A stretch of DNA of 64,000 bases from Salinisphaera orenii subsp. orenii MK-B5. Its GTDB lineage: Bacteria > Pseudomonadota > Gammaproteobacteria > Nevskiales > Salinisphaeraceae. The position numbers and the translations under genes are program-made. How positions within the stretch are numbered: position 1 is the first letter of the stretch; every line of letters starts with the position of its first letter. The notes below the pieces were generated by a model. The model had not been told where the DNA came from, ran no database searches, and saw nothing but the letters and a program-made list of their open reading frames with translations. Positions 1 through 64,000 of the stretch are shown piece after piece. The DNA lies in the NCBI RefSeq assembly GCF_003788635.1, contig NZ_AYKH01000034.1:124001-188000 (forward strand), in the 5' to 3' direction.

Positions 1-643
1 CCTGCGACGGATGCGAAGGCGCCGGGTCGTGCGGCAGCGGATCGACCGTGCGCTGCAGACAGCGCAGGCGCTCCCAGTAGCGTTCGACGCGCCGGTGCGC
101 TTCGCTGGGCGCGGCGTCCGGGCGCTCGATATAGCCGGCGACCACATCGACCGCGGCGAGCGCATGCCGGTTCGCGGCCAGCCAGTCGTCGGCGGGCACG
201 CTGTCGGCGTCGGTACTCAGCAGAAAGGCGTCGTCCGGCGCGGCGTCCGCCGGGCCGCCACGGGCCAGCGTGGCGGCGCCCAGCGCCATCGCGGCGCGGC
301 GCGCGCGCCCGGCGCTGGCCGGCTGCTGGCGGGGTATGCGCTGCGTGACCACGGCATAGGGCAGCGCGGCGGCGCGCTGTTGCACGTAGCGCGCGCCGCC
401 ATCGCTGCAGCCGTCGAACAGCAGACAGAGCACGAAGGTGTCGTCGGCCACGGTCTGGCGCGCCAGGGCGTCGAGCAGGGCGGGCAGATGGTCGCGTTCG
501 TCGCGCACCGGTACGCAGACGGCGAGTGTCCACGCCGGCGCGCGGATATCGCGTGTCGGCGACGCGTGGTCCGGCGCGGCATGGGCCAGCCCCGCAGCCG
601 GCATGGGCTGTCCGGTGTCGCGCATGGCAGGCGGAATGGACAT
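1..643 (-). CDS. Family 2 glycosyltransferase (partial, C-terminus off the left edge)
   Basis: The minus strand is open from an ATG at 643-641 to the window edge, giving the first 214 residues. Residues 40-49 read LAVCVPVRDE, the first strand of a GT-A nucleotide-sugar fold. An acidic FDGCSDG turn follows at 76-82, and the metal-binding DxD is seen as TDADS (D145, D147). These are the standard GT2 landmarks, so the protein should transfer a sugar from a nucleotide donor; the acceptor cannot be told. A downstream in-frame ATG at residue 7 is an alternative start, because no strong ribosome-binding site precedes either one. It is divergent from the sucrose-phosphate synthase gene and may share a compatible-solute role, which is inference only. 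Confidence 0.75.
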   Translation of the reverse strand, partial: MSIPPAMRDTGQPMPAAGLAHAAPDHASPTRDIRAPAWTLAVCVPVRDERDHLPALLDALARQTVADDTFVLCLLFDGCSDGGARYVQQRAAALPYAVVTQRIPRQQPASAGRARRAAMALGAATLARGGPADAAPDDAFLLSTDADSVPADDWLAANRHALAAVDVVAGYIERPDAAPSEAHRRVERYWERLRCLQRTVDPLPHDPAPSHPSQ

Positions 644-1603
644 GATGAGGCACGATACCCCGCTTCTCGCGGGCGGTTAATGCGTAGTTCTGCGGGCCGT
701 TCGGGCGGGCCCGCGATCATGGGCGTCGGTCGCGAAAGACTCATTTGGATCAAGCCGCTATCGAGCGGGCCGTCATGTTCGAGCCGCCGCGGGCGGTTGT
801 CGACGAAGCGCGAGTCCGTCGCGCACCCGAGTTCGACGCGGAAACGCGCCGCAGAACCTGCCACGCCGCGCGTATCGGCCGATGCCGGATGGCGTGGCCG
901 CGCCGGCGCCGTTCAAGCTCGCGACGGTGAGGCCGGAACGGCGGGGTCGATCATCGCCCGGTCGGGGTGCGCCATCAGCCGGCCGACGCTGGCGGGGCGA
1001 CCGGCCACAGCGGTATAACGGCGCGACGGCGCGGTCGGCGCGGGCCGGGTGTCGGTCGCGAGGGGAGGGTGCCTGACGGCGCAGATGGTGGTCGCGGCGT
1101 CTTGTTCGAAATAGTACGGATTTCCCGGGGCCGTACTTCCGGCTAGCTTGAGCGCATGATTGATGCGCCGAGCCATTCCGATCGCCTGGTCGGCACGTAT
1201 CTGATCGTTCGTCCGACCGACGGTTGCGTTCGGCTCGTCGCCGCGACGGGCCGGTACGTGCGGGTAGCGAGCGGGCGGGGAACGGCGAGCACGACCGCCC
1301 GGTCGGGCGACTATCGGTGTGCGGCGGCGCGCGGGGCGGACCGGCGTTCGCGTATAGCAAGCGGTTGCCGTCGGCGCGGGCCGGGATACACATCTGGGCC
1401 CTGTACGCGGCGTTTCCGGCACAGACCGGGGCGGCCACGGAGCGCGTGTCGACAGCCCGCGTGGAACGCTTCCGGCCACGGGGCCGTGGCCGGACGGCGG
1501 CGAAACGATGGTCGCCCCGGCCATGAAACCGAACCGACATGATCACGGTCCGATGACATCGGGCCCAGGCCCGGGTACACGGCGAGACAGGAACCAAGCG
1601 CCC
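644..1603. other. Long intergenic stretch between divergent glycosyltransferase and sucrose-phosphate synthase
   Basis: These 960 bases contain several open frames on both strands, but none gives a protein with recognisable motifs, balanced composition or a convincing start site; the predicted peptides are Arg/Pro-rich, as expected for chance frames in GC-rich DNA. The stretch should contain the divergent promoters of the two flanking genes. One inverted repeat (1113-1137) was the only structured element noted. Confidence 0.5.
1113..1137. promoter_or_regulatory. Inverted repeat in the divergent control region
   Basis: AGTACGG (1113-1119) and CCGTACT (1131-1137) are perfect 7-base arms around an 11-base loop. 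It lies about 470 bases upstream of the sucrose-phosphate synthase start. It could be an operator or a transcript hairpin; no T-run follows on either strand. Function unknown. Confidence 0.3.
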
Positions 1604-3721
1604 ATGTTCATCATGCACATCGCCCTGCAGGGCTGTCTGCGCGCCCACGATGTCGAGTACGGCATCACCGCGGATACCGGCGGTCACATTCGCTACCTGC
1701 TCGAGCTCGTTCAGGCCTCCGCGCGCGATCCGGACGTGGAGCGCATCGAGATCGTCACCCGCGCCTTCGAGGCGGGTTTCACCGACGGCGACTATCGGCG
1801 CGGCTGCGAATACATCAACCCCAAGGTGCGCATCGTGCGCCTGCCCACGCCGGACCCGGGCTATCGCCCGAAAGAGCAGCTCTGGGACCAGCTGCCCGCG
1901 TTCGCCGACGCATTGGACGACCATATCGACGGCCTCGAGCGTGGCCCCGATCTGCTCCACGCGCACTACGCCGACGCCGGCGAGGTGGCCGCGCGCCTGA
2001 AGGCGCGCCGCGGGCTGTCGTTCGTGTTCACCGCGCATTCGCTGGGCCGGCCCAAGGTGGGCTACGCCGCGGCCATCGGCTCGACCCGGGCCGATGCGAT
2101 GACGCCGGCGCTCGAACGTCGTATCGGCTTCGAGAATACCGCCCTGCGGGAGGCGGATCTGGTGATCGCCTCCTCGCGCGACGAAGCCGAGCTGCAGTAC
2201 GCCGACTATCCGGACTACGTGCCCGGGCGCATCCGGGTGATCCGCCCGGCCAGCGACCTGCAGACCTTCGAGCGTGCCCGGCCCACCGAGCGCGTCGAGC
2301 GCATGCTGGGGCGCTTTCTCAGCGAGCCGGACAAGCCCGCGCTGCTGGCAATCGCGCGCCCGGTCACGCGCAAGAATCTGGCGAACCTGATCCGGGCCTA
2401 CGGCGAATCGCCGGCGCTGCAGGCGCGCGCGAATCTGGTGATTCTGGCCGGCGGGCGCCAGTCGCTCGACGCCCTGGAGCCCGAGATCGCCGACAACCTG
2501 CGCGAGATGCTGGCGCTGATCGACCACTACGACCTCTACGGCCGCGTGGCCTATCCCAAGCAGCATCGCGGCGCCGACGTGCCGGCGGTCTATGCCTGGG
2601 CGCGCGAACGCCGCGGCGTGTTCGCGAACGTGGCCTTCAACGAGCCGTTCGGCCTGACCCTGCTCGAAGCCGCGGCCAGCGGCCTGCCGGTGATCGCCAC
2701 CGACAGCGGCGGCCCCAACGACATCATCGAGCAGTGCGACAACGGCGTGCTGGTCAACCCCTGTGCGACCGATGCGATCGCGAAAGCCGCGCGCGATATG
2801 CTCGGCGATCCCGAGCGCTGGCAGCGCTACGCCGACAACGGCCGCCGCGCGAGCGCGATCTTCGACTGGCCGCGGCACGTGCAGCACTACCATCGCCTGA
2901 TCAGACGACTGCTCGGCCGTGCCGATACCGCCCGCGAAGTGCCGCGGCGCACGCGCTACCGTGCCCCGGCCGACGCTGCGCCCGAGGCGCTGCTGATCTG
3001 CGACATCGACGGCACGCTGGTGGGCTGCAGCCACGGTATTCACGACTTCAACGGCTGGCAGCCCGGCCAGTCGCGCATGGCGTTCGGCGTGGCCACCGGC
3101 CGCAGTTTTCACAGCGCGCTGCAGATCCTCGAGCAGTCCGATATCGACTGGCCGCGTTTTCTCATCACCTCGGTCGGCGCGGAGATCCACTGCCTGAACG
3201 CCGACGGCGTGACCTATCGGCTGGATACCGACTGGCAGGCGCATATCGACGCCGGTTGGTCGCGCGAGGCCATCGTCGACGCGCTGGCGGAGCTGTCCGA
3301 GCTTACGCCCCAGAGCGCGCTCGAACAGCGTCGGCACAAAATCAGCTATCTCTGCCCGGGCGGCCTCGCGATCGCGCCGAAGATACGAGGCGTGCTCGCC
3401 GCCCGCGGTATCGAAGCCACCGTGATCCACAGCCACGACCGCTTCGTCGACGTGCTCCCCGCACGCGCCTCCAAGGGCGGCGCCGTCGCCCATCTGGCCG
3501 CGAGCCACGGCATCCCGCACGCGCGCGTCTACGTCGCCGGCGACTCCGGCAACGACATCGAGATGCTGCGCGCGCTGCCCTGCGCGATCATCGTCGCCAA
3601 TTACCGCGACGACCTCACCACCGTCCCCGGCCTGGACCACGCCTACCTCGCCCGAGCCGACCACGCCCGCGGCGTGATCGAAGGCGTCGAGCACTTTCGC
3701 GCGCGGAGTAACGTGTCGTGA
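1604..3721 (+). CDS. Sucrose-phosphate synthase with fused HAD sucrose-phosphatase domain
   Basis: A 705-residue two-domain protein. Residues 1 to about 450 form a GT-B, GT4-type glycosyltransferase: the early TADTGGH motif is typical of sucrose-phosphate synthases, and the donor-site motif NEPFGLTLLE holds the E347/E355 pair. The C-terminal domain is a HAD phosphatase with CDIDGT (D467, D469) and GDSGND (D647, D651). Together they should make sucrose-6-phosphate from UDP-glucose and fructose-6-phosphate and then release sucrose, a common compatible solute in halotolerant proteobacteria. The start was placed at MFIMHIALQG because family similarity begins there; a longer reading from 1508 has no family-like N-terminus. 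Mannosylfructose-phosphate synthase is a less likely alternative. Its stop lies 45 bases from the CRISPR array. Confidence 0.88.
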   Translation: MFIMHIALQGCLRAHDVEYGITADTGGHIRYLLELVQASARDPDVERIEIVTRAFEAGFTDGDYRRGCEYINPKVRIVRLPTPDPGYRPKEQLWDQLPAFADALDDHIDGLERGPDLLHAHYADAGEVAARLKARRGLSFVFTAHSLGRPKVGYAAAIGSTRADAMTPALERRIGFENTALREADLVIASSRDEAELQYADYPDYVPGRIRVIRPASDLQTFERARPTERVERMLGRFLSEPDKPALLAIARPVTRKNLANLIRAYGESPALQARANLVILAGGRQSLDALEPEIADNLREMLALIDHYDLYGRVAYPKQHRGADVPAVYAWARERRGVFANVAFNEPFGLTLLEAAASGLPVIATDSGGPNDIIEQCDNGVLVNPCATDAIAKAARDMLGDPERWQRYADNGRRASAIFDWPRHVQHYHRLIRRLLGRADTAREVPRRTRYRAPADAAPEALLICDIDGTLVGCSHGIHDFNGWQPGQSRMAFGVATGRSFHSALQILEQSDIDWPRFLITSVGAEIHCLNADGVTYRLDTDWQAHIDAGWSREAIVDALAELSELTPQSALEQRRHKISYLCPGGLAIAPKIRGVLAARGIEATVIHSHDRFVDVLPARASKGGAVAHLAASHGIPHARVYVAGDSGNDIEMLRALPCAIIVANYRDDLTTVPGLDHAYLARADHARGVIEGVEHFRARSNVS

Positions 3722-3733
3722 GGTAAAGGCACG

Positions 3734-3752
3734 GCCGCTGGGTGTGAGCGGC
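3734..3752. terminator. Small hairpin between sucrose-phosphate synthase and the CRISPR array
   Basis: GCCGCT and AGCGGC form 6-base arms around a 7-base loop in the 45 bases separating the two converging units. There is no T-run on either strand, so it is at most a weak terminator for the synthase transcript or for the precursor crRNA. Confidence 0.3.
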
Positions 3753-3766
3753 AGCACCAACGGACG

Positions 3767-3794
3767 TGCAATTGCAGATTTTCAGGCAGCGAAC
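3767..3794 (-). repeat. Degenerate terminal CRISPR repeat (leader-distal end)
   Basis: The last ten bases (GGCAGCGAAC on the plus strand, 3785-3794) match the repeat exactly, and the following 32 bases are spacer-length, ending precisely where the first full repeat begins at 3827. The other 18 bases have diverged, which destroys the hairpin arm. Decay of the final repeat at the old end is common in CRISPR arrays and supports placing the leader at the high-coordinate end. Confidence 0.85.
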
Positions 3795-3974
3795 GTCCGG
3801 CTCGGCCTCCTGCGTCACGAGGCGCTTTTCTTAGCTGCCTACGCGGCAGCGAACCTGCGCGTGTGGGACGCGGGCTGGCCGGAATCTTTCTTAGCTGCCT
3901 ACGCGGCAGCGAACAGGTAGATGTTGCAGACGCGGTTGCGCGGGATTTTCTTAGCTGCCTACGCGGCAGCGAAC

Positions 3975-4006
3975 GAACCACCGCTGGCAATCGTTCGAAT
4001 CCCCTT
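3975..4006 (-). repeat. Duplicated spacer, older copy (32 bases)
   Basis: This spacer begins GAACCACCGCTGG on the plus strand and recurs at 4991-5022. The neighbouring spacers of the two copies are unrelated, so this is not a block duplication of several units. Confidence 0.9.
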
Positions 4007-4990
4007 TTTCTTAGCTGCCTACGCGGCAGCGAACGTCACCACCACCACCATCGCGATCGAGCGCAATTTCTTAGCTGCCTACGCGGCAGCGAACGCGTCG
4101 GATACGCTCTCGAACGCCGGGCAATATTTCTTAGCTGCCTACGCGGCAGCGAACCTGCCGCGCCGCGTGACCGTGATCGCGGTGCATTTCTTAGCTGCCT
4201 ACGCGGCAGCGAACGCGAGCTCGCGGGCGCTCGCGCCGGAGTGGTATTTCTTAGCTGCCTACGCGGCAGCGAACCTGATCACGGCGCCGGGGTCGCTCAC
4301 GGTGCCTTTCTTAGCTGCCTACGCGGCAGCGAACCGCGCCGTCTCCGGCCTGCCGGCGCACGTGGATTTCTTAGCTGCCTACGCGGCAGCGAACGAATGC
4401 AGGCTCAAGATCAGCTGCGCCATCTTTTTCTTAGCTGCCTACGCGGCAGCGAACGCCATGCCTGATCTGCTGACCGCCCGCCAGCTTTTCTTAGCTGCCT
4501 ACGCGGCAGCGAACGCATGCGGTCAATAGCATCGAGAGCGCGATCATTTCTTAGCTGCCTACGCGGCAGCGAACTATGCCAGCCGGAGCAGCCGCAGCGA
4601 ATCCGTTTTCTTAGCTGCCTACGCGGCAGCGAACTCACAGTGCAGATTTGATTTCCTGCACGGGCTTTTCTTAGCTGCCTACGCGGCAGCGAACGAGACG
4701 CCGAGCAGCCGCTTTTTGAACTCGGATTTCTTAGCTGCCTACGCGGCAGCGAACCGGCCGCGTTTGCGCAACTCGCCGGGGACGCTTTTCTTAGCTGCCT
4801 ACGCAGCAGCGAACGACGTGGCGCGCATCGGGTATGACCCGGTGACTTTCTTAGCTGCCTACGCGGCAGCGAACGCGGTGAACTCCGGGGCGTTTCCTTG
4901 GGTGTTTTTCTTAGCTGCCTACGCGGCAGCGAACGGAAATCAGGTCGATTTCGTCGCTCAGGTCTTTTTCTTAGCTGCCTACGCGGCAGC

Positions 4991-5022
4991 GAACCACCGC
5001 TGGCAATCGTTCGAATCCCCTT
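4991..5022 (-). repeat. Duplicated spacer, second copy fused to its repeat (28 bases of unique spacer)
   Basis: The second copy is identical to 3975-4006, but its first four bases GAAC coincide with the last four bases of the preceding repeat. The spacer between repeats is therefore 28 bases and the array phase shifts by four. Loss of one GAAC from a GAACGAAC junction by slippage explains it. Confidence 0.85.
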
Positions 5023-8000
5023 TTTCTTAGCTGCCTACGCGGCAGCGAACCCGTCATACGTCACGTGGTAGAGCCAGCCGTCTTTCTTAGCTGCCTACGC
5101 GGCAGCGAACGCCTACGGCGTCTCGGATTTCATCGTCGTGTCTTTCTTAGCTGCCTACGCGGCAGCGAACGACATGCCGATAGTGGCTGCCGTCGACATC
5201 AATTTCTTAGCTGCCTACGCGGCAGCGAACTCGCCGGTCTGGCAGGACACCCTGGCGGTGACTTTCTTAGCTGCCTACGCGGCAGCGAACCTGGGCGTGC
5301 TCGGTCTGCCAGTAGTCGGTCCTTTCTTAGCTGCCTACGCGGCAGCGAACTGCACGGGGATGGGCGAGGGGGTCGCGCAGCTTTTCTTAGCTGCCTACGC
5401 GGCAGCGAACTCATCACTCGCACCCCGGGCCGATCTGGTCCGTTTCTTAGCTGCCTACGCGGCAGCGAACGCGCGAATGGGGCTTTCACTGCCCCAACGG
5501 CTTTTCTTAGCTGCCTACGCGGCAGCGAACGCCGGACATCTCCTCCAGCTCGCCGTCGGTCATTTCTTAGCTGCCTACGCGGCAGCGAACGAGATGCACA
5601 AGCAGCTGGGGGAACTGCTCGATTTCTTAGCTGCCTACGCGGCAGCGAACGGCGCCCTGTCCGGCCACGCCGGCAAGCGCATTTTCTTAGCTGCCTACGC
5701 GGCAGCGAACCCCGATCGGATTGTCGTCGGACAGAACGGCTTTTTCTTAGCTGCCTACGCGGCAGCGAACACCAACAAAGCGATCTCAGCAGACAATTTA
5801 GATTTCTTAGCTGCCTACGCGGCAGCGAACCGTTTATGGGAATACGTCAACACCTTTATTAATTTCTTAGCTGCCTACGCGGCAGCGAACCTCGGACCCG
5901 CGACCAGATCGCGAGACATTCATTTCTTAGCTGCCTACGCGGCAGCGAACGACTCATACAAGCACCCCGCGCTACCCGGCCCTTTCTTAGCTGCCTACGC
6001 GGCAGCGAACTCGTATCCGTTCATCGATTTTCAAGACGAGCATTTCTTAGCTGCCTACGCGGCAGCGAACCCGGCGGCGGCGGTCATGCGTTCGATGTTC
6101 ATTTTCTTAGCTGCCTACGCGGCAGCGAACGGCGCCGAGTTGGTCGCGGCGCATGCGGACTATTTCTTAGCTGCCTACGCGGCAGCGAACCTGCAGGGTT
6201 CGCGGGTCCATGTGTCCGAGCATTTCTTAGCTGCCTACGCGGCAGCGAACGAAGAGCGTGACGCCGTGGCCGCTCTCGCCAATTTCTTAGCTGCCTACGC
6301 GGCAGCGAACAGCGCGTGGCAGAAGCTCCAGCGTAACGCGCTTTTCTTAGCTGCCTACGCGGCAGCGAACCGCTTCAGCAACAGTTTGCCACCGCCGCAC
6401 AGTTTCTTAGCTGCCTACGCGGCAGCGAACACCAGCGTTTCGATCAGCTCCGCGCGGTTCTTTCTTAGCTGCCTACGCGGCAGCTAACGCGTCGATGATC
6501 TGGAGTTTGTCGGCAAACAGTTTCTTAGCTGCCTACGCGGCAGCGAACGCTCGAACAGCCCGACGCCCGACAATGACCTTTTTCTTAGCTGCCTACGCGG
6601 CAGCGAACTCGATGCACCTGTGCGAGCAGTTCCAGGCGATTTTCTTAGCTGCCTACGCGGCAGCGAACCAGCCGCCTACGGCATCCTCGACGGCGCGGCA
6701 TTTCTTAGCTGCCTACGCGGCAGCGAACGTCGGCGGCGTACTGATCGGCGGCGCGTTTCATTTCTTAGCTGCCTACGCGGCAGCGAACCACCGTACGTCA
6801 CGGGCAGCAAGAAGATTCTCGTTTCTTAGCTGCCTACGCGGCAGCGAACGCCCCGATTCGGAGGTCGAACTGTAATGCGATTTTCTTAGCTGCCTACGCG
6901 GCAGCGAACTCCATGAATCGCCGGACGCGGTCGTAATGTTCTTTCTTAGCTGCCTACGCGGCAGCGAACTGCAACTCATGGCCGACGAGGCGCGCCGGCG
7001 TTTTCTTAGCTGCCTACGCGGCAGCGAACGGACTGCCGCGGGGCCCTGCGCCATCGCGGCCTTTCTTAGCTGCCTACGCGGCAGCGAACGACCAGCTGAC
7101 CGCGGATATCGCCCGTCTCGTTTTCTTAGCTGCCTACGCGGCAGCGAACTTTCAGGACGCGGAGGCCATACGGCGGAACAATTTCTTAGCTGCCTACGCG
7201 GCAGCGAACTCATGCCCGCGACCGCTCGAGATCCGGGGTACTTTCTTAGCTGCCTACGCGGCAGCGAACCGCGATCTACCGTTCACCGCGACCCTCGCCA
7301 ATTTCTTAGCTGCCTACGCGGCAGCGAACCCCTCCACGCCGATGCCGAGGCTCGCGAGAATTTTCTTAGCTGCCTACGCGGCAGCGAACGCGAGCAGCTG
7401 GCGGTGCGCGCCGGGGTGGCATTTCTTAGCTGCCTACGCGGCAGCGAACACCTCGGCATCGCCACTGGAGCTGTTGCGGATTTTCTTAGCTGCCTACGCG
7501 GCAGCGAACTATCGCCCCTGGACGGCCCCACACGGCGTGCTTTTCTTAGCTGCCTACGCGGCAGCGAACGGGCGGGATATGGCACATGCCTACAAATTCG
7601 TTTTCTTAGCTGCCTACGCGGCAGCGAACATCATCTGAAAAAGGTGCGGCGACAATCGTTATTTCTTAGCTGCCTACGCGGCAGCGAACGCTCACCCGCC
7701 CATTCGACACGGCGTGCCACTTTTCTTAGCTGCCTACGCGGCAGCGAACCGCTCGGTTTCGGCATCGACCAGCAGGACAAATTTCTTAGCTGCCTACGCG
7801 GCAGCGAACCCTTGCTGCCTGGCGGTCTTTTCGCTGTATCCTTTCTTAGCTGCCTACGCGGCAGCGAACCTCATGGTGATCTAGCGCCGACTCGACACAC
7901 TTTTCTTAGCTGCCTACGCGGCAGCGAACGATGGAAAAACTCGGGTATGGGTGGGCCTACCTTTCTTAGCTGCCTACGCGGCAGCGAACGTCGTCGTGGC

Positions 8001-8846
8001 CGACTGGACGGATCATAATCATTTCTTAGCTGCCTACGCGGCAGCGAACGTTGTCGGGCGTTGGGTTATTCGATGCGTCTTTTTCTTAGCTGCCTACGCG
8101 GCAGCGAACTTCGATCGGTCCGGGCTGGCGTCCTCGCCGTATTTCTTAGCTGCCTACGCGGCAGCGAACCTCAGGACGAGCTCGACCCCGCGACTGAATA
8201 TTTTCTTAGCTGCCTACGCGGCAGCGAACCCGGACGTCGAACGGGCCTACGAGCGGTTCCATTTCTTAGCTGCCTACGCGGCAGCGAACAGACCGCGTTG
8301 AATCCCACACATCGGCCTCGATTTCTTAGCTGCCTACGCGGCAGCGAACTTTGCTCTAGCCGGTCTTGGTCGTGGCTCTTGTTTCTTAGCTGCCTACGCG
8401 GCAGCGAACCTTAAGATTTCGAGTCTCGCGTCGGTTTTTCCTTTTCTTAGCTGCCTACGCGGCAGCGAACGATTTCTGCTTTGTGCTCATGAGCCTCGTT
8501 ACTTTCTTAGCTGCCTACGCGGCAGCGAACCAGGCCGAGCGTCTGTGGGCGATGCCTTGGAGTTTCTTAGCTGCCTACGCGGCAGCGAACGCTGGCCAGT
8601 TGTAAAGGATTTCTTTACTGCTTTTCTTAGCTGCCTACGCGGCAGCGAACGCTGCGATCAGTGCACGCTCATGAGCGTCTCTTTTCTTAGCTGCCTACGC
8701 GGCAGCGAACAAAAAGCCCCATCAAGCGGGGGAGCACTTGATTTTCTTAGCTGCCTACGCGGCAGCGAACGCGCGGGAGTCTCGAATCTGACGACTGCGT
8801 TCTTTCTTAGCTGCCTACGCGGCAGCGAACTAGAGACATATATTTA

Positions 8847-8859
8847 CAAGCTATTGATT
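8847..8859 (-). promoter_or_regulatory. IHF-type binding site in the leader
   Basis: The minus strand reads AATCAATAGCTTG, an exact match to the IHF consensus WATCAANNNNTTR, in an A/T-rich context. It begins 16 bases from the first repeat. IHF is known to bend leaders and promote spacer integration in type I-E and I-F systems, so this probably marks the adaptation site. Confidence 0.65.
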
Positions 8860-8881
8860 TTTAAAGAACGGCGGCAGTACA

Positions 8882-8914
8882 GGCGCATTTCCCCCTATTT
8901 ATCGGGGAAGCGCC
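8882..8914. terminator. Bulged hairpin within the leader
   Basis: GGCGC-AT-TTCCCC (8882-8894) pairs with GGGGAA-GCGCC (8904-8914): eleven base pairs with a two-base bulge and a 9-base A/T-rich loop. It lies 46 bases beyond the cas6f stop. No T-run follows, so it may be a weak end for the cas transcript or a structural part of the leader. Confidence 0.4.
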
Positions 8915-8960
8915 AAGTGACTGATTTATAGACTATACGTTTGGACGCTGAGAAAAAGGG

Positions 8961-9527
8961 TCAAAACCATGGGATGGTCGCGCCACGACTGAGCCCGTAT
9001 GTGTTGAATTGGCCAGGTTCGGGATTCGGCTGAACGGGGCCGTGCTCGATGAACAGACTGAAACGTTGGCCGGTGCTTGTACTGCGTATCTGTACGAACG
9101 GTAGTGACACGCGTTGTTCGACGCTGTCGGGGATGCGTTCCAGGACGGTGGCTTCTGACTCGTTGTGCCGGCGCATACGCCGTCGCCGCAGACGTTCTGC
9201 ATTGGTCTTGAACTGCCGCCGCGATACGGTGCGGTGTGAAGCATCCGCAGGGGCCGGCGCTACTTCGCCGATCTCGGCGTATTCCCGCATGCCGCCGAGC
9301 CAGGCGGTGGCCATGAGTGAATCCAGGTCTGTTGGCGTGGCATGGATACGTAATCGGTTGCCAATGTCTCGCGGTTGCAGTCGATGGGCCGGAAAACTCA
9401 CGCCGATCGCGCTCGCATCGAGCGCGACAAGTCGGCGATGCAGTTTCGAGAACAGGGCGCCCATGAGTTGGCCTGCGGGAAAATCCGGGTCCGGCCGAAG
9501 CTGGATGTCGACGTAATGCGATGTCAT
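8961..9527 (-). CDS. cas6f: Cas6f (Csy4), CRISPR repeat endoribonuclease
   Basis: 188 residues, the usual Csy4 length. It binds the repeat hairpin and cuts immediately after it, releasing crRNAs with the CTAAGAAA handle, and stays bound as the head of the Csy complex. The likely catalytic histidine is H30 (SKLHRR), matching H29 of the Pseudomonas enzyme, and the C-terminus ends in the family-typical FNTYGLS and TIPWF. An arginine-rich segment at 110-119 should contact RNA. The ATG at 9527 overlaps the full-length csy3 stop by one base (TGATG), so the two are translationally coupled; the premature stop in csy3, 219 bases upstream, could reduce that coupling. Confidence 0.95.
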   Translation of the reverse strand: MTSHYVDIQLRPDPDFPAGQLMGALFSKLHRRLVALDASAIGVSFPAHRLQPRDIGNRLRIHATPTDLDSLMATAWLGGMREYAEIGEVAPAPADASHRTVSRRQFKTNAERLRRRRMRRHNESEATVLERIPDSVEQRVSLPFVQIRSTSTGQRFSLFIEHGPVQPNPEPGQFNTYGLSRGATIPWF

Positions 9528-10567
9528 CAGCCGCCCTCCCCGAAGACGCCGCCACGGATCAAGGTGGCCATGACGAAATGCTGCTGTTCCGGCGCGGGCT
9601 TTTCGTCCTTGAGCATCCAGCGATCGAGCAGCGTGTAGAAGTCGACCTTGGCTTTCGGCTGACGGTAGGCGGTGCCTTGTGTCGTGACGGATCCGTAGGG
9701 TTCGACCGCGATCGGACCGAGCGCGTTGCTGTCGGCGTCCGGGTATTAGGTGTCGACGGTGCGCAGGGCGTTGCCGAGTTTCTGTGAATGCATGCCCGCA
9801 ATGCCGTCGACAGAGTAGAGCGTCTTGGATTTGTCACCACGGCTGCGATCGAGGATGAGCTCTTGCGATGGGAATACTTCCTGACCAGCGCCGACGCGGG
9901 CGAAGGCGGTAATCTCGAACAGGGCATACTGTTCGCCCGCCAGCCCGTCCGCGATCTGTGCGGCCAGTGCGTCCACGGATGACTGAGCGGCACCGTGGGC
10001 CTCGAAACGGCGAAGATCGAAGGCCAGTGCATCAAATGTCCATTCATATTCGGTCTTGCCCTTCACGAGCTGGCGAACACGGACTTCGACTTCTTCTGCC
10101 ACCAGCCGGTTGCGCCAGAGGAAGCGGCCGTTGGCGATATTGTGGGCGTAGCGCTGTGCGAGCGTGCCGAAGCCGTGCTCGGATGCGTAGCCGGTTACGG
10201 CTTCCGACAGACGTTGTTCGTACGCGGCGTTGTTGCAGGCGGAAGGTTTGCCGGCCCCGCCGAGCACGCGCAGGCTGAACCGGGCCTTGAGCGTGTCGGC
10301 GTCGTGCGGGAGAGTGGCGACGTCCACCGTCTGCAGATTCGGGTTTTCGATCGCCGCGTCGAGTTTAGCCGGGTCCTGGTCCTTGGCCTTGAGTCGGTTG
10401 GAGATCGTGCCGCGCACGGATTTTTCGCGCAGTGTCACCGCCGGCCAGTCGGCGCTCTGGCCGCGGGCGTCCCAGTCGCCGGCATGAAACAGGGCGTCGG
10501 ATGGGTCGAGCTTGCGCTCGAAGGCGAGTACGGAAGCGGTCTTGGGTGCGTCGTCTTTCTTGGCCAT
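9527..10567 (-). pseudogene. csy3: Csy3 (Cas7f) backbone subunit, interrupted by one in-frame TAA
   Basis: Reading from ATG 10567 (preceded by GGGGGAG), the frame runs 273 codons to LRTVDT, meets TAA at 9748-9746, and continues for 72 more codons in the same frame: YPDADS, then a GSVTTQG segment and the [10 protein letters not shown] terminus expected of Csy3. The frame then stops in a TGATG overlap with cas6f. Without the stop the product would be 346 residues, the normal length. Csy3 forms the six-copy crRNA-binding backbone, so a 273-residue product is unlikely to support interference. There is no frameshift. The interrupted codon is probably a tryptophan (TGG) in relatives. A sequencing or assembly error is possible and is the main alternative. 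Confidence 0.88.
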
Positions 10568-10580
10568 GATGATTCTCCCC

Positions 10581-11531
10581 CTAGGAGTGTTTGTGGTCGC
10601 GATAGTCGTTGTTCAGGCGATACACGCCGTGCTCGAGGTCGTTGTCGACGTACCAGAGCAGTGACTCGGGTCGATCGAGACGGTGTGGACTGACCCACTG
10701 GCCGATCGAGTACAGGCTTTCGACAAAACGAAACGGTGTCGTCGCGTCGCGCGCGTTGGCGACTTCACCGGGCTCGTGGGTACTGAGCGTGCCGTAGCCG
10801 ATCGGAATGGGTACATGCCACCCCGGTGTGCTGCGGACCTCCCAGCGATGCGCGCCGTCATCTGCGTCGATGACGCACTGGTGGTGGAGCCGGGCGAAGT
10901 CCAGCCAGGCATCGAGACGCGACGCGCCGGGGGCCGTCGTCTGGAGCGCGTCCAGACGATCGGTCAACGCCTGCTCATTCAGCACGAGCGCAAAGCCGGG
11001 CAGTAGTCGGCTGCGGTGCTTTCGAAACATGGCTTCGTATTCGTCGGCATCGTCCGGCATGGAGACGAGCTGTGGGTGGCGCTTCGTGTCGTTACGGGGA
11101 ATCACGCTGCCGCCGGCGATGCGCATGCCGTGCACGATGTCGTCGATGCCCTCGGCGATGTGTGCGGTGCGACCCTTGTCTGCCCTGCAGTTATCGCCGC
11201 TGACGGCGAATACGAGGCTGATGTCCATGTGCATGCGGCCCTCTTCGGCGATGGCCGCGGTGTCGCCGTCCTTGTTCACGGGGTTGCGGGTTAGATGAAA
11301 CTGCTGAAGGTTGTAGCCGGCGGATGAGGACAGGATTTCGTGGCTGTGACACACCACGCCGATCTGTTCGAGTTGCAGATAGAGATCGTCCGGCAGCTTG
11401 CGTTCCAGCGCATGCATGAAGCCCACGAAGGCGCTCATGGCCGGAAATCCCCAGGTCAGCGGGCTGGAAATGGCGTTCGCGTTCTGTACCCGCAGCCGGG
11501 GCAGAATCAGAAGGTGGCGGGGCTTACTCAT
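10581..11531 (-). CDS. csy2: Csy2 (Cas5f), type I-F Cascade subunit
   Basis: 316 residues, close to the family norm. With Csy1 it caps the 5' handle of the crRNA and takes part in PAM recognition within the Csy complex. The start is the ATG at 11531 (MSKPRHLLILPRL), because family similarity begins at LLILPRLRVQNANA; the frame stays open upstream inside csy1 but is not csy2-like there. It overlaps the csy1 stop by eight bases and ends 13 bases before csy3. The C-terminal half keeps the aromatic-rich GYGTLS and YSIGQWVSP segments. No interruption is seen. Confidence 0.92.
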   Translation of the reverse strand: MSKPRHLLILPRLRVQNANAISSPLTWGFPAMSAFVGFMHALERKLPDDLYLQLEQIGVVCHSHEILSSSAGYNLQQFHLTRNPVNKDGDTAAIAEEGRMHMDISLVFAVSGDNCRADKGRTAHIAEGIDDIVHGMRIAGGSVIPRNDTKRHPQLVSMPDDADEYEAMFRKHRSRLLPGFALVLNEQALTDRLDALQTTAPGASRLDAWLDFARLHHQCVIDADDGAHRWEVRSTPGWHVPIPIGYGTLSTHEPGEVANARDATTPFRFVESLYSIGQWVSPHRLDRPESLLWYVDNDLEHGVYRLNNDYRDHKHS

Positions 11532-12888
11532 CGTCGAATACCTCGGCGAGCGCGGCGAGTTCTTTCTCGAGCTGCGCCTGCCAGTCCTTGCGAGCGCTCT
11601 CGAGTGCATTCCTGACGTTGGTGTCGTTTTCGGCCGCTCTCGCGAAGTGGCGATGTTCCGCATCGCCCATGCGCAGTTTCCGATGGCGGTCGAGGCGCGC
11701 GTTCAGCCAGCGGCTGAAGTCCTGGCACATCTCGGGTAGCCATTCGGTTTCGACCAGGGTCTCGGCGAACTCGCGGTCCATTTCTGCGCGATGCGGGTCG
11801 AGCCAGCACTGTTGTTCGATGGGTAGGCGGCACTGCCAGTCGTCGGTCCAGCCCGGCGGCAGTTGATGCATCTCGCTCGTGAACACGATCAGCTCGTCGA
11901 CGAGTTCCGCAGTGAGCTGATCGCGATAGTCGCGCGTGTGCATGTTGCGGGTCGGGTCTTCGGCCAGGAAAGTGCCGAGTTCGCGGATCGTGGCGCGCAC
12001 GTTGCGGCGTCGGCCATAGGCGTTGAACGCCGAGGACGAGCGGATCGGTGCGACGGCGCGGGATCGCCAGAGCGGCGGCGCCGATCCCAACAGATAACTG
12101 TTACCGCCGCGTTCGCTGTTCAGCTGTGAAATGTTCTGCGGTTTGCTGCCGCCGAAACGCTGCACGGCCAGGCCGGGATAGTCGCAATACCCGGTTTCGC
12201 TGGGCTGGTCCTTTCGCCGTGCGTCGCGGGCCGCTTTCGCTTCGTCCGAAAAGCGGTCGCGATTGATGGTCTGGAAGACGCGATGGGCCAGCGAAGTTGC
12301 ATAGAGCGGTGCCAGCAGATGGAAGTCGTCGTTCACGGCCGGGTCGTCGCCGACCAGCCAGAACAGTTGCTTGCCGCGCGTATGCGATGCGTACCGGCCG
12401 CCCGGCTCGGTGATCGTCGCAAACTGCTGCATACGCTCGCGACCGGTCTGGGGGTCGTCGCTCAGGGCGGCTTCTAGATCCGGATCGGACTGTTCGACGC
12501 GTTCCAGGAGCGTGCGACCGTCGACGTCGATCTTCAGGAACTTGAAGACGTCCAGAGCGGCGGCGTTGCCGACCACGTCCACCGTGAATTGGTCACCGAG
12601 CAGGTCGGTGCCGACGACAGCGCCCGGCCGCGGGGCGCCGGGCGGCGCGTACACGCTGGAGCCCTTGGCGTCGGGATGAATCGGTTTGAGCGAGTGGGTC
12701 ACCACCTGGAGCTGGGCCACCCGTCGGGCGGCGTCCGCGAGCCAGTGTTCGTAATCGAATTGGGCGACCAATGCTTCGTGCTTCGGGTCGTCCTCGGCGA
12801 GCTTCTCGACCTTTCCTGCCAGGCGCTCGCTCAAGAATTCCTGAATGGTCAGACGTAGTTTTTCTGTTTCATTGGTGCTGCCCCGCAT
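11524..12888 (-). CDS. csy1: Csy1 (Cas8f), type I-F Cascade large subunit
   Basis: 454 residues from ATG 12888. Csy1 binds the 5' end of the crRNA with Csy2, reads the PAM and recruits Cas2-3. The N-terminus (IQEFLSERL followed by a charged helical stretch) and the central PQNISQLNSERGG segment are typical of the family. A TTG 45 bases upstream could extend it, but the ATG has AGGGG just before it and fits the family start. The 92-base gap after cas2-3 is the only sizeable gap in the cas cluster and could hold a secondary promoter; TTGACC is present there without a good -10. It overlaps csy2 by eight bases. Confidence 0.92.
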   Translation of the reverse strand: MRGSTNETEKLRLTIQEFLSERLAGKVEKLAEDDPKHEALVAQFDYEHWLADAARRVAQLQVVTHSLKPIHPDAKGSSVYAPPGAPRPGAVVGTDLLGDQFTVDVVGNAAALDVFKFLKIDVDGRTLLERVEQSDPDLEAALSDDPQTGRERMQQFATITEPGGRYASHTRGKQLFWLVGDDPAVNDDFHLLAPLYATSLAHRVFQTINRDRFSDEAKAARDARRKDQPSETGYCDYPGLAVQRFGGSKPQNISQLNSERGGNSYLLGSAPPLWRSRAVAPIRSSSAFNAYGRRRNVRATIRELGTFLAEDPTRNMHTRDYRDQLTAELVDELIVFTSEMHQLPPGWTDDWQCRLPIEQQCWLDPHRAEMDREFAETLVETEWLPEMCQDFSRWLNARLDRHRKLRMGDAEHRHFARAAENDTNVRNALESARKDWQAQLEKELAALAEVFDDE

Positions 12889-12980
12889 ATCCCCTCGCGC
12901 ACGCGTTGTTGGTCGATGACTCTGTTGTCCCAAGACTAGTCATCGGCTGGGTCAATGCATGACCTTTGCTTTCTCGCCGA

Positions 12981-15900
12981 TCATGTTTTTCTGAAACCCA
13001 GTAGCGGATGCGAGAGCCAACCGTTCTCGGAGGCATCCATCTGAATCGTTCCGAACAGGCGTGCGCACTGCTCCAGGTCCATGTCGCGTGCCTCGGCAAG
13101 GGCCGCGAGCTCGGTCATGTAGTCGGCGTTCGCCCAGGGCGTGATGCGTTCGGCAGTCAGCGTCTCGTCGCCGATGCGGCGATTGAAGCGGCCTTCGACC
13201 GCGGTTTCCTGGGGTGGGCCGAACTTCTGCGGCTCGCTTTGTACGAGCTGATAGTCGGTTTCGTCCTCGTTGGGCAGGAGCACGAGTTCGACCTGCGCGG
13301 CGGTCTGCTCACGAAAGCGTTGCTGCTGTGCGAGGACGCCGGTAAGCCACAAGTCGGGGCGTGAATAAGCGCTATGGGCGGCGAGTGCCGGCGCGGCTGG
13401 TGCGCTGCGTCGGCGGCGACCTCGGCTCGGTTGTGTCGGCGCCGGCGCCGGCGCTGTCGCGGGCGCGAGCAGGTCGTCGGCCATCCGGGCGTGCTCGAGA
13501 TCCACCAGGCTGTGGCGGGCATCGAGTGGTTCGCGAGCCACCAGGCGCGGTCGTGCGTCGATGATGCGGTATTCGTCTTCGGCCAGCAGTTGGGAGAGGG
13601 CGTGGCTCGCAAGTCGGTGGTCGCTGTCCTCGAAGCCGGGGCGGCGGAACACCGGTTCACCCGGCTCGGCCGTCAGCGCGCGCCAGTTGCGCTCCAGCAG
13701 GATGATGTTGTCGTGTTCCGCCTCGCCGAGGCGATGACGACGCACGCGCCCGGCCAGCTGGATGATCGAACGCATGGAGGAGGGCTCGACCACGGCCCAG
13801 TCGTAATCGTGGTCGCGGCCGACCTCGGTGACTGGAGAGCCGAGCACGATGAACAGCTGATCGGGTTCGGTGGCGTGGTCCAGATGGCGGCGTATGTCGG
13901 CGAGTTCGTAAACGGCGGCCGGGTCTCGGCGATCCAATGCCGCATCCAGCCGGGTTTCGATGGCCGAGCGCGCCAGTAACGGGAACTGGGCGTGATAGAC
14001 GCACAAATGAAACCGGACCCCGGGCGGCGCATCGAGGGCATAAAGCGCCCGGGCGATATCGAAAAGCGGGCCGATATTCGCCATGCGGATGAGACCGAAG
14101 CTCACGCGGTGGCCGGTGTGCGGATCGGTTTCGTGATGGTGCTCGTGCAGGGCCATCGCATGGGTTTGAAGCGCTTCGGCGAACTGTCGCGGAAGTTCGT
14201 CGCGCTTCGAACGCGCGACACCGAGCTCGGTGATCCTGGCGCGGCGATGTGGCATCGCCTTCGACAGCGCGGTGGCGCGACGCGCGGCGAATGCGTCGTG
14301 CCGGGCGCGGAACGACGCGCTGTCTGAACAGTCGTGGTGCACGCGATCATGCTCGTCGAACCAGGCGCAGCAGATGTCCAACGGTTGGCCCGGCTCGCCG
14401 CGGTTCTTCTGGAACTCCGCGCGTCCGGCGCGATAGGCGCGAAACAGGCCTTCGACCATCGCCGGCGGCAATGTGGCGGAGGACAGGATGAGCCGGGAAC
14501 CGAGCAGCCCGGTCCAGTAGACCAGCCGACACAGCGCAGGCATGTCGCTCTGGCCGAAATCGTCCGGCTCATCGAGGATCAGGTCGGCCCCCATCAGGCG
14601 GAGCATCGGCGCGATCTGGCCGCCACCGCGGAGGCTCTCGGTGGCCGGCATCAGATGATCGATGGTGCAGACCAGGATCGGCGCGGCGATCAGCGACCGT
14701 GCATGCGGGGATTTCACGACCCGTGACAGCAGCGGATGCTCGTCGATGCGGCCGTTGAAATGAACATAGCTGTCGCTATCGAACAGAGGTTCCGCCGAGC
14801 TGCGGCCCTGGGTATCGAGTTCGGCTTCGCGATGATGGAACAGCGCGCGGCTGGCCTGTCCGCCGACGCGAATCGCGAGATCGTCGCTCGATAGATTGAG
14901 ATCGCGCCGATAGGCGCTGCCAGTCTGTAATGTGAGCGTGCGTAGCCCCAGGGCGATGGTGAAACGCGTGCCGCGGTCGGGATCGGACAGGGCGTAGCAG
15001 ATGCGGCCGTTGGCCAACGTCTTGCCGCAGCCGGTCGAAGCCATGTTGATGCCGAAGAACCCCTGCCGCTCGCTGCGATCGCGCAGAGACGCGCTCAGGT
15101 CGAACGCCCGATCCTGCCAGCGAAAGCGTGCGTCCTTGCTGCGCCTGCGAAAGCCCTTGTGACGGGCGATTCGCGGTAGCGCGGCAATGGTGTCGGGCAG
15201 ACGATGGCTGATCGCACCGACCTCCCGGGTGACGCCCAGCAAATGATCGTCGAGTCGCTGCGCCAGCGCGTTCTCGCTGTCTGTGTTGGCGAACAGGGGA
15301 AAGTCGGTATCGCCCGCCGTCGGGCGATGGCGAGCCTGATCGCTCAGGCTGGAGTAGTGATGATCCGCCAGCATCAGACACAGCCGCGCGATATGCAGCG
15401 CGTACGGGTTGTGGATATCGACCGCGGCGAGCGTCGATCGACGGGCAAGGCTTTGGCGCGCGATGCGGGTGGCGCGCTTGCACCACGCATGGCTACGGCT
15501 CGGCAGACCGTGCGGGAACGTCCAGTACGGCGCGATCGTTGCCGCATCGTCGGGCGCATCGATTTCATTCCAGCCGGCGTGGATACCGTCCGGCAGGTCG
15601 GGAATCGAATCGGCGTTGTCCCGCGTGGACTTGCGGCCGATGCGTTGCTGCGCGTCGTTTTCGTCGTAGCTGGGCAGCACGGGCAGACGATGATGACTGA
15701 TCACGAGCCAGCCCACCGTTCGGGCGATGGGCGGCAGGTCGGTTAACGGTAGGGGCGTATTCCTGTTCTGGCCGTCCCTGACGAGGACGCTCAGCCAATG
15801 CGCTTCGTCGATGGCCTCGGGCTTGCGTAGCCGGGCCAGCCAGTCGGCGTCGCCACTGTCGCCCACGAATGCCTGCAGCAGCCTGAGCGATATCCATTCG

Positions 15901-16343
15901 TGTCGATAGCGATTACGCTCGATGTTCTTTCCCGTGAGCTTGTCCTGAAACGCCTGGCAGGCCTTGCCGAAATCGTGGAACAGGGCGGCGAGCGAGGCGA
16001 GCAGGTGAATATCGGTGAGGGTATGCCAGTCGTTTTCGTCACGGCTGCGCAGAACATCGCTGCGCGTGGTGTGGGTCGGGACCGCGCCGCGAAAGTTGAA
16101 TTGCGACGCGTCACCCACGACCCACAGCAGTTCGCTGTGATCGCGTCCGCGTATCCAGTGGCAGGCCACGGCCGTGTTCTTGCGCGCGTTCTTGCGCAGC
16201 ATCCGGCGCAGGGTGTCGAGGCCCGCTTTCGTGATCGGAGTCTGCCAGGTGCGTTCGCCGCGGCGCTCGGCGAACTGATCGAGGACTCGGCGAGTCTCCT
16301 TGAGCGCGTTCTTGCGACACTGCGAGACGAGGACGACGTTCAT
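12981..16343 (-). CDS. cas3: Cas2-3 fusion: adaptation subunit plus HD nuclease-helicase
   Basis: 1120 residues, the normal size for the type I-F fusion. Residues 1 to about 95 are the Cas2-like domain (MNVVLVSQC), which associates with Cas1 for spacer integration. The HD nuclease motif is LFHDFGK (H123, D124). The superfamily 2 helicase shows Walker A as STGCGK (K441) and Walker B as LDEPDD (D591, E592), with a conserved C-terminal helicase region containing QLAGRVRRHR. It unwinds and shreds DNA marked by the Csy complex. It overlaps the cas1 stop by four bases (ATGA). All catalytic motifs are present, so this subunit appears functional. Confidence 0.96.
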   Translation of the reverse strand: MNVVLVSQCRKNALKETRRVLDQFAERRGERTWQTPITKAGLDTLRRMLRKNARKNTAVACHWIRGRDHSELLWVVGDASQFNFRGAVPTHTTRSDVLRSRDENDWHTLTDIHLLASLAALFHDFGKACQAFQDKLTGKNIERNRYRHEWISLRLLQAFVGDSGDADWLARLRKPEAIDEAHWLSVLVRDGQNRNTPLPLTDLPPIARTVGWLVISHHRLPVLPSYDENDAQQRIGRKSTRDNADSIPDLPDGIHAGWNEIDAPDDAATIAPYWTFPHGLPSRSHAWCKRATRIARQSLARRSTLAAVDIHNPYALHIARLCLMLADHHYSSLSDQARHRPTAGDTDFPLFANTDSENALAQRLDDHLLGVTREVGAISHRLPDTIAALPRIARHKGFRRRSKDARFRWQDRAFDLSASLRDRSERQGFFGINMASTGCGKTLANGRICYALSDPDRGTRFTIALGLRTLTLQTGSAYRRDLNLSSDDLAIRVGGQASRALFHHREAELDTQGRSSAEPLFDSDSYVHFNGRIDEHPLLSRVVKSPHARSLIAAPILVCTIDHLMPATESLRGGGQIAPMLRLMGADLILDEPDDFGQSDMPALCRLVYWTGLLGSRLILSSATLPPAMVEGLFRAYRAGRAEFQKNRGEPGQPLDICCAWFDEHDRVHHDCSDSASFRARHDAFAARRATALSKAMPHRRARITELGVARSKRDELPRQFAEALQTHAMALHEHHHETDPHTGHRVSFGLIRMANIGPLFDIARALYALDAPPGVRFHLCVYHAQFPLLARSAIETRLDAALDRRDPAAVYELADIRRHLDHATEPDQLFIVLGSPVTEVGRDHDYDWAVVEPSSMRSIIQLAGRVRRHRLGEAEHDNIILLERNWRALTAEPGEPVFRRPGFEDSDHRLASHALSQLLAEDEYRIIDARPRLVAREPLDARHSLVDLEHARMADDLLAPATAPAPAPTQPSRGRRRRSAPAAPALAAHSAYSRPDLWLTGVLAQQQRFREQTAAQVELVLLPNEDETDYQLVQSEPQKFGPPQETAVEGRFNRRIGDETLTAERITPWANADYMTELAALAEARDMDLEQCARLFGTIQMDASENGWLSHPLLGFRKT

Positions 16344-17323
16344 TCCGAAGCGGCCCGGCGTGCCAGGTCTTCGGCGACGCGTTTGATGGTATCGATCATG
16401 CCGTCGAGCGCTTCCACCTGGGTCAGGCGCTGGATACAGGCCTGGCGGAACTCCTGTTCCTCATCCCCGCGTACAGCCGAAATGAATGCCTGCGGCAGGA
16501 TGACGCCGTCCTTGATCAGGTCGGCCACGTCGAATACCAGGCCGCCGCGTCGTGTCTTGCCGTGGAGCACGGCCAGTCCGTGCGGCAGCCCCAGTACCCA
16601 GCACGCAGTTGCGGCCAGCCCGTACGCCAGATAGTTGCCGTGATCGAGAAACCGGTTCGCCGGATCGGTGCCGCTGCCGCGTTTCGCACGGGTGAACTCG
16701 CCGTAGTCGACACTCCCGGCAGCGAGCTTGAAAAGGGTGCGGGTCAGGCGGGCCTCGAGCGTTAGCAGTTCCGTGGTGTCGCGGGCGTTGTCGATCGGCG
16801 GAAGCTGCGCATCGACTGCCGCTTCGAGCCTGGCCTTGTCGACGTTGAAGCCGGCATCGGGTAAGGCACGGTCGGTGGTCCAGAGCGTGCGGATCGTTGC
16901 CAGACGCGATCGTTGAAACGCTTTCGCCGCTTCCAACCTGAGTGCGTCATCGAACCAGAAACGTACCCAGTGCTGCAGGTACTCGGTGGGCCGATATTCG
17001 CTTTGCGGCGTCAGCCAGGCAACGTCGACGTCGACTTCCGTCGCCGAGAACAGCGGTGTGCCTCCGCCGCCGCAGAATCCGACGAGCACGCCGGCCTTGG
17101 CGAGTTCCCGCATCGCCGCCTGCGTGATCGATGTGCCCGTGCCGAGGAGAATCGACGTCGTATTCGCGATGGGAATATTCCAGTATCTGGATTCACGCCC
17201 TTCGTCGGTGACGTACGAAACCCGCCCGCCTTTGACCAGCACACGACAGTGCTGCAGGTAGTACAGGTTCGCGCGCTTGGAGTGCAGGATCGTTTTCAGA
17301 TCGCTGGGCGCGAGATCTTCCAT
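16340..17323 (-). CDS. cas1: Cas1 integrase (type I-F)
   Basis: 327 residues from ATG 17323, which follows a strong GGGGGAG ribosome-binding site; a longer frame to 17395 lacks family similarity. Cas1 cuts and joins new spacers at the leader end. The metal-binding residues fall at E190 (LTLEARL), H254 (VLHGKTRRGG), D265 and D268 (FDVADLI), the same positions as in the Pseudomonas aeruginosa enzyme. It is the first gene of the cas cluster. It follows the XRE-cupin gene on the same strand after 243 bases, in which no clear promoter or terminator was found. Confidence 0.97.
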   Translation of the reverse strand: MEDLAPSDLKTILHSKRANLYYLQHCRVLVKGGRVSYVTDEGRESRYWNIPIANTTSILLGTGTSITQAAMRELAKAGVLVGFCGGGGTPLFSATEVDVDVAWLTPQSEYRPTEYLQHWVRFWFDDALRLEAAKAFQRSRLATIRTLWTTDRALPDAGFNVDKARLEAAVDAQLPPIDNARDTTELLTLEARLTRTLFKLAAGSVDYGEFTRAKRGSGTDPANRFLDHGNYLAYGLAATACWVLGLPHGLAVLHGKTRRGGLVFDVADLIKDGVILPQAFISAVRGDEEQEFRQACIQRLTQVEALDGMIDTIKRVAEDLARRAASE

Positions 17324-17566
17324 GCTGTCTCCCCCGGGTCCCCACGGGAACAAGCCTCGCCGTAGAACCGGCATGCATGCAAATCCCGTGGTCACGACGG
17401 CTGCGGGGCGTTAGGTCAGCGGGGCGTCGTCTGTGGGGGTGCGGCTCCGGCTGCGCGGGGCGGTGTCCGTCGCGGCGTCATGCGACGGCGTTGTGCACTG
17501 TGCGCCGTGCTGGTGCAGTGTTGCTTCGTTGTCGCGCAACGATCCGTCGTGTGGGGCCGCTTGGCG

Positions 17567-18160
17567 TCAGAACGTGACGGGGGTGTTGATCCAGAGCACG
17601 CGCGCGACGACGTGGCCGGGGTTGTAGTAGCGATGCTGCTGCGTGGAGGCGAAGACGAACGAGTCGCCCGCCTGCACGTAGTAACGTTCGCCGTCGACGG
17701 TCAGCTCGATGCTGCCTTCGAGGACGTAGCCCAGCTCTTCGCCTTCGTGGCTGATGGCGCCGTCGCTCTCGGCGCCGGGCTCGACGATGTGGATGTTGCC
17801 TTCCAGCCGCGAGTCCGGGCTGGTCGGGGCGACGCGTTCGAGGATGATGCGGCCGCCGTCGCCGCCCTTGCGCAGCGTCATCAGTTCGCGCGCGCCGGCG
17901 CGCTGGACGATGGTGTTCGTGCGTCCGGCCTCGAACAGCGCGGCGATACTCGTTTCCAGCACGGCCGCGATCTTGTGCAGCACGCGAAGGGAGGGCGCGG
18001 CGTGACCGGTCTCGATCTTCGAGATCATGCTCTCGGAGCAGCCCGCACGGCGGGCGACTTCGCGCATGCGCAGGCCGCGTGCCAGCCGCAGGTAGCGGAG
18101 CCGGATGCCCAGTTCGCTGTCCGCGGCCGGGTGGGCTGGTTCGCCGAGTTCGTTGTTCAA
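17567..18160 (-). CDS. XRE-family regulator with C-terminal cupin sensor domain
   Basis: 197 residues if started at TTG 18160, which has GGAG seven bases upstream; a longer frame from ATG 18277 is possible but its N-terminus is arginine-rich and unlike the family. Residues about 15-70 form the helix-turn-helix (RLARGLRMREVARRAG, then SESMISKIETG). The C-terminal 75 residues form a cupin barrel (GYVLEGSIELTVDGE, and a later VQAGDSFVF) that would bind a small ligand. Such proteins often control uptake or catabolism genes for amino acids, amines or polyamines. It is divergent from the livK-type gene at 18403 and probably regulates it. Confidence 0.85.
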   Translation of the reverse strand: MNNELGEPAHPAADSELGIRLRYLRLARGLRMREVARRAGCSESMISKIETGHAAPSLRVLHKIAAVLETSIAALFEAGRTNTIVQRAGARELMTLRKGGDGGRIILERVAPTSPDSRLEGNIHIVEPGAESDGAISHEGEELGYVLEGSIELTVDGERYYVQAGDSFVFASTQQHRYYNPGHVVARVLWINTPVTF

Positions 18161-18368
18161 CCTGTATCTCCGCCGATCTGGCCGCTCATGGTACCGAAGC
18201 GGGCGTGTGTCGCGGCGCCGCGCCCCGGGGTGACGACGCGTCCGAGCCATCGTCTGGCACGAAAGTTGTATTTCCATTTATTCAAGTGCATGACCATAGT
18301 TCAAGGCATGATGTGGGCCAGCGGTGTCCTCCAGAGCTTGTACTGGGTGGTTTCATGCCGCTGTTTTC

Positions 18369-18382
18369 GAGTCGAACGACTC
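18369..18382. promoter_or_regulatory. Palindrome upstream of the first transporter operon
   Basis: GAGTCG-AA-CGACTC is a perfect inverted repeat with 6-base arms, ending 20 bases before the start codon at 18403. Its position suits an operator between promoter and start, and the divergent XRE-cupin regulator is the natural candidate to bind it. It could also be a transcript hairpin. Confidence 0.45.
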
Positions 18383-18402
18383 AATCGCGAGGGAGTGACG
18401 CT

Positions 18403-19572
18403 ATGAAATGGGGAATGATCAAGGGGGCCGTCGCCGCGAGCGCCGTGGCTCTGAGCCTGGCGGCCGGGCCGGTGCAGGCCAAGGAGACGGTGAAGATCGC
18501 GTTCATCGGGCCGTTGACGGGCGGCGCGTCGTCGATCGGACTGGGCGGGCGCAACTCGGCGCAGCTCGCCGTGCAGCTGCGCAACGAGGACCCTGATACC
18601 GAGTACGACTACGAGCTGGTCACGCTCGACGACGCCTGCAAGCCCAACGTCGGCGTGCAGGTGGCCACGAAGGCGGCCGCGGATCGCGAGATCGTCGGTG
18701 CGATCACGCAGTACTGCTCGGCGGTGGCGATGGCGGCGGTCAACGTCTACCACCGGTTCCAGCTGCCGGTGATCGTCTGGGGGGCGGTGCTGCCGGACAT
18801 CACCTACGGCAACGACTACCCCGAGGTGCATCGCGTCAACGGCACCATGATCAACCAGAACGAGACCGCGGCCCGGTTCATGACCGACAAGGGCTACGAG
18901 AAGTGGGTGATCATCCACGACACCACCGACTACGGGAAGGGGCACAACAAGTACTTCTCGAAGTCGCTGAAGGCCAACGGCGGCGAAGTGCTGGGTACGT
19001 TCGGGGTGTCCGCCGATCAACAGGATTTCACCGCGGAGCTGACCGAGGCCAAGTCCATGGACCCGGACGTCATCTACTTCGGCGGGCTGACGCCGGTGGG
19101 CGTGCGCATCCGCCGCCAGATGGAGCGCCTGGGTATCGACGCCCAGTTCGAGGGGACGTCGGGCATCATTTCCGATTCCTACATCGATGGCCTCGGCGAT
19201 CTGGCCGAGGGCACGGTGGCCTTTCTCGAAGGCGCGCCGCTGTCGAAGCTGCCGGGCGGCGACTACTTCAAGGCGCAGTACGAGGAGGCGGGCTTCTCCG
19301 AGCCGGCCGAGGCGTACGGCCCGTTCGCCTTCGCGGCGACCGGCCTGCTGATGGACACCATCGAAGAGGTGGGACCGGATCGCGCCAAGGTCACGAAGGC
19401 ATTGGCCGAGGTCGATGACGCCGACTCGATCGTGGGCAAGATCCGCTTCGACGAGCACGGCCAGAACGAGGTCGCGCAGATCACCAAGTACGTCGTCCAG
19501 GACGGCGAATGGGTGGTCTGGGAGGACAGCGAATACGCCAGCGGCGAGCGCAGCCTCACGGGCGCTGAATAG
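18403..19572 (+). CDS. Branched-chain-amino-acid-type ABC transporter, periplasmic binding protein
   Basis: 389 residues. The N-terminus is a Sec signal peptide (positive MKWGMIKG, a hydrophobic core, cleavage probably after GPVQA). The mature part starts with VKIAFIGPLTGG, the typical opening of the Leu/Ile/Val-binding (Peripla_BP_6) family, and continues with two Rossmann-like lobes. No lipobox cysteine is present, so it should be a soluble periplasmic protein. GGGAG lies seven bases before ATG 18403. It heads a livK-H-M-G-F order operon followed by a peptidase and an amidase, so the ligand may be an N-acylated or amide compound rather than a free branched-chain amino acid; this is inference. 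Confidence 0.88.
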   Translation: MKWGMIKGAVAASAVALSLAAGPVQAKETVKIAFIGPLTGGASSIGLGGRNSAQLAVQLRNEDPDTEYDYELVTLDDACKPNVGVQVATKAAADREIVGAITQYCSAVAMAAVNVYHRFQLPVIVWGAVLPDITYGNDYPEVHRVNGTMINQNETAARFMTDKGYEKWVIIHDTTDYGKGHNKYFSKSLKANGGEVLGTFGVSADQQDFTAELTEAKSMDPDVIYFGGLTPVGVRIRRQMERLGIDAQFEGTSGIISDSYIDGLGDLAEGTVAFLEGAPLSKLPGGDYFKAQYEEAGFSEPAEAYGPFAFAATGLLMDTIEEVGPDRAKVTKALAEVDDADSIVGKIRFDEHGQNEVAQITKYVVQDGEWVVWEDSEYASGERSLTGAE

Positions 19573-19683
19573 CCCTGTCTTCCTTCGGGTCGACGCGTAC
19601 GCGCCGCGGTCGTTGCAGAGAGCACGCCCGCGGCGCCCGGGCGCGTCGGCTGTCATGAATCGCTGTCAATCGAGGAGCCCATC

Positions 19684-20604
19684 GTGGACGCAGCACTGCT
19701 GAGTCAGTACGTCGTCAACGGCCTCATGCAGGGCATGATGTACGCGCTGGTGGCCGTGGGGTTCACGCTGTTCTTCGGCGTGCTCAATGTCATCCAGTTC
19801 TCTCACGGCGACGTCCTCATGGTGGGCTCGTTCGTAGGGTACAGCGCCATCATGGGCGTGATCGCCGTCGGCATCGACAACCCCTATATCGCACTGGCGG
19901 CCGCCCTGATCGCGGCCGTGACGCTGGTCGGACTGCTGGGGGCGGTGATCGCGCGGCTGTTCGTGTTGCCGCTGCGCTCGTCGCCACCGCTGAACACGCT
20001 GCTCATCACGCTCATGCTGGGCACCGTGCTCAGAGAGAGCGTGCGGCTGTTCTTTCCGCACGGTTCGCACCCCAAGCGCTTTCCGCCGCTGCTGCCCACC
20101 GATTCGATCGCGATCGGCGGCTTCGATCTGCGCGTGGACAGCGTGATGCTGCTGATCGCCGGTCTGCTGGTGATCGTGGCGATCCATCTGGTGATCAACC
20201 GGACGCGGCTGGGGCTGGCGATCCGCGCCGTGGCGCAGGACGAGGAGACGGCGATGACCATGGGCATCAATTTCCGCTTCGTGGTGCTGGTGACGTTCGT
20301 GATCGGCTCGGCCGTGGCGGCCTTCGCCGGGATCATGAACGGGCTGTACTACAACGAGATCAACTTCAACAGCGGCCTGCTGCTGGGGGTGATCGGCTTC
20401 GCCGCGGCGATCGTGGGCGGCCTGGGCAGCATCTACGGTGCGATTCTCGGCGGCTTTCTGTTCGCCGCCCTGCAGACCGTCGGCGCGGTCGCGATGCCGT
20501 TCGACAGCGCCTACAAGGACGTCTTCGCGTTCACGGTCGTCATCGCGCTGATGGCATGGCGGCCGACGGGGCTGATCGCGGAACGCGTGAGCGAGAGGGT
20601 CTGA
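19684..20604 (+). CDS. ABC transporter permease, LivH type
   Basis: 306 residues, strongly hydrophobic throughout, with about eight membrane segments. The N-terminal YVVNGLMQGMMYALVAVGF and the following NVIQFSHGDVLM are hallmark LivH sequences, and the C-terminus holds a GGLGSIYGAILGG loop that contacts the ATPases. It starts at GTG 19684, preceded by GAGGAG six bases upstream. A 111-base gap separates it from the binding-protein gene, and the LivM-type permease follows five bases after its stop. It forms half of the inner-membrane channel for the substrate delivered by the protein at 18403. Confidence 0.9.
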   Translation: MDAALLSQYVVNGLMQGMMYALVAVGFTLFFGVLNVIQFSHGDVLMVGSFVGYSAIMGVIAVGIDNPYIALAAALIAAVTLVGLLGAVIARLFVLPLRSSPPLNTLLITLMLGTVLRESVRLFFPHGSHPKRFPPLLPTDSIAIGGFDLRVDSVMLLIAGLLVIVAIHLVINRTRLGLAIRAVAQDEETAMTMGINFRFVVLVTFVIGSAVAAFAGIMNGLYYNEINFNSGLLLGVIGFAAAIVGGLGSIYGAILGGFLFAALQTVGAVAMPFDSAYKDVFAFTVVIALMAWRPTGLIAERVSERV

Positions 20605-20609
20605 TCGTC

Positions 20610-21809
20610 ATGGACAACGTTTCTCAGGCATCGGCCGCCCGGCGCCCGGATAGCCCGCAGGTGATTACTTCGCTTGTCATGGGGCTCGTCGGCGGCGCGC
20701 TGCTGACCGGATTCGCGGCCTGGTTCCTCAAGGCCGAAAGCGAATACGTGGTCGGCTTTCTGTTGCTGCTCGCGGTCGTGGGCGCGGTCGCCGCCTCGCG
20801 CCTGGGCGCGCTCGATCGCATCGGCGTGGCCTTCGGCGCATACGAGAAGAGCCTCTATGCGATCGTGATCGCGGGCGTGCTCGTGCTGGCCTGGATCTTT
20901 CGCCAGGACCATTTCACGCTCCTGATGATCACCACCGTGATGGTCTACATGCTGGCGGGGCTGGGCCTGAACGTGCAGTTCGGCTATCTCGGGCTGATCA
21001 ATCTCTCGGGCGCGTCCTTCATCGGCGTGGGTGCCTACACTTCGGCCGTGCTGACCATGCACAGCGCGATCCCGCCGCTGCTCATCCTGCTCATCGGCGG
21101 GGTGCTGTCGGCGCTCGTCGGCTGTCTGCTGATCCTGCCGGTGCTGCGCACGCGCGGCCACTATGCGGCCGTGGTCACGATCGCCTTCGCGATCCTGTTC
21201 GAGAGTTTTCTCAAGGTGAACGACATCCTCGGCGGGCCCCAGGGGCTGCCGGTCGGCGCGATGTCGTTGTTCGGCTGGAGCTTCAACAACCCAATCACGT
21301 TCGGCGGCTTCCAGGCTTCGTTCTACATGAACTACCTGCTGCTCACGCTCGCGGTGCTGGCGCTGGCCTTCGCCCTGGTCAGACGGGTCGAACGCTCCTG
21401 GATCGGGCTCAGCATGGACGCCGTGCGTCTCGACGAGACCGCGGCCGCCTGCTACGGCATCGGGATCCGCCGTTGGAAGGTCCTCGGCTTCACGCTCGGC
21501 AATTTCCTGATCGGCGTGGCCGGCGCGATCTACGGCATGATGCTCGGCTTCATCGCGCCGGCCAATTTCGGGTTCAGCGATTCGCTGATCCTCGTGTCCA
21601 TCGTGCTGCTCGGCGGCATCGGCAATCCCTGGGGGCTGGCGCTGGCGAGTGCGATCGTCGTGATCCTCCCGGAGAAGCTGCAGATGATCCAGGAGTACCG
21701 TTTTCTGCTGTTCGCCTCGCTGGTCGTGCTGGTTCTGCTGTTCCGGCCCGACGGTCTGCTGCCGCGCGGCATGCGCAACTATCTGCCCGGCCGAAAGGTG
21801 GCGCCATGA
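20610..21809 (+). CDS. ABC transporter permease, LivM type
   Basis: 399 residues with about ten hydrophobic segments. Landmarks are GLGLNVQFGYLGLINLSG in the first third and LLGGIGNPWGLALAS near the end, matching the LivM family. It is longer at the N-terminus than many LivM proteins, with an extra pair of membrane segments before the conserved core. ATG 20610 is preceded by GAGAGGG. The stop overlaps the next start by four bases (ATGA), so translation is coupled to the ATPase gene. It pairs with the LivH-type permease to form the transmembrane pore. Confidence 0.9.
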   Translation: MDNVSQASAARRPDSPQVITSLVMGLVGGALLTGFAAWFLKAESEYVVGFLLLLAVVGAVAASRLGALDRIGVAFGAYEKSLYAIVIAGVLVLAWIFRQDHFTLLMITTVMVYMLAGLGLNVQFGYLGLINLSGASFIGVGAYTSAVLTMHSAIPPLLILLIGGVLSALVGCLLILPVLRTRGHYAAVVTIAFAILFESFLKVNDILGGPQGLPVGAMSLFGWSFNNPITFGGFQASFYMNYLLLTLAVLALAFALVRRVERSWIGLSMDAVRLDETAAACYGIGIRRWKVLGFTLGNFLIGVAGAIYGMMLGFIAPANFGFSDSLILVSIVLLGGIGNPWGLALASAIVVILPEKLQMIQEYRFLLFASLVVLVLLFRPDGLLPRGMRNYLPGRKVAP

Positions 21810-22588
21810 GCGAATCCGACACGCTTTTGTCCTGCACCGACGTCACCCGGTATTTCGGCGGTCTGCTCGCGCTCGACCATCTCGATCTGGATGTGCACCG
21901 GGGCGAGGTGCTGGGGCTGCTGGGGCCGAACGGCTCGGGCAAGACGACGTTCTTCAATGTGCTCACCGGCATCTATGCCTTCAGCGAGGGGCGTGCGGTG
22001 CTGGCCGGGCGCGACGTCACGCGCGATACCGCGCAGGCGGTCTACAAGGCCGGCGTGGCGCGCACGTTCCAGCGCTCGCGGCTGTGCCTGTCGCTGTCGT
22101 TGTTCGACAACATCATGGTCGGCAATCACAACCGGCTGAGCCTGGGGATGACGTTCAATCTGCTGCGCCGGCGCGCCTTCGCGCGCGAGCTCGAGGCGAA
22201 CTTCGCCGCGGCTCGCGATCTGGTCGAAGTGTTCAGCCCCGCGCTGGCCGACCGGATGAACGAGCCGGTGGCGAACTTTCCCATGCTCGACCGCCGCCGC
22301 ATCGAGATCTGCCGGGCGCTGATCAGCCGCCCGAAGCTGCTGCTGCTCGACGAGCCCTCGGCCGGCATGACGCACGAGGAGACCCATCAGCTCATGGACG
22401 ACATCCTGGCCGTGCGCGCGCACACGCCGGAGCTGGCGATCGTGATCATCGAGCACGAGACCAGCGTCATCGAGCGCATCACCGACCGATGCGCGGTACT
22501 CAACTTCGGCAAGAAGATCTGCGAGGGCAGCTACGCCGAAGTCATCGAAAACGAAGAGGTACGCGAAGCGTATCTCGGTGCGGCGTAG
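21806..22588 (+). CDS. ABC transporter ATP-binding protein, LivG type
   Basis: 260 residues. Walker A is GPNGSGKTT (K46) and Walker B is LLLLDEPSAG. The usual C-terminal LSGGQ signature region is atypical: where it is expected the protein reads NFPMLDRRRIEICRAL, so the signature motif has diverged, although the RRIEICRAL helix is retained. This is notable because the partner at 22593 keeps a normal LSGGEQ; in heterodimeric ABC ATPases one degenerate site is common. It powers import through the permeases at 19684 and 20610. Confidence 0.88.
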   Translation: MSESDTLLSCTDVTRYFGGLLALDHLDLDVHRGEVLGLLGPNGSGKTTFFNVLTGIYAFSEGRAVLAGRDVTRDTAQAVYKAGVARTFQRSRLCLSLSLFDNIMVGNHNRLSLGMTFNLLRRRAFARELEANFAAARDLVEVFSPALADRMNEPVANFPMLDRRRIEICRALISRPKLLLLDEPSAGMTHEETHQLMDDILAVRAHTPELAIVIIEHETSVIERITDRCAVLNFGKKICEGSYAEVIENEEVREAYLGAA

Positions 22589-22592
22589 AACC

Positions 22593-23306
22593 ATGGGCGA
22601 TAAAACACTCGACATCGAGAATGTCTACACGGCCTACGACAAGGCCGACGTGCTCGAGGGCGTGTCGCTGAGCGTGCGTCCGGGCCGCATCACCTGCCTG
22701 CTCGGGTCGAACGGTGTCGGCAAGACGACGCTGATCCGTTCGATTCTCGGCCTGACCGCTCCGCGGGAGGGCCGCATCACCTTCGGCGGGCGCGACATCA
22801 CGGGCATGTCGACGCACCGGGTGATCGCCACGGGCATCGCCTGCATTCCCGAAGGCCGCAAGGTCTTTCCCAAGCTCACCGTGACCGAGAATCTGCGCAT
22901 CGGCGCCTACCAGGTGAAGGCCGAAGCCGCGATCCGCGAGCGCATGAACGAGGCCTACGAGATCTTTCCGCGTCTGGCCGAGCGGCGTTCCCAGCTCGCG
23001 GGCACGCTCTCGGGCGGCGAGCAGGCGATGCTGTCGATCGGCCGCGGGCTGATGTCGTCGCCCGATCTGCTGCTCATCGACGAGCCGTCGCTGGGCCTGT
23101 CGCCGCTGTTCGTCAAGGAGAACTTCAACGTCATCCAGCGCATCAACGAGCGCGGCGTGACAGTGTTCCTGGTCGAACAGAACGTGCGCCAGACGCTGGC
23201 GATCTCGCACTACGGCTACGTGCTCGGCAAGGGGCGCGTCGTGGCCGAGGGCGAACCCGACACACTCACCGATAACGAAGAGGTCAATCAGGCCTACTTC
23301 GGCTGA
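22593..23306 (+). CDS. ABC transporter ATP-binding protein, LivF type
   Basis: 237 residues, the standard LivF size. Walker A is GSNGVGKTT, the signature is LSGGEQ, and Walker B is LLLIDEPSLGLSP, followed by the LivF-typical LVEQN switch region. It starts at ATG 22593, four bases after the LivG-type stop. It should form a heterodimer with the 21806 protein. The next gene (M20 peptidase) begins 25 bases after its stop on the same strand, so uptake and substrate cleavage appear to be transcribed together. Confidence 0.92.
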   Translation: MGDKTLDIENVYTAYDKADVLEGVSLSVRPGRITCLLGSNGVGKTTLIRSILGLTAPREGRITFGGRDITGMSTHRVIATGIACIPEGRKVFPKLTVTENLRIGAYQVKAEAAIRERMNEAYEIFPRLAERRSQLAGTLSGGEQAMLSIGRGLMSSPDLLLIDEPSLGLSPLFVKENFNVIQRINERGVTVFLVEQNVRQTLAISHYGYVLGKGRVVAEGEPDTLTDNEEVNQAYFG

Positions 23307-23331
23307 CCCTGGCCGCGAGGAGTTCGTACCC

Positions 23332-24459
23332 ATGCCATCCACCGATCCCGTAGCGCTGACCCAGGCGCTCGTCCGCTACAAGACCGTCAATCCGCCGGGC
23401 GAGGAGCATGACTGCGCCCATCATCTCGGCGATATGCTCGCGGCCGCCGGCTTCGACGTGACCTATGTCGATGCCGGCGAGAGACGCACCAATGTCGTCG
23501 CCCGCCTGGGCAACGGCGCGGGCACGCCGCTGTGCTTCACCGGCCATATCGACACCGTGCCGCTGGGCGCCCAGCCCTGGCGTGTCGACCCGTTCGGCGG
23601 GGAGGTCGTCGACGGCCGGCTCTACGGCCGCGGCGCCACCGACATGAAGGCCGGCGTGGCCGCGTTCGTCGCCGCCGCGATCGACCACGCCGACGCGCTG
23701 GCCGCGGGCCCGGGCGTGGTGCTGGTGATCACCTCGGGCGAGGAGACCGGCTGCGACGGCGCCTTCCATCTGACCGAACAGGCCGGCGTGCTCGGCGAGG
23801 CCGGGGCGATGGTGGTGGCCGAGCCCACCAGCAACCAGCCGCTGGTCGGCCACAAGGGCGCCCTGTGGCTGCGCGCCTTCGCACGCGGCGTCACCGCCCA
23901 CGGTTCAACGCCGGAGCACGGCGACAACGCCGTCTACAAGGCGGCGCGCATGGTCGGCGCGCTGGAACGCTTCGACTTCGGCCGGCCCGCCCACGAGGTG
24001 CTCGGCCGCGACACGCTCAACGTCGGCACGATCGCCGGCGGCATGAACATGAACTCCGTGCCGGACGTCTGTGAGGTCGGCATCGATATCCGCACCACGC
24101 CGGGGGCCTCGCATGCCGACATCCGGCGCGATCTGGAAGCCGATCTCGGCGGCGATCTGGCCGAGCTCGAGACCCTGGTGGATCTCGAAGGCGTCTGGAC
24201 CGATCCGGGCGACGCCTGGGTCGCCGAGGTCTATGCGGTGATGGCCGAGATGCTCGGTGAGACCCCGGTGCCGCGCGGTGCCGCCTTCTTCACCGACGCC
24301 TCGGCGCTGACGCCGCACTACGGCGACATCCCCACCGTCATCCTCGGTCCGGGCGAGGCCGCGCTCGCGCACCAGACCGACGAATACTGCGTGGTGGATC
24401 GCATCACGCAGGCCAAGGCCGCCTACGCCACGCTCATGCAGCGCTGGTCGGCCGCGTGA
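23332..24459 (+). CDS. M20-family zinc peptidase/deacylase (ArgE/DapE-like)
   Basis: 375 residues. The dinuclear metal site is complete: GHIDTVP (H72, D74), the bridging aspartate in GRGATDMKAG (D102), and the catalytic and metal-binding glutamates in SGEETG (E135, E136), with a late H in LAHQTDEY. The central lid domain, with NVGTIAGGMNMNSVP, is typical of ArgE/DapE/CPG2-type enzymes that remove acyl groups from amino acids or cleave dipeptides. It overlaps the amidase start by four bases (GTGA) and follows the ABC transporter closely. Together this suggests hydrolysis of an imported N-acyl or N-carbamoyl amino compound; the exact substrate is not determinable. Confidence 0.88.
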   Translation: MPSTDPVALTQALVRYKTVNPPGEEHDCAHHLGDMLAAAGFDVTYVDAGERRTNVVARLGNGAGTPLCFTGHIDTVPLGAQPWRVDPFGGEVVDGRLYGRGATDMKAGVAAFVAAAIDHADALAAGPGVVLVITSGEETGCDGAFHLTEQAGVLGEAGAMVVAEPTSNQPLVGHKGALWLRAFARGVTAHGSTPEHGDNAVYKAARMVGALERFDFGRPAHEVLGRDTLNVGTIAGGMNMNSVPDVCEVGIDIRTTPGASHADIRRDLEADLGGDLAELETLVDLEGVWTDPGDAWVAEVYAVMAEMLGETPVPRGAAFFTDASALTPHYGDIPTVILGPGEAALAHQTDEYCVVDRITQAKAAYATLMQRWSAA

Positions 24460-25748
24460 CGGCCGCATCCGCCGGCGCGTGCGACGCGCTCACGGCCATG
24501 GTCGACGGCACGCTGACCAGCGAGCGGCTGGTCGGCGACTGCCTGGCCCGCATCGACGCGCGGGAAGCGGCGATCGGCGCCTGGGCGCATTTCGACGCGG
24601 AGGCCGCACGCGCAGCCGCACGCGCCTGCGACGACGGCGCGCGCGGCGGGCTGCTGGCGGGGTTGCCGGTGGCGGTCAAGGACGTCTTCGACACCGCCGA
24701 CATGCCGACCGCCTACGGTTCGCCCATCTACAGCGGCCACCGACCGCAGGCGGATGCCGCAGTGGTGGCGCTGATCCGGCGTGCCGGCGGCGTGGTGATG
24801 GGCAAGACCGTGACCACCGAGTTCGCCATGTTCGCCCCCGGCCGGACGGCCAACCCGCACGATACGGCGCACACGCCCGGCGGCTCGTCGAGCGGCTCGG
24901 CGGCCGCCGTCGCCGATGGCATGGTGCCGCTCGCGCTCGGCACCCAGACCGCCGGTTCGGTCATCCGGCCGGCGTCGTTCTGCGGCGTGGTGGGCTACAA
25001 GCCGACGTTCGATTCGATCTGCCCGACCGGCTTGAAGAACGCCGCCTGGACGCTGGACACCGTCGGCGTGTTCGCCCGCGATGTCGCCGATGCCGCGCTG
25101 TTCGCCGGCGTGCTCGATGGCCGCCGATGCCGGGCCGATGCGTTCGACGCCTCGCGTCCGCCACGCCTGGGGCTGTGCCGGACGCCGCAGTGGGCCGCGG
25201 CCGACGCCGATACCCGGACTGCGATGGCCGAAGCCGAGCGGCAGGCGGCCGCCGCCGGCGCGACGGTGTGCCCGATCGATCTGCCGCCCGAATTCGACGC
25301 GCTGCTGGCGGCCCAGCACACGATCATGGCCTACGAGCTGGCGCGTACGCTGGCCTTCGAGTTCGATACTGCGCCCGACCGTATCAGCGCTGAACTCGGC
25401 ACGATCCTGGATGAGGGACGCGCCATTCCGGCGCGCGACTATGCCCGGGCACAGCAACGTCGCCGTGTCTGTCAGGCGCAGCTCGACGGGATCTTCGCGC
25501 AGGTGGATGCGCTCATCGCGCCGAGTGCGCCCGGCGAAGCGCCCAGACGCACCGCGGGCACGGGCGATCCCGTGTTCAACCGCATCTGGACGCTGCTCGG
25601 CACGCCCTGCGTGAACGTGCCGGGGCTGACCGGGGCCAACGGGCTGCCGGTGGGGGTGCAGGTGATCGGTGCACTGCACGAGGACGCGCGTACGCTGTCG
25701 GCCGCGCGCTGGCTGGAAGCCACGCTTTCGGGGGCGACCGCGGGCTGA
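24456..25748 (+). CDS. Amidase-signature-family amidohydrolase
   Basis: 430 residues. The catalytic triad of the amidase signature family is visible as K75 (PVAVKD), cis-S144 in PGGSSSGSA, and the nucleophile S168 in TQTAGSVIRPA. Such enzymes hydrolyse carboxamides to acid and ammonia. The acid/amide type cannot be told from sequence; the GatA role is unlikely because no gatB or gatC is nearby. It starts at GTG 24456, overlapping the peptidase stop. Being co-transcribed with a transporter and an M20 hydrolase, it may remove an amide from the same imported substrate. It ends the operon; a GC hairpin follows. Confidence 0.88.
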   Translation: MTAASAGACDALTAMVDGTLTSERLVGDCLARIDAREAAIGAWAHFDAEAARAAARACDDGARGGLLAGLPVAVKDVFDTADMPTAYGSPIYSGHRPQADAAVVALIRRAGGVVMGKTVTTEFAMFAPGRTANPHDTAHTPGGSSSGSAAAVADGMVPLALGTQTAGSVIRPASFCGVVGYKPTFDSICPTGLKNAAWTLDTVGVFARDVADAALFAGVLDGRRCRADAFDASRPPRLGLCRTPQWAAADADTRTAMAEAERQAAAAGATVCPIDLPPEFDALLAAQHTIMAYELARTLAFEFDTAPDRISAELGTILDEGRAIPARDYARAQQRRRVCQAQLDGIFAQVDALIAPSAPGEAPRRTAGTGDPVFNRIWTLLGTPCVNVPGLTGANGLPVGVQVIGALHEDARTLSAARWLEATLSGATAG

Positions 25749-25768
25749 CGCCGCGGATCAGCGGGCTC

Positions 25769-25797
25769 GTCGCGCCGCCAAACGCGGCCGGCGCGAC
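25769..25797. terminator. GC hairpin between convergent amidase and TetR genes
   Basis: GTCGCGCCG (25769-25777) and CGGCGCGAC (25789-25797) are perfect 9-base arms around an 11-base loop, 20 bases after the amidase stop. There is no T-run, so it is only a candidate terminator for the two converging units. Confidence 0.4.
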
Positions 25798-25932
25798 CGG
25801 ATGGAACAGCGGCCCCCGCGTCGTGCGGTCGCCTGCGGGAGGGATCCGGCGTGGCCGCGCCGGCCGCGCACTCGCGCGGGGATGCGGGTCCGGCGTCGCC
25901 GGCCGCACGACTCGGCGTCCGGGAGGGACGGA

Positions 25933-26631
25933 TCACGCCGGTGCGTGCTGCAGATACCGCTCGAGGACCTCCCGCATCGTTTCGGCGTAGGTCGTCACCG
26001 ACGTGCCCTGGTCGTGATACTTGCCGCGCTTGAGATACCAGTCCTGAAGCATGGCCTTGATCAGCGAGGCCAGCAGACGGGCGTCGACGGGACGGAACGC
26101 GCCGGCCTCGATGCCTTCGGCGATGATGTCGTGGTAGACGCGCTCGGTCTCGCGCTCGATGGCCACGGCGTCGCGCTTGCGCGACTGTGCCAGGTGCCGC
26201 GCCTCCATGTAGGAGAAATAGAACCACGGCCGCATGAGCTCGCTGAGAAAGAGATGGCTCTTGACCGCGACATGCAGTTTCTCGTGCGGGTCATCGATGT
26301 CGCGGGTGAAGTCGTGGAGCGTGCGCCGGGTGAGCATGAAGCCGTGGCTCTGGATCAGGCCGACGAGATCGTCCTTGTTGCGGATGTAGGCGTAGAGTCC
26401 GCCCATGCTCAGGCCGGCGTCGGTGCACAGATCGCGCAGGGTCATGCCGGTGAAGCCCTTGGCGTTGGCCAGCCGCAGGGTGGAGTCGATGATGCGCACG
26501 AGGTTGCGCACCGCCACGTGTTCCTTCTTGATGCGGATCAGGTCGCGGTTCTGGCGATAGAGCGTCGTGCAGATGTCCGTTTTCGAGACGCTGACGATCT
26601 CCTTGAACTGGTCGAAATCCAAATCCGCCAC
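25933..26631 (-). CDS. TetR-family transcriptional regulator
   Basis: 232 residues from GTG 26631; a start at ATG 26721 would add 30 residues without family similarity. A short N-terminal extension precedes the DNA-binding domain, whose turn and recognition helix read TLRDLCTDAGLSMGGLYAYIRNKDDL (in parts: TLRDLCTDAG, LSMGGLYAYI), unmistakably TetR. The ligand domain follows and ends with VTTYAETMREVLERYLQ. Regulators with this C-terminal pattern are frequently found near fatty-acid genes. It is divergent from the nitronate monooxygenase gene and converges on the amidase; it is one candidate to bind the GAAAC-type palindromes found further right. Confidence 0.85.
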   Translation of the reverse strand: MADLDFDQFKEIVSVSKTDICTTLYRQNRDLIRIKKEHVAVRNLVRIIDSTLRLANAKGFTGMTLRDLCTDAGLSMGGLYAYIRNKDDLVGLIQSHGFMLTRRTLHDFTRDIDDPHEKLHVAVKSHLFLSELMRPWFYFSYMEARHLAQSRKRDAVAIERETERVYHDIIAEGIEAGAFRPVDARLLASLIKAMLQDWYLKRGKYHDQGTSVTTYAETMREVLERYLQHAPA

Positions 26632-26830
26632 GATGGTGCCGCTGCCTCTTGTTTGTACCCGTCGGATGGGCGCACAGCCTAGCGTCTGTGGCCCGGCGGC
26701 GACACTCGGGCCATGTGGCATGGGCCGGAAAATGGGCTGGAACGACGGCTGATTGCAGAACGCAATTCCACAAAGCGCCGCGATTTGCTAGGTTCTCGTC
26801 TGCTTTTATCCGTATACAAAAGGAAACAAG

Positions 26831-27793
26831 ATGTCGCTGCTCGAGGAGCTCCGGGGCCAGATGCGCCTGCCCGTCATCGGTTCGCCGATGTTCATTCTGT
26901 CCAACCCGGACCTGGTGATCGCCCAGTGCCGCAGCGGCATCATCGGCGCGTTCCCGGCGCTTAACGCGCGCCCGGCCGACCAGCTGCCGGTCTGGCTGGA
27001 GCGCATCACCACCGAGCTGGCCGCCGCCCGCGAGGCCGATCCAACGGCGAAGATCGCGCCGTTCGCGGTCAACCAGATCGTGCATTCGTCCAACGACCGG
27101 CTGGAGCAGGATATGCAGGTCTGCGCGGATTACCGGGTGCCGATCATGATCACCAGCCTGCGCGCGCCGCACGCGGCCGTCGAGGTGGCCCACGACTACG
27201 GCGGCCGGGTCTTTCACGACGTCATCAGCGTGCGCCACGCGGAGAAGGCGATCGAGGCCGGGGTCGACGGGCTCATCGTGGTCTGCGCGGGCGCCGGCGG
27301 TCATGCGGGCACGCTCAGCCCGTTCGCGCTGGTCTCGGAGATCCGCCGCTTCTGGGACGGGCCGCTGATCCTGTCGGGTGCGATCACCCGCGGCGAACAC
27401 GTGCTCTCGGCCCAGGCGATGGGCGCGGATCTGGCCTATATGGGCACGCGCTTCATCGCCAGCACGGAGGCCAACGCGGCGCCGTCCTACAAGGAGATGG
27501 TGACCACTTCGAGTGCGAAGGACATCGTTTACACCAACCTGTTCACGGGCGTGCACGGCAACTATCTGCGCGGCTCGATCGAGAATGTGGGCCTGGACCC
27601 GAACGATCTGCCCGAGTCCGGCAAGGATGCGATGACCTTCGGCTCCGACCGCGACGAGAAGAAAAAGGCGTGGAAGGACATCTGGGGCGCCGGGCAGGGC
27701 GTCGGCAACGTCGACGACATCAAGCCGACCGGCGCGATCGTCGATCAGCTCGAGGCGGAATACGAGGGCGCCCGCGCCCGTCTGTCGCTCTAG
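26831..27793 (+). CDS. Nitronate monooxygenase / 2-nitropropane dioxygenase family
   Basis: 320 residues forming a flavin-binding TIM barrel. The early PVIGSPMFILSNPDLV and the phosphate-binding VVCAGAGGHAGT stretch are diagnostic of the family, which oxidises alkyl nitronates or related substrates using FMN and oxygen. AAGGAAA precedes the ATG. Many members in acyl-CoA gene regions act as flavin-dependent oxidoreductases of unknown substrate, and one related group is annotated as trans-enoyl reductase, so the true substrate is open. A GTATAC sequence lies 15 bases before the start in the 199-base divergent region shared with the TetR gene. Confidence 0.83.
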   Translation: MSLLEELRGQMRLPVIGSPMFILSNPDLVIAQCRSGIIGAFPALNARPADQLPVWLERITTELAAAREADPTAKIAPFAVNQIVHSSNDRLEQDMQVCADYRVPIMITSLRAPHAAVEVAHDYGGRVFHDVISVRHAEKAIEAGVDGLIVVCAGAGGHAGTLSPFALVSEIRRFWDGPLILSGAITRGEHVLSAQAMGADLAYMGTRFIASTEANAAPSYKEMVTTSSAKDIVYTNLFTGVHGNYLRGSIENVGLDPNDLPESGKDAMTFGSDRDEKKKAWKDIWGAGQGVGNVDDIKPTGAIVDQLEAEYEGARARLSL

Positions 27794-28507
27794 AGGCGCC
27801 GGCGGGTACGGGGTCGCCTTAGACGCGATCCGTGCCGGCCCGCGTCGAGCGCCGTGGGCCTCGGCCGACCCTCCACTGGCGCAGGGCGGTCTTGGCCGTG
27901 CCCGCGTGACAAGACCCGGCGCGGAGAACGTCAGGCGCGACCCGTGTCGCCCCGGCGGCCTTCGCCGCTGCCGCGGCGAAGGCCGGGCCTAGCGAAGTGC
28001 TGTAGTCGCCCCGCGCCGCAAACCTCCGGGTGCGCGGCCGTTCGTGGCGGCGGCAGTCGTTGCACGCCGTGTGTGCCAGCGCGAGCCTGCCGGCACGCCG
28101 AAGCGCGCCGCCGGTGACCGGCCCGGCCCGTCCTTCGATGCCAGTGCGGCGCTGGTGTCGCCCTGGAACTGGCCCGGTCGATGCCGGACTCATGCCGCGT
28201 TTCGTCCGGGGCGTCGGCGCGCGGGCGATCGGGCCCGTGACGATCGGCGCCTCGGCCGCTCCGGGCGTCCTGTTCTGTCGTGGCCGTTTCGCCTGTCATG
28301 AGCGCCGGGCGGCGGTGTCGCGTGTCCGGCTCCGTAGCACTGCCCATATACCGGCGCGCCGCCCTCGGTTTTCATGCCCACACACGACACGCCGCGGTGG
28401 CCGAGCCGCCGCGGCCGAACCACTTGCGGTGCGTCGCTCGGGCGCATCCGCTGCCACGGCACTGTCGATAACGCCGGTGGCGTGGCGGCCCATCCAACGG
28501 AGTCATC
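27794..28507. other. Intergenic stretch before the cysteine-rich protein gene
   Basis: In these 714 GC-rich bases no open frame has a recognisable product. A perfect long hairpin sits at 27957-27984, and the final 12 bases contain the GGAG site for the gene at 28508. No recognisable copper-responsive (CueR-type) operator was seen. Confidence 0.45.
27957..27984. repeat. Perfect 11-base-pair hairpin
   Basis: GGCCTTCGCCG and CGGCGAAGGCC are perfect arms around a 6-base loop, 164 bases after the nitronate monooxygenase stop. It could end that transcript, although no T-run follows on either strand. Confidence 0.5.
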
Positions 28508-28906
28508 ATGCAAATCGAAACCATGCACAAGACGCATCCGAAACCGGTGTCCTTCCAGGACGAGCTCGCCGATTGCCTGTCGGCCTGTCTCGAGTGCGCG
28601 CATACCTGCGCCAGCTGCGCCGACGCCTGCCTCGCCGAAGACAGCGTGGCCGATCTGCGCGGCTGCATCCGCACCGATCTGGACTGTGCCGACATCTGCA
28701 CCGCGACCGCCCGGGTGCTGTCGCGCCAGACCGCGTTCGGCGAGTCGCCCGCGGCCACGCAGGTCAAGGCATGCCGTGACGCCTGTCAGAAATGCGCATC
28801 GCACTGCGAGTCGCATCGGAGTCATCACGCGCACTGTGCGCACTGCGCCGATGCCTGCAACGCCTGCGCGGCGGCCTGCGACCGGCTGCTCGGCGTGATC
28901 GACTAA
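28508..28906 (+). CDS. Four-helix-bundle copper-storage-type protein (Csp3-like)
   Basis: 132 residues with 18 cysteines spaced as CxxxC, CxxC and HxxC pairs along four predicted helices (for example DCLSACLEC, DLDCADIC, ACRDACQKC and HCADACNAC). This pattern is that of the Csp copper-storage proteins, which bind many Cu(I) ions inside a helical bundle. No signal peptide is present, so it should be the cytosolic Csp3 type. GGAG lies six bases before ATG 28508. It stands alone between intergenic sequence and a strong terminator, with no copper exporter or sensor nearby. An iron-sulphur ferredoxin is excluded by the helical spacing. Confidence 0.88.
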   Translation: MQIETMHKTHPKPVSFQDELADCLSACLECAHTCASCADACLAEDSVADLRGCIRTDLDCADICTATARVLSRQTAFGESPAATQVKACRDACQKCASHCESHRSHHAHCAHCADACNACAAACDRLLGVID

Positions 28907-28957
28907 TCGACCGCCTGGCCGCCTGCGGCGGTCCGGCATCGGGCCGCCGAGCGACAG

Positions 28958-28988
28958 GGCCCCTGCGTGATCGCGCAGGGGCCTTTTT
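28958..28988 (+). terminator. Rho-independent terminator of the copper-storage gene
   Basis: GGCCCCTGCG and CGCAGGGGCC form a perfect 10-base-pair stem with a 6-base loop, followed by TTTTT. It lies 52 bases after the stop codon at 28906 and 30 bases before the end of the converging enoyl-CoA isomerase-like gene. Confidence 0.92.
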
Positions 28989-29018
28989 CGTGTGCGCCGT
29001 CGGAGTGGCCGTCTCGGT

Positions 29019-29801
29019 TCAGCCCTTGCGCTTGAGGAAGCGGTTCATGATCTCGCGGACTTCATCGGAGACCAGGCGCTCGCCGAAGACTTTCGCCTCG
29101 CGGTCGATCTGACCGTCGACGTCGTCGCTGCCCAGCCCCGCGCGCATGAGCTGCTTGGTCAGGCGCACGGCTTCCGGCGGCTTGGCGGCGAGCCGCTCGG
29201 CGAGCGCCGTGGCGTGCTCGCCGAGCTCGATCGCCGGCACCCGGTAGGCGATCAGGCCCATGCGCTCGGCCTCGGCGGCGTCGAGGGTGTCGCCGGCCAG
29301 CAGCAGGCGGGCGGCGTTCTGGCGGCCCACGAGCTGGGGCAACAGGAGGCTGGAGGCGGCCTCGGGCACCAGCGCCAGGTCGATGAAGGCGGTATAGAAG
29401 CGGGCCCCGTCGGCGGCGACGACCAGGTCGGCGTGCAGCAGCAGAGTGGTGCCGATGCCGGTCGCCTGGCCCTGGACGGCGACCACGACTGGCTTGTCCA
29501 GCGCGCGCAGGGCCTTGATGAAGGCCAGCGCCGGACCGGCCGCGCCGTCCTCGCGTTCATGTGGATCGACGTTGGCGAAGTCCGCGATGTCGTTGCCGGC
29601 GCAGAACATCTCGCCCTCACCAGCGATGAGCACCGCGCGTACATCGTCGCTGTCCGCGGCGTGATCCATGCACCGGCGCAGATCGGTGTACATCGCCCGG
29701 GTCAGGGCGTTGCGCTTGTCGGCGCGGTCCAGGGTCACGTGCAGGACCTGAGACTCGGTCCGGGCGCGGATGTGGCCGCTTTCGAGTTCGGGTTCGGACA
29801 T
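29019..29801 (-). CDS. Crotonase-family protein, probably delta3-delta2-enoyl-CoA isomerase
   Basis: 260 residues with the crotonase fold: the CoA-site motif CAGNDIADF, and the oxyanion-hole segment GQATGIGTT. The two glutamates used by hydratases are replaced (T119 at the first position and F139 at the second), while a glutamate is present in VPEAASS (E147), the position used by enoyl-CoA isomerases of the ECI2 type. It therefore most likely moves a double bond from position 3 to 2 so that unsaturated acyl chains can enter beta-oxidation. The upstream MaoC gene ends 20 bases before its start on the same strand, so the pair is probably co-transcribed. Confidence 0.82.
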   Translation of the reverse strand: MSEPELESGHIRARTESQVLHVTLDRADKRNALTRAMYTDLRRCMDHAADSDDVRAVLIAGEGEMFCAGNDIADFANVDPHEREDGAAGPALAFIKALRALDKPVVVAVQGQATGIGTTLLLHADLVVAADGARFYTAFIDLALVPEAASSLLLPQLVGRQNAARLLLAGDTLDAAEAERMGLIAYRVPAIELGEHATALAERLAAKPPEAVRLTKQLMRAGLGSDDVDGQIDREAKVFGERLVSDEVREIMNRFLKRKG

Positions 29802-29821
29802 GGTGGTGCGGGCCTCGGCGG

Positions 29822-30280
29822 TCAGAGAATGTAGAGCAGCAGACTTTCGGCGATACAGGCGGGCTTGTCACTGTCTTCCAGCTCGATGGTGACCTCGTTG
29901 CAGATCATGTAGCGGCCCTCGCCGCGTTCGTCCACGGATTTCAGCCGCACGCGCGCCCGCACCCGGTGGCCCACCGGCACTGGCGCCATGAAGCGCACCT
30001 TGTTCAGGCCGTAGTTCACGCGCGTGGATACGCCCTCGACGCGGTAGATGTCGTTGACCAGCGGCGGCAGCAGCGACAGCGTGAGAAAACCGTGCGCGAT
30101 GGGCCCGCCGAAGGGCGACTCGCGTTTCGCGCGCTCGACGTCGACGTGGATCCACTGGTGGTCGTCGGTGGCGTCAGCGAAACCGTCGACGCGCTGCTGG
30201 TCGATGGTCAGCCAGTCGCTGGCGCCGATCTCTTCGCCGGCAAGCGCCTGCAGTTGTTCGATGTTGTCCAGGGTTCGCAT
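29822..30280 (-). CDS. MaoC-like (R)-specific enoyl-CoA hydratase
   Basis: 152 residues, a single hot-dog domain. The hydratase motif is clear: [11 protein letters not shown] supplies the catalytic Asp and His, and [16 protein letters not shown] is the conserved central helix. It hydrates trans-2-enoyl-CoA to the (R)-3-hydroxy product. It lies just upstream of the isomerase-like gene on the minus strand, and downstream of the etfA terminator, so it starts a separate two-gene unit. GAGGAGAATCC precedes ATG 30280. Confidence 0.88.
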
Positions 30281-30336
30281 TGGATTCTCCTCTTTTTTCA
30301 GTTCGTTCCGGCGCCCGTCAGGCGGCCGTCGGGCAT

Positions 30337-30390
30337 AAAAAAGCCGGCTGCAGCGCGCCGCGGCCGGACCGCTGCGCGCCGCCAGCCGGC
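30337..30390 (-). terminator. Rho-independent terminator of the ETF operon
   Basis: On the minus strand GCCGGCTG (30390-30383) pairs with CAGCCGGC (30350-30343), with further GC-rich pairing inside, and is followed by TTTTTT (30342-30337). It lies 24 bases after the etfA stop and separates the ETF genes from the MaoC gene. Confidence 0.85.
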
Positions 30391-30413
30391 GGCTCGTGGC
30401 CGGGCGGCCATCG

Positions 30414-31364
30414 TCAGCCGATCTTTTCTTCCAGTTCCGGGATGATCTTGAACAGATCGCCCACGAGGCCGATGTCGGCGACCTCGAAGATGGGCGCCTC
30501 CTCGTCCTTGTTGATGGCCACGATGGTCTGGGCGTCCTTGATCCCGGCCAGATGCTGGATCGCGCCGGAGATGCCGAAGCACATGTAGAGTTCCGGCGAG
30601 ATGATCTTGCCGGTCTGGCCGACCTGCATGTCGTTGGGCACGTAGCCGGCGTCGACGGCCGCGCGGGACGCGCCCACGGCAGCGCCGATCTTGTCGGCCA
30701 GGTCGTAGATGACCTTGAAGTTCTCCTCGCTGCCGACGCCGCGGCCGCCCGAGATGACCTTGGGTGCGGTCTGCAGGTCCGGCCGGTCGCTGGAGGCCTG
30801 CTCCAGATTCACGAAGCGGGTGTGGCCCGGCAGCTCCGCGTCCAGCGACAGCGTCTCGATCTCGGCGCTGTTGCCGCCCGGCGCGGCCGGATAGGAGGCA
30901 CAGCGCACCGAGGCGACCAGCACCTGATCCGTCGGGGCGGCGACCGTGATCACGGCGTTGCCGGCATAGATCGGCCGGTCGAACTCGTGCGCCGAATGCA
31001 CGCTCATGATGTCGGTGACCATGGCCACGCCGAGCTTGGCGGCCACGCGCGGCATCAGGTCCTTGCCGAAGGTCGTGTTCGGCCCGAGCACGTGGCTGTA
31101 CTCGCCCTGCTGGGCGGCGGCCACGATCTGCGGCGTCAGCAGGGCGGCCATCGGATGCGCGTTGGCGGCGTTGTCGGCCTGCAGCACCCGCGACACGCCC
31201 TCGATCTGCGCGGCCTCGGCGGCCACGCTCGCGCCGTCTTCGGCGAGTACCAGCACGTCGATGCCGGTGGGCGACATCTGCTGCGCGCAGGCCACCGCGC
31301 GGGCGGTGGACTCGTTGAGCGAACCGTCCAGATGGTCGGCGATGATCAGAATCTTGTTGCTCAT
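30414..31364 (-). CDS. etfA: Electron transfer flavoprotein, alpha subunit
   Basis: 316 residues. The C-terminal FAD domain carries the family signature: [12 protein letters not shown], then [20 protein letters not shown] and [15 protein letters not shown]. With EtfB it accepts electrons from acyl-CoA dehydrogenases. Its ATG overlaps the etfB stop by four bases. Five acyl-CoA dehydrogenase genes lie within 32 kb, all potential electron donors. A strong terminator follows. Confidence 0.96.
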
Positions 31365-32107
31365 ACCAGGCCCTTTTCCTTGAGTTTGGCGACCAGCTCG
31401 TCGACGGACTCGACCCGTACGCCCGCCTCGCGCGTGGGCGGCGGGGTGGTCTTGAGCGTCTCCAGCCGGGCGGCGGCTTCCACGCCGAGATCATCCAGGC
31501 TCATGTCCTCGATGGGCTTCTTCTTCGCCTTCATGATGTCCGGCAGCTTGAGATAGCGCGGCTCGTTCAGGCGCAGATCGGCGGTGATCACGGCCGGCAG
31601 GTCGACCTCGATCGTCTCCAGGCCGGCGTCGATCTCGCGCGTGACCTTGGCGGTCTCGCCGGACAGCTCGATCTCGGAGGCGAACGTCGCCTGCGGCCAT
31701 TCCAGCAGCGCCGAGGTCATCTGGCCGGTCTGGTTGGAGTCGTCGTCGATCGCCTGCTTGCCCATCATGAAGACCTTGGGCTCTTCCTTCTGAGCGATGG
31801 CCTCGAACACCCGTGCGGCGGTCAGCGGCTGGACCGGCTCGTCGGTCTTGATGTGGATGGCGCGATCGCAGCCGAAGGCCAGCGCGCTGCGCAGCTGTTC
31901 CTTGGCCGCGTCCGGGCCAATGGTCACCGCGACCACTTCCTCGGCGGTGCCGGCTTCCTTCCAGCGCATCGCCTGTTCGACGGCGATCTCGTCGAAGGGG
32001 TTCATGCTGTGCTTGACGCCGTTCTCGACCACGCCCGAGCCGTCGGGCTTGATCTGGATGCGCACGTTGTAATCGATCGCGCGCTTGACGCTCACCAGTA
32101 CTTTCAT
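31361..32107 (-). CDS. etfB: Electron transfer flavoprotein, beta subunit
   Basis: 248 residues. It begins MKVLVSVKRAIDYNVRI and contains the AMP-binding and recognition-loop region typical of EtfB, with ADLRLNEPRYLKLPDIMKAK (the docking and signature segment) near residue 185. It forms the ETF heterodimer with EtfA and docks onto acyl-CoA dehydrogenases. It follows the ETF-quinone oxidoreductase gene after 45 bases on the same strand, and AAAGGA precedes its ATG. Confidence 0.96.
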   Translation of the reverse strand: MKVLVSVKRAIDYNVRIQIKPDGSGVVENGVKHSMNPFDEIAVEQAMRWKEAGTAEEVVAVTIGPDAAKEQLRSALAFGCDRAIHIKTDEPVQPLTAARVFEAIAQKEEPKVFMMGKQAIDDDSNQTGQMTSALLEWPQATFASEIELSGETAKVTREIDAGLETIEVDLPAVITADLRLNEPRYLKLPDIMKAKKKPIEDMSLDDLGVEAAARLETLKTTPPPTREAGVRVESVDELVAKLKEKGLV

Positions 32108-32152
32108 GTGTCGTCCTTTTTGTCGCTGTTTCTCAAAGACATCCGATCGCGG

Positions 32153-33802
32153 CTACATCGCCGAATACTTGGGCCCGCCGCCGCCTTCCGGCGGCACCCA
32201 GGTGATGTTCTGTGCCGGATCCTTGATGTCGCAGGTCTTGCAGTGCACGCAGTTCGCGAAGTTGATCTGGAAGCGCGGGTTGCCGTCGCCGTCCTCGACC
32301 ACCTCGTAGACGCCGGCCGGGCAGTAGCGCTGCGCAGGCTCGGCGTATCTGGGCAGATTGTGCTCGATCGGGATCGACGGGTCGGTCAGCTTCAGATGGC
32401 AGGGCTGATCCTCTTCGTGGCCCGTGTTGGACAGATGCACGGACGACAGGATGTCGAACGACAGCTTGCCGTCGGGTTTGGGATATTCGATTTCCTGGCA
32501 CTCGTCGGCCGGTCTGGTGGCCGCGTGGTCCGGCGTGGTGTCGTGCATGTTCCAGGGCGCTTTGCCCTTGAACCAGTTCTGCTCGATGTAGTTGAGCGCG
32601 CCGCCCTTGAAGGTGCCGAACTTGTGCAGCGAGGCGCCGAAGTTGCGGCTGGCGTAAAGCTCCTCGTAGGCCCAGCTGTTTTTGAAAGCGTCCGTGTAGC
32701 CGGTCAGTTCGTCGCCGCCTTCGCCGCCACCGGCCAGCGCCTCGGCCGCGGCCTCGGCGGCGAGCATGCCCGACTTCATGGCGGTGTGGTTGCCCTTGAT
32801 CTTGGCGAAGTTGAGCGTGCCGGCGTCGCAGCCGATGAGTGCGGCCCCCGGCAGCGTCATCTTCGGCAGCGAGTTCAGCCCGCCCTTGGTGATCGCGCGC
32901 GAGCCGTAGGACACCCGCTTGCCACCCTCGAGATACTTGGCGATCTCGGTGTGGTGCTTGAAGCGCTGGAATTCCTTGAACGGCGACAGATAGGGGTTTT
33001 CGTAGTTCAGGTCCACGATCAGCCCCACGGCGACCATGTTGTCCTCCAGGTGATAGAGGAAGGAGCCGCCGCTGCCGGACGTATTCAGCGGCCAGCCGGC
33101 GCCGTGGATCACCAGGCCGGGCTCGTGCCTGTCGGGGTCGATCTCCCAGATCTCCTTGAGGCCGATCCCGTAGTGCTGCGGGTCGACGTCGGCATCGAGG
33201 CCGAATTCGCGGATCAGACGCTTGCCGATATGGCCGCGGCAGCCCTCGCCGAACAGCGTGTACTTGGCGCGCAGCTCCATGCCGGGCACATGCCCGTCCT
33301 TGGGCTCGCCGTTCTTGTCCACGCCCATTTCGCCGGTGACGATGCCCTTGACCACGCCGTCCTCGACGATCGCGTCCTGGGCGGCGAAGCCGGGATAGAT
33401 CTCGACGCCGAGTTCTTCGGCCTGTTCGGCCAGCCAGCGGCCGAGCTGGCCCAGCGAGATGATGTAGTTGCCGTCGTTGTGCATCGGCGCCGGCACGAAC
33501 GCATTGGGCATCTTCTTCGACTTGGTCTCGCCGGTGAAGAAATACACTTCATCGCGCGTGACCGGTACGTTCAGCGGCGCGCCTTTTTCTTTCCAGTCGG
33601 GGAAGAGCTCGTCGAGTGCGCGCGGCTCGAACACCGCGCCGGACAGCAGATGGGCGCCGACCTCCGAGCCCTTTTCGACGATGCAGACCTCGAGATCGGG
33701 ACTTTTCTGCTTCAGTCGGCAGGCTGCGGACAGCCCGGCCGGTCCCGCGCCGACGATCAGCACGTCGTACTCCATCACGTCACGTTCGATTTCTTCAGTC
33801 AT
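32153..33802 (-). CDS. Electron transfer flavoprotein-ubiquinone oxidoreductase
   Basis: 549 residues, the usual size. The FAD-binding motif is VGAGPAGLSAACRL at 18-31. The C-terminal domain binds a 4Fe-4S cluster through CPAGVYE and NCVHCKTCDIKDP. It passes electrons from reduced ETF into the membrane quinone pool, linking acyl-CoA dehydrogenation to respiration. ATG 33802 was taken as the start; an ATG nine codons later (MEYDVLIVGAG) is an equally family-like alternative. Gene order on the minus strand is SDR, ETF-QO, etfB, etfA, so all four may share the promoter at 34804-34831. Confidence 0.96.
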   Translation of the reverse strand: MTEEIERDVMEYDVLIVGAGPAGLSAACRLKQKSPDLEVCIVEKGSEVGAHLLSGAVFEPRALDELFPDWKEKGAPLNVPVTRDEVYFFTGETKSKKMPNAFVPAPMHNDGNYIISLGQLGRWLAEQAEELGVEIYPGFAAQDAIVEDGVVKGIVTGEMGVDKNGEPKDGHVPGMELRAKYTLFGEGCRGHIGKRLIREFGLDADVDPQHYGIGLKEIWEIDPDRHEPGLVIHGAGWPLNTSGSGGSFLYHLEDNMVAVGLIVDLNYENPYLSPFKEFQRFKHHTEIAKYLEGGKRVSYGSRAITKGGLNSLPKMTLPGAALIGCDAGTLNFAKIKGNHTAMKSGMLAAEAAAEALAGGGEGGDELTGYTDAFKNSWAYEELYASRNFGASLHKFGTFKGGALNYIEQNWFKGKAPWNMHDTTPDHAATRPADECQEIEYPKPDGKLSFDILSSVHLSNTGHEEDQPCHLKLTDPSIPIEHNLPRYAEPAQRYCPAGVYEVVEDGDGNPRFQINFANCVHCKTCDIKDPAQNITWVPPEGGGGPKYSAM

Positions 33803-33985
33803 GCGTTCTCGCTATTGGCTGCCGCGCGGTCTCGCGACGGGCGCCCCGGCTTCCGGCCGCCGGAGCCGCCGCGGACGAGACGCGAGAGGTTGCGCAATGA
33901 TGGCAGCGATGGGCTCAAAACTCCATTTGCGACAGGACCCGTATCGACGACCGGGCCGTTTGTGATGCGGGCGCGCATCGGTCGG

Positions 33986-34771
33986 CTAGAACTTCATGCC
34001 GGGCATGTTCAGCGACGCCGTGTTGCCGCCGTCCACGGCGATCGCCTGGCCGGTCATGAAGCTGGCGTCGTCGCTGGCCAGGAAGGTGATGACGGCGGCG
34101 ATCTCCTCCGGCCGTCCGTAGCGCCGCAGCTCGCAGCGCGAGCCCAGCTTGTGGGTCTTGTCATGGGCTTCGGCGTAGTCGAAGACCGGCTGGGTCATGC
34201 CGGTCTTGACCAGGCCGGGGCAGACCGCGTTGACGCGGATGCCGTGCTCGCCCAGATCGCATGCCGTGGTCTGGGTCAGGCTGATGATGCCGGCCTTGGA
34301 GGCGCTGTAGGCGTTGCCGCCGGCGCCGGATCGCAGGCCCGCCACCGAGGCGGTGTTCACGATCGCCCCCGCTTCGCGCGTGCGCATGTGGCGGGCGGCG
34401 GCACGGGTGCAGTGCAGCGTGCCGAACAGGTTGACGTCGACCACCTGGCGCCAGGTGTCGGTCTCGTTGGCGTCGACCGCGGAATAGTCGCGGCCGGAGA
34501 TACCGGCGTTGTTGCAGAGCACGTCGATGCCGCCGTGGCGCTCGGCGATGTCGTCGATCAGGGCGGTCGCGGCGGTCTCGTCACAGACGTCCAGCACGCG
34601 GGTCTCGACGTCGCCCGCATCGAGCGCATCGCCGATCCGTTCCAGGGCCTCGGCGTCGCGGTCGACCGCGATCACCCGGGCGCCTTCGGCGGCGAACCGC
34701 TGCACACAGGCACGGCCGATGCCGCTGGCGGCACCGGTGATCAGCACAACGCGTTGATCGAATCGTTTCAT
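33986..34771 (-). CDS. Short-chain dehydrogenase/reductase
   Basis: 261 residues. The classical SDR pattern is complete: nucleotide-binding TGAASGIG near residue 12, NNAG, the active-site serine region NTASVAG, and YSASK, with a C-terminal GQAIAVDGGN. D36 in VIAVDRD after the second strand suggests NAD(H) preference. The probable substrate is a hydroxyacyl-CoA or similar alcohol. The start is ATG 34771; a longer frame to 34831 overlaps the -35 hexamer of the promoter upstream. It is divergent from the acyl-CoA ligase at 35370 and is probably co-regulated with it. Confidence 0.88.
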   Translation of the reverse strand: MKRFDQRVVLITGAASGIGRACVQRFAAEGARVIAVDRDAEALERIGDALDAGDVETRVLDVCDETAATALIDDIAERHGGIDVLCNNAGISGRDYSAVDANETDTWRQVVDVNLFGTLHCTRAAARHMRTREAGAIVNTASVAGLRSGAGGNAYSASKAGIISLTQTTACDLGEHGIRVNAVCPGLVKTGMTQPVFDYAEAHDKTHKLGSRCELRRYGRPEEIAAVITFLASDDASFMTGQAIAVDGGNTASLNMPGMKF

Positions 34772-34803
34772 GGTGGGAACAGCGCGCTTGGACGGACTCA
34801 CGG

Positions 34804-34831
34804 ATTCTACTCCTGCGAATCGAGGCGTCAA
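34804..34831 (-). promoter_or_regulatory. Sigma70-type promoter of the SDR/ETF genes
   Basis: On the minus strand TTGACG (34831-34826) and TAGAAT (34809-34804) are separated by 16 bases; each hexamer matches consensus in five of six positions. The start codon of the SDR gene is 32 bases beyond the -10. A GAAAC palindrome lies directly upstream of the -35. Confidence 0.6.
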
Positions 34832-34837
34832 ATTAAA

Positions 34838-34852
34838 TGAAACTGTGTTTCG
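34838..34852. promoter_or_regulatory. GAAAC-type palindromic box (SDR side)
   Basis: GAAAC-TGT-GTTTC, a perfect 5-base inverted repeat with a 3-base centre. Its centre is 14 bases upstream of the TTGACG -35 of the SDR promoter. Confidence 0.6.
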
Positions 34853-34937
34853 CTTGGTGTAATTCCGTTGGCGGCCAGACCCGAACGGTCAGGTTGACGC
34901 CGTTCAGACGGCGAGGCGGCACCTTCAGGCTCGATAA

Positions 34938-34950
34938 GTATACTGTATAC
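34938..34950. promoter_or_regulatory. GTATACTGTATAC element
   Basis: Two copies of the self-complementary hexamer GTATAC separated by one T, in an A/T-rich patch. Related elements lie at 48454-48466 and 51997-52009. GntR-type regulators use operators of this general form, but the binding protein is unknown. Confidence 0.5.
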
Positions 34951-35222
34951 ATAAATAGGGCGCTGTCCAGCCCGCGCGCCCACTTGTCATCCTTCGGTCC
35001 TGCGATGCAGTCGGCGCAAAGTCGGCTGCCGGGGTCAACGCCCGCGGCGATCCCCGTACGCCATCGGATGCTTTCGAGACAGCGACTGACGCTGGCCGAC
35101 TGTCTCCGGTCGGCCCGACGGTGCTGATCTAACGACGATAACGCGCCTGAAACGCTCTTTTGCAAGATGCAGCGACTGTTGTCGGTGTGAGTGTCTTGTG
35201 CGAGAGACACCGATTCGGGAAG

Positions 35223-35237
35223 TGAAATGCGGTTTCA
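35223..35237. promoter_or_regulatory. GAAAC-type palindromic box (ligase side)
   Basis: TGAAAT-GCG-GTTTCA, an inverted repeat with one mismatch in six. It is followed nine bases after the GTTTC arm by TTGACG (35246-35251), a likely -35 for the ligase gene; no good -10 was found. Confidence 0.5.
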
Positions 35238-35369
35238 AAATACAGTTGACGCCCGTGGGGTGGCGTGGCAGCTTTGATCGAAACAAGCATAACCAGCGAT
35301 GGCGGCCCGGGCACTGCGACCCGATAAAACAACAGCCCGCCCATCGTCGATATGAGGAGGAGAGTCGCG

Positions 35370-37046
35370 ATGGCGGAGCGTCACGTGTCCGCTTGGCCGG
35401 CGGGATTGCCACGGCATCTCAGTCTGCCGAGAACGAGCCTGTACACCAATCTCGAGATATCGGCGCGCCGGTATCCTGATCAGCCGGCCATCGTTTACTA
35501 CGGTCGCGTTCTGACCTACGCCGAACTGCATGACGAGGTCGAGGCGCTGGCGGGGCATCTCCGGCATCTCGGCGTGGTCCGCGGCGATCGCGTGCTGCTG
35601 TTCATGCAGAACGCACCGCAGTTCGTGATCGGCTACTACGCCATCCTGCGCGCGGACGCGGTGGTCGTGCCGGTCAACCCCATGAACCGCACGGCCGAGC
35701 TCGGCCATTATCTGGCCGACACGCAGGCCGCGGTCTGTCTCTGTGGCCAGGAGCTGTTCGATGCGATCGAGCCGCTGCTGGGCACCGAGGCCCTGACCGA
35801 CGTCATCGTGACGGCCTATCGCGACTACATCGACCCGCGCACCGACCTGGACCTGCCGGCCGAAGTCGCCGCGCCGCGCCGCGCCCTGGAGCGCGCCGGT
35901 GTGACCGACTGGCAAGAGGCGATCGCGGCCGGACACGCGCCCGGAACACACACCGCCGGGCCCCAGGATCTGGCCGTGCTGCCCTACAGTTCGGGCACCA
36001 CCGGGGCGCCCAAGGGCTGCATGCACACGCACGCCTCGGTGATGGCGACCTGCGTGCACGGGGCCCACTGGATGCACAGCACCACGGAGTCGGTCACCCT
36101 CGCCACGCTGCCGTATTTTCATGTCACGGGCATGCAGGGCGCGATGAACTCGCCGATCTACGGCGGCTCCACCATCGTTCTGATGACGCGTTGGGATCGA
36201 CGCACCGCGGCCCGCCTGATCGAGCGCCATCGCGTGACCAACTGGACCAACATCGTGACCATGGCCATCGATCTCCTCTCCGACCCCGAGATCGATCGCT
36301 ACGACCTGTCCAGCCTGAACAACATCAGCGGCGGCGGGGCGGCGATGCCCGAGGCCGTCTCCGACAAGCTCATGGCGCTCACCGGGCTTCGCTACATGGA
36401 GGGCTACGGTCTGTCCGAGACGATGGCGGCCACACACATCAACCCGCCGGATGCGCCCAAGAAGCAGTGTCTGGGCATTCCCGTGTTCGATGTGGACTCG
36501 CGCATCATCGACGTGGATACCGGCGCGGAGCTGGGGGTCGGCGAGGTTGGCGAGATCGTCAGCCGCGGCCCGCAGCTGTTCTCCGGCTACTGGAATCGGC
36601 CGGACGAGACCGAGGCCGCCTTCATCGAACTCGACGGTGCCCGTTTCTTCCGCACCGGCGATCTGGGCTATGTCGATGCGGAGGGTTATTTCTTCATCGT
36701 CGACCGCGTCAAGCGGATGATCAACGCCTCCGGCTACAAGGTGTGGCCGGCCGAGGTCGAGGCGCTGATGTACGGCCATCCGGCCATCCGTGAGGCCTGC
36801 GTGATCTGCACTCCGGACCCGCGGCGCGGCGAGACCGTCAAGGCCTGCGTGGTGCTGGCCGAGGGCGCCGACCCGGTCACGCCCGAACAGATCATCGCCT
36901 GGTGCCAGCAGACCATGGCTGCCTACAAGGTGCCGCGGGCGGTGGAGTTCCGGGACGCCCTGCCGCGTTCGGCCACGGGCAAGGTGATGTGGCGGGCGCT
37001 CCAGGAAGCTGAATACGACAACAGCGGTGCTGGCGCTCCGGCCTAG
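35370..37046 (+). CDS. AMP-forming acyl-CoA ligase (first of two paralogues)
   Basis: 558 residues of the ANL superfamily. The P-loop-like motif is YSSGTTGAPKG near residue 210, the adenylate-binding motif is GYGLSET, and the C-terminal domain has RTGDLGY, RVKRMINASGYKVWP and the catalytic lysine in SATGKVMWR. It converts a carboxylic acid to its CoA thioester via an acyl-adenylate. It starts at ATG 35370 after GAGGAGGAGAG. The livHMGFK set follows on the same strand, which suggests that the imported acid is activated here. It resembles the ligase at 56336 closely over its whole length, indicating a local duplication. Confidence 0.92.
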   Translation: MAERHVSAWPAGLPRHLSLPRTSLYTNLEISARRYPDQPAIVYYGRVLTYAELHDEVEALAGHLRHLGVVRGDRVLLFMQNAPQFVIGYYAILRADAVVVPVNPMNRTAELGHYLADTQAAVCLCGQELFDAIEPLLGTEALTDVIVTAYRDYIDPRTDLDLPAEVAAPRRALERAGVTDWQEAIAAGHAPGTHTAGPQDLAVLPYSSGTTGAPKGCMHTHASVMATCVHGAHWMHSTTESVTLATLPYFHVTGMQGAMNSPIYGGSTIVLMTRWDRRTAARLIERHRVTNWTNIVTMAIDLLSDPEIDRYDLSSLNNISGGGAAMPEAVSDKLMALTGLRYMEGYGLSETMAATHINPPDAPKKQCLGIPVFDVDSRIIDVDTGAELGVGEVGEIVSRGPQLFSGYWNRPDETEAAFIELDGARFFRTGDLGYVDAEGYFFIVDRVKRMINASGYKVWPAEVEALMYGHPAIREACVICTPDPRRGETVKACVVLAEGADPVTPEQIIAWCQQTMAAYKVPRAVEFRDALPRSATGKVMWRALQEAEYDNSGAGAPA

Positions 37047-37132
37047 AGGCATGCGGCCGCGCTCGTCGCGGCCACGATAACGATGCGAGGCGCCGGCGGG
37101 CGCCATCGTCGTGAACCGGAGGAGAATCGAGC

Positions 37133-37996
37133 TTGGAACTGTTCATACAGCAAATCCTCAACGGCCTGACGCTGGGCAGCATCTACGGCCTGGTGGCCCT
37201 GGGGCTGACTTTGGTGTACGGCATTCTGCACGTGCCCAACTTCGCCCACGGCGCGCTGTATATGGTGGGCGCGTACGTGTGCTACTTCGCCATGGTCGAG
37301 CTCGGCCTGAACTACTGGGTCGCCATGGTGGCCGCGGCCGCGGTGGTGGCGCTGCTGTCGGTCCTCTGCGAGCGGCTGGTGTTTCATCCGCTGCGTCACG
37401 CGCCGCCGATTCACGACAAGATCGCGGCCATCGGCATCCTGCTGTTTCTCGAGGCGGTGGTGCAGATGCACTGGGGGGCGGACTTCCGCCGTATACCCAC
37501 GCCTTATAACGAGATCCTGCGCCTGGGCGAGCTCACGCTGCCGGTCCAGCGCCTGCTGATCATCGGCGGCGCGTTCGCGCTCATGGGCGCGCTGCATCTG
37601 TATCTGAAAAAGACGATGACCGGCCTGACCATCATCGCCATGGCGCAGAATCGCGAGGGCGCCTTCCTGGTCGGGATCGACGCCAACCGGGTGGCGATGA
37701 TGACCTTCGCGATCGCCGGCGCGCTGGCCGCGATCGCCGCGAGTCTGTTCGCTCCGATCAACCTCGTCTATCCGGCGATGGGGCATCTGGTACTGCTCAA
37801 GGCCTTCGTGATCATCATTCTCGGCGGCATGGGCAGTATTCCGGGCGCGATCATCGGCGGTCTGATCATCGGCTTCGCCGAAGCGCTCGGCGGTTTCTAC
37901 ATCTCGAGCACCTACAAGGACGTGATCGCCTTCGTGCTGCTGGTGGTGATCCTGTCGATCAAGCCCACCGGCCTGTTCACCAAGGGGGTCCGCTGA
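37133..37996 (+). CDS. ABC transporter permease, LivH type (second system)
   Basis: 287 residues with about eight membrane segments. FIQQILNGLTLGSIYGL at the N-terminus, HVPNFAHGALYMVGAY and the GGMGSIPGAIIGG loop are typical LivH features. It starts at an unusual TTG (37133), supported by GGAGGAG eight bases upstream and by the family-like N-terminus. Its stop overlaps the LivM start by one base. It belongs to a complete second transporter in the order H-M-G-F-K, different from the K-H-M-G-F order at 18403. The substrate is probably a carboxylic acid activated by the adjacent ligase; this is inference. Confidence 0.9.
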   Translation: MELFIQQILNGLTLGSIYGLVALGLTLVYGILHVPNFAHGALYMVGAYVCYFAMVELGLNYWVAMVAAAAVVALLSVLCERLVFHPLRHAPPIHDKIAAIGILLFLEAVVQMHWGADFRRIPTPYNEILRLGELTLPVQRLLIIGGAFALMGALHLYLKKTMTGLTIIAMAQNREGAFLVGIDANRVAMMTFAIAGALAAIAASLFAPINLVYPAMGHLVLLKAFVIIILGGMGSIPGAIIGGLIIGFAEALGGFYISSTYKDVIAFVLLVVILSIKPTGLFTKGVR

Positions 37997-39039
37997 TGAA
38001 CCGCGCCATCGATTTCTTCCTGAGTTCGACCATGCGCTGGCTGCTGCTGGCCCTGGCCATTGTGTTCCCGCTGGTGGTCACGAGCGAGTATCTCGTCTAC
38101 GTGATGGCGCTGGCCTTTGTCTGGGCCATCGCGGTCTACGGGATGAACATCATCACCGGCTACTGCGGGCAGCTGAATCTGGCCCACGGCGGCTTCTTCG
38201 CCATCGGCGCCTATGCAGTCGCGATCCTGACCGTCGACCACGGTTGGCCCTTCTGGCCGGCGTTTGCGATGGCGGGCGTGTTCGGTGCGGTGTTTGGTCT
38301 TCTGGTGGGCGTGGTGTCACTGCGGCTCAAGGAGCACTATTTCGCCATCTTTACGTTGTCCGTCGGCTACATCATCTATCTGTTGATCGACAAGTGGGAG
38401 GAACTCACCCACGGCTCGCTTGGCATCATCAGCATCTCGCCGCCGGAGGGCTTCGGCCTGGTCGACTTCACCCAGACTGTGCCGTTCTACTATCTGGTGC
38501 TGGCCTTTCTTGCGTTCGCGATATGGATCACGCGACGGATTTCAGAGTCACTGCTCGGGCGAACCTTCCGCGCGATCCGCATCAGCGACGATCTGGCCCA
38601 GTCGCTGGGCATCAACCTGATGCGCAACAAGGTGCTGGCGTTCGTCATCTCCACCGTGTACGCGGCCTTCGCCGGCGGGCTCTATGCCGGCGTGGTGCGC
38701 TTCATCGGTCCGGAGCAGGCGAACTTCATCCACACCTTCGACATGATCGCCTACCTGCTGGTCGGCGGCTTCGGCACCCTCATGGGACCGCTCGCGGGTA
38801 CGCTCATCGTGACCTGGCTCACCCAGGCGGTGCAGGGGCTCGAGGAGTATCGGATGATCGTGTTCGGGCCGCTGCTGGTGCTGCTGGTCATCTTCTTTCC
38901 AAAGGGGATTGTGGGCACTTTCCTGAGCTGGCGTGGACGCCGCCTGGCACGCCAGGCCCCGCGCGGCGACCGCGCTTCTCGTACGGGTGGGTCGGAGCCG
39001 ACCGCCGATCAATCGCAGGGAGCGCGCAACAATGCTTGA
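37996..39039 (+). CDS. ABC transporter permease, LivM type (second system)
   Basis: 347 residues with about nine membrane segments. GMNIITGYCGQLNLAHGGFFAIGAY is given here in parts as GMNIITGYCGQLNL and AHGGFFAIGAY; both are LivM hallmarks, as is VGGFGTLMGPLAGTL. A polar tail of about 35 residues extends past the last membrane segment. It overlaps LivH by one base and LivG by eight, so the permease and ATPase genes are translationally coupled. It partners the 37133 permease. Confidence 0.9.
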   Translation: MNRAIDFFLSSTMRWLLLALAIVFPLVVTSEYLVYVMALAFVWAIAVYGMNIITGYCGQLNLAHGGFFAIGAYAVAILTVDHGWPFWPAFAMAGVFGAVFGLLVGVVSLRLKEHYFAIFTLSVGYIIYLLIDKWEELTHGSLGIISISPPEGFGLVDFTQTVPFYYLVLAFLAFAIWITRRISESLLGRTFRAIRISDDLAQSLGINLMRNKVLAFVISTVYAAFAGGLYAGVVRFIGPEQANFIHTFDMIAYLLVGGFGTLMGPLAGTLIVTWLTQAVQGLEEYRMIVFGPLLVLLVIFFPKGIVGTFLSWRGRRLARQAPRGDRASRTGGSEPTADQSQGARNNA

Positions 39040-39796
39040 TATCCGCAACCTCACCAAGCGCTTCGGCGGTCTCGCCGCGGTCAACGACGTGAGCGTCGAG
39101 TTCCCCGCAAATCAGATCAACGCCATCATCGGTCCCAACGGCGCCGGCAAGACGACGTTCTTCAATCTCGTGGCCGGCGCGATGGCGCCGACCGAGGGCG
39201 TGATCGAGTACAAGGGCCGGAACCTGGCCGGCGAGGCGCCGGATGCGATCGCCCGTCTCGGGGTCGCGCGCACGTTCCAGACCACGATGCTGTTCGAGGA
39301 ATCCACGGTCCTCGACAACCTCATCGTGGGCCATCGGCTGCGCACCGGCTCGAACCTCTGGGACGTCATCGTCAATTCCAGGCGCCTGAAGGCGGACGAG
39401 AAGCGCTGCCGAGAAAAGGCCGCGGAGACGCTCGAGTTCGTGGGCCTGTCGCATATCGGCCATCGCTATATCGCCGACACCAGTCAGGAGGAGCGCAAGC
39501 GCGTCGCCTTCGCGCTGGCGCTGGCCACCGACCCGGAGCTTGTGCTGCTCGACGAGCCGGCCGGCGGCGTCAACCCGGAGGAGACCGACGGGCTCATCAA
39601 CCTGATCCACAAGATGGTCGAGCACGGCGTCACCGTCTGCCTGATCGAGCACAAGATGGACATGATCATGCGCATCGCCGACAAGATCATCGTGCTCGAT
39701 CACGGCGAGAAGATATCCGAAGGCACGCCGGACGAGGTCAAGAACGATCCCGTCGTCATCGAAGCCTACCTGGGGAAGGAAGATGCTGAAGCTTGA
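39032..39796 (+). CDS. ABC transporter ATP-binding protein, LivG type (second system)
   Basis: 254 residues. Walker A is GPNGAGKTT, Walker B is [13 protein letters not shown], and the H-switch region is LIEHKMD. In place of a standard signature motif it has [14 protein letters not shown], a divergent sequence also seen in place of LSGGQ in the first system's LivG-type ATPase (there NFPMLDRRR). ATG 39032 lies inside the end of livM; its own end overlaps the LivF-type gene by 14 bases. It forms a heterodimer with the 39783 protein. Confidence 0.9.
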
Positions 39797-40490
39797 GGGC
39801 GTCGACGCCAAGTACGACAGTTTCAAGGCGCTGGACGGCATTTCGATGTCGGTCGAGCCCGGCGAGCTGGTGGTGCTGCTGGGCGCCAACGGCGCCGGCA
39901 AGACCACCCTGTTCAACACCGTCAGCGGCCTGATGAAACCGGCCGCCGGGCGTATCAGCATCGACGGCAAGGACGTGACCGGGCGCAAACCTTCGGCGCT
40001 GGTCGCCGCGGGCGTGGTCCAGTGCCCGGAGGGGCGCAAGCTCTTTCCCAGCATGTCCGTGCTCAAGAATCTGCGCCTGGGCGGCTATGTGCATCGGCGC
40101 GATCGTGCCGGCATGCACAAGACGCTGGAGCAGGTGCTCGCGATGTTCCCGATTCTCGACGAGAAGAAGGACGAGCCGGCCGGTTCGCTCTCCGGCGGCC
40201 AGCAGCAGATGGTGGCGGTCGGGCGTGCGCTCATGGGCCGGCCCAAGCTGCTGATGCTCGACGAGCCGTCGCTCGGTCTGGCGCCGCTGGTGGTCAAGCA
40301 GGTCTTCGAGACGGTGCGGCAGATCAACGCCGAAGGCACCACGATCCTGCTGGCCGAACAGAACGCCTACGCCGCGCTCAAGATCGCCAATCGGGCCTAC
40401 GTGATCGAGAACGGCCGCCTGACCATGCAGGGCGACCGCGAGGAAATGCTCGGCAACGAAGCCGTGCGCAAGGCCTATATCGGCGCTTGA
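39783..40490 (+). CDS. ABC transporter ATP-binding protein, LivF type (second system)
   Basis: 235 residues. Walker A is GANGAGKTT, the signature is LSGGQQ, Walker B is [13 protein letters not shown], and the LivF-type LLAEQN follows. It overlaps the LivG gene by 14 bases, a strong sign of coupling. With its partner it energises import through the permeases at 37133 and 37996. The binding-protein gene follows 76 bases later. Confidence 0.93.
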
Positions 40491-40566
40491 TGCCGGCCGG
40501 CCGAGCGCGCGTATCGAATCAACCGCTGTACACAACCAACCCTGGATAGAGAGGGGGAGATCAGAG

Positions 40567-41739
40567 ATGACATTCACCAAGACAATTCGTCGCGTGGCGG
40601 CGGCCACCGCCCTGGCCATGGGCCTCGCCGGCGGAGCGCATGCCGCCGAAACCGTCAATATCGGCTTCACCGGGCCACTGTCCGGCGGTGCGGCGCTCTA
40701 CGGCGAGAACACGCTCGAGGGTCTGCGCATGGCCGTGGAGGAGATCAATGCCGACGGCGGCATCGACGTCGACGGCACGCAGTACGAGATCAACATCGAG
40801 AGTCTCGACGACATGTATTCGCCCAGCCGTGCCGCGGTCAACGGCAAGCGTCTGGTCCAGCAGTCCAACACGCCGGTGGTCTTCACGCCGCATTCGGGCG
40901 GCACCTTCGCGCTGCAGGCCTTCAACGAGCGCGACGGCTTTCTGATCATGTCCTACACCTCGATCCCCTCGGTGACCGAGAAGGGTAATGAGCTCACGGT
41001 CAAGATTCCGCCGAACTTCACCGATTACGTCGAACCGTTCACCAAGATCGCGATGGAACGCTTCGGCAAGAAGCTGGGCGTGGCCAACGCCACCCACGAC
41101 TATGCCAAGTACTGGACCAAGGCCTTCGTGCCGGCGTGGAAAGAGGCCGGTGGTGAGGTCGTGGCCAGCAACCCGATGGACTACAACAAGTCCGCGGACT
41201 TCTATACCGGCGTGAGTAAGGTGCTGTCGGCTGACCCGGACGTGCTCTTCGTCGGCGGAGCCTCCGAGCCCACCGGTCTGGTGGTGCGCCAGGCCCGTGA
41301 ACTCGGCTTCGAGGGCGGCTTCGTGGTCATGGATCAGGCCAAGATCGACGAGGTCGCCAACGTGGCCGGCGGCATGGACGCGGTCGAGGGCGCGGTGGGC
41401 GTCACCCCGCTCGCGCATTCGGACAACCCGGGTGCTGCGGACTTCGTCGAGAAGTACAAGCAGGAGCACGACAACGTCGCGACCTCGGAGACCGCCTACA
41501 ACTACTTCGCCATGCATCTGGTCGCACGGGCGATTGAACAGGCGGGCACCGTCGACGACCCGATCGCGATCCGGAAGGCGATTCCCGAAGCGCTGGCGGA
41601 CCTTCCGGCCGAGTACAATCCCTACGATGTGCAGGAGATCAGCGACGACGGTGATCTGATCATCGACGCCGAGGTGGCCGAAGTGGTCGACGGCGAGATC
41701 GAGCTCCGCCGCATCTCGGATCTCAAGGACGACGACTGA
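40567..41739 (+). CDS. Periplasmic binding protein of the second Liv-type transporter
   Basis: 390 residues. A Sec signal peptide (TKTIRR, hydrophobic core, cleavage probably after AHA) precedes the mature start VNIGFTGPLSGGAALYG, a Peripla_BP_6 opening. The first lobe contains ESLDDMYSPSRAAVNGKRL. There is no lipobox. It is the last gene of the H-M-G-F-K unit and is followed by a good terminator. Binding proteins placed with acyl-CoA ligases often bind aromatic or aliphatic carboxylates rather than branched-chain amino acids; the ligand here is not determinable. Confidence 0.88.
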   Translation: MTFTKTIRRVAAATALAMGLAGGAHAAETVNIGFTGPLSGGAALYGENTLEGLRMAVEEINADGGIDVDGTQYEINIESLDDMYSPSRAAVNGKRLVQQSNTPVVFTPHSGGTFALQAFNERDGFLIMSYTSIPSVTEKGNELTVKIPPNFTDYVEPFTKIAMERFGKKLGVANATHDYAKYWTKAFVPAWKEAGGEVVASNPMDYNKSADFYTGVSKVLSADPDVLFVGGASEPTGLVVRQARELGFEGGFVVMDQAKIDEVANVAGGMDAVEGAVGVTPLAHSDNPGAADFVEKYKQEHDNVATSETAYNYFAMHLVARAIEQAGTVDDPIAIRKAIPEALADLPAEYNPYDVQEISDDGDLIIDAEVAEVVDGEIELRRISDLKDDD

Positions 41740-41763
41740 ACGCGTCCGTAGCAAGGATCGACG

Positions 41764-41788
41764 AGGAGCACCTGCGGGTGCTCCTTTT
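41764..41788 (+). terminator. Rho-independent terminator after the second Liv-type operon
   Basis: AGGAGCACC and GGTGCTCCT form a 9-base-pair stem with a 4-base loop, running into TTTT. It lies 25 bases after the binding-protein stop. Confidence 0.88.
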
Positions 41789-41848
41789 CGTTGAGTGATC
41801 GGCGATCGCCGTCCGGCGGCGACCGCCCGCAGCCATGAGTACGCAGCA

Positions 41849-42880
41849 ATGCGCGTGAACCGACAGATCATCCTCGCCCGCCGGCCCACCGGGATGCCCG
41901 ACGACAGCAACCTGGTGATGCAGGAGGGCGCCGTTCCCGAGCCCGACGAGGGCGAAGTGCGGGTGCGCACCATCTATCTCTCCCTGGACCCCTACATGCG
42001 CGGACGCATGAGCGCGGCCAAGTCCTATGCCGCGAGCGTGGCCGAGGGCGCGGTCATGGAAGGGGCGACCGTGGGCCGGGTCGACGTCTCCCGGCATCCG
42101 GACTTCGAGGCCGGCGACTACGTGCTCGCACACGGCGGCTGGCAGGACTATTCGGTCCAGCCCGGCAAGGCCCTGCGCCGGCTCGATCCGCAGGTCGCGC
42201 CCATCACCACCGCCGTGCACGTGCTCGGCATGACCGGCTTCACCGCCTATGTCGGGCTCGACGAGATCGGCCGGCCCGAATCGGGCGAGACGCTGGTGGT
42301 CTCGGCGGCCGCCGGCGCGGTGGGCCAGGTCGTCGGCCAGATCGGCAAGATCCGCGGCGCGCGGGTGGTCGGCGTGGCCGGTGCCGATGACAAGTGCCGG
42401 CACGTGGTTGAGGCCTACGGCTTCGACGCCTGTGTGAATTATCGTGACGACGACTTCGAGGCGCAGCTGGCCGCGGCCACGCCCGACGGGATCGATGTCT
42501 ACTTCGAGAACGTCGGCGGCGCGGTGTTCGATGCCGTCGCGCCGCGGCTCAACGATTTCGCCCGCATGCCCGTCTGCGGCCGCATCGCGCACTACAACGA
42601 CACCGAGGCCCCGCCCGGGCCGGATCGGCTGCCCGGCTTCATGGGCCAGGTGCTGGTCAAGCGTCTGTTGATCAAGGGTTTCATCCAGTTCGACTATCGC
42701 CACCGCCACCGCGATTTCCAGCGCGACATGAGCGCCTGGGTGGCCGAGGGCCGGGTGACCTATCAGGAGGACATCGTCGACGGCCTGGACAATGCGGTCG
42801 ACGCCTTCCAGGGACTGCTGTCCGGCCGCAACCGCGGCAAGATGCTGATCCGCGTCAGCGACGACCCGACCCGCGGCTGA
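41849..42880 (+). CDS. Zinc-free MDR-family NADP-dependent oxidoreductase
   Basis: 343 residues of the medium-chain dehydrogenase/reductase superfamily. LSLDPYMRGRM near residue 35 and the nucleotide-binding VSAAAGAVGQVVGQI near 150 are characteristic of the prostaglandin-reductase/CurA group, which reduce double bonds conjugated to carbonyls using NADPH. The later VYFENVGGAVFD is also conserved. The zinc ligands of alcohol dehydrogenases are absent. The start is ATG 41849 (MRVNRQIILA); a longer in-frame reading from 41795 lacks similarity. The MFS gene follows 13 bases later. It may saturate an enoyl intermediate or detoxify reactive enones. Confidence 0.87.
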   Translation: MRVNRQIILARRPTGMPDDSNLVMQEGAVPEPDEGEVRVRTIYLSLDPYMRGRMSAAKSYAASVAEGAVMEGATVGRVDVSRHPDFEAGDYVLAHGGWQDYSVQPGKALRRLDPQVAPITTAVHVLGMTGFTAYVGLDEIGRPESGETLVVSAAAGAVGQVVGQIGKIRGARVVGVAGADDKCRHVVEAYGFDACVNYRDDDFEAQLAAATPDGIDVYFENVGGAVFDAVAPRLNDFARMPVCGRIAHYNDTEAPPGPDRLPGFMGQVLVKRLLIKGFIQFDYRHRHRDFQRDMSAWVAEGRVTYQEDIVDGLDNAVDAFQGLLSGRNRGKMLIRVSDDPTRG

Positions 42881-42893
42881 CCGGACCACGCCC

Positions 42894-44333
42894 GTGAGCG
42901 AGGCGTTCGCGGTCGATCGGCTGTTCGCCCGCCACGGGCCGGCCTACCGCTGGTACGCGACCGTCACGGTCATGCTCGGCACCCTGTCCGTGGTGCTGGC
43001 CTCGACCATCATCAACGTCGCCGTGCCGGCGATCATGGCCCGTTTCGCCGTCGCCCAGGACCAGGCCCAGTGGCTGGTCACGGCGTTTCTGGCGGCCATG
43101 ACCGTGGGCATGCTGCTCAACGCCTGGGCGATCGCGCGGCTGGGGTCGCGCCGCGCCTTCACGCTGGCGATGAGCGTCTTCATCGCGGCCTCGCTGGTCG
43201 GTGGCCTGAGCCGACATTTCCCCGTCCTCGTGGCCGCGCGCGCGGTTCAGGGGCTGACCGCGGGCATGATTCAGCCGCATGCGCTGATCGTGATCTTTCA
43301 GGTGTTTCCGGTGGCGCGCCGCGGCCAGGCGATGGGCATCTACGGCATGGGCGTGATCCTCGGGCCGGCGGTGTCGCCGGCGCTGGGCGGCGTGCTGGTC
43401 GATGCCATCTCATGGCGGGCGACCTTCTTCGTGGTGCTGCCGGCCTGCGTGCTCGCCCTGGGCATGGCCCGGCGCTTTCTGCCCGCCCACGGCGGTACCG
43501 CCCGCAGCCGGCTCGACTGGCCGGGCGTGGTGCTGCTGGCGGCGGGCATGGTGGCCACGCTCTGGATGCTGGCCGCGCTTCAGCGTCGCGGACCGGGCGA
43601 CGCGCTGGTGCTGGCCGGCATGGTGGGCGGGCCGCTGCTGCTGGTCGCGTTCGTCCTGCGTCAGCGCCGGGCCGCGGAGCCGCTGTTCGATCTGGCGCTG
43701 TTCCGGGCGCCGGGCTTCGGGGCCGGTTTCGCGTTGTCGATCGTGATGGGGGCGGGCCTGTTCGCGACGACCTATCTCACCCCACTGTATTTTCAGCAGG
43801 CCGCCCACATGAGCCCGACGGCGGCCGGTTTCATGCTCTTGCCGGCGGGTATCGCCATGGCGCTGGTGTTTCCGCTGGCCGGTCATCTCAGCGACGGCCG
43901 GGCGTCGATCGCGGTGATCGCCACGGGGCTGGGCCTGTTCATCGGCGCGACGGTGCTGCTCGTGGCCAGCAGCGGGACCACGGCCGCGGTCTGGCTGATC
44001 GCCTGGGCCGCGCTGGCCCGGGTGGGCATCGGCGCGATGATGCCGCCGGTGACGACCGCGAGCCTGCGCCTGCTGGAGGGGGCCGCGATGGACCGCGGCT
44101 CCGGCATCATCAATTTCGGACGCCAGTTCGGCGGCGCGCTGGGGGTGAACCTGTGTGCGGTGCTGGCCCAGTACGTCAACGACGCGCAGCTGCATGCGGG
44201 TACAGCGGTCAGCCGCGCCGCCGCCCACGAGGCCGGCTTCGACGCCGCGTTCTGGGCCCTGGCCGGCCTGTTCGCACTCGCGTTCTGGCCGCTGGCCCAT
44301 ATGCGCCGTTCGCGCCGGCGCGACGCCGGCTGA
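42894..44333 (+). CDS. MFS drug/proton antiporter of the DHA2 (EmrB/QacA) family
   Basis: 479 residues with about fourteen hydrophobic segments. The family motif at the second loop (NAWAIARLGSRRAFTLAM) and the antiporter motif GMGVILGPAVSPALGGVL are visible, as is the early STIINVAVPAIM. It starts at GTG 42894. Membrane pumps of this type export toxic organic compounds by proton exchange. It closely follows the MDR reductase gene and could protect against the substrate or intermediates of the nearby pathway; this is inference. It converges on the thiolase gene, with a GC hairpin between them. Confidence 0.9.
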   Translation: MSEAFAVDRLFARHGPAYRWYATVTVMLGTLSVVLASTIINVAVPAIMARFAVAQDQAQWLVTAFLAAMTVGMLLNAWAIARLGSRRAFTLAMSVFIAASLVGGLSRHFPVLVAARAVQGLTAGMIQPHALIVIFQVFPVARRGQAMGIYGMGVILGPAVSPALGGVLVDAISWRATFFVVLPACVLALGMARRFLPAHGGTARSRLDWPGVVLLAAGMVATLWMLAALQRRGPGDALVLAGMVGGPLLLVAFVLRQRRAAEPLFDLALFRAPGFGAGFALSIVMGAGLFATTYLTPLYFQQAAHMSPTAAGFMLLPAGIAMALVFPLAGHLSDGRASIAVIATGLGLFIGATVLLVASSGTTAAVWLIAWAALARVGIGAMMPPVTTASLRLLEGAAMDRGSGIINFGRQFGGALGVNLCAVLAQYVNDAQLHAGTAVSRAAAHEAGFDAAFWALAGLFALAFWPLAHMRRSRRRDAG

Positions 44334-44337
44334 GTGC

Positions 44338-44364
44338 GGCGCGACGGCGTCTGGCCGTCGCGCC
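44338..44364. terminator. Bidirectional GC hairpin between convergent MFS and thiolase genes
   Basis: GGCGCGACGGC and GCCGTCGCGCC are perfect 11-base arms around a 5-base loop, placed in the 41 bases between the two stop codons. No T-run is present, but the position strongly suggests a shared terminator. Confidence 0.6.
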
Positions 44365-44374
44365 CGCCGGATCG

Positions 44375-45577
44375 CTAGAAGACCTCGAACAGGCCGGCGG
44401 CGCCGATGCCACCGCCCACGCACATGGTGACCACCACGTACTTCGCGCCCCGGCGCTTGCCCTCGATCAGGGCATGGCCGGTCATGCGGGCGCCCGACAT
44501 GCCGTAGGGATGGCCGATGGCGATCGAGCCGCCGTCGACGTTGTACAGGTCCGGATCGATGCCGAGGAAATCGCGGCAGTACAGGCACTGGCTGGCGAAC
44601 GCTTCGTTGAGCTCCCAGAGGCCGATGTCGTCGACCTTGAGACCGTAGCGCTCGAGCAGCTTGGGCACGGCGTAGATCGGGCCGATGCCCATCTCGTCCG
44701 GGTCGCAGCCGGCCACGGCCATGCCGACATAGGCGCCCAGCGGCTCGAGGCCGCGGCGTTCGGCCTCGGCGGCCTCCATGAGCACGCTGGCCGACGCGCC
44801 GTCGGACAGCTGCGAAGCGTTGCCGGCGGTGATGAAGCGGCCCTCGGCGACCTCCATGCCGTCCTTGAACACCGGCTTGAGCTGCTGCAGGCCCTCCAGC
44901 GTCGTGCTCGGGCGATTGCCTTCGTCCTTGTCGAGGGTGACCTCCTCGTCATGGACCTCGCCGGTCTCCTTGTCCATGACCTTCTTGACCGTGGTCAGGG
45001 GCACGATCTCGTCGTCGAAGCGGCCGGCCTCCTGCGCTGCGGCGGTACGCATCTGCGACTGATAGGCGTACTCGTCCTGGGCCTCGCGCGACACGTTGTA
45101 GCGGTCCGCCACGACCTCGGCGGTCTCCAGCATCGACATGTAGATGTCCGGACGGTGGTCGACCAGCCACGGGTCGCGGGCCCGGTGCCGGTTGTAGTGC
45201 TCGTTCTGGACCAGGGAGATCGACTCCAGGCCGCCGCCGACGATGACGTCCATGCGGTCGTTGACGATCTGCTTGGCGGCGGTGGCGATGCCCATCAGGC
45301 CGGAAGCGCACTGGCGGTCGATGGTCATCCCCGGCACGGACGTCGGCAGGCCGGCGCGCAGCGCGCACTGGCGGGCGACGTTCTGGCCGGTGGCGCCCTG
45401 CTGCAGGGCGGCGCCCATGATCACGTCGTCGATGTTCTCGCCCTCCAGCTTCGCGCGCTTGAGCGCGTGCTCGATGGCGTGGCCGCCGAGAGCCTGGGCC
45501 TGGGTGTCGTTGAACGCGCCGCGATAGGCCTTGCCGATCGGGGTGCGGGCGGTGGAAACGATAACGGCTTGTCGCAT
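44375..45577 (-). CDS. Acetyl-CoA acyltransferase (thiolase)
   Basis: 400 residues. The nucleophilic cysteine is C90 in DRQCASG; the C-terminal catalytic residues are in [10 protein letters not shown] and [20 protein letters not shown] is a further family motif. It cleaves 3-oxoacyl-CoA to acetyl-CoA and a shortened acyl-CoA, the last step of beta-oxidation. The start is ATG 45577, preceded by GAGGAG; a longer reading adds only four residues. On the minus strand it follows two acyl-CoA dehydrogenase genes (47093-48280, 45806-46918), with 228 bases before it. Confidence 0.94.
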
Positions 45578-45805
45578 GGGACTCCTCATTGATGCATCGG
45601 AAGCGGCGGCACGAACGCGGTGTCGATGCCGCCGGTGGGCGGGTTCGGGTGGTCTCGGGGCCGCAGCCGGCTGGCACCGCGACGGCCCGCGGCCGGGTCT
45701 CGGTCATCGTGCCACGCGCCGGCGCGCAATCGGGCGCGCAACGATCGGCGCCGGGCGTATCGTGGCCGGTCGCGAGCCGGGCCGATCGGTCGGAGGCGGC
45801 GCAAT

Positions 45806-46918
45806 TCAGTATCCGCGGGCGCGGGCGAAGGCATCGGTGCAGTAGCGATCGCCGCCGAGCGTGTGGCCGGCGGCGCGCGCCCGTTTCATGAACAGGCCGA
45901 TGTCGAACTCGTCGGTCATGCCCATGCCACCGTGCATCTGCACGCCCTCGGCCGCTGCCACGCGGGCCACGGCGGCGGCCTTGGCCTTGGCGGCCGGGAC
46001 CATCGCGTCGGCGCCCGGCTCGTCGCGGTCGCAGGCCTCGAGCGCTCGGAACGCAAGCGCCTCGGCCATCTCGATCTCCACGCTCAGATGAGCGGCGCGG
46101 TGCTGCAGGGCCTGAAAGCTGCCGATGGCGCGCCCGAACTGGCGGCGTTCGTGCAGATAGCCGAGCGTCCGTGCGAACACCTCGCGGGCGATACCGACCA
46201 GTTCGGCGGCGAGCACCGCGCGGCCGGCGCGCAGGCTGGCGTCGAGAGCGGGCCGCCCCGCGCCGAGCGGCTGCGCCGGCGTGCGGTCCAGCGTGATGCG
46301 GGCGCAGCTGCGGCTGTCGAGCAGCGGCGTCGACTCGATCGTCAGTCCCGCCGCGCCGGCCTCGACCGCGAACAGGCACGGCCCGTCGCCGTCGCCGTCG
46401 CCGTCGTCGGCGGACACGAGCAGCAGATCGGCCTCGGCGGCGTCGCTGACCAGCGTCTTCTCGCCCTGTAGATGCCAGCCGCCGTCGCCGCCGGCCACGG
46501 CCCGGGTGGCGGGATCATGCGGGCGGTGATGGCGGCCCTCGTCGCAGGCCAGGGTGGCGATCGCGCGGGCGTCGGCGAGGGCGGGTAGCCAGCGCGCCCG
46601 GAGGGCGTCGTCGTCGGCCGCGCCCAGCGCGGTGGCCGCGAGTACGGCGCTGGAGACATAGGGCGTCATCGCCAGCCGGCGGCCGGCCTCGCGGGCCACG
46701 AGCCCGGCCCCGACCAGGCCGAAGTCCATGCCGCCGTGGGCCTCGGGCACGAGAATGCCGGTCAGGCCGGCCTCGCCCATGGCCTGCCACAGCGTCTGGT
46801 CGTAGCCGCTGTCGATGCGGCCGTCGCGGATCGCGCGGACGGTGTCCGGGTCGGCCTTGTCGGTGAACAGGCGCGCGGCCAGATCCGCGAGCATGCTTTG
46901 GTCGTCGTTGAGCAGCAT
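45806..46918 (-). CDS. Acyl-CoA dehydrogenase, second subunit type (pair 1)
   Basis: 370 residues from ATG 46918 (MLLNDDQSM), preceded by GGAGAC. It has the acyl-CoA dehydrogenase fold with ERRQFGRAIGSFQALQHR in the C-terminal domain and GVQMHGGMGMTDEFDIG near the end. The mid-domain FAD-binding segment and the catalytic base region are poorly conserved and the N-terminal region is short and alanine-rich. This is the pattern of the second chain of heteromeric dehydrogenases, in which one chain supplies most of the active site. It lies 174 bases after the 47093-48280 gene on the same strand; the two probably form one enzyme. Confidence 0.85.
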   Translation of the reverse strand: MLLNDDQSMLADLAARLFTDKADPDTVRAIRDGRIDSGYDQTLWQAMGEAGLTGILVPEAHGGMDFGLVGAGLVAREAGRRLAMTPYVSSAVLAATALGAADDDALRARWLPALADARAIATLACDEGRHHRPHDPATRAVAGGDGGWHLQGEKTLVSDAAEADLLLVSADDGDGDGDGPCLFAVEAGAAGLTIESTPLLDSRSCARITLDRTPAQPLGAGRPALDASLRAGRAVLAAELVGIAREVFARTLGYLHERRQFGRAIGSFQALQHRAAHLSVEIEMAEALAFRALEACDRDEPGADAMVPAAKAKAAAVARVAAAEGVQMHGGMGMTDEFDIGLFMKRARAAGHTLGGDRYCTDAFARARGY

Positions 46919-47092
46919 GGTGGGTGTCTCCAGGGCCCGGTCAGTTGTCGTGTGGCCGCGGCGGGGCGGGGCTCGCGGCACCGGTGCGGCGGGGCGTGGG
47001 CGATCGACGCGCCGGTCGGCGTCGTCGTGCCTGCCTGCCGGGCCGACTCACGGCGGGTCGCTCGCGCGGTGTCGATGGCATCGCGAGTTGTC

Positions 47093-48280
47093 CTAGCCGC
47101 GCGGCAGTTCGAGCACGTGGGCGGCCACGATGTCGAGCATGATCTCCGAAGTGCCGCCCTCGATCGAGTTGCCCTTCGAACGCAGCCACTCGCGGGCGTA
47201 CTGGCCGCCGTGGGTGCGTTCGCCTTCCCACTCGAGCGCTTCCGCGCCCATGACGTCCATCATCAGGTCGTAGCGGCGCTTGTTCAGTTCGGTGCCGTAG
47301 TACTTCAGCATTGCCGAGCGCGCGCCGACGCCCTGGCCGGCCTCGGCCCGGGCGCGCACGTCGTCGACCAGGGCGCGAAAGGCCATGGCGTCGATCTCCA
47401 GGCCGGCGATGTCGTGGCGCAGCGATGGCTCGTCGATGCGGCCCTCGGCGTCGGCGCCGATCGCGGCCAGTGCCATCGCGCCGAGATCGCGCCCCTTGAG
47501 CAGCCCCGGCGGTTCGCCGCCGATGTTCTCGCGCTCGTGGGTGAGCAGATACTTGGCTATCGTCCAGCCCTGGTTGAGCTCGCCGACCAGATTCTCCTGC
47601 GGGACCGAGACATCGTCGAAGAACGTCTCGCAGAAGGGCGACTCGCCGGAGATCAGCTGGATCGGGCGGGTGGATACGCCCTCGCTTTCCATATCCAGCA
47701 GCAGGAAGGAGATGCCGGCCTGCTTGCGGGCGTCCGGATCGGTGCGCACCAGGCAGAACATGCAGTCGGCGCGGTCGGCGTAGGAGGTCCAGATCTTGCG
47801 GCCGTTGACCACGAAATGATCATCATGGGCTTCGGCGCGGGTCTGCAGGCTGGCCAGATCGGAGCCGGCGCCCGGTTCGGAATAGCCCTGGCACCAGCGG
47901 ATCTCGCCGCGGGCGATCGCGGGCAGGTGGCGCCGCTTCTGGGCTTCGGAACCGAACTTGAGCAGGGCGGGGCCGAGCATCCAGAAGCCGAAGTTGCTGA
48001 CCGGCGTGCGCGCACCGATGCGGGCCATCTCCTCGCGAAGAACCGCGTGTGCCTCGGGCGAGAGGCCGGCGCCGCCGTATTCGACCGGCCATTCGGGAGC
48101 GGTCCAGCCCTTCGCGGCCATGCGCTCCAGCCAGAGGCGCTGGGCCTCGGAGCTAAAGACCCAGCGCCGGCCGCCCCAGACGTGATCGTCGGCCGACCGG
48201 ACCGGTTCGCGCATGGCATCCGGACAGTTGGCGGCCAGCCAGTCGCGCACGTCCATGCGCCAGGCCTCGAGCTCGGCCAT
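47093..48280 (-). CDS. Acyl-CoA dehydrogenase, main subunit type (pair 1)
   Basis: 395 residues. GYSEPGAGSDLASL, the substrate/FAD loop, is intact, as are VNGRKIWTSYADRAD and the C-terminal IEGGTSEIMLDIV. It introduces the 2,3 double bond into an acyl-CoA and reduces ETF. The start is placed at ATG 48280 because GGAGGAG lies six bases upstream; the ATG at 48295 is part of a long palindrome and has no ribosome-binding site. The GYSEPGAGSDLAS sequence is shared with dehydrogenases acting on steroid side chains and other bulky acyl groups. It is closely similar to the protein at 60261. Confidence 0.9.
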   Translation of the reverse strand: MAELEAWRMDVRDWLAANCPDAMREPVRSADDHVWGGRRWVFSSEAQRLWLERMAAKGWTAPEWPVEYGGAGLSPEAHAVLREEMARIGARTPVSNFGFWMLGPALLKFGSEAQKRRHLPAIARGEIRWCQGYSEPGAGSDLASLQTRAEAHDDHFVVNGRKIWTSYADRADCMFCLVRTDPDARKQAGISFLLLDMESEGVSTRPIQLISGESPFCETFFDDVSVPQENLVGELNQGWTIAKYLLTHERENIGGEPPGLLKGRDLGAMALAAIGADAEGRIDEPSLRHDIAGLEIDAMAFRALVDDVRARAEAGQGVGARSAMLKYYGTELNKRRYDLMMDVMGAEALEWEGERTHGGQYAREWLRSKGNSIEGGTSEIMLDIVAAHVLELPRG

Positions 48281-48294
48281 GATCTCCTCCGTCA

Positions 48295-48317
48295 TTTTTG
48301 AAATAGTATTTCAAAAA
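48295..48317. promoter_or_regulatory. GAAAC-type palindromic box with perfect 10-base arms
   Basis: TTTTTGAAAT-AGT-ATTTCAAAAA: two perfect 10-base arms around a 3-base centre, abutting the -10 of the acyl-CoA dehydrogenase promoter and ending 15 bases before its start codon. Binding here should block transcription. Confidence 0.7.
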
Positions 48318-48346
48318 GTATGTTTAATCGCGTCTGCGCGCGTCAA
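48317..48346 (-). promoter_or_regulatory. Promoter of the acyl-CoA dehydrogenase pair and thiolase
   Basis: On the minus strand TTGACG (48346-48341) and CATACT (48322-48317) are separated by 18 bases. The -10 is weak (four of six). The large palindrome lies immediately downstream. Confidence 0.5.
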
Positions 48347-48453
48347 GAAGGTGGCGGTCGCGCACTGGATCCGGTGGTTTCGTGATCGTTGCGGCCCTGC
48401 GCCCCGATACGACCGCCAAGCGGCCGGTCCGCGACGCAGGGCGATCAATTTAA

Positions 48454-48466
48454 GTGTACTGTATAC
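48454..48466. promoter_or_regulatory. GTATAC-type element
   Basis: GTGTACTGTATAC matches the element at 34938 in 12 of 13 positions. It lies 154 bases (centre to centre) from the palindrome at 48295. Confidence 0.5.
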
Positions 48467-48655
48467 CGAATAGTATGCATTCGGCGTCGCAGGGGCGCAT
48501 CGGTCATGTCGACTCGTCGGGAAGACGCTAAGCGATGGCCTTGATCATCGACCGCCGCCGTGCAGCGATGATTACGAGCGTCCGATCGAGGGCGTGATCA
48601 CTTTTGCCGGCTCGACGACCGGAGTGGCGCGGCTGAATACGCATCAAGGAATACG

Positions 48656-48672
48656 ATTCTGCAAAGCAGAAT
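48656..48672. promoter_or_regulatory. Inverted repeat upstream of the IclR gene
   Basis: ATTCTGC-AAA-GCAGAAT, perfect 7-base arms. It lies about 250 bases before the IclR start and could be its operator. Confidence 0.4.
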
Positions 48673-48699
48673 TTAAGTGCAGATAACAACAGAAATAAC

Positions 48700-48714
48700 C
48701 AAAACGCCGTTTTG
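48700..48714. promoter_or_regulatory. Inverted repeat followed by a T-rich stretch
   Basis: CAAAAC-GCC-GTTTTG, perfect 6-base arms, running into TTTTTC on the plus strand. It may be an operator or a weak transcript-ending hairpin upstream of the IclR gene. Confidence 0.35.
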
Positions 48715-48919
48715 TTTTTCTGACAGTATTAAGACTACAAAATCAGAAACGTGGGCCGTGGCCGCGGCGATGTCCCAGCGCCGGAGCCGACGAACACGAT
48801 CGACGACCGCTGGCGAGTGGCTCGATTTGTACGTAGTGTTCCGCCAGGCAACAGGCGGCGGCTCGTCGAGTCCGCCACGGCGTAGCCGTTCGGCGGCGCC
48901 GAGTGCAGGAGTGGGGTGA

Positions 48920-49762
48920 ATGCAGCGAAGCAATCCGGATGCGGCCCAGGCCGAAGACAACAAGAAGAACCACAACTACGTCACCGCGCTGGCGCGGGGC
49001 CTGGAACTGCTGCGCTGTTTCGGCGACGCGGACGAGTATCTGGGCAACGCGGAGCTGGCCAAGCGTACGCACATACCGCGGCCGACGGTTTCGCGCCTCA
49101 CGGCCACGCTCATGCAGCTGGGCTATCTGGTCTACATGCCGCATATCGAGCGCTATCGCCTGGGCCCGCGGGTGCTCGATCTGGGCTACCGCTATCTGGC
49201 CAGCGAGGGCGTCGGCACGATCGCCCGGCCGCTGATGCAGGAGCTCGCGGATGCGACCGACTGCTTCATCGCCATCGGCGTCGCCGAAGGCATCCAGATG
49301 ACCTACACCCAGACCTGTCAGGGGCCGGGGCCGCTGATCCTGCGCATGAGCACGGGTTCGCGCGTGCCGATCGCGCACACCTCGATCGGCCGGGCCTTTC
49401 TCGCTGCCCTGACGCCGGAGCAGCGCGAGCCCTATTACGCGCTGATCCGCGCCGAGGAGCCGGCCGAATGGCCGCGGATCGAGCGCGGTCTGGAGCGCAC
49501 CTTCGCCGACTACGAGCGCGACGGTTTCTGTATCACCGAGGGCGAATGGAGCCGGGAGGTCAGCGGCGTGGGCGTGCCGCTGGTGCTCGAGAACGGCTAT
49601 CGCGTGGTCTCGTTCGGCTGCAGCGGCTCCGCCCTGCGCCTGACCCAGCGCGTGATGAGTGAAAACCTCGGCCCGCGGCTGCGCGACATGGTCGGACAGG
49701 TTCGACAGCTGGTCGATGGCGCCGACGGCGCCGGTAATCGCGACCTGACGACGCGGGCGTAA
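48920..49762 (+). CDS. IclR-family transcriptional regulator
   Basis: 280 residues. The N-terminal winged helix-turn-helix reads NAELAKRTHIPRPTVSRLTA after the typical ALARGLELLRCF helix. The C-terminal ligand domain contains GSRVPIAHTSIGRAFLAAL and ends with VSGVGVPLV. IclR-type proteins usually control catabolism of aromatic or short carboxylic acids. It is divergent from the acyl-CoA dehydrogenase pair and is followed by the thioesterase on the same strand, so it is a strong candidate for local control of this region. Confidence 0.9.
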   Translation: MQRSNPDAAQAEDNKKNHNYVTALARGLELLRCFGDADEYLGNAELAKRTHIPRPTVSRLTATLMQLGYLVYMPHIERYRLGPRVLDLGYRYLASEGVGTIARPLMQELADATDCFIAIGVAEGIQMTYTQTCQGPGPLILRMSTGSRVPIAHTSIGRAFLAALTPEQREPYYALIRAEEPAEWPRIERGLERTFADYERDGFCITEGEWSREVSGVGVPLVLENGYRVVSFGCSGSALRLTQRVMSENLGPRLRDMVGQVRQLVDGADGAGNRDLTTRA

Positions 49763-49791
49763 CCGTTTCCATTTCCACGATCGACACTGCC

Positions 49792-50250
49792 ATGACCGAC
49801 ACCGCCGCCGCTTTCTCCCTGGACCACGCCACCGCGCGCTATGACCGCGGTTTCGCGCTCGAGCTCGGCTTCGAGTTTCTCGAATGGACGCCCGAACGCG
49901 CGGTGCTGGGCATGCAGGTGCAGGACAAGCACCTGAACCTGTCCGGCGTGATTCACGGCGGCATTCTCGCTTCGCTGCTCGACATCGCCGGTTCGGCGGC
50001 CGGCAGCTACTGCCCCTATCCGGGTCGTATCCGCAAGGTCATCACCCTGTCGATGACCACCACCTACACCGCCCAGGGCGGGCTCGGCTACATCCGGGCG
50101 ATCGCGCGGCGGCGTGCCGGCGGCCGGCGCATCTTCAACGCGAGCGTCGACATCGTCGCGGCCGACGAGCGGCTGCTGGCGATGGGCGAGGGCACCTTCC
50201 GACTGCGCTCGGGCAGCGAGGACAGCCAGGGCGTGCCCGTCGAGGACTGA
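49792..50250 (+). CDS. PaaI-type hot-dog thioesterase
   Basis: 152 residues forming a single hot-dog domain. The motif NLSGVIHGGILASLLDIAG, with the conserved HGG and the later acidic residue, is that of the PaaI/YbgC thioesterase group. Such enzymes hydrolyse acyl-CoAs that stall in a pathway and free the CoA. It lies 29 bases after the IclR gene on the same strand, so the two may be co-transcribed, and it converges on the MaoC gene at 50289. Confidence 0.88.
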   Translation: MTDTAAAFSLDHATARYDRGFALELGFEFLEWTPERAVLGMQVQDKHLNLSGVIHGGILASLLDIAGSAAGSYCPYPGRIRKVITLSMTTTYTAQGGLGYIRAIARRRAGGRRIFNASVDIVAADERLLAMGEGTFRLRSGSEDSQGVPVED

Positions 50251-50288
50251 ACGACGCGGTGACGCGCGTGACCGGCGTCGCGGCGCGT

Positions 50289-50783
50289 TCAGGCTGGCGG
50301 GCGTCGACGCAGCAGATAGCGCTGACGGCCGTCGAGCACGCGTAAGCCGTCGCGGTTGTGCACCGTACTGGTCATCACGAGCACGCCGGTCCGGCGTTGC
50401 GGCACGAGCTCGGCAACGGTCAGGGCCGGATACAGCGTATCGCCGGGATAGACGGGCGCGAGAAAGCGCGACGACTGCTCCAGAAAGGCGATCAGCGCCT
50501 CGCCGACCTCGGCCGGGAAGGTGCCCGCGCCGGCCGCGGTGAAACACAGGACCTGCAATCCGTGCGCGAGCAGGTCGGGGTGACCGTGGGCCCGGCAGAA
50601 CGGCCGATCGTAGTGGATCGGGTGATTGTCACCCGACAGCGTCTGGAAGGCGGCGAAATGGGCCTCGGTGACGGTCCGGCCCGGCAGCGGATAGCGCTCG
50701 CCGATCCGGAAATCCTCGAACCACCGCTGCGGCGTGGTGTCGTGGCCGGCGGGGTCGAAGTCCGGATCGGGCGAGCGGGTCAT
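50289..50783 (-). CDS. MaoC-family dehydratase/hydratase
   Basis: 164 residues with a hot-dog domain. LSGDNHPIHYD gives the Asp-x-His pair of MaoC hydratases, and LLAHGLQVLCFTAAG is the conserved central helix. It probably hydrates an enoyl-CoA. It is the second MaoC protein in the window and differs clearly from the one at 29822. It lies downstream of the TAXI binding-protein gene, 13 bases after its stop on the minus strand. Confidence 0.87.
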   Translation of the reverse strand: MTRSPDPDFDPAGHDTTPQRWFEDFRIGERYPLPGRTVTEAHFAAFQTLSGDNHPIHYDRPFCRAHGHPDLLAHGLQVLCFTAAGAGTFPAEVGEALIAFLEQSSRFLAPVYPGDTLYPALTVAELVPQRRTGVLVMTSTVHNRDGLRVLDGRQRYLLRRRPPA

Positions 50784-50796
50784 GGGCGGCTGCCGC

Positions 50797-51930
50797 TCAA
50801 AGGGACTCGATGGCCGCGGCGCGACGCTCGGCCCAGGCCTCGGCGAACGCTTCTTCGGAGGCGTCGGGATGGGCCTCGACGGTCTCTTTCCAGGCCGACT
50901 GCAACGCCTCGAGCCGCTTCAGCCGCTTGTCGTTCCAGGCCTGATCCTCGTCGGTCCAGATGCCCTTCTCCTCGAGATAGCGGATCGCGCCGGGGTGGAA
51001 GGGCGCGCCCATCGGCGCGTGGCCGGCCTCTTCGAGGTCCCAGCGCGGCATGGCGGCGCTGACGTTGCTGTAGATGTCGAAGGTCTCGTCCAGCGCCTTG
51101 ATGATCTCGTAGACCCGCGCCTCGCTGGTGTCGGCCCGTACCACGATCTGCGGGTAGCGATAGCCCATGAGTTCGACCGGATCGTCCTCGGACACGCCCG
51201 CGCCGACGGTCTCGGTGTAGGGGCTGGCGTAGGGCGCCATCCGGGTCACCCGGTCCCAGGCCTCTTTATCGGCGGCCGGCATCTCGGGCCAGTGGATGCC
51301 GCGCGGCGATTCCGCCAGCTCGTACATCAGGCTCGGCGTGGTCAGCGTGCAGGTGGCATCCGCCTTGTCCTGCTTGAGCGCGCTCATGGCCGCGGTGTAG
51401 GTCGGGAACATGCGCAGGTCGACGTCGTCGCGGGTGAGGCCGGCGAAGGCGAGCACCGCATCGCACTTGACGTTGACCGACGGATTGCCGGCGACGTAGG
51501 CGAGCCGCTTGCCCCGGACGTCGCCGATGGTCTCGATGTCGGCATCGGCCGCGGTCGGCATGCCGAAGGCCGCGGCCTTGCCCGCGATCACGCGCAGGTC
51601 CTGCGGACCCCACTCGCGATCGGCGAAGTCGATGATGCCCTCGGTGGCGAAGAAGGTGCCGGAGGACAGAAAGCCCAGGTCGGCGCGCTCGTTGACCACC
51701 GGCCGCAACCGGCCGATCGCGGTGCTCGACGGCTGGATCCGGATGCGCGTGCCGTAGGCCTTGCCGAAGGCATCCGCCACGGCCGAGGCGTTGGCATAGC
51801 CCGCGGAGCCGACGTTGTAGGCCGTCCAGATCATCGTCGAGGGCAGCGTGTCGTCGTCTGCAGCATGGCTGGCGAACGCGCACGTCGCCAATGCGGCCGC
51901 GATGAGCGGCCGGGAAAATACCCGCATCAT
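50797..51930 (-). CDS. TAXI-family TRAP transporter solute-binding protein
   Basis: 377 residues. A signal peptide (MMRVFSRP, hydrophobic core, cleavage probably after SHA) is followed by WTAYNVGSAGYANA, the typical TAXI start, and by RIRIQPSSTAIGRLRPV. TAXI proteins capture small acids for TRAP secondary transporters. No DctQ- or DctM-like membrane gene is next to it in the window, so it is an orphan here. ATG 51930 follows GGAGGAGG; a promoter with TTGCAA and TATACA lies upstream. It precedes the MaoC gene at 50289 in the same unit, tying uptake to acyl-CoA metabolism. Confidence 0.88.
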   Translation of the reverse strand: MMRVFSRPLIAAALATCAFASHAADDDTLPSTMIWTAYNVGSAGYANASAVADAFGKAYGTRIRIQPSSTAIGRLRPVVNERADLGFLSSGTFFATEGIIDFADREWGPQDLRVIAGKAAAFGMPTAADADIETIGDVRGKRLAYVAGNPSVNVKCDAVLAFAGLTRDDVDLRMFPTYTAAMSALKQDKADATCTLTTPSLMYELAESPRGIHWPEMPAADKEAWDRVTRMAPYASPYTETVGAGVSEDDPVELMGYRYPQIVVRADTSEARVYEIIKALDETFDIYSNVSAAMPRWDLEEAGHAPMGAPFHPGAIRYLEEKGIWTDEDQAWNDKRLKRLEALQSAWKETVEAHPDASEEAFAEAWAERRAAAIESL

Positions 51931-51995
51931 GAACCTCCTCCGGTTCGCTTGGATCGTTCTGGAAATCGGATGCTCTGTCGGCATCTCGTTCGTGC

Positions 51996-52024
51996 TGTAT
52001 ACAGTACCCGGTAGGCGGTTGCAA
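51996..52024 (-). promoter_or_regulatory. Promoter of the TAXI/MaoC unit
   Basis: On the minus strand TTGCAA (52024-52019) and TATACA (52001-51996) are separated by 17 bases. The -10 is part of the GTATAC-type element, so a protein bound there would block the promoter. Confidence 0.6.
51997..52009. promoter_or_regulatory. GTATAC-type element overlapping the TAXI promoter
   Basis: On the minus strand GGGTACTGTATAC, 11 of 13 identical to the element at 34938. It lies 96 bases (centre to centre) from the GAAAC-type box at 52092. Confidence 0.45.
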
Positions 52025-52091
52025 GATACGGGCTGGGCGCAACGATCGGCCGGGCCTTTTTGGAGGCCTCGTGCTCTCGGCCGCGCCTTGA

Positions 52092-52106
52092 TGAAACTGC
52101 GTTTTA
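52092..52106. promoter_or_regulatory. GAAAC-type palindromic box upstream of acyl-CoA dehydrogenase
   Basis: TGAAAC-TGC-GTTTTA, one mismatch in six per arm. TTGACG (52112-52117) follows six bases after it as a likely -35; no strong -10 was found. Confidence 0.45.
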
Positions 52107-52220
52107 CAAAATTGACGACCGGGGGCGCCTGTGTCAGGTTGCCTGCCGACTACAACAACCGACCGGCCGCCGGAGGACTCCCGCGGCGGCCCGGCATGCG
52201 TTCTGCACAGGAGATTGCCC

Positions 52221-53438
52221 ATGCTGCCGCTATCCGAGCGCGCCGAAGCGCTGCGTTCCCAGTTGCTCGCGTTCATGGACGCGCACGTCTATCCCGCCGA
52301 GGCGGTCCACGCGCGTCAGCAGGCGGAGGCGACGGATCGTTGGACGCCGCCGCCGATCCTCGACGAGCTCAAGGCCAAGGCGCGCGCGGAAGGGCTCTGG
52401 AATCTGTTCCTGCCGGAAAGCGAGTACGGCGCCGGGCTGTCGAACTACGACTACGCCCATCTTTGCGAGATCATGGGCCGCAGCCCGATCGCGCCCATCG
52501 TGTTCAACTGCAGCGCGCCGGACACCGGCAACATGGAGGTCCTGGCGCGCTACGGCAGCGAGGCCCAGCAGCGCCAGTGGCTCACGCCGCTGCTCGAGGG
52601 CGAGATCCGGTCCTGTTTCTCCATGACCGAGCCGGACGTGGCTTCCTCGGATGCGACCAACATCCGGACCGAGATCCGGCGCGACGGCGACGATTACGTC
52701 ATCAACGGCCGCAAGTGGTGGTCCTCGGGCGCGATGGCCAGCAACTGCAAGATCGCCATCGTCATGGGCAAGACCGATCCGTCGGCGGCCAAGCATCAGC
52801 AGCAGTCGATGATCCTGGTGCCGCTGGACACGCCGGGCGTGAATATCGAGCGGCCCCTGCACGTGTTCGGCTACGACCACGCGCCCAAGGGCCACGCCGA
52901 GATCCACTACGACGACGTGCGCGTGCCCGCCGACAATCTCATTCTCGGCGAGGGCCGCGGTTTCGAGATCGCCCAGGGCCGGCTCGGGCCGGGACGCATC
53001 CATCACTGCATGCGCACCATCGGTGTCGCCGAGCGGGCGCTGGCGGCGATGTGCGCCCGCGTCGAGGAGCGCGTCAGCTTCGGCCGTCGTCTGGCCGAGT
53101 TCGACTCCATCCGCAAGGAGATCGCGCGCTCGCGGATCGAGATCGACCAGGCGCGGCTGATGACGCTCAACGCCGCGCAGATGATGGACGAGGTCGGCAA
53201 CAAGGCCGCCCGTCAGGAGATCGCCATGATCAAGGTGATCGCCCCGGAAATGGCGCTGCGCGTGCTCGACCGGGCCATCCAGGCGCACGGGGCCATGGGC
53301 GTGTGCCAGGACAGTTTCCTGGCCTCGGCCTGGGCTAACGTGCGCACCCTGCGTCTGGCCGACGGCCCCGACGAGGTGCATCTGGACACCATCGCCAAGC
53401 TCGAGCTGCGTGCGCAGCAGAGCGCGGCCGCGCAGTGA
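52221..53438 (+). CDS. Acyl-CoA dehydrogenase, ACAD10/11-like
   Basis: 405 residues from ATG 52221, preceded by [21 protein letters not shown] is the FAD/substrate loop form seen in ACAD10, ACAD11 and LvaC-type proteins (EPDVASSDA rather than EPGAGSD). [12 protein letters not shown] and the C-terminal [12 protein letters not shown] also fit. With the SDR and phosphotransferase that follow, the gene set equals the core of pathways in which 4-hydroxyacyl-CoA is phosphorylated and then converted to the 3-hydroxy isomer by this kind of dehydrogenase. That role is inference from family and context. Confidence 0.9.
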
Positions 53439-53478
53439 CGCACTGCCCGGCGGCCAGCTACAACAAGAGGAGTTCTCG

Positions 53479-54243
53479 ATGATGAATCTGTTCGACATGC
53501 AGGATCGCGTGGCCGTGATCACCGGATCCAGCCGCGGCATCGGCCGCGCCATCGCGCGCCAGATGGCCGCCCACGGCGCGAAGGTGGTCATTTCCAGCCG
53601 CAAGGCCGAGGCCTGCGAGGCGGTCGCGGCGGAGCTGCGCGACGAGGGCTTCGAGGCGATCGCGGTGGCCTGCCACATCGGTGACAAGGCGCAGCTGCAG
53701 GGCCTGGTCGACGCCACCCTGGCGGCCTACGGCCGTATCGACGTGCTGGTTTGCAACGCCGCGACCAATCCGGTCTACGGCCCCACCGCGGACATGACCG
53801 ACGAGGCCTGGGACAAGATCATGGAAACGAACGTGCGCGGCACGTTCTGGCTGTGCAACATGGTGCTGCCGAAGATGGCCGAGGCCGGCGGCGGTCGCGT
53901 CATCGTGCTGTCGTCGATCGCTGGTCTGCGCGGCAACACCGTGATCGGAACCTACGGCGTGTCCAAGGCCGCCGAGGCCGCCCTGGTGCGCAATCTGGCG
54001 GTCGAGTGGGGCCCGTCCAACATCCGCGTGAACGCGATCGCGCCGGGTCTGGTGCGCACCGATTTCGCCAAGGCGCTGCTGGAGGATCCGAAACGTCTCG
54101 AGCAGGCCGAGCAGCGCACGCCCGTGCGCCGTATCGGCGAGCCCGACGACATCGCGGGCGTGGCGGTGTTTCTGGCCACCGACGCCAGCGCCTACGTCAC
54201 CGGCCAGACCCTCGTCGCCGACGGCGGCGAAACCATCAGCTGA
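53479..54243 (+). CDS. Short-chain dehydrogenase/reductase in the phosphotransferase operon
   Basis: 254 residues. TGSSRGIGRA near residue 16, a variant CNAA in place of NNAG, the serine region LSSIAGLRG, YGVSK and the C-terminal GQTLVADGGE are all present. The arginine-bearing turn ISSRKAE after the second strand suggests NADP(H). A tandem ATG start at 53479/53482 follows AAGAGGAG. It lies 40 bases after the dehydrogenase and two bases before the phosphotransferase start, so the three genes form one operon. The probable reaction is oxidation of a 3-hydroxy or reduction of a 4-oxo acyl-CoA. Confidence 0.9.
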   Translation: MMNLFDMQDRVAVITGSSRGIGRAIARQMAAHGAKVVISSRKAEACEAVAAELRDEGFEAIAVACHIGDKAQLQGLVDATLAAYGRIDVLVCNAATNPVYGPTADMTDEAWDKIMETNVRGTFWLCNMVLPKMAEAGGGRVIVLSSIAGLRGNTVIGTYGVSKAAEAALVRNLAVEWGPSNIRVNAIAPGLVRTDFAKALLEDPKRLEQAEQRTPVRRIGEPDDIAGVAVFLATDASAYVTGQTLVADGGETIS

Positions 54244-54245
54244 CC

Positions 54246-55325
54246 GTGGCGGTGTCCGACGGCGGTGCGCCCGAGCTGGTCCCGGTGCGCGAGGCGCACC
54301 GCTTCGACGAGGCCGCGCTGCGTGCCTATCTGGCGTCGCACGGCCTGCTGGGCGAGACCTTCAGGCTGTCGCAGTTCCAGGGCGGCCAGTCCAATCCCAC
54401 GTTCTTCATCGAGACCGGCACGGCGGCCGATCCGCGCCACTACGTGCTGCGCAAGCAGCCGCCGGGCGAGATCCTGCCGTCCGCCCATCGCATCGACCGC
54501 GAATACCGGGTGATGGCGGCGCTGGCCGACGCGTCGGGTGTGCCGGTGCCGACCATGCACTGCTACTGCGACGATGCCGCGGTGATCGGCACGCCCTTCT
54601 ACGTCATGGACTACGTGCCCGGGCGGGTGTTCGGCGATCCGGCGTTGCCGGCGCTGGACCCCGACGACCGCGGCGGTGTCTATCACGCGCTGATCGACAG
54701 CATGGCCGCGCTGCACGGCGTGGACGTCGAGGCCGTCGGCCTGTCCGATTTCGGCCGGCCGAACGGCTACGTCGAGCGCCAGATCCGGCGCTGGCGCAGC
54801 CAGTACGAGGCCTCGGCCACCGAAACCGACGCCAACATGGATGCCCTGGGCGCCTGGCTGGCCGATCACGTGCCCGCCGACGACGCGCCCGCCATCGCCC
54901 ACGGCGATTTCCGCATCGGCAATCTGCTGCTGGCGCCGGAGGCACCGCGCGTGGCCGCGATCCTGGACTGGGAGCTGGCCACCATCGGTCACCCGCTGGC
55001 CGATCTCGCCTACGCCTGCATGCCCTACTATCTGCCGCACGGGGTCGAGGGCGTGCGTGGCATCGAGGGGCTGGACCTGGCCGCGGCCGGCATTCCGACC
55101 GAGGCCGAACAGCTGGCGCGCTATTGCGAGCGTCGCGGTCTCGGGTCGATCGACGACTGGCCGGTATTCGTGGCCTTCGCCCTGTTCCGGACGGCGGCCA
55201 TTCTCCAGGGCGTCTACGCCCGGGCCCTGGCCGGCAACGCCAGCAACCGCGATGCGCTGACCGTGGGTCGACGCGCGGGGCTGATCGCCGAGCGCGGCTG
55301 GGCGGTCGCGAAAAGCCATGACTGA
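54246..55325 (+). CDS. APH-like phosphotransferase (LvaA/ACAD10-kinase type)
   Basis: 359 residues from GTG 54246. FQGGQSNPTFFIETG is the nucleotide loop, YVLRKQPPGEILPSAHRIDREYRVM contains the ATP-site lysine (in parts: YVLRKQPPG and HRIDREY), the catalytic loop is HGDFRIGNLL, and the metal aspartate is in LDWELATIGHPLADLAY. These are the hallmarks of the acyl-CoA-linked branch of aminoglycoside-phosphotransferase-like kinases, which phosphorylate 4-hydroxyacyl-CoA in levulinate catabolism and in mammalian ACAD10/11. The preceding dehydrogenase and SDR complete the module. No homologue of the small LvaB partner was noticed. Confidence 0.88.
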   Translation: MAVSDGGAPELVPVREAHRFDEAALRAYLASHGLLGETFRLSQFQGGQSNPTFFIETGTAADPRHYVLRKQPPGEILPSAHRIDREYRVMAALADASGVPVPTMHCYCDDAAVIGTPFYVMDYVPGRVFGDPALPALDPDDRGGVYHALIDSMAALHGVDVEAVGLSDFGRPNGYVERQIRRWRSQYEASATETDANMDALGAWLADHVPADDAPAIAHGDFRIGNLLLAPEAPRVAAILDWELATIGHPLADLAYACMPYYLPHGVEGVRGIEGLDLAAAGIPTEAEQLARYCERRGLGSIDDWPVFVAFALFRTAAILQGVYARALAGNASNRDALTVGRRAGLIAERGWAVAKSHD

Positions 55326-55387
55326 GGGCGCGGTGTACGGCGGCGATCGGGTAGGCTGCGCCGGGCAGCCATCAACCGCGTGATTCC

Positions 55388-56191
55388 ATGACAGCCTTTC
55401 CGCGCATTCTCGTGACCAATGACGACGGCATCGACGCCCCCGGCCTGGTCGAGGCCGAGCGGATCGCGGCCGCGCTGGCCGACGAAGTCTGGACCATCGC
55501 GCCGCTGGGCGACCAGAGCGGCGTCGGTCAGGGCATCTCCATGCACCAGCCGCTGCGGCTGTCACGCTACGGCGAGCGCCGATATGCGGTGTCGGGCACG
55601 CCCGCGGACTGCGTGATGTACGCGATGGCGGAGTTCTTCGCCAACGAGCCGCCGGACCTGGTGCTCTCCGGGGTCAACTGGGGCGCGAACCTGTCCGACT
55701 CGGTGATGTACTCCGGCACGGTCGGGGCGGTCCTGGCCGCCAACCACCTGGGCATCGATGCGATCGCGCTCAGCCAGGCATTCCACGCCCGCAGCGCGGT
55801 CGACTTCGCGGTCACCCGTGCCTTCGCGGTGCCGGCGATCGAGACGCTCGCGGCGCGCCGGTCGGCCGACGGCAGCTGCTGCTGGAACGTCAATTTCCCC
55901 ATGCAGGCGGTCGAGAGCGTGCGCGGGCTGCGCTTCACCCGCCAGGTCGGCGGGGCGATCCGGGCGCCGCAGCTCATCGCCGGCGCCGACGGCCGCGGTC
56001 TGGCCTATCACTGGCTGAGCTTCGAGCGCGATACCGGTGCCATCAGCGCCGCGGATGCCGACGTGGTCGCCCTGCGCGATCACTGGGTCTCGGCCATGCC
56101 GCTGCACGGCACGCGCTGCGATGAAGCGCTGTTCCGGCGCGCGGCGGCCGAAGGCGAGCATCGGCTGCGGCCGGCGGCCGAATCCGCCTGA
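55388..56191 (+). CDS. surE: SurE-family 5'/3'-nucleotidase (acid phosphatase)
   Basis: 267 residues. VTNDDGIDAPG (D12, D13) supplies the metal site, and SGVNWGANLSDSVMYSGTVGA is completed in two parts: SGVNWGAN and YSGTVGAVLA; both are diagnostic of SurE. SurE removes phosphate from nucleoside monophosphates and some other phosphoesters. It is usually found beside pcm and rpoS; here it follows the phosphotransferase by 62 bases and precedes an acyl-CoA ligase, so it is either an extra copy or a phosphatase recruited to the local pathway. Confidence 0.93.
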   Translation: MTAFPRILVTNDDGIDAPGLVEAERIAAALADEVWTIAPLGDQSGVGQGISMHQPLRLSRYGERRYAVSGTPADCVMYAMAEFFANEPPDLVLSGVNWGANLSDSVMYSGTVGAVLAANHLGIDAIALSQAFHARSAVDFAVTRAFAVPAIETLAARRSADGSCCWNVNFPMQAVESVRGLRFTRQVGGAIRAPQLIAGADGRGLAYHWLSFERDTGAISAADADVVALRDHWVSAMPLHGTRCDEALFRRAAAEGEHRLRPAAESA

Positions 56192-56211
56192 CCGCGTCGA
56201 TACGCGAAAAA

Positions 56212-56228
56212 TTGAAACAGTATTTCGA
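56212..56228. promoter_or_regulatory. GAAAC-type palindromic box upstream of the second acyl-CoA ligase
   Basis: TTGAAAC-AGT-ATTTCGA, one mismatch in the inner arms and one in the outer. TTGACG (56235-56240) lies just after it, the same arrangement as at the paralogous ligase (35223/35246). Confidence 0.55.
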
Positions 56229-56335
56229 AAACCGTTGACGCGCCGGGGCGGCGGTGCGAAAGTCAAGCACCGCCCGGCCCGGCGCGCCGCACCAGGAGCC
56301 CCCGGGTTTGCTGGACGACGAGGAGACCGCACGCC

Positions 56336-58000
56336 ATGTTCGATCGGCACCATGCGGTGTGGCCGGATCGCCTGCCGCATCATCTGCCGCTGCCGCAGAC
56401 CAGCCTGTTCACGAATCTCGCGATCTCGGCGCTGCGCTATCCCGCGCGTGATGCGCTGATTTACTACGACACGCCGCTGACCTACGCCGAGCTCGAGCGC
56501 CAGGTGCTGGCACTCGCCGGCTATCTGCAGGCCCGTGGCGTGGCCCGTGGCGACCGGGTGCTGCTCTACATGCAGAACGCGCCGCAGTACGTGGTGGCCT
56601 ACTACGCGATCCTGCGCGCGGACGCGGTGGTGGTGCCGGTCAACCCGATGAACCGCGCCGCGGAACTGGAACACTACGCCGACGACACCGGCGCGTCGCT
56701 GTGCATCTGCGGCCAGGAGCGCCTGGCCGACGTGCAGCCGCTGTGCACGGCGGACCGGCTGGACGAGATCATCGTCACCGCCTACAGCGAGTACGCCACC
56801 CGGGCCACGGATCTGGATCTGCCGACGGAGGTCGTGGCCCCGTTCGAGGCGCCGACGGCCGCGGGCGTGACCGCCTGGCGCGACGCGCTGGCGGCCGGCC
56901 ACGAACCGGGCCCGCACACCGCGGCCCCGGACGATCTGGCGGTGCTGCCCTACAGTTCCGGCACCACCGGCCAGCCCAAGGGCTGCATGCACACGCATGC
57001 CAGCGTCATGGCCACGGCCGTGCACAGCGTGGTCTGGGGCAGCGGCACCGCGGAGACGGTCACGCTGGCCAGCCTGCCGTACTTCCATGTCACCGGCATG
57101 CAGAACGGCATGAACGCGCCCATCTACGCCGGTGCCACGGTGGTCATCATGACGCGCTGGGACCGGCGTACCGCCGCGGAGCTGATCCAGCGCTATCGCA
57201 TCCGCCGCTGGACCAACATCGTGACGATGGCGATCGACATGCTCTCGGATCCGGAGATCGAGCGTTTCGATCTCTCCAGCCTGACCTATATCGGCGGCGG
57301 CGGCGCGGCCATGCCCGAGGCCGTCTCCGAGAAACTGTTCAAGCTGACCGGCCTGCGCTATATCGAGGGCTACGGTCTGAGCGAGACCATCGCGGCGACC
57401 CATATCAATCCGGTCGACGCGCCCCGCGCCCAGTGCCTGGGCGTGCCGGTGTTCGACGTCGACTCGCGCATCGTCGACACCACCACCCAGGCCGAGCTCG
57501 GCGTCGGCGAGGTCGGCGAGATCGTGGTTCGCGGGCCGCAGGTCTTCGCCGGCTACTGGAACCGGCCGACCGAGACCGCCGAGGCCTTCATCCCGCTCGA
57601 CGGCGCCGACTTCTTCCGGACCGGCGACATCGGCTATTACGACGAGAATGGCTATTTCTTCATCGTCGACCGCGTCAAGCGGATGATCAACGCCTCCGGC
57701 TACAAGGTCTGGCCGGCCGAGGTCGAGGCGCTGATGTATCGCCATCCCGACATTCGCGAGGCCTGCATCATCTCGACGCCGGACCCGCGCCGCGGCGAGA
57801 GCGTCAAGGCCTGTGTGGTGCTGGAGGCCGAGGCGAGCGCCGACGAAGCCGCGATCCTGGCCTGGTGTCGCGAGAACATGGCCGCCTACAAGGTCCCGCG
57901 CGAGATCGAACTCTGCGAGGCGCTGCCGCGCTCGCCCACGGGCAAGGTCATGTGGCGGCATCTGCAGGAACAGGCCTGGGCCGATTCGGCCGACGCCTGA
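56336..58000 (+). CDS. AMP-forming acyl-CoA ligase (second paralogue)
   Basis: 554 residues. YSSGTTGQPKG, GYGLSET, RTGDIGY, RVKRMINASGYKVWP and SPTGKVMWR are all present, so the adenylate- and CoA-forming functions should be intact. It aligns with the ligase at 35370 from the first residues (WP..LP.HL.LP.TSL.TNL.IS) to the end without large gaps, which points to a duplication in this lineage or region. The 144 bases upstream hold a GAAAC-type box and TTGACG. The fused hydratase/dehydrogenase gene follows on the same strand with its own promoter. Confidence 0.92.
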   Translation: MFDRHHAVWPDRLPHHLPLPQTSLFTNLAISALRYPARDALIYYDTPLTYAELERQVLALAGYLQARGVARGDRVLLYMQNAPQYVVAYYAILRADAVVVPVNPMNRAAELEHYADDTGASLCICGQERLADVQPLCTADRLDEIIVTAYSEYATRATDLDLPTEVVAPFEAPTAAGVTAWRDALAAGHEPGPHTAAPDDLAVLPYSSGTTGQPKGCMHTHASVMATAVHSVVWGSGTAETVTLASLPYFHVTGMQNGMNAPIYAGATVVIMTRWDRRTAAELIQRYRIRRWTNIVTMAIDMLSDPEIERFDLSSLTYIGGGGAAMPEAVSEKLFKLTGLRYIEGYGLSETIAATHINPVDAPRAQCLGVPVFDVDSRIVDTTTQAELGVGEVGEIVVRGPQVFAGYWNRPTETAEAFIPLDGADFFRTGDIGYYDENGYFFIVDRVKRMINASGYKVWPAEVEALMYRHPDIREACIISTPDPRRGESVKACVVLEAEASADEAAILAWCRENMAAYKVPREIELCEALPRSPTGKVMWRHLQEQAWADSADA

Positions 58001-58025
58001 GCGCACAGTGTTTGTTCTGCTTGGT

Positions 58026-58038
58026 AAAACAAGATTTC
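58026..58038. promoter_or_regulatory. GAAAC-type box (weaker) upstream of the fused beta-oxidation gene
   Basis: AAAAC-AAG-ATTTC, a diverged copy. It lies six bases before the -35 TTGATC, the same relative position as the other boxes. Confidence 0.4.
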
Positions 58039-58044
58039 GAAAAA

Positions 58045-58072
58045 TTGATCCGCAGGGTCGTTCTGGTTTAGT
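58045..58072 (+). promoter_or_regulatory. Promoter of the fused beta-oxidation gene
   Basis: TTGATC (58045-58050) and TTTAGT (58067-58072) are separated by 16 bases, with an extended -10 TGG just before the -10. The start codon at 58151 is 78 bases further on. Confidence 0.55.
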
Positions 58073-58150
58073 TTCACGCCCCTGTCCCCGCTCGCCGCGC
58101 GTGCCCGAAAGCGCAATGCGAGCGCACAACGAACCATTCGAGGAGCCGCT

Positions 58151-60238
<2,088 letters not shown>

Positions 60239-60260
60239 TCTTTCAGGATAGAACACCGCG

Positions 60261-61439
60261 ATGGATATCGAATACAACGCCGAGGAACGCGCCTTTCGTG
60301 ACGAGGTGCGCGCCTTTCTCCGGGACAACCTGCCGGCGGACGTCGCCGAGAAGGTCAAGCAATACAAGCGGCTCACGCCCGAGGAGATGGTGCACTGGCA
60401 CCGCGTGCTCGGCGAGAAGGGCTGGCTGGCCATGCACTGGCCCGAGGAATACGGCGGTCCGGGCTGGAGCCCGGTGCAGAAGCACATCTTCGAGGAAGAG
60501 GCCGCCGAGGCCGGTTCGCCGCGGCTGCTGCCGTTCGGCATCAACATGGTGGCGCCGGTCATCATCAAGTTCGGCACCCAGGCGCAGAAGGACTACTATC
60601 TGCCGCGCATCTTGCGCACCGACGACTGGTGGGCCCAGGGCTATTCCGAGCCGGGTGCGGGCTCCGATCTGGCCAGCCTGAAGACGCGCGCCGAGCGCCA
60701 GGGCGATCACTACATCGTCAACGGCCAGAAGACGTGGACCACGCTCGGCCAGCACGCGAACATGATCTTCTGTCTCGTGCGCACCGACCCGACGGTCAAG
60801 AAGCAGGAGGGCATCTCCTTCCTGCTGATCGACATGAACAGCCCCGGCGTCACCGTGCGCCCGCTGATCACGCTCGACGGCGAGCGCGAGGTCAACGAGG
60901 TGTTCTTCGACGACGTCAAGGTGCCGGTCGACAACCTCGTGGGCGAGGAGAACAAGGGCTGGACCTGCGCGAAGTACCTGCTGACCTTCGAGCGCACCGG
61001 CATCGCCGGGGTGGGCATCTCCAAGGCCGCGCTGGCGCATCTCAAGACCATCGCCCGCGAGACGGTCGTCCGCGGCACGCCGCTGATCGAGCAGCCGGCC
61101 TTCGCCGAGCGCCTGGCCGAGCTGGAGGTCGAGCTGATGGCCGTCGAGATGACCAACCTGCGCGTGGTCGCGGCGGCCGAGGCCGGCGGCGTGCCGGGCG
61201 CGGAGAGTTCGTTTCTCAAGATCATGGGCACCGAGGTGCGCCAGAAGATCTCCGATCTCTATCGCGAGGCCGCCGGGCCCTATGCGCTGCCGTTCATCGA
61301 CGAGTCGGAGCCGGCGGTGGGGCCCGAATTCGCGAACGTGGCCGCGCCGACCTACTTCAACCTGCGCAAGCTCTCCATCTTCGGCGGATCGAACGAGATC
61401 CAGAAGAACATCATTTCCAAGGCCATCCTCGGCCTTTAA
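60261..61439 (+). CDS. Acyl-CoA dehydrogenase, main subunit type (pair 2)
   Basis: 392 residues. GYSEPGAGSDLASLKTRAE, VNGQKTWTTLGQHANM and the C-terminal IFGGSNEIQKNIISKAILG are intact. It resembles the protein at 47093-48280 in sequence and in being followed or accompanied by a shorter, less conserved dehydrogenase. The FAD loop form is that of dehydrogenases for steroid side chains and similar bulky acyl groups. It follows the fused hydratase/dehydrogenase by 22 bases and precedes its presumed partner by 18, so all three are expressed together. Confidence 0.92.
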   Translation: MDIEYNAEERAFRDEVRAFLRDNLPADVAEKVKQYKRLTPEEMVHWHRVLGEKGWLAMHWPEEYGGPGWSPVQKHIFEEEAAEAGSPRLLPFGINMVAPVIIKFGTQAQKDYYLPRILRTDDWWAQGYSEPGAGSDLASLKTRAERQGDHYIVNGQKTWTTLGQHANMIFCLVRTDPTVKKQEGISFLLIDMNSPGVTVRPLITLDGEREVNEVFFDDVKVPVDNLVGEENKGWTCAKYLLTFERTGIAGVGISKAALAHLKTIARETVVRGTPLIEQPAFAERLAELEVELMAVEMTNLRVVAAAEAGGVPGAESSFLKIMGTEVRQKISDLYREAAGPYALPFIDESEPAVGPEFANVAAPTYFNLRKLSIFGGSNEIQKNIISKAILGL

Positions 61440-61457
61440 CGATCAGGCGGACGCGTC

Positions 61458-62609
61458 ATGGATTTTTCGTACAGCGATGAGCAGCGGATGCTCAAGGACA
61501 TGGTGGACCGGCTGGTCGCCGATCAGTACACCTTCGAGGCCCGCGAGAGCATCCGCACGTCCGAGGCCGGCTTCTCGGCCGAGGTCTGGCAGCAGTTCGC
61601 CGAACTCGGCCTGCTGGGCGTGCCGTTCTCCGAGGCCGCCGGCGGCTTCGACGGCGGCGGCGCCGAACTGATGGTGGTGTCCGAAGGTTTCGGGCGCGGT
61701 CTGGTGCTCGAACCCTATCTGTCCACGGTCGTGCTCTGCGGCAGCCTGATCGACCGGCTCGCCGACGAGACGCGCCGGGCCGAGCTGGCCGAGGGCATCA
61801 TCGGCGGCGAGACGCGCTACGCACTGGCCAGCCACGAGCCGGATGGCGGTTACGACCCGCACTGGGTCCGGACCACGGCGCGCGCCGAAGGCGACGGCTT
61901 CGTGCTCGACGGCCACAAGGCCGTGGTCGCCCACGGCGACAGCGCCGACCGGCTGATCGTGATCGCCCGCTCCAGCGGCGAGATCGACAGCGCCGAGGGG
62001 CTGAGCGCCTTCATCGTGGAAGCCGACGCGGCCGGCGTGCATCGGCGCGGCTACGAGACGATCGACGGCCACCGCGCCGCCGAGGTCACCCTCGAGGCCG
62101 TGCACGTCGACGCCGACGCCCTGCTGGGCGAGGTCGGCGGTGCCGGTGACGCGCTCGAGTCGGCGCTGGAGCGCGGCGTGGTCGCCCTCTGCGCCGAGGC
62201 CGCCGGGGCGATGGAGATCGCCTGCGATCTGACGCTGGACTATCTCAAGGAACGCAAGCAGTTCGGCGTGCCGATCGGCAGCTTCCAGGCGCTGCAGCAT
62301 CGCATGGTCGACATGCGCATGGCGTTGGAGAAGGTCCGCTCGCTGACCTTCTGGGCCGCCTGCTCGCTCGAGTCCGACCCGGCCGAGCGCCGCCAGCGCA
62401 TCGCCGCGGCCAAGGTCATGGTCGGCAAGGCCGGGCGTCTGGTGGCCGAGGAGGCCATCCAGCTGTTCGGCGGCATGGGCATGATGGAGGAATCCGCGAT
62501 CGCCCACTACGCCAAGCGCATCGTCATGATCGACCATTACCTGGGCGATCGGACCTGGCATATGGCGGCGCTGCGCGAGACCCTCACCGACACGGCACGC
62601 GCAGCCTAG
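61458..62609 (+). CDS. Acyl-CoA dehydrogenase, second subunit type (pair 2)
   Basis: 383 residues. It has the dehydrogenase fold, with the C-terminal YLKERKQFGVPIGSFQALQHR and IQLFGGMGMMEESAIAHY, but a divergent middle domain with no GYSEPGAGSD loop. It matches the 45806 protein in pattern and is the likely second chain of a heteromeric enzyme with the 60261 protein, which ends 18 bases before it. It ends the three-gene unit. Confidence 0.87.
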   Translation: MDFSYSDEQRMLKDMVDRLVADQYTFEARESIRTSEAGFSAEVWQQFAELGLLGVPFSEAAGGFDGGGAELMVVSEGFGRGLVLEPYLSTVVLCGSLIDRLADETRRAELAEGIIGGETRYALASHEPDGGYDPHWVRTTARAEGDGFVLDGHKAVVAHGDSADRLIVIARSSGEIDSAEGLSAFIVEADAAGVHRRGYETIDGHRAAEVTLEAVHVDADALLGEVGGAGDALESALERGVVALCAEAAGAMEIACDLTLDYLKERKQFGVPIGSFQALQHRMVDMRMALEKVRSLTFWAACSLESDPAERRQRIAAAKVMVGKAGRLVAEEAIQLFGGMGMMEESAIAHYAKRIVMIDHYLGDRTWHMAALRETLTDTARAA

Positions 62610-62697
62610 GCGAAACGGCGGCCGCGACATCCGGGCGCGGCCGGCGGTATCATGCCGGCGGCCCGGTTCCCGGTCTTCATCACAAAGGCAGGTGGTC

Positions 62698-63639
62698 ATG
62701 GCGGACATGCCCCATGTACTCGTTGTCGGCGCAGGCGCGATCGGCAGTTTCTACGGCGCCATCGCCAAGCGCGCCGGCTGTGCGGTCAGCGTGGTGCTGC
62801 GCTCGGAATACGACGTCGTGCGCGAGCGCGGCTTCGCCATCAGCAGCCCGCTGGGCGATCTGTCCTACCGCCCGGATCACGTCTATCGCGACGGCGACAC
62901 GCCCGTCGCCACGCCGGACTATGTGATCTGCTGCGTGAAGGTGCTGCCCGGCATCGACCGCGCGGCGCTGCTCGCGCCCTGGGTCGGTCCGGACACGGGC
63001 ATCGTGCTTATCGAGAACGGCATCGACATCGAACCGGCGGTGGCCGATGCCTTCCCCGACAATCCGCTGATCAGCTGTCTCGCCTTCATCGCCGTCAGCC
63101 GGACCGACGAGCCGGCGGTGATCGAGCACAAGGCCTTCGGGCGTCTGACCATGGGCGCCTGGCCGGCGGGCGTGACCGACGACTGCCGTGCGCTCGAGGC
63201 CCTGTTCACCGACGGCGGCATCAACGTCAAGCTGGCCGATCAGGTGGTGGGCGAGCGCTGGGCCAAGAGCCTCTGGAATACACCGTTCAACCCGCTGTCG
63301 GTGCTGGCCGACGGCGCGGATACCGTCACGATGCTCGACACGCCCGGCGGCGAGGCGCTGGCGCGCGAGATGATGGCCGAGGTCAAGGCGGTCGCGGCGG
63401 CCGACGGCCATCCGCTGCCGGATGACGCCATCGACAAGAACATCGCCGGCACCCGCAAGATGCCGGCCTATCGCAACAGCATGGCGCTGGACTATCTCCA
63501 CGGCCGGCCGATGGAGATCCAGGCGATTCTCGGCAACGTGGTCGCCCTGGCCGAGCGCTACGGCGTGGCCGTACCGCGGCTGTCCACGATGGCCACCGTA
63601 CTGGCCATGCGCGATCGACTGGCCGAGGGCGACGCCTAG
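62698..63639 (+). CDS. Ketopantoate reductase-family (ApbA/PanE-like) oxidoreductase
   Basis: 313 residues. VLVVGAGAIGSFYGAIAKRAG is the N-terminal nucleotide-binding site (in part GAGAIGSFYG), and the conserved lysine and substrate residues lie in CCVKVLPG and WAKSLWNTPFNPLSVL. The family reduces 2-oxo acids such as ketopantoate with NADPH. A true PanE role is uncertain, because family members in catabolic regions often act on other 2-oxo or hydroxy acids. It begins at ATG 62698, 88 bases after the acyl-CoA dehydrogenase, from which it is separated by a short GC-rich hairpin (62620-62642). Confidence 0.82.
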   Translation: MADMPHVLVVGAGAIGSFYGAIAKRAGCAVSVVLRSEYDVVRERGFAISSPLGDLSYRPDHVYRDGDTPVATPDYVICCVKVLPGIDRAALLAPWVGPDTGIVLIENGIDIEPAVADAFPDNPLISCLAFIAVSRTDEPAVIEHKAFGRLTMGAWPAGVTDDCRALEALFTDGGINVKLADQVVGERWAKSLWNTPFNPLSVLADGADTVTMLDTPGGEALAREMMAEVKAVAAADGHPLPDDAIDKNIAGTRKMPAYRNSMALDYLHGRPMEIQAILGNVVALAERYGVAVPRLSTMATVLAMRDRLAEGDA

Positions 63640-63731
63640 CCCGAGGTACGCCGGCGTGTCACCGCGCTGATGCGTCGTCACCCCGGCGCCGGCGCGTTAT
63701 GCTGCTCGCGGATTCCCATGGAGGCCCGTGC

Positions 63732-64000
63732 GTGACTGGCGATCGAGATGTACTGGTGATCTACGACGAGCGGGTGCTGTTGCATCGGCCCGAGGCCGAG
63801 GAGCCGTTCCTGCCGGGCCGCATGGACAAGCGCATCCGCAGCATCCTCGACGGCCTGGGGCTGAGCGCCGACGCGAAGTGGAGCTATCCGGAGCATCCCG
63901 GTCGGGTGACGGCTATCCGCGATCTGCTGGTCGGCGACCCGGTGCCGGGCGTGCGTTTCGCCGGCGCCGAGCCGGCCACCCGGGAACAGCTCCAGCGCGT
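63732..64000 (+). CDS. Histone-deacetylase-family protein (partial, C-terminus off the right edge)
   Basis: A frame opens at GTG 63732, eight bases after GGAGG, and runs to the window end (89 complete codons). The readable part contains LLHRPEAEEPFLPGRMDKRIRS in outline (LLHRP, FLPGRMDKR), followed by WSYPEHPGRVTAI and PVPGVRF, the N-terminal pattern of bacterial class II histone-deacetylase-like amidohydrolases. The zinc-binding residues lie in the missing part. Such proteins deacetylate small acetylated amines or proteins. No substrate can be inferred. Confidence 0.72.
   Translation, partial: MTGDRDVLVIYDERVLLHRPEAEEPFLPGRMDKRIRSILDGLGLSADAKWSYPEHPGRVTAIRDLLVGDPVPGVRFAGAEPATREQLQR

Follow-up and report, generated by a model that had tools for sequence, protein, structure and literature searches.

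The window analyzed here, a 64,000-nucleotide stretch of the genome of the salt-loving bacterium Salinisphaera orenii subsp. orenii MK-B5, carries a type I-F (I-F1) CRISPR-Cas locus on its minus strand (Table 1). The gene content is that of the subtype, with cas1, a cas2-3 fusion, csy1, csy2, csy3 and cas6f lying contiguously, and each of the six genes matches its own Pfam and NCBIfam families. The accompanying array, which consists of 28-nt repeats and mostly 32-nt spacers beside cas6f, likewise has the form of a type I-F system. As the first-pass annotation had described, 82 of the 84 repeats are identical; a degenerate 85th repeat, spotted by eye at the far end of the array, brings the number of spacers to 84. 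The same annotation had regarded cas1, cas2-3, csy1, csy2 and cas6f as open, and their near full-length profile matches agree with this, with no internal stop in any cas gene of the locus other than csy3. The set of open effector genes is incomplete, however, as csy3 stops at codon 274. The true starts of csy1 and cas1f probably lie inside the frames listed, in which the profile matches begin at residues 58 and 36, respectively. A single cas1 was found in the genome, with no second copy.

Table 1. Features of the type I-F locus, in window coordinates
Feature	Position	Strand	Basis or remark
CRISPR array: 84 repeats of 28 nt plus degenerate terminal repeat, 84 spacers	3787..8830	-	leader end at 8830
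cas6f (csy4), open	8961..9527	-	PF09618, positions 1-181 of 181
csy3 (cas7f), interrupted at codon 274	9527..10567	-	both halves fit the Csy3 profiles in register
csy3 remainder: 72 conserved codons and original stop	9527..9745	-	overlaps cas6f start (TGATG)
in-frame TAA in csy3	9746..9748	-	TGG (Trp274) in S. halophila; Trp in all 94 relatives' loci compared
csy2 (cas5f), open	10581..11663	-	PF09614, positions 1-295 of 296
csy1 (cas8f), open	11524..12933	-	PF09611, positions 1-377 of 378
cas2-3 fusion, open	12981..16343	-	TIGR02562, positions 1-1109 of 1110
cas1f, open	16340..17395	-	TIGR03637, positions 1-306 of 307

Translation of the 346 codons of csy3 yields 273 residues, the TAA at codon 274, and a further 72 residues that end in GGVFGEGG before the original stop. 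Two Csy3 profiles run across the interruption in register: Pfam PF09615 is matched over positions 1-260 and then 262-328, and NCBIfam TIGR02566 over positions 1-269 and then 271-341, the one position absent from each being that of the stop. Compared by itself with the Csy3 profile, the 72-codon part reaches 108.8 bits (E = 4.5e-31) and is therefore not a chance frame. The TGATG overlap at the csy3/cas6f junction is present. Both the translation and the profiles thus uphold the first-pass view that the frame is broken solely by this TAA and that what follows it is a conserved Csy3 C-terminus running into cas6f. A search of the genome (assembly 98.22% complete) found this csy3 only, and no second copy.

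The closest relative, Salinisphaera halophila YIM 95161 (G012; contig NZ_AYKF01000074.1; loci L002, L016, L106 and L110), has a type I-F locus that can be aligned with the window over the entire cas operon (window 8950-17410, 97.7%) and an array with the same repeat. It differs from the window in having an intact csy3, which is open to its end and the same at 1,024 of 1,041 bases (98.4%). Two of the 17 differences, at adjacent positions, convert the TGG codon for Trp274 into TAA, and comparison with the S. halophila copy revealed no further decay beyond the stop. The arrays also differ: that of S. halophila, found by pattern and comprising 79 repeats, holds none of the 84 window spacers (best match over the whole stretch, 10 mismatches), so the arrays have turned over since the two lineages split. 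The sister loci, with csy3 98.4% identical yet no spacer in common, present complete array turnover within little divergence. A further difference adjoins cas1, where about 8.5 kb of the window (17410-25920), encoding a branched-chain amino-acid type ABC transporter set and an M20 peptidase, is missing at the same place in S. halophila; there, the end of cas1 is joined directly to sequence corresponding to window position 25920 onward.

Conservation of codon 274 extends well beyond this pair. Tryptophan occupies the position in all 94 relatives' loci compared (L002-L095), which comprise two overlapping sets, one of them (L016-L095) containing 80 distinct proteins, the best 80 of 116 confirmed named relatives. 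Set beside csy3 of its closest relatives, a comparison that the first-pass annotation had proposed, the codon is therefore a nonsense change at a site that is sense elsewhere. Among 61 genomes (our own and 60 relatives), csy3 is present in 15, our own included. A class-wide sample of 370 genomes yielded csy3 above the family cut-off in 37, again including our own, and in-frame stops occur in two of these 37. The other case, from another species of the class (G289:C12:223445-224422), contains an in-frame TGA and an in-frame TAG, two stops against the one seen here. The csy3 of Saccharospirillaceae bacterium S5C81, a metagenome-assembled genome (L093:10001-10921), is also cut short, ending at 307 residues. 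It is out of the conserved frame from about residue 285 onward, beyond the same tryptophan; this has the appearance of a frameshift and may, in a metagenome assembly, be an assembly error. In the other 79 of the best 80 (of 116) named relatives, csy3 encodes 320 to 370 residues.

The TAA differs from TGG at two adjacent bases rather than one, although a single change, to TAG or TGA, would suffice to create a stop. This improbable mutation, the otherwise strong constraint on csy3 and the origin of the sequence in one assembly only (44 contigs) lend some weight to a sequencing or assembly artefact, in which case codon 274 would really be a sense codon in this strain and the system would work. 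However, two adjacent substitutions without an insertion or deletion are an uncommon type of error, and the other cas genes of the locus are free of internal stops. Further two-base runs also exist between the window and S. halophila, with 54 among 1,283 substitutions in 50,300 aligned bases. Adjacent substitution pairs number 79, against about 33 expected under random spread, which shows that substitutions do arise in tandem or in clusters. An artefact is, on balance, unlikely, and the change from TGG to TAA may otherwise have arisen as two substitutions in tandem or by a second mutation of a codon that was already a stop.

Two more specific origins of the change were considered and set aside. 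Tandem CC>TT changes of the ultraviolet-like kind, counted together with GG>AA, make up three of the 54 two-base runs, the csy3 stop included, and nothing sets this type apart. A Dcm-like hotspot at the second C of CCWGG was also rejected: three of 187 S. halophila sites show C2>T in the window and none shows G4>A, which is close to the background frequency (365 changes of C or G to T or A in 31,199). At nine of the 187 sites it is the first C of the motif that is changed, a count that includes the csy3 stop site and lies above this background; the opposite comparison gives three of 181.

The pattern of substitution in csy3 bears on the age of the stop. Excluding the stop itself, the two copies differ by 14 synonymous changes and one amino-acid change (nine and one before the stop, five and none after it), and on this ratio the stop is recent, as the first-pass annotation had argued. 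Had selection on csy3 ceased at the split, the window lineage would be expected to carry about 21 amino-acid changes, against the zero or one seen. The corresponding 95% bound places the stop in the last 14% (no change) or 23% (one change) of the branch, under the assumptions of a clock and neutral synonymous sites and on the basis of few changes. These values suggest that csy3 was under purifying selection until a recent date, with the stop falling roughly in the last 14-23% of the lineage. The ratio of amino-acid to synonymous rates between the two genomes is 0.04 for csy3 before the stop, 0.07 for cas1, 0.22 for cas2-3, 0.23 for csy2, 0.28 for csy1 (15 changes) and 0.47 for cas6f (only seven changes). 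In this pair, csy1, csy2 and cas6f look less constrained than csy3, which may reflect incipient relaxation or, given that a single genome pair is compared, just their usual pace.

Conservation of the 72 codons beyond the stop, where the five changes from S. halophila are all synonymous, could also indicate read-through or recoding of the stop, such that enough full-length Csy3 is made. A young stop predicts this conservation equally well. Moreover, the tryptophan shared by all 94 relatives' loci means that there is no conserved stop at this codon, and none of the 43 tRNAs found in the genome has a stop-reading anticodon or is otherwise a candidate suppressor, although this set may be incomplete because tRNA-Ile is not among them. 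Read-through, which the first-pass annotation had allowed for, is therefore hardly credible.

In the Csy surveillance complex, Csy3 (Cas7f) makes up the backbone, with several copies of it lining the crRNA. The reading we favor, and consider quite likely, is a recent loss of function in which the conserved TGG of Trp274 turned into TAA, Csy3 was cut and crRNA-guided interference was lost. The protein would end 73 residues short. Without its C-terminal part, no working Csy backbone would be expected, so interference should be lost, together with most interference-driven and primed spacer uptake. The array transcript may still be cut by Cas6f, which may still be made because cas6f has its own purine-rich stretch immediately before the start. 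We infer the loss of the Csy complex and of immunity from the csy3 stop and the single csy3 found in the genome. The first-pass proposal that interference has been lost thus probably holds, and the type I-F system is probably switched off.

This reading depends on the importance of the missing part. A 30-sequence alignment shows invariant positions on both sides of the stop, with many of them among the lost residues 274-346. In a predicted model of S. halophila Csy3 based on a 30-sequence alignment (mean pLDDT 75.8, pTM 0.78, with poor confidence at about 270-309 and in the last residues), helices at 310-319 and 326-337 fall within the part lost here. Because the lost part includes these invariant residues and the two predicted helices, the truncated protein is unlikely to form a stable working backbone. 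The truncated Csy3 does retain most of the protein, 273 residues out of 346, and covers Pfam positions 1-260 of 328, but that it should still function, wholly or partly, appears very improbable. Inspection by eye of the frame after the stop likewise revealed no suitably placed start codon from which most of the C-terminal part could be made as a separate piece. A literature search found no tests of truncated Csy3; in the sections of PMC3513311 available to us, the truncated protein is Csy2.

The loss of interference would also affect adaptation. The first-pass annotation had suggested that Cas1 and Cas2-3 could continue to acquire spacers; this is doubtful, since most interference-driven and primed uptake should disappear with interference. 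The array turnover relative to S. halophila shows past adaptation, not present. A 'write-only' locus, in which interference was lately lost while Cas1 and Cas2-3 still acquire spacers naively, is a far-fetched alternative. Were it true, the newest spacers would log encounters but confer no immunity, and nothing would bar them from coming from the host itself.

Self-targeting had been put forward as a possible cause of the csy3 loss. When compared with the whole genome at up to three mismatches, spacers 1, 2 and 3 (those nearest the leader) and spacer 81 matched only within the array, spacer 81 also matching its duplicate there. All 84 spacers were compared with 659,346 bases of the organism's own sequence (with some overlap, and no more than 18% of the genome), the surroundings of seven integrase matches among them, and none matched with fewer than six mismatches. 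The best matches have six mismatches (one spacer) and seven (three spacers), and 11 spacers match with eight or fewer. Reversed-sequence controls reach eight mismatches, for six of the 84, so that the real spacers are slightly shifted toward better matches. The four sites with six or seven mismatches have these scattered through the spacer in every case; two of the sites, matched by spacers 52 and 53, are flanked by CCG on the 5' side. Over the sequence searched, self-targeting is thus unsupported as a cause, and an equally good guess would be drift or loss during cultivation. The stop may have been fixed by drift, in laboratory culture, or because the system conflicted with a wanted element or carried a self-match.

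Three individual spacers deserve mention. Spacers 81 (3975-4006) and 64 (4995-5022) have the same sequence, with spacer 64 shorter by four bases, as though slippage had removed one GTTC, a motif found both at the end of the spacer and at the start of the repeat. The first 14 bases of this sequence match the 3' end of the host tRNA-Glu(TTC), with a 5'-CC neighbor, whereas 13 of the 18 other bases mismatch, so that the match to the host is confined to the seed. Such a pattern would fit an element that uses tRNA-Glu as its integration target, with the spacer spanning the attachment site. Spacer 56 (5471-5502) matches Labrenzia phage vB_LagS-V1 over 31 bases (93.5%, E = 0.04), a weak match that may be due to chance.

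The csy3 stop most probably marks a functional loss that is recent and of a familiar kind, and the case is an ordinary one that leaves knowledge of type I-F systems unchanged. It nevertheless offers a clean natural example of the onset of CRISPR decay, with a single effector stop, the rest in place and an intact sister locus, and could be used to ask how long an array and its adaptation genes persist once interference is lost. A literature search for csy3 nonsense mutations in type I-F CRISPR found no report, and no title or abstract opening in the Salinisphaera CRISPR literature concerned this locus. Among clinical isolates with type I-F systems, the portions of the reports available to us describe Cas6 as absent in two (PMC8615150) and Csy1 as absent in one (PMC7918744), and state for both studies that their isolates have no premature stops. 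These isolates resemble the window in having a type I-F locus minus one effector, but differ in that the loss is by deletion. A closer parallel is type I-F csy2 of Escherichia coli UTI89, in which, according to the Figure S3 legend of PMC3784566, a one-base change from CAG to TAG creates a premature stop, taken in that paper, in the parts available, as inactivation of CRISPR immunity. The UTI89 case differs from the window in affecting csy2 rather than csy3, by one base rather than two, and in having a spacer that matches a resident plasmid, whereas the window has no such match within the sequence searched (PMC3784566). Both share the feature of one nonsense codon in a type I-F effector gene that is intact in other strains (PMC3784566).
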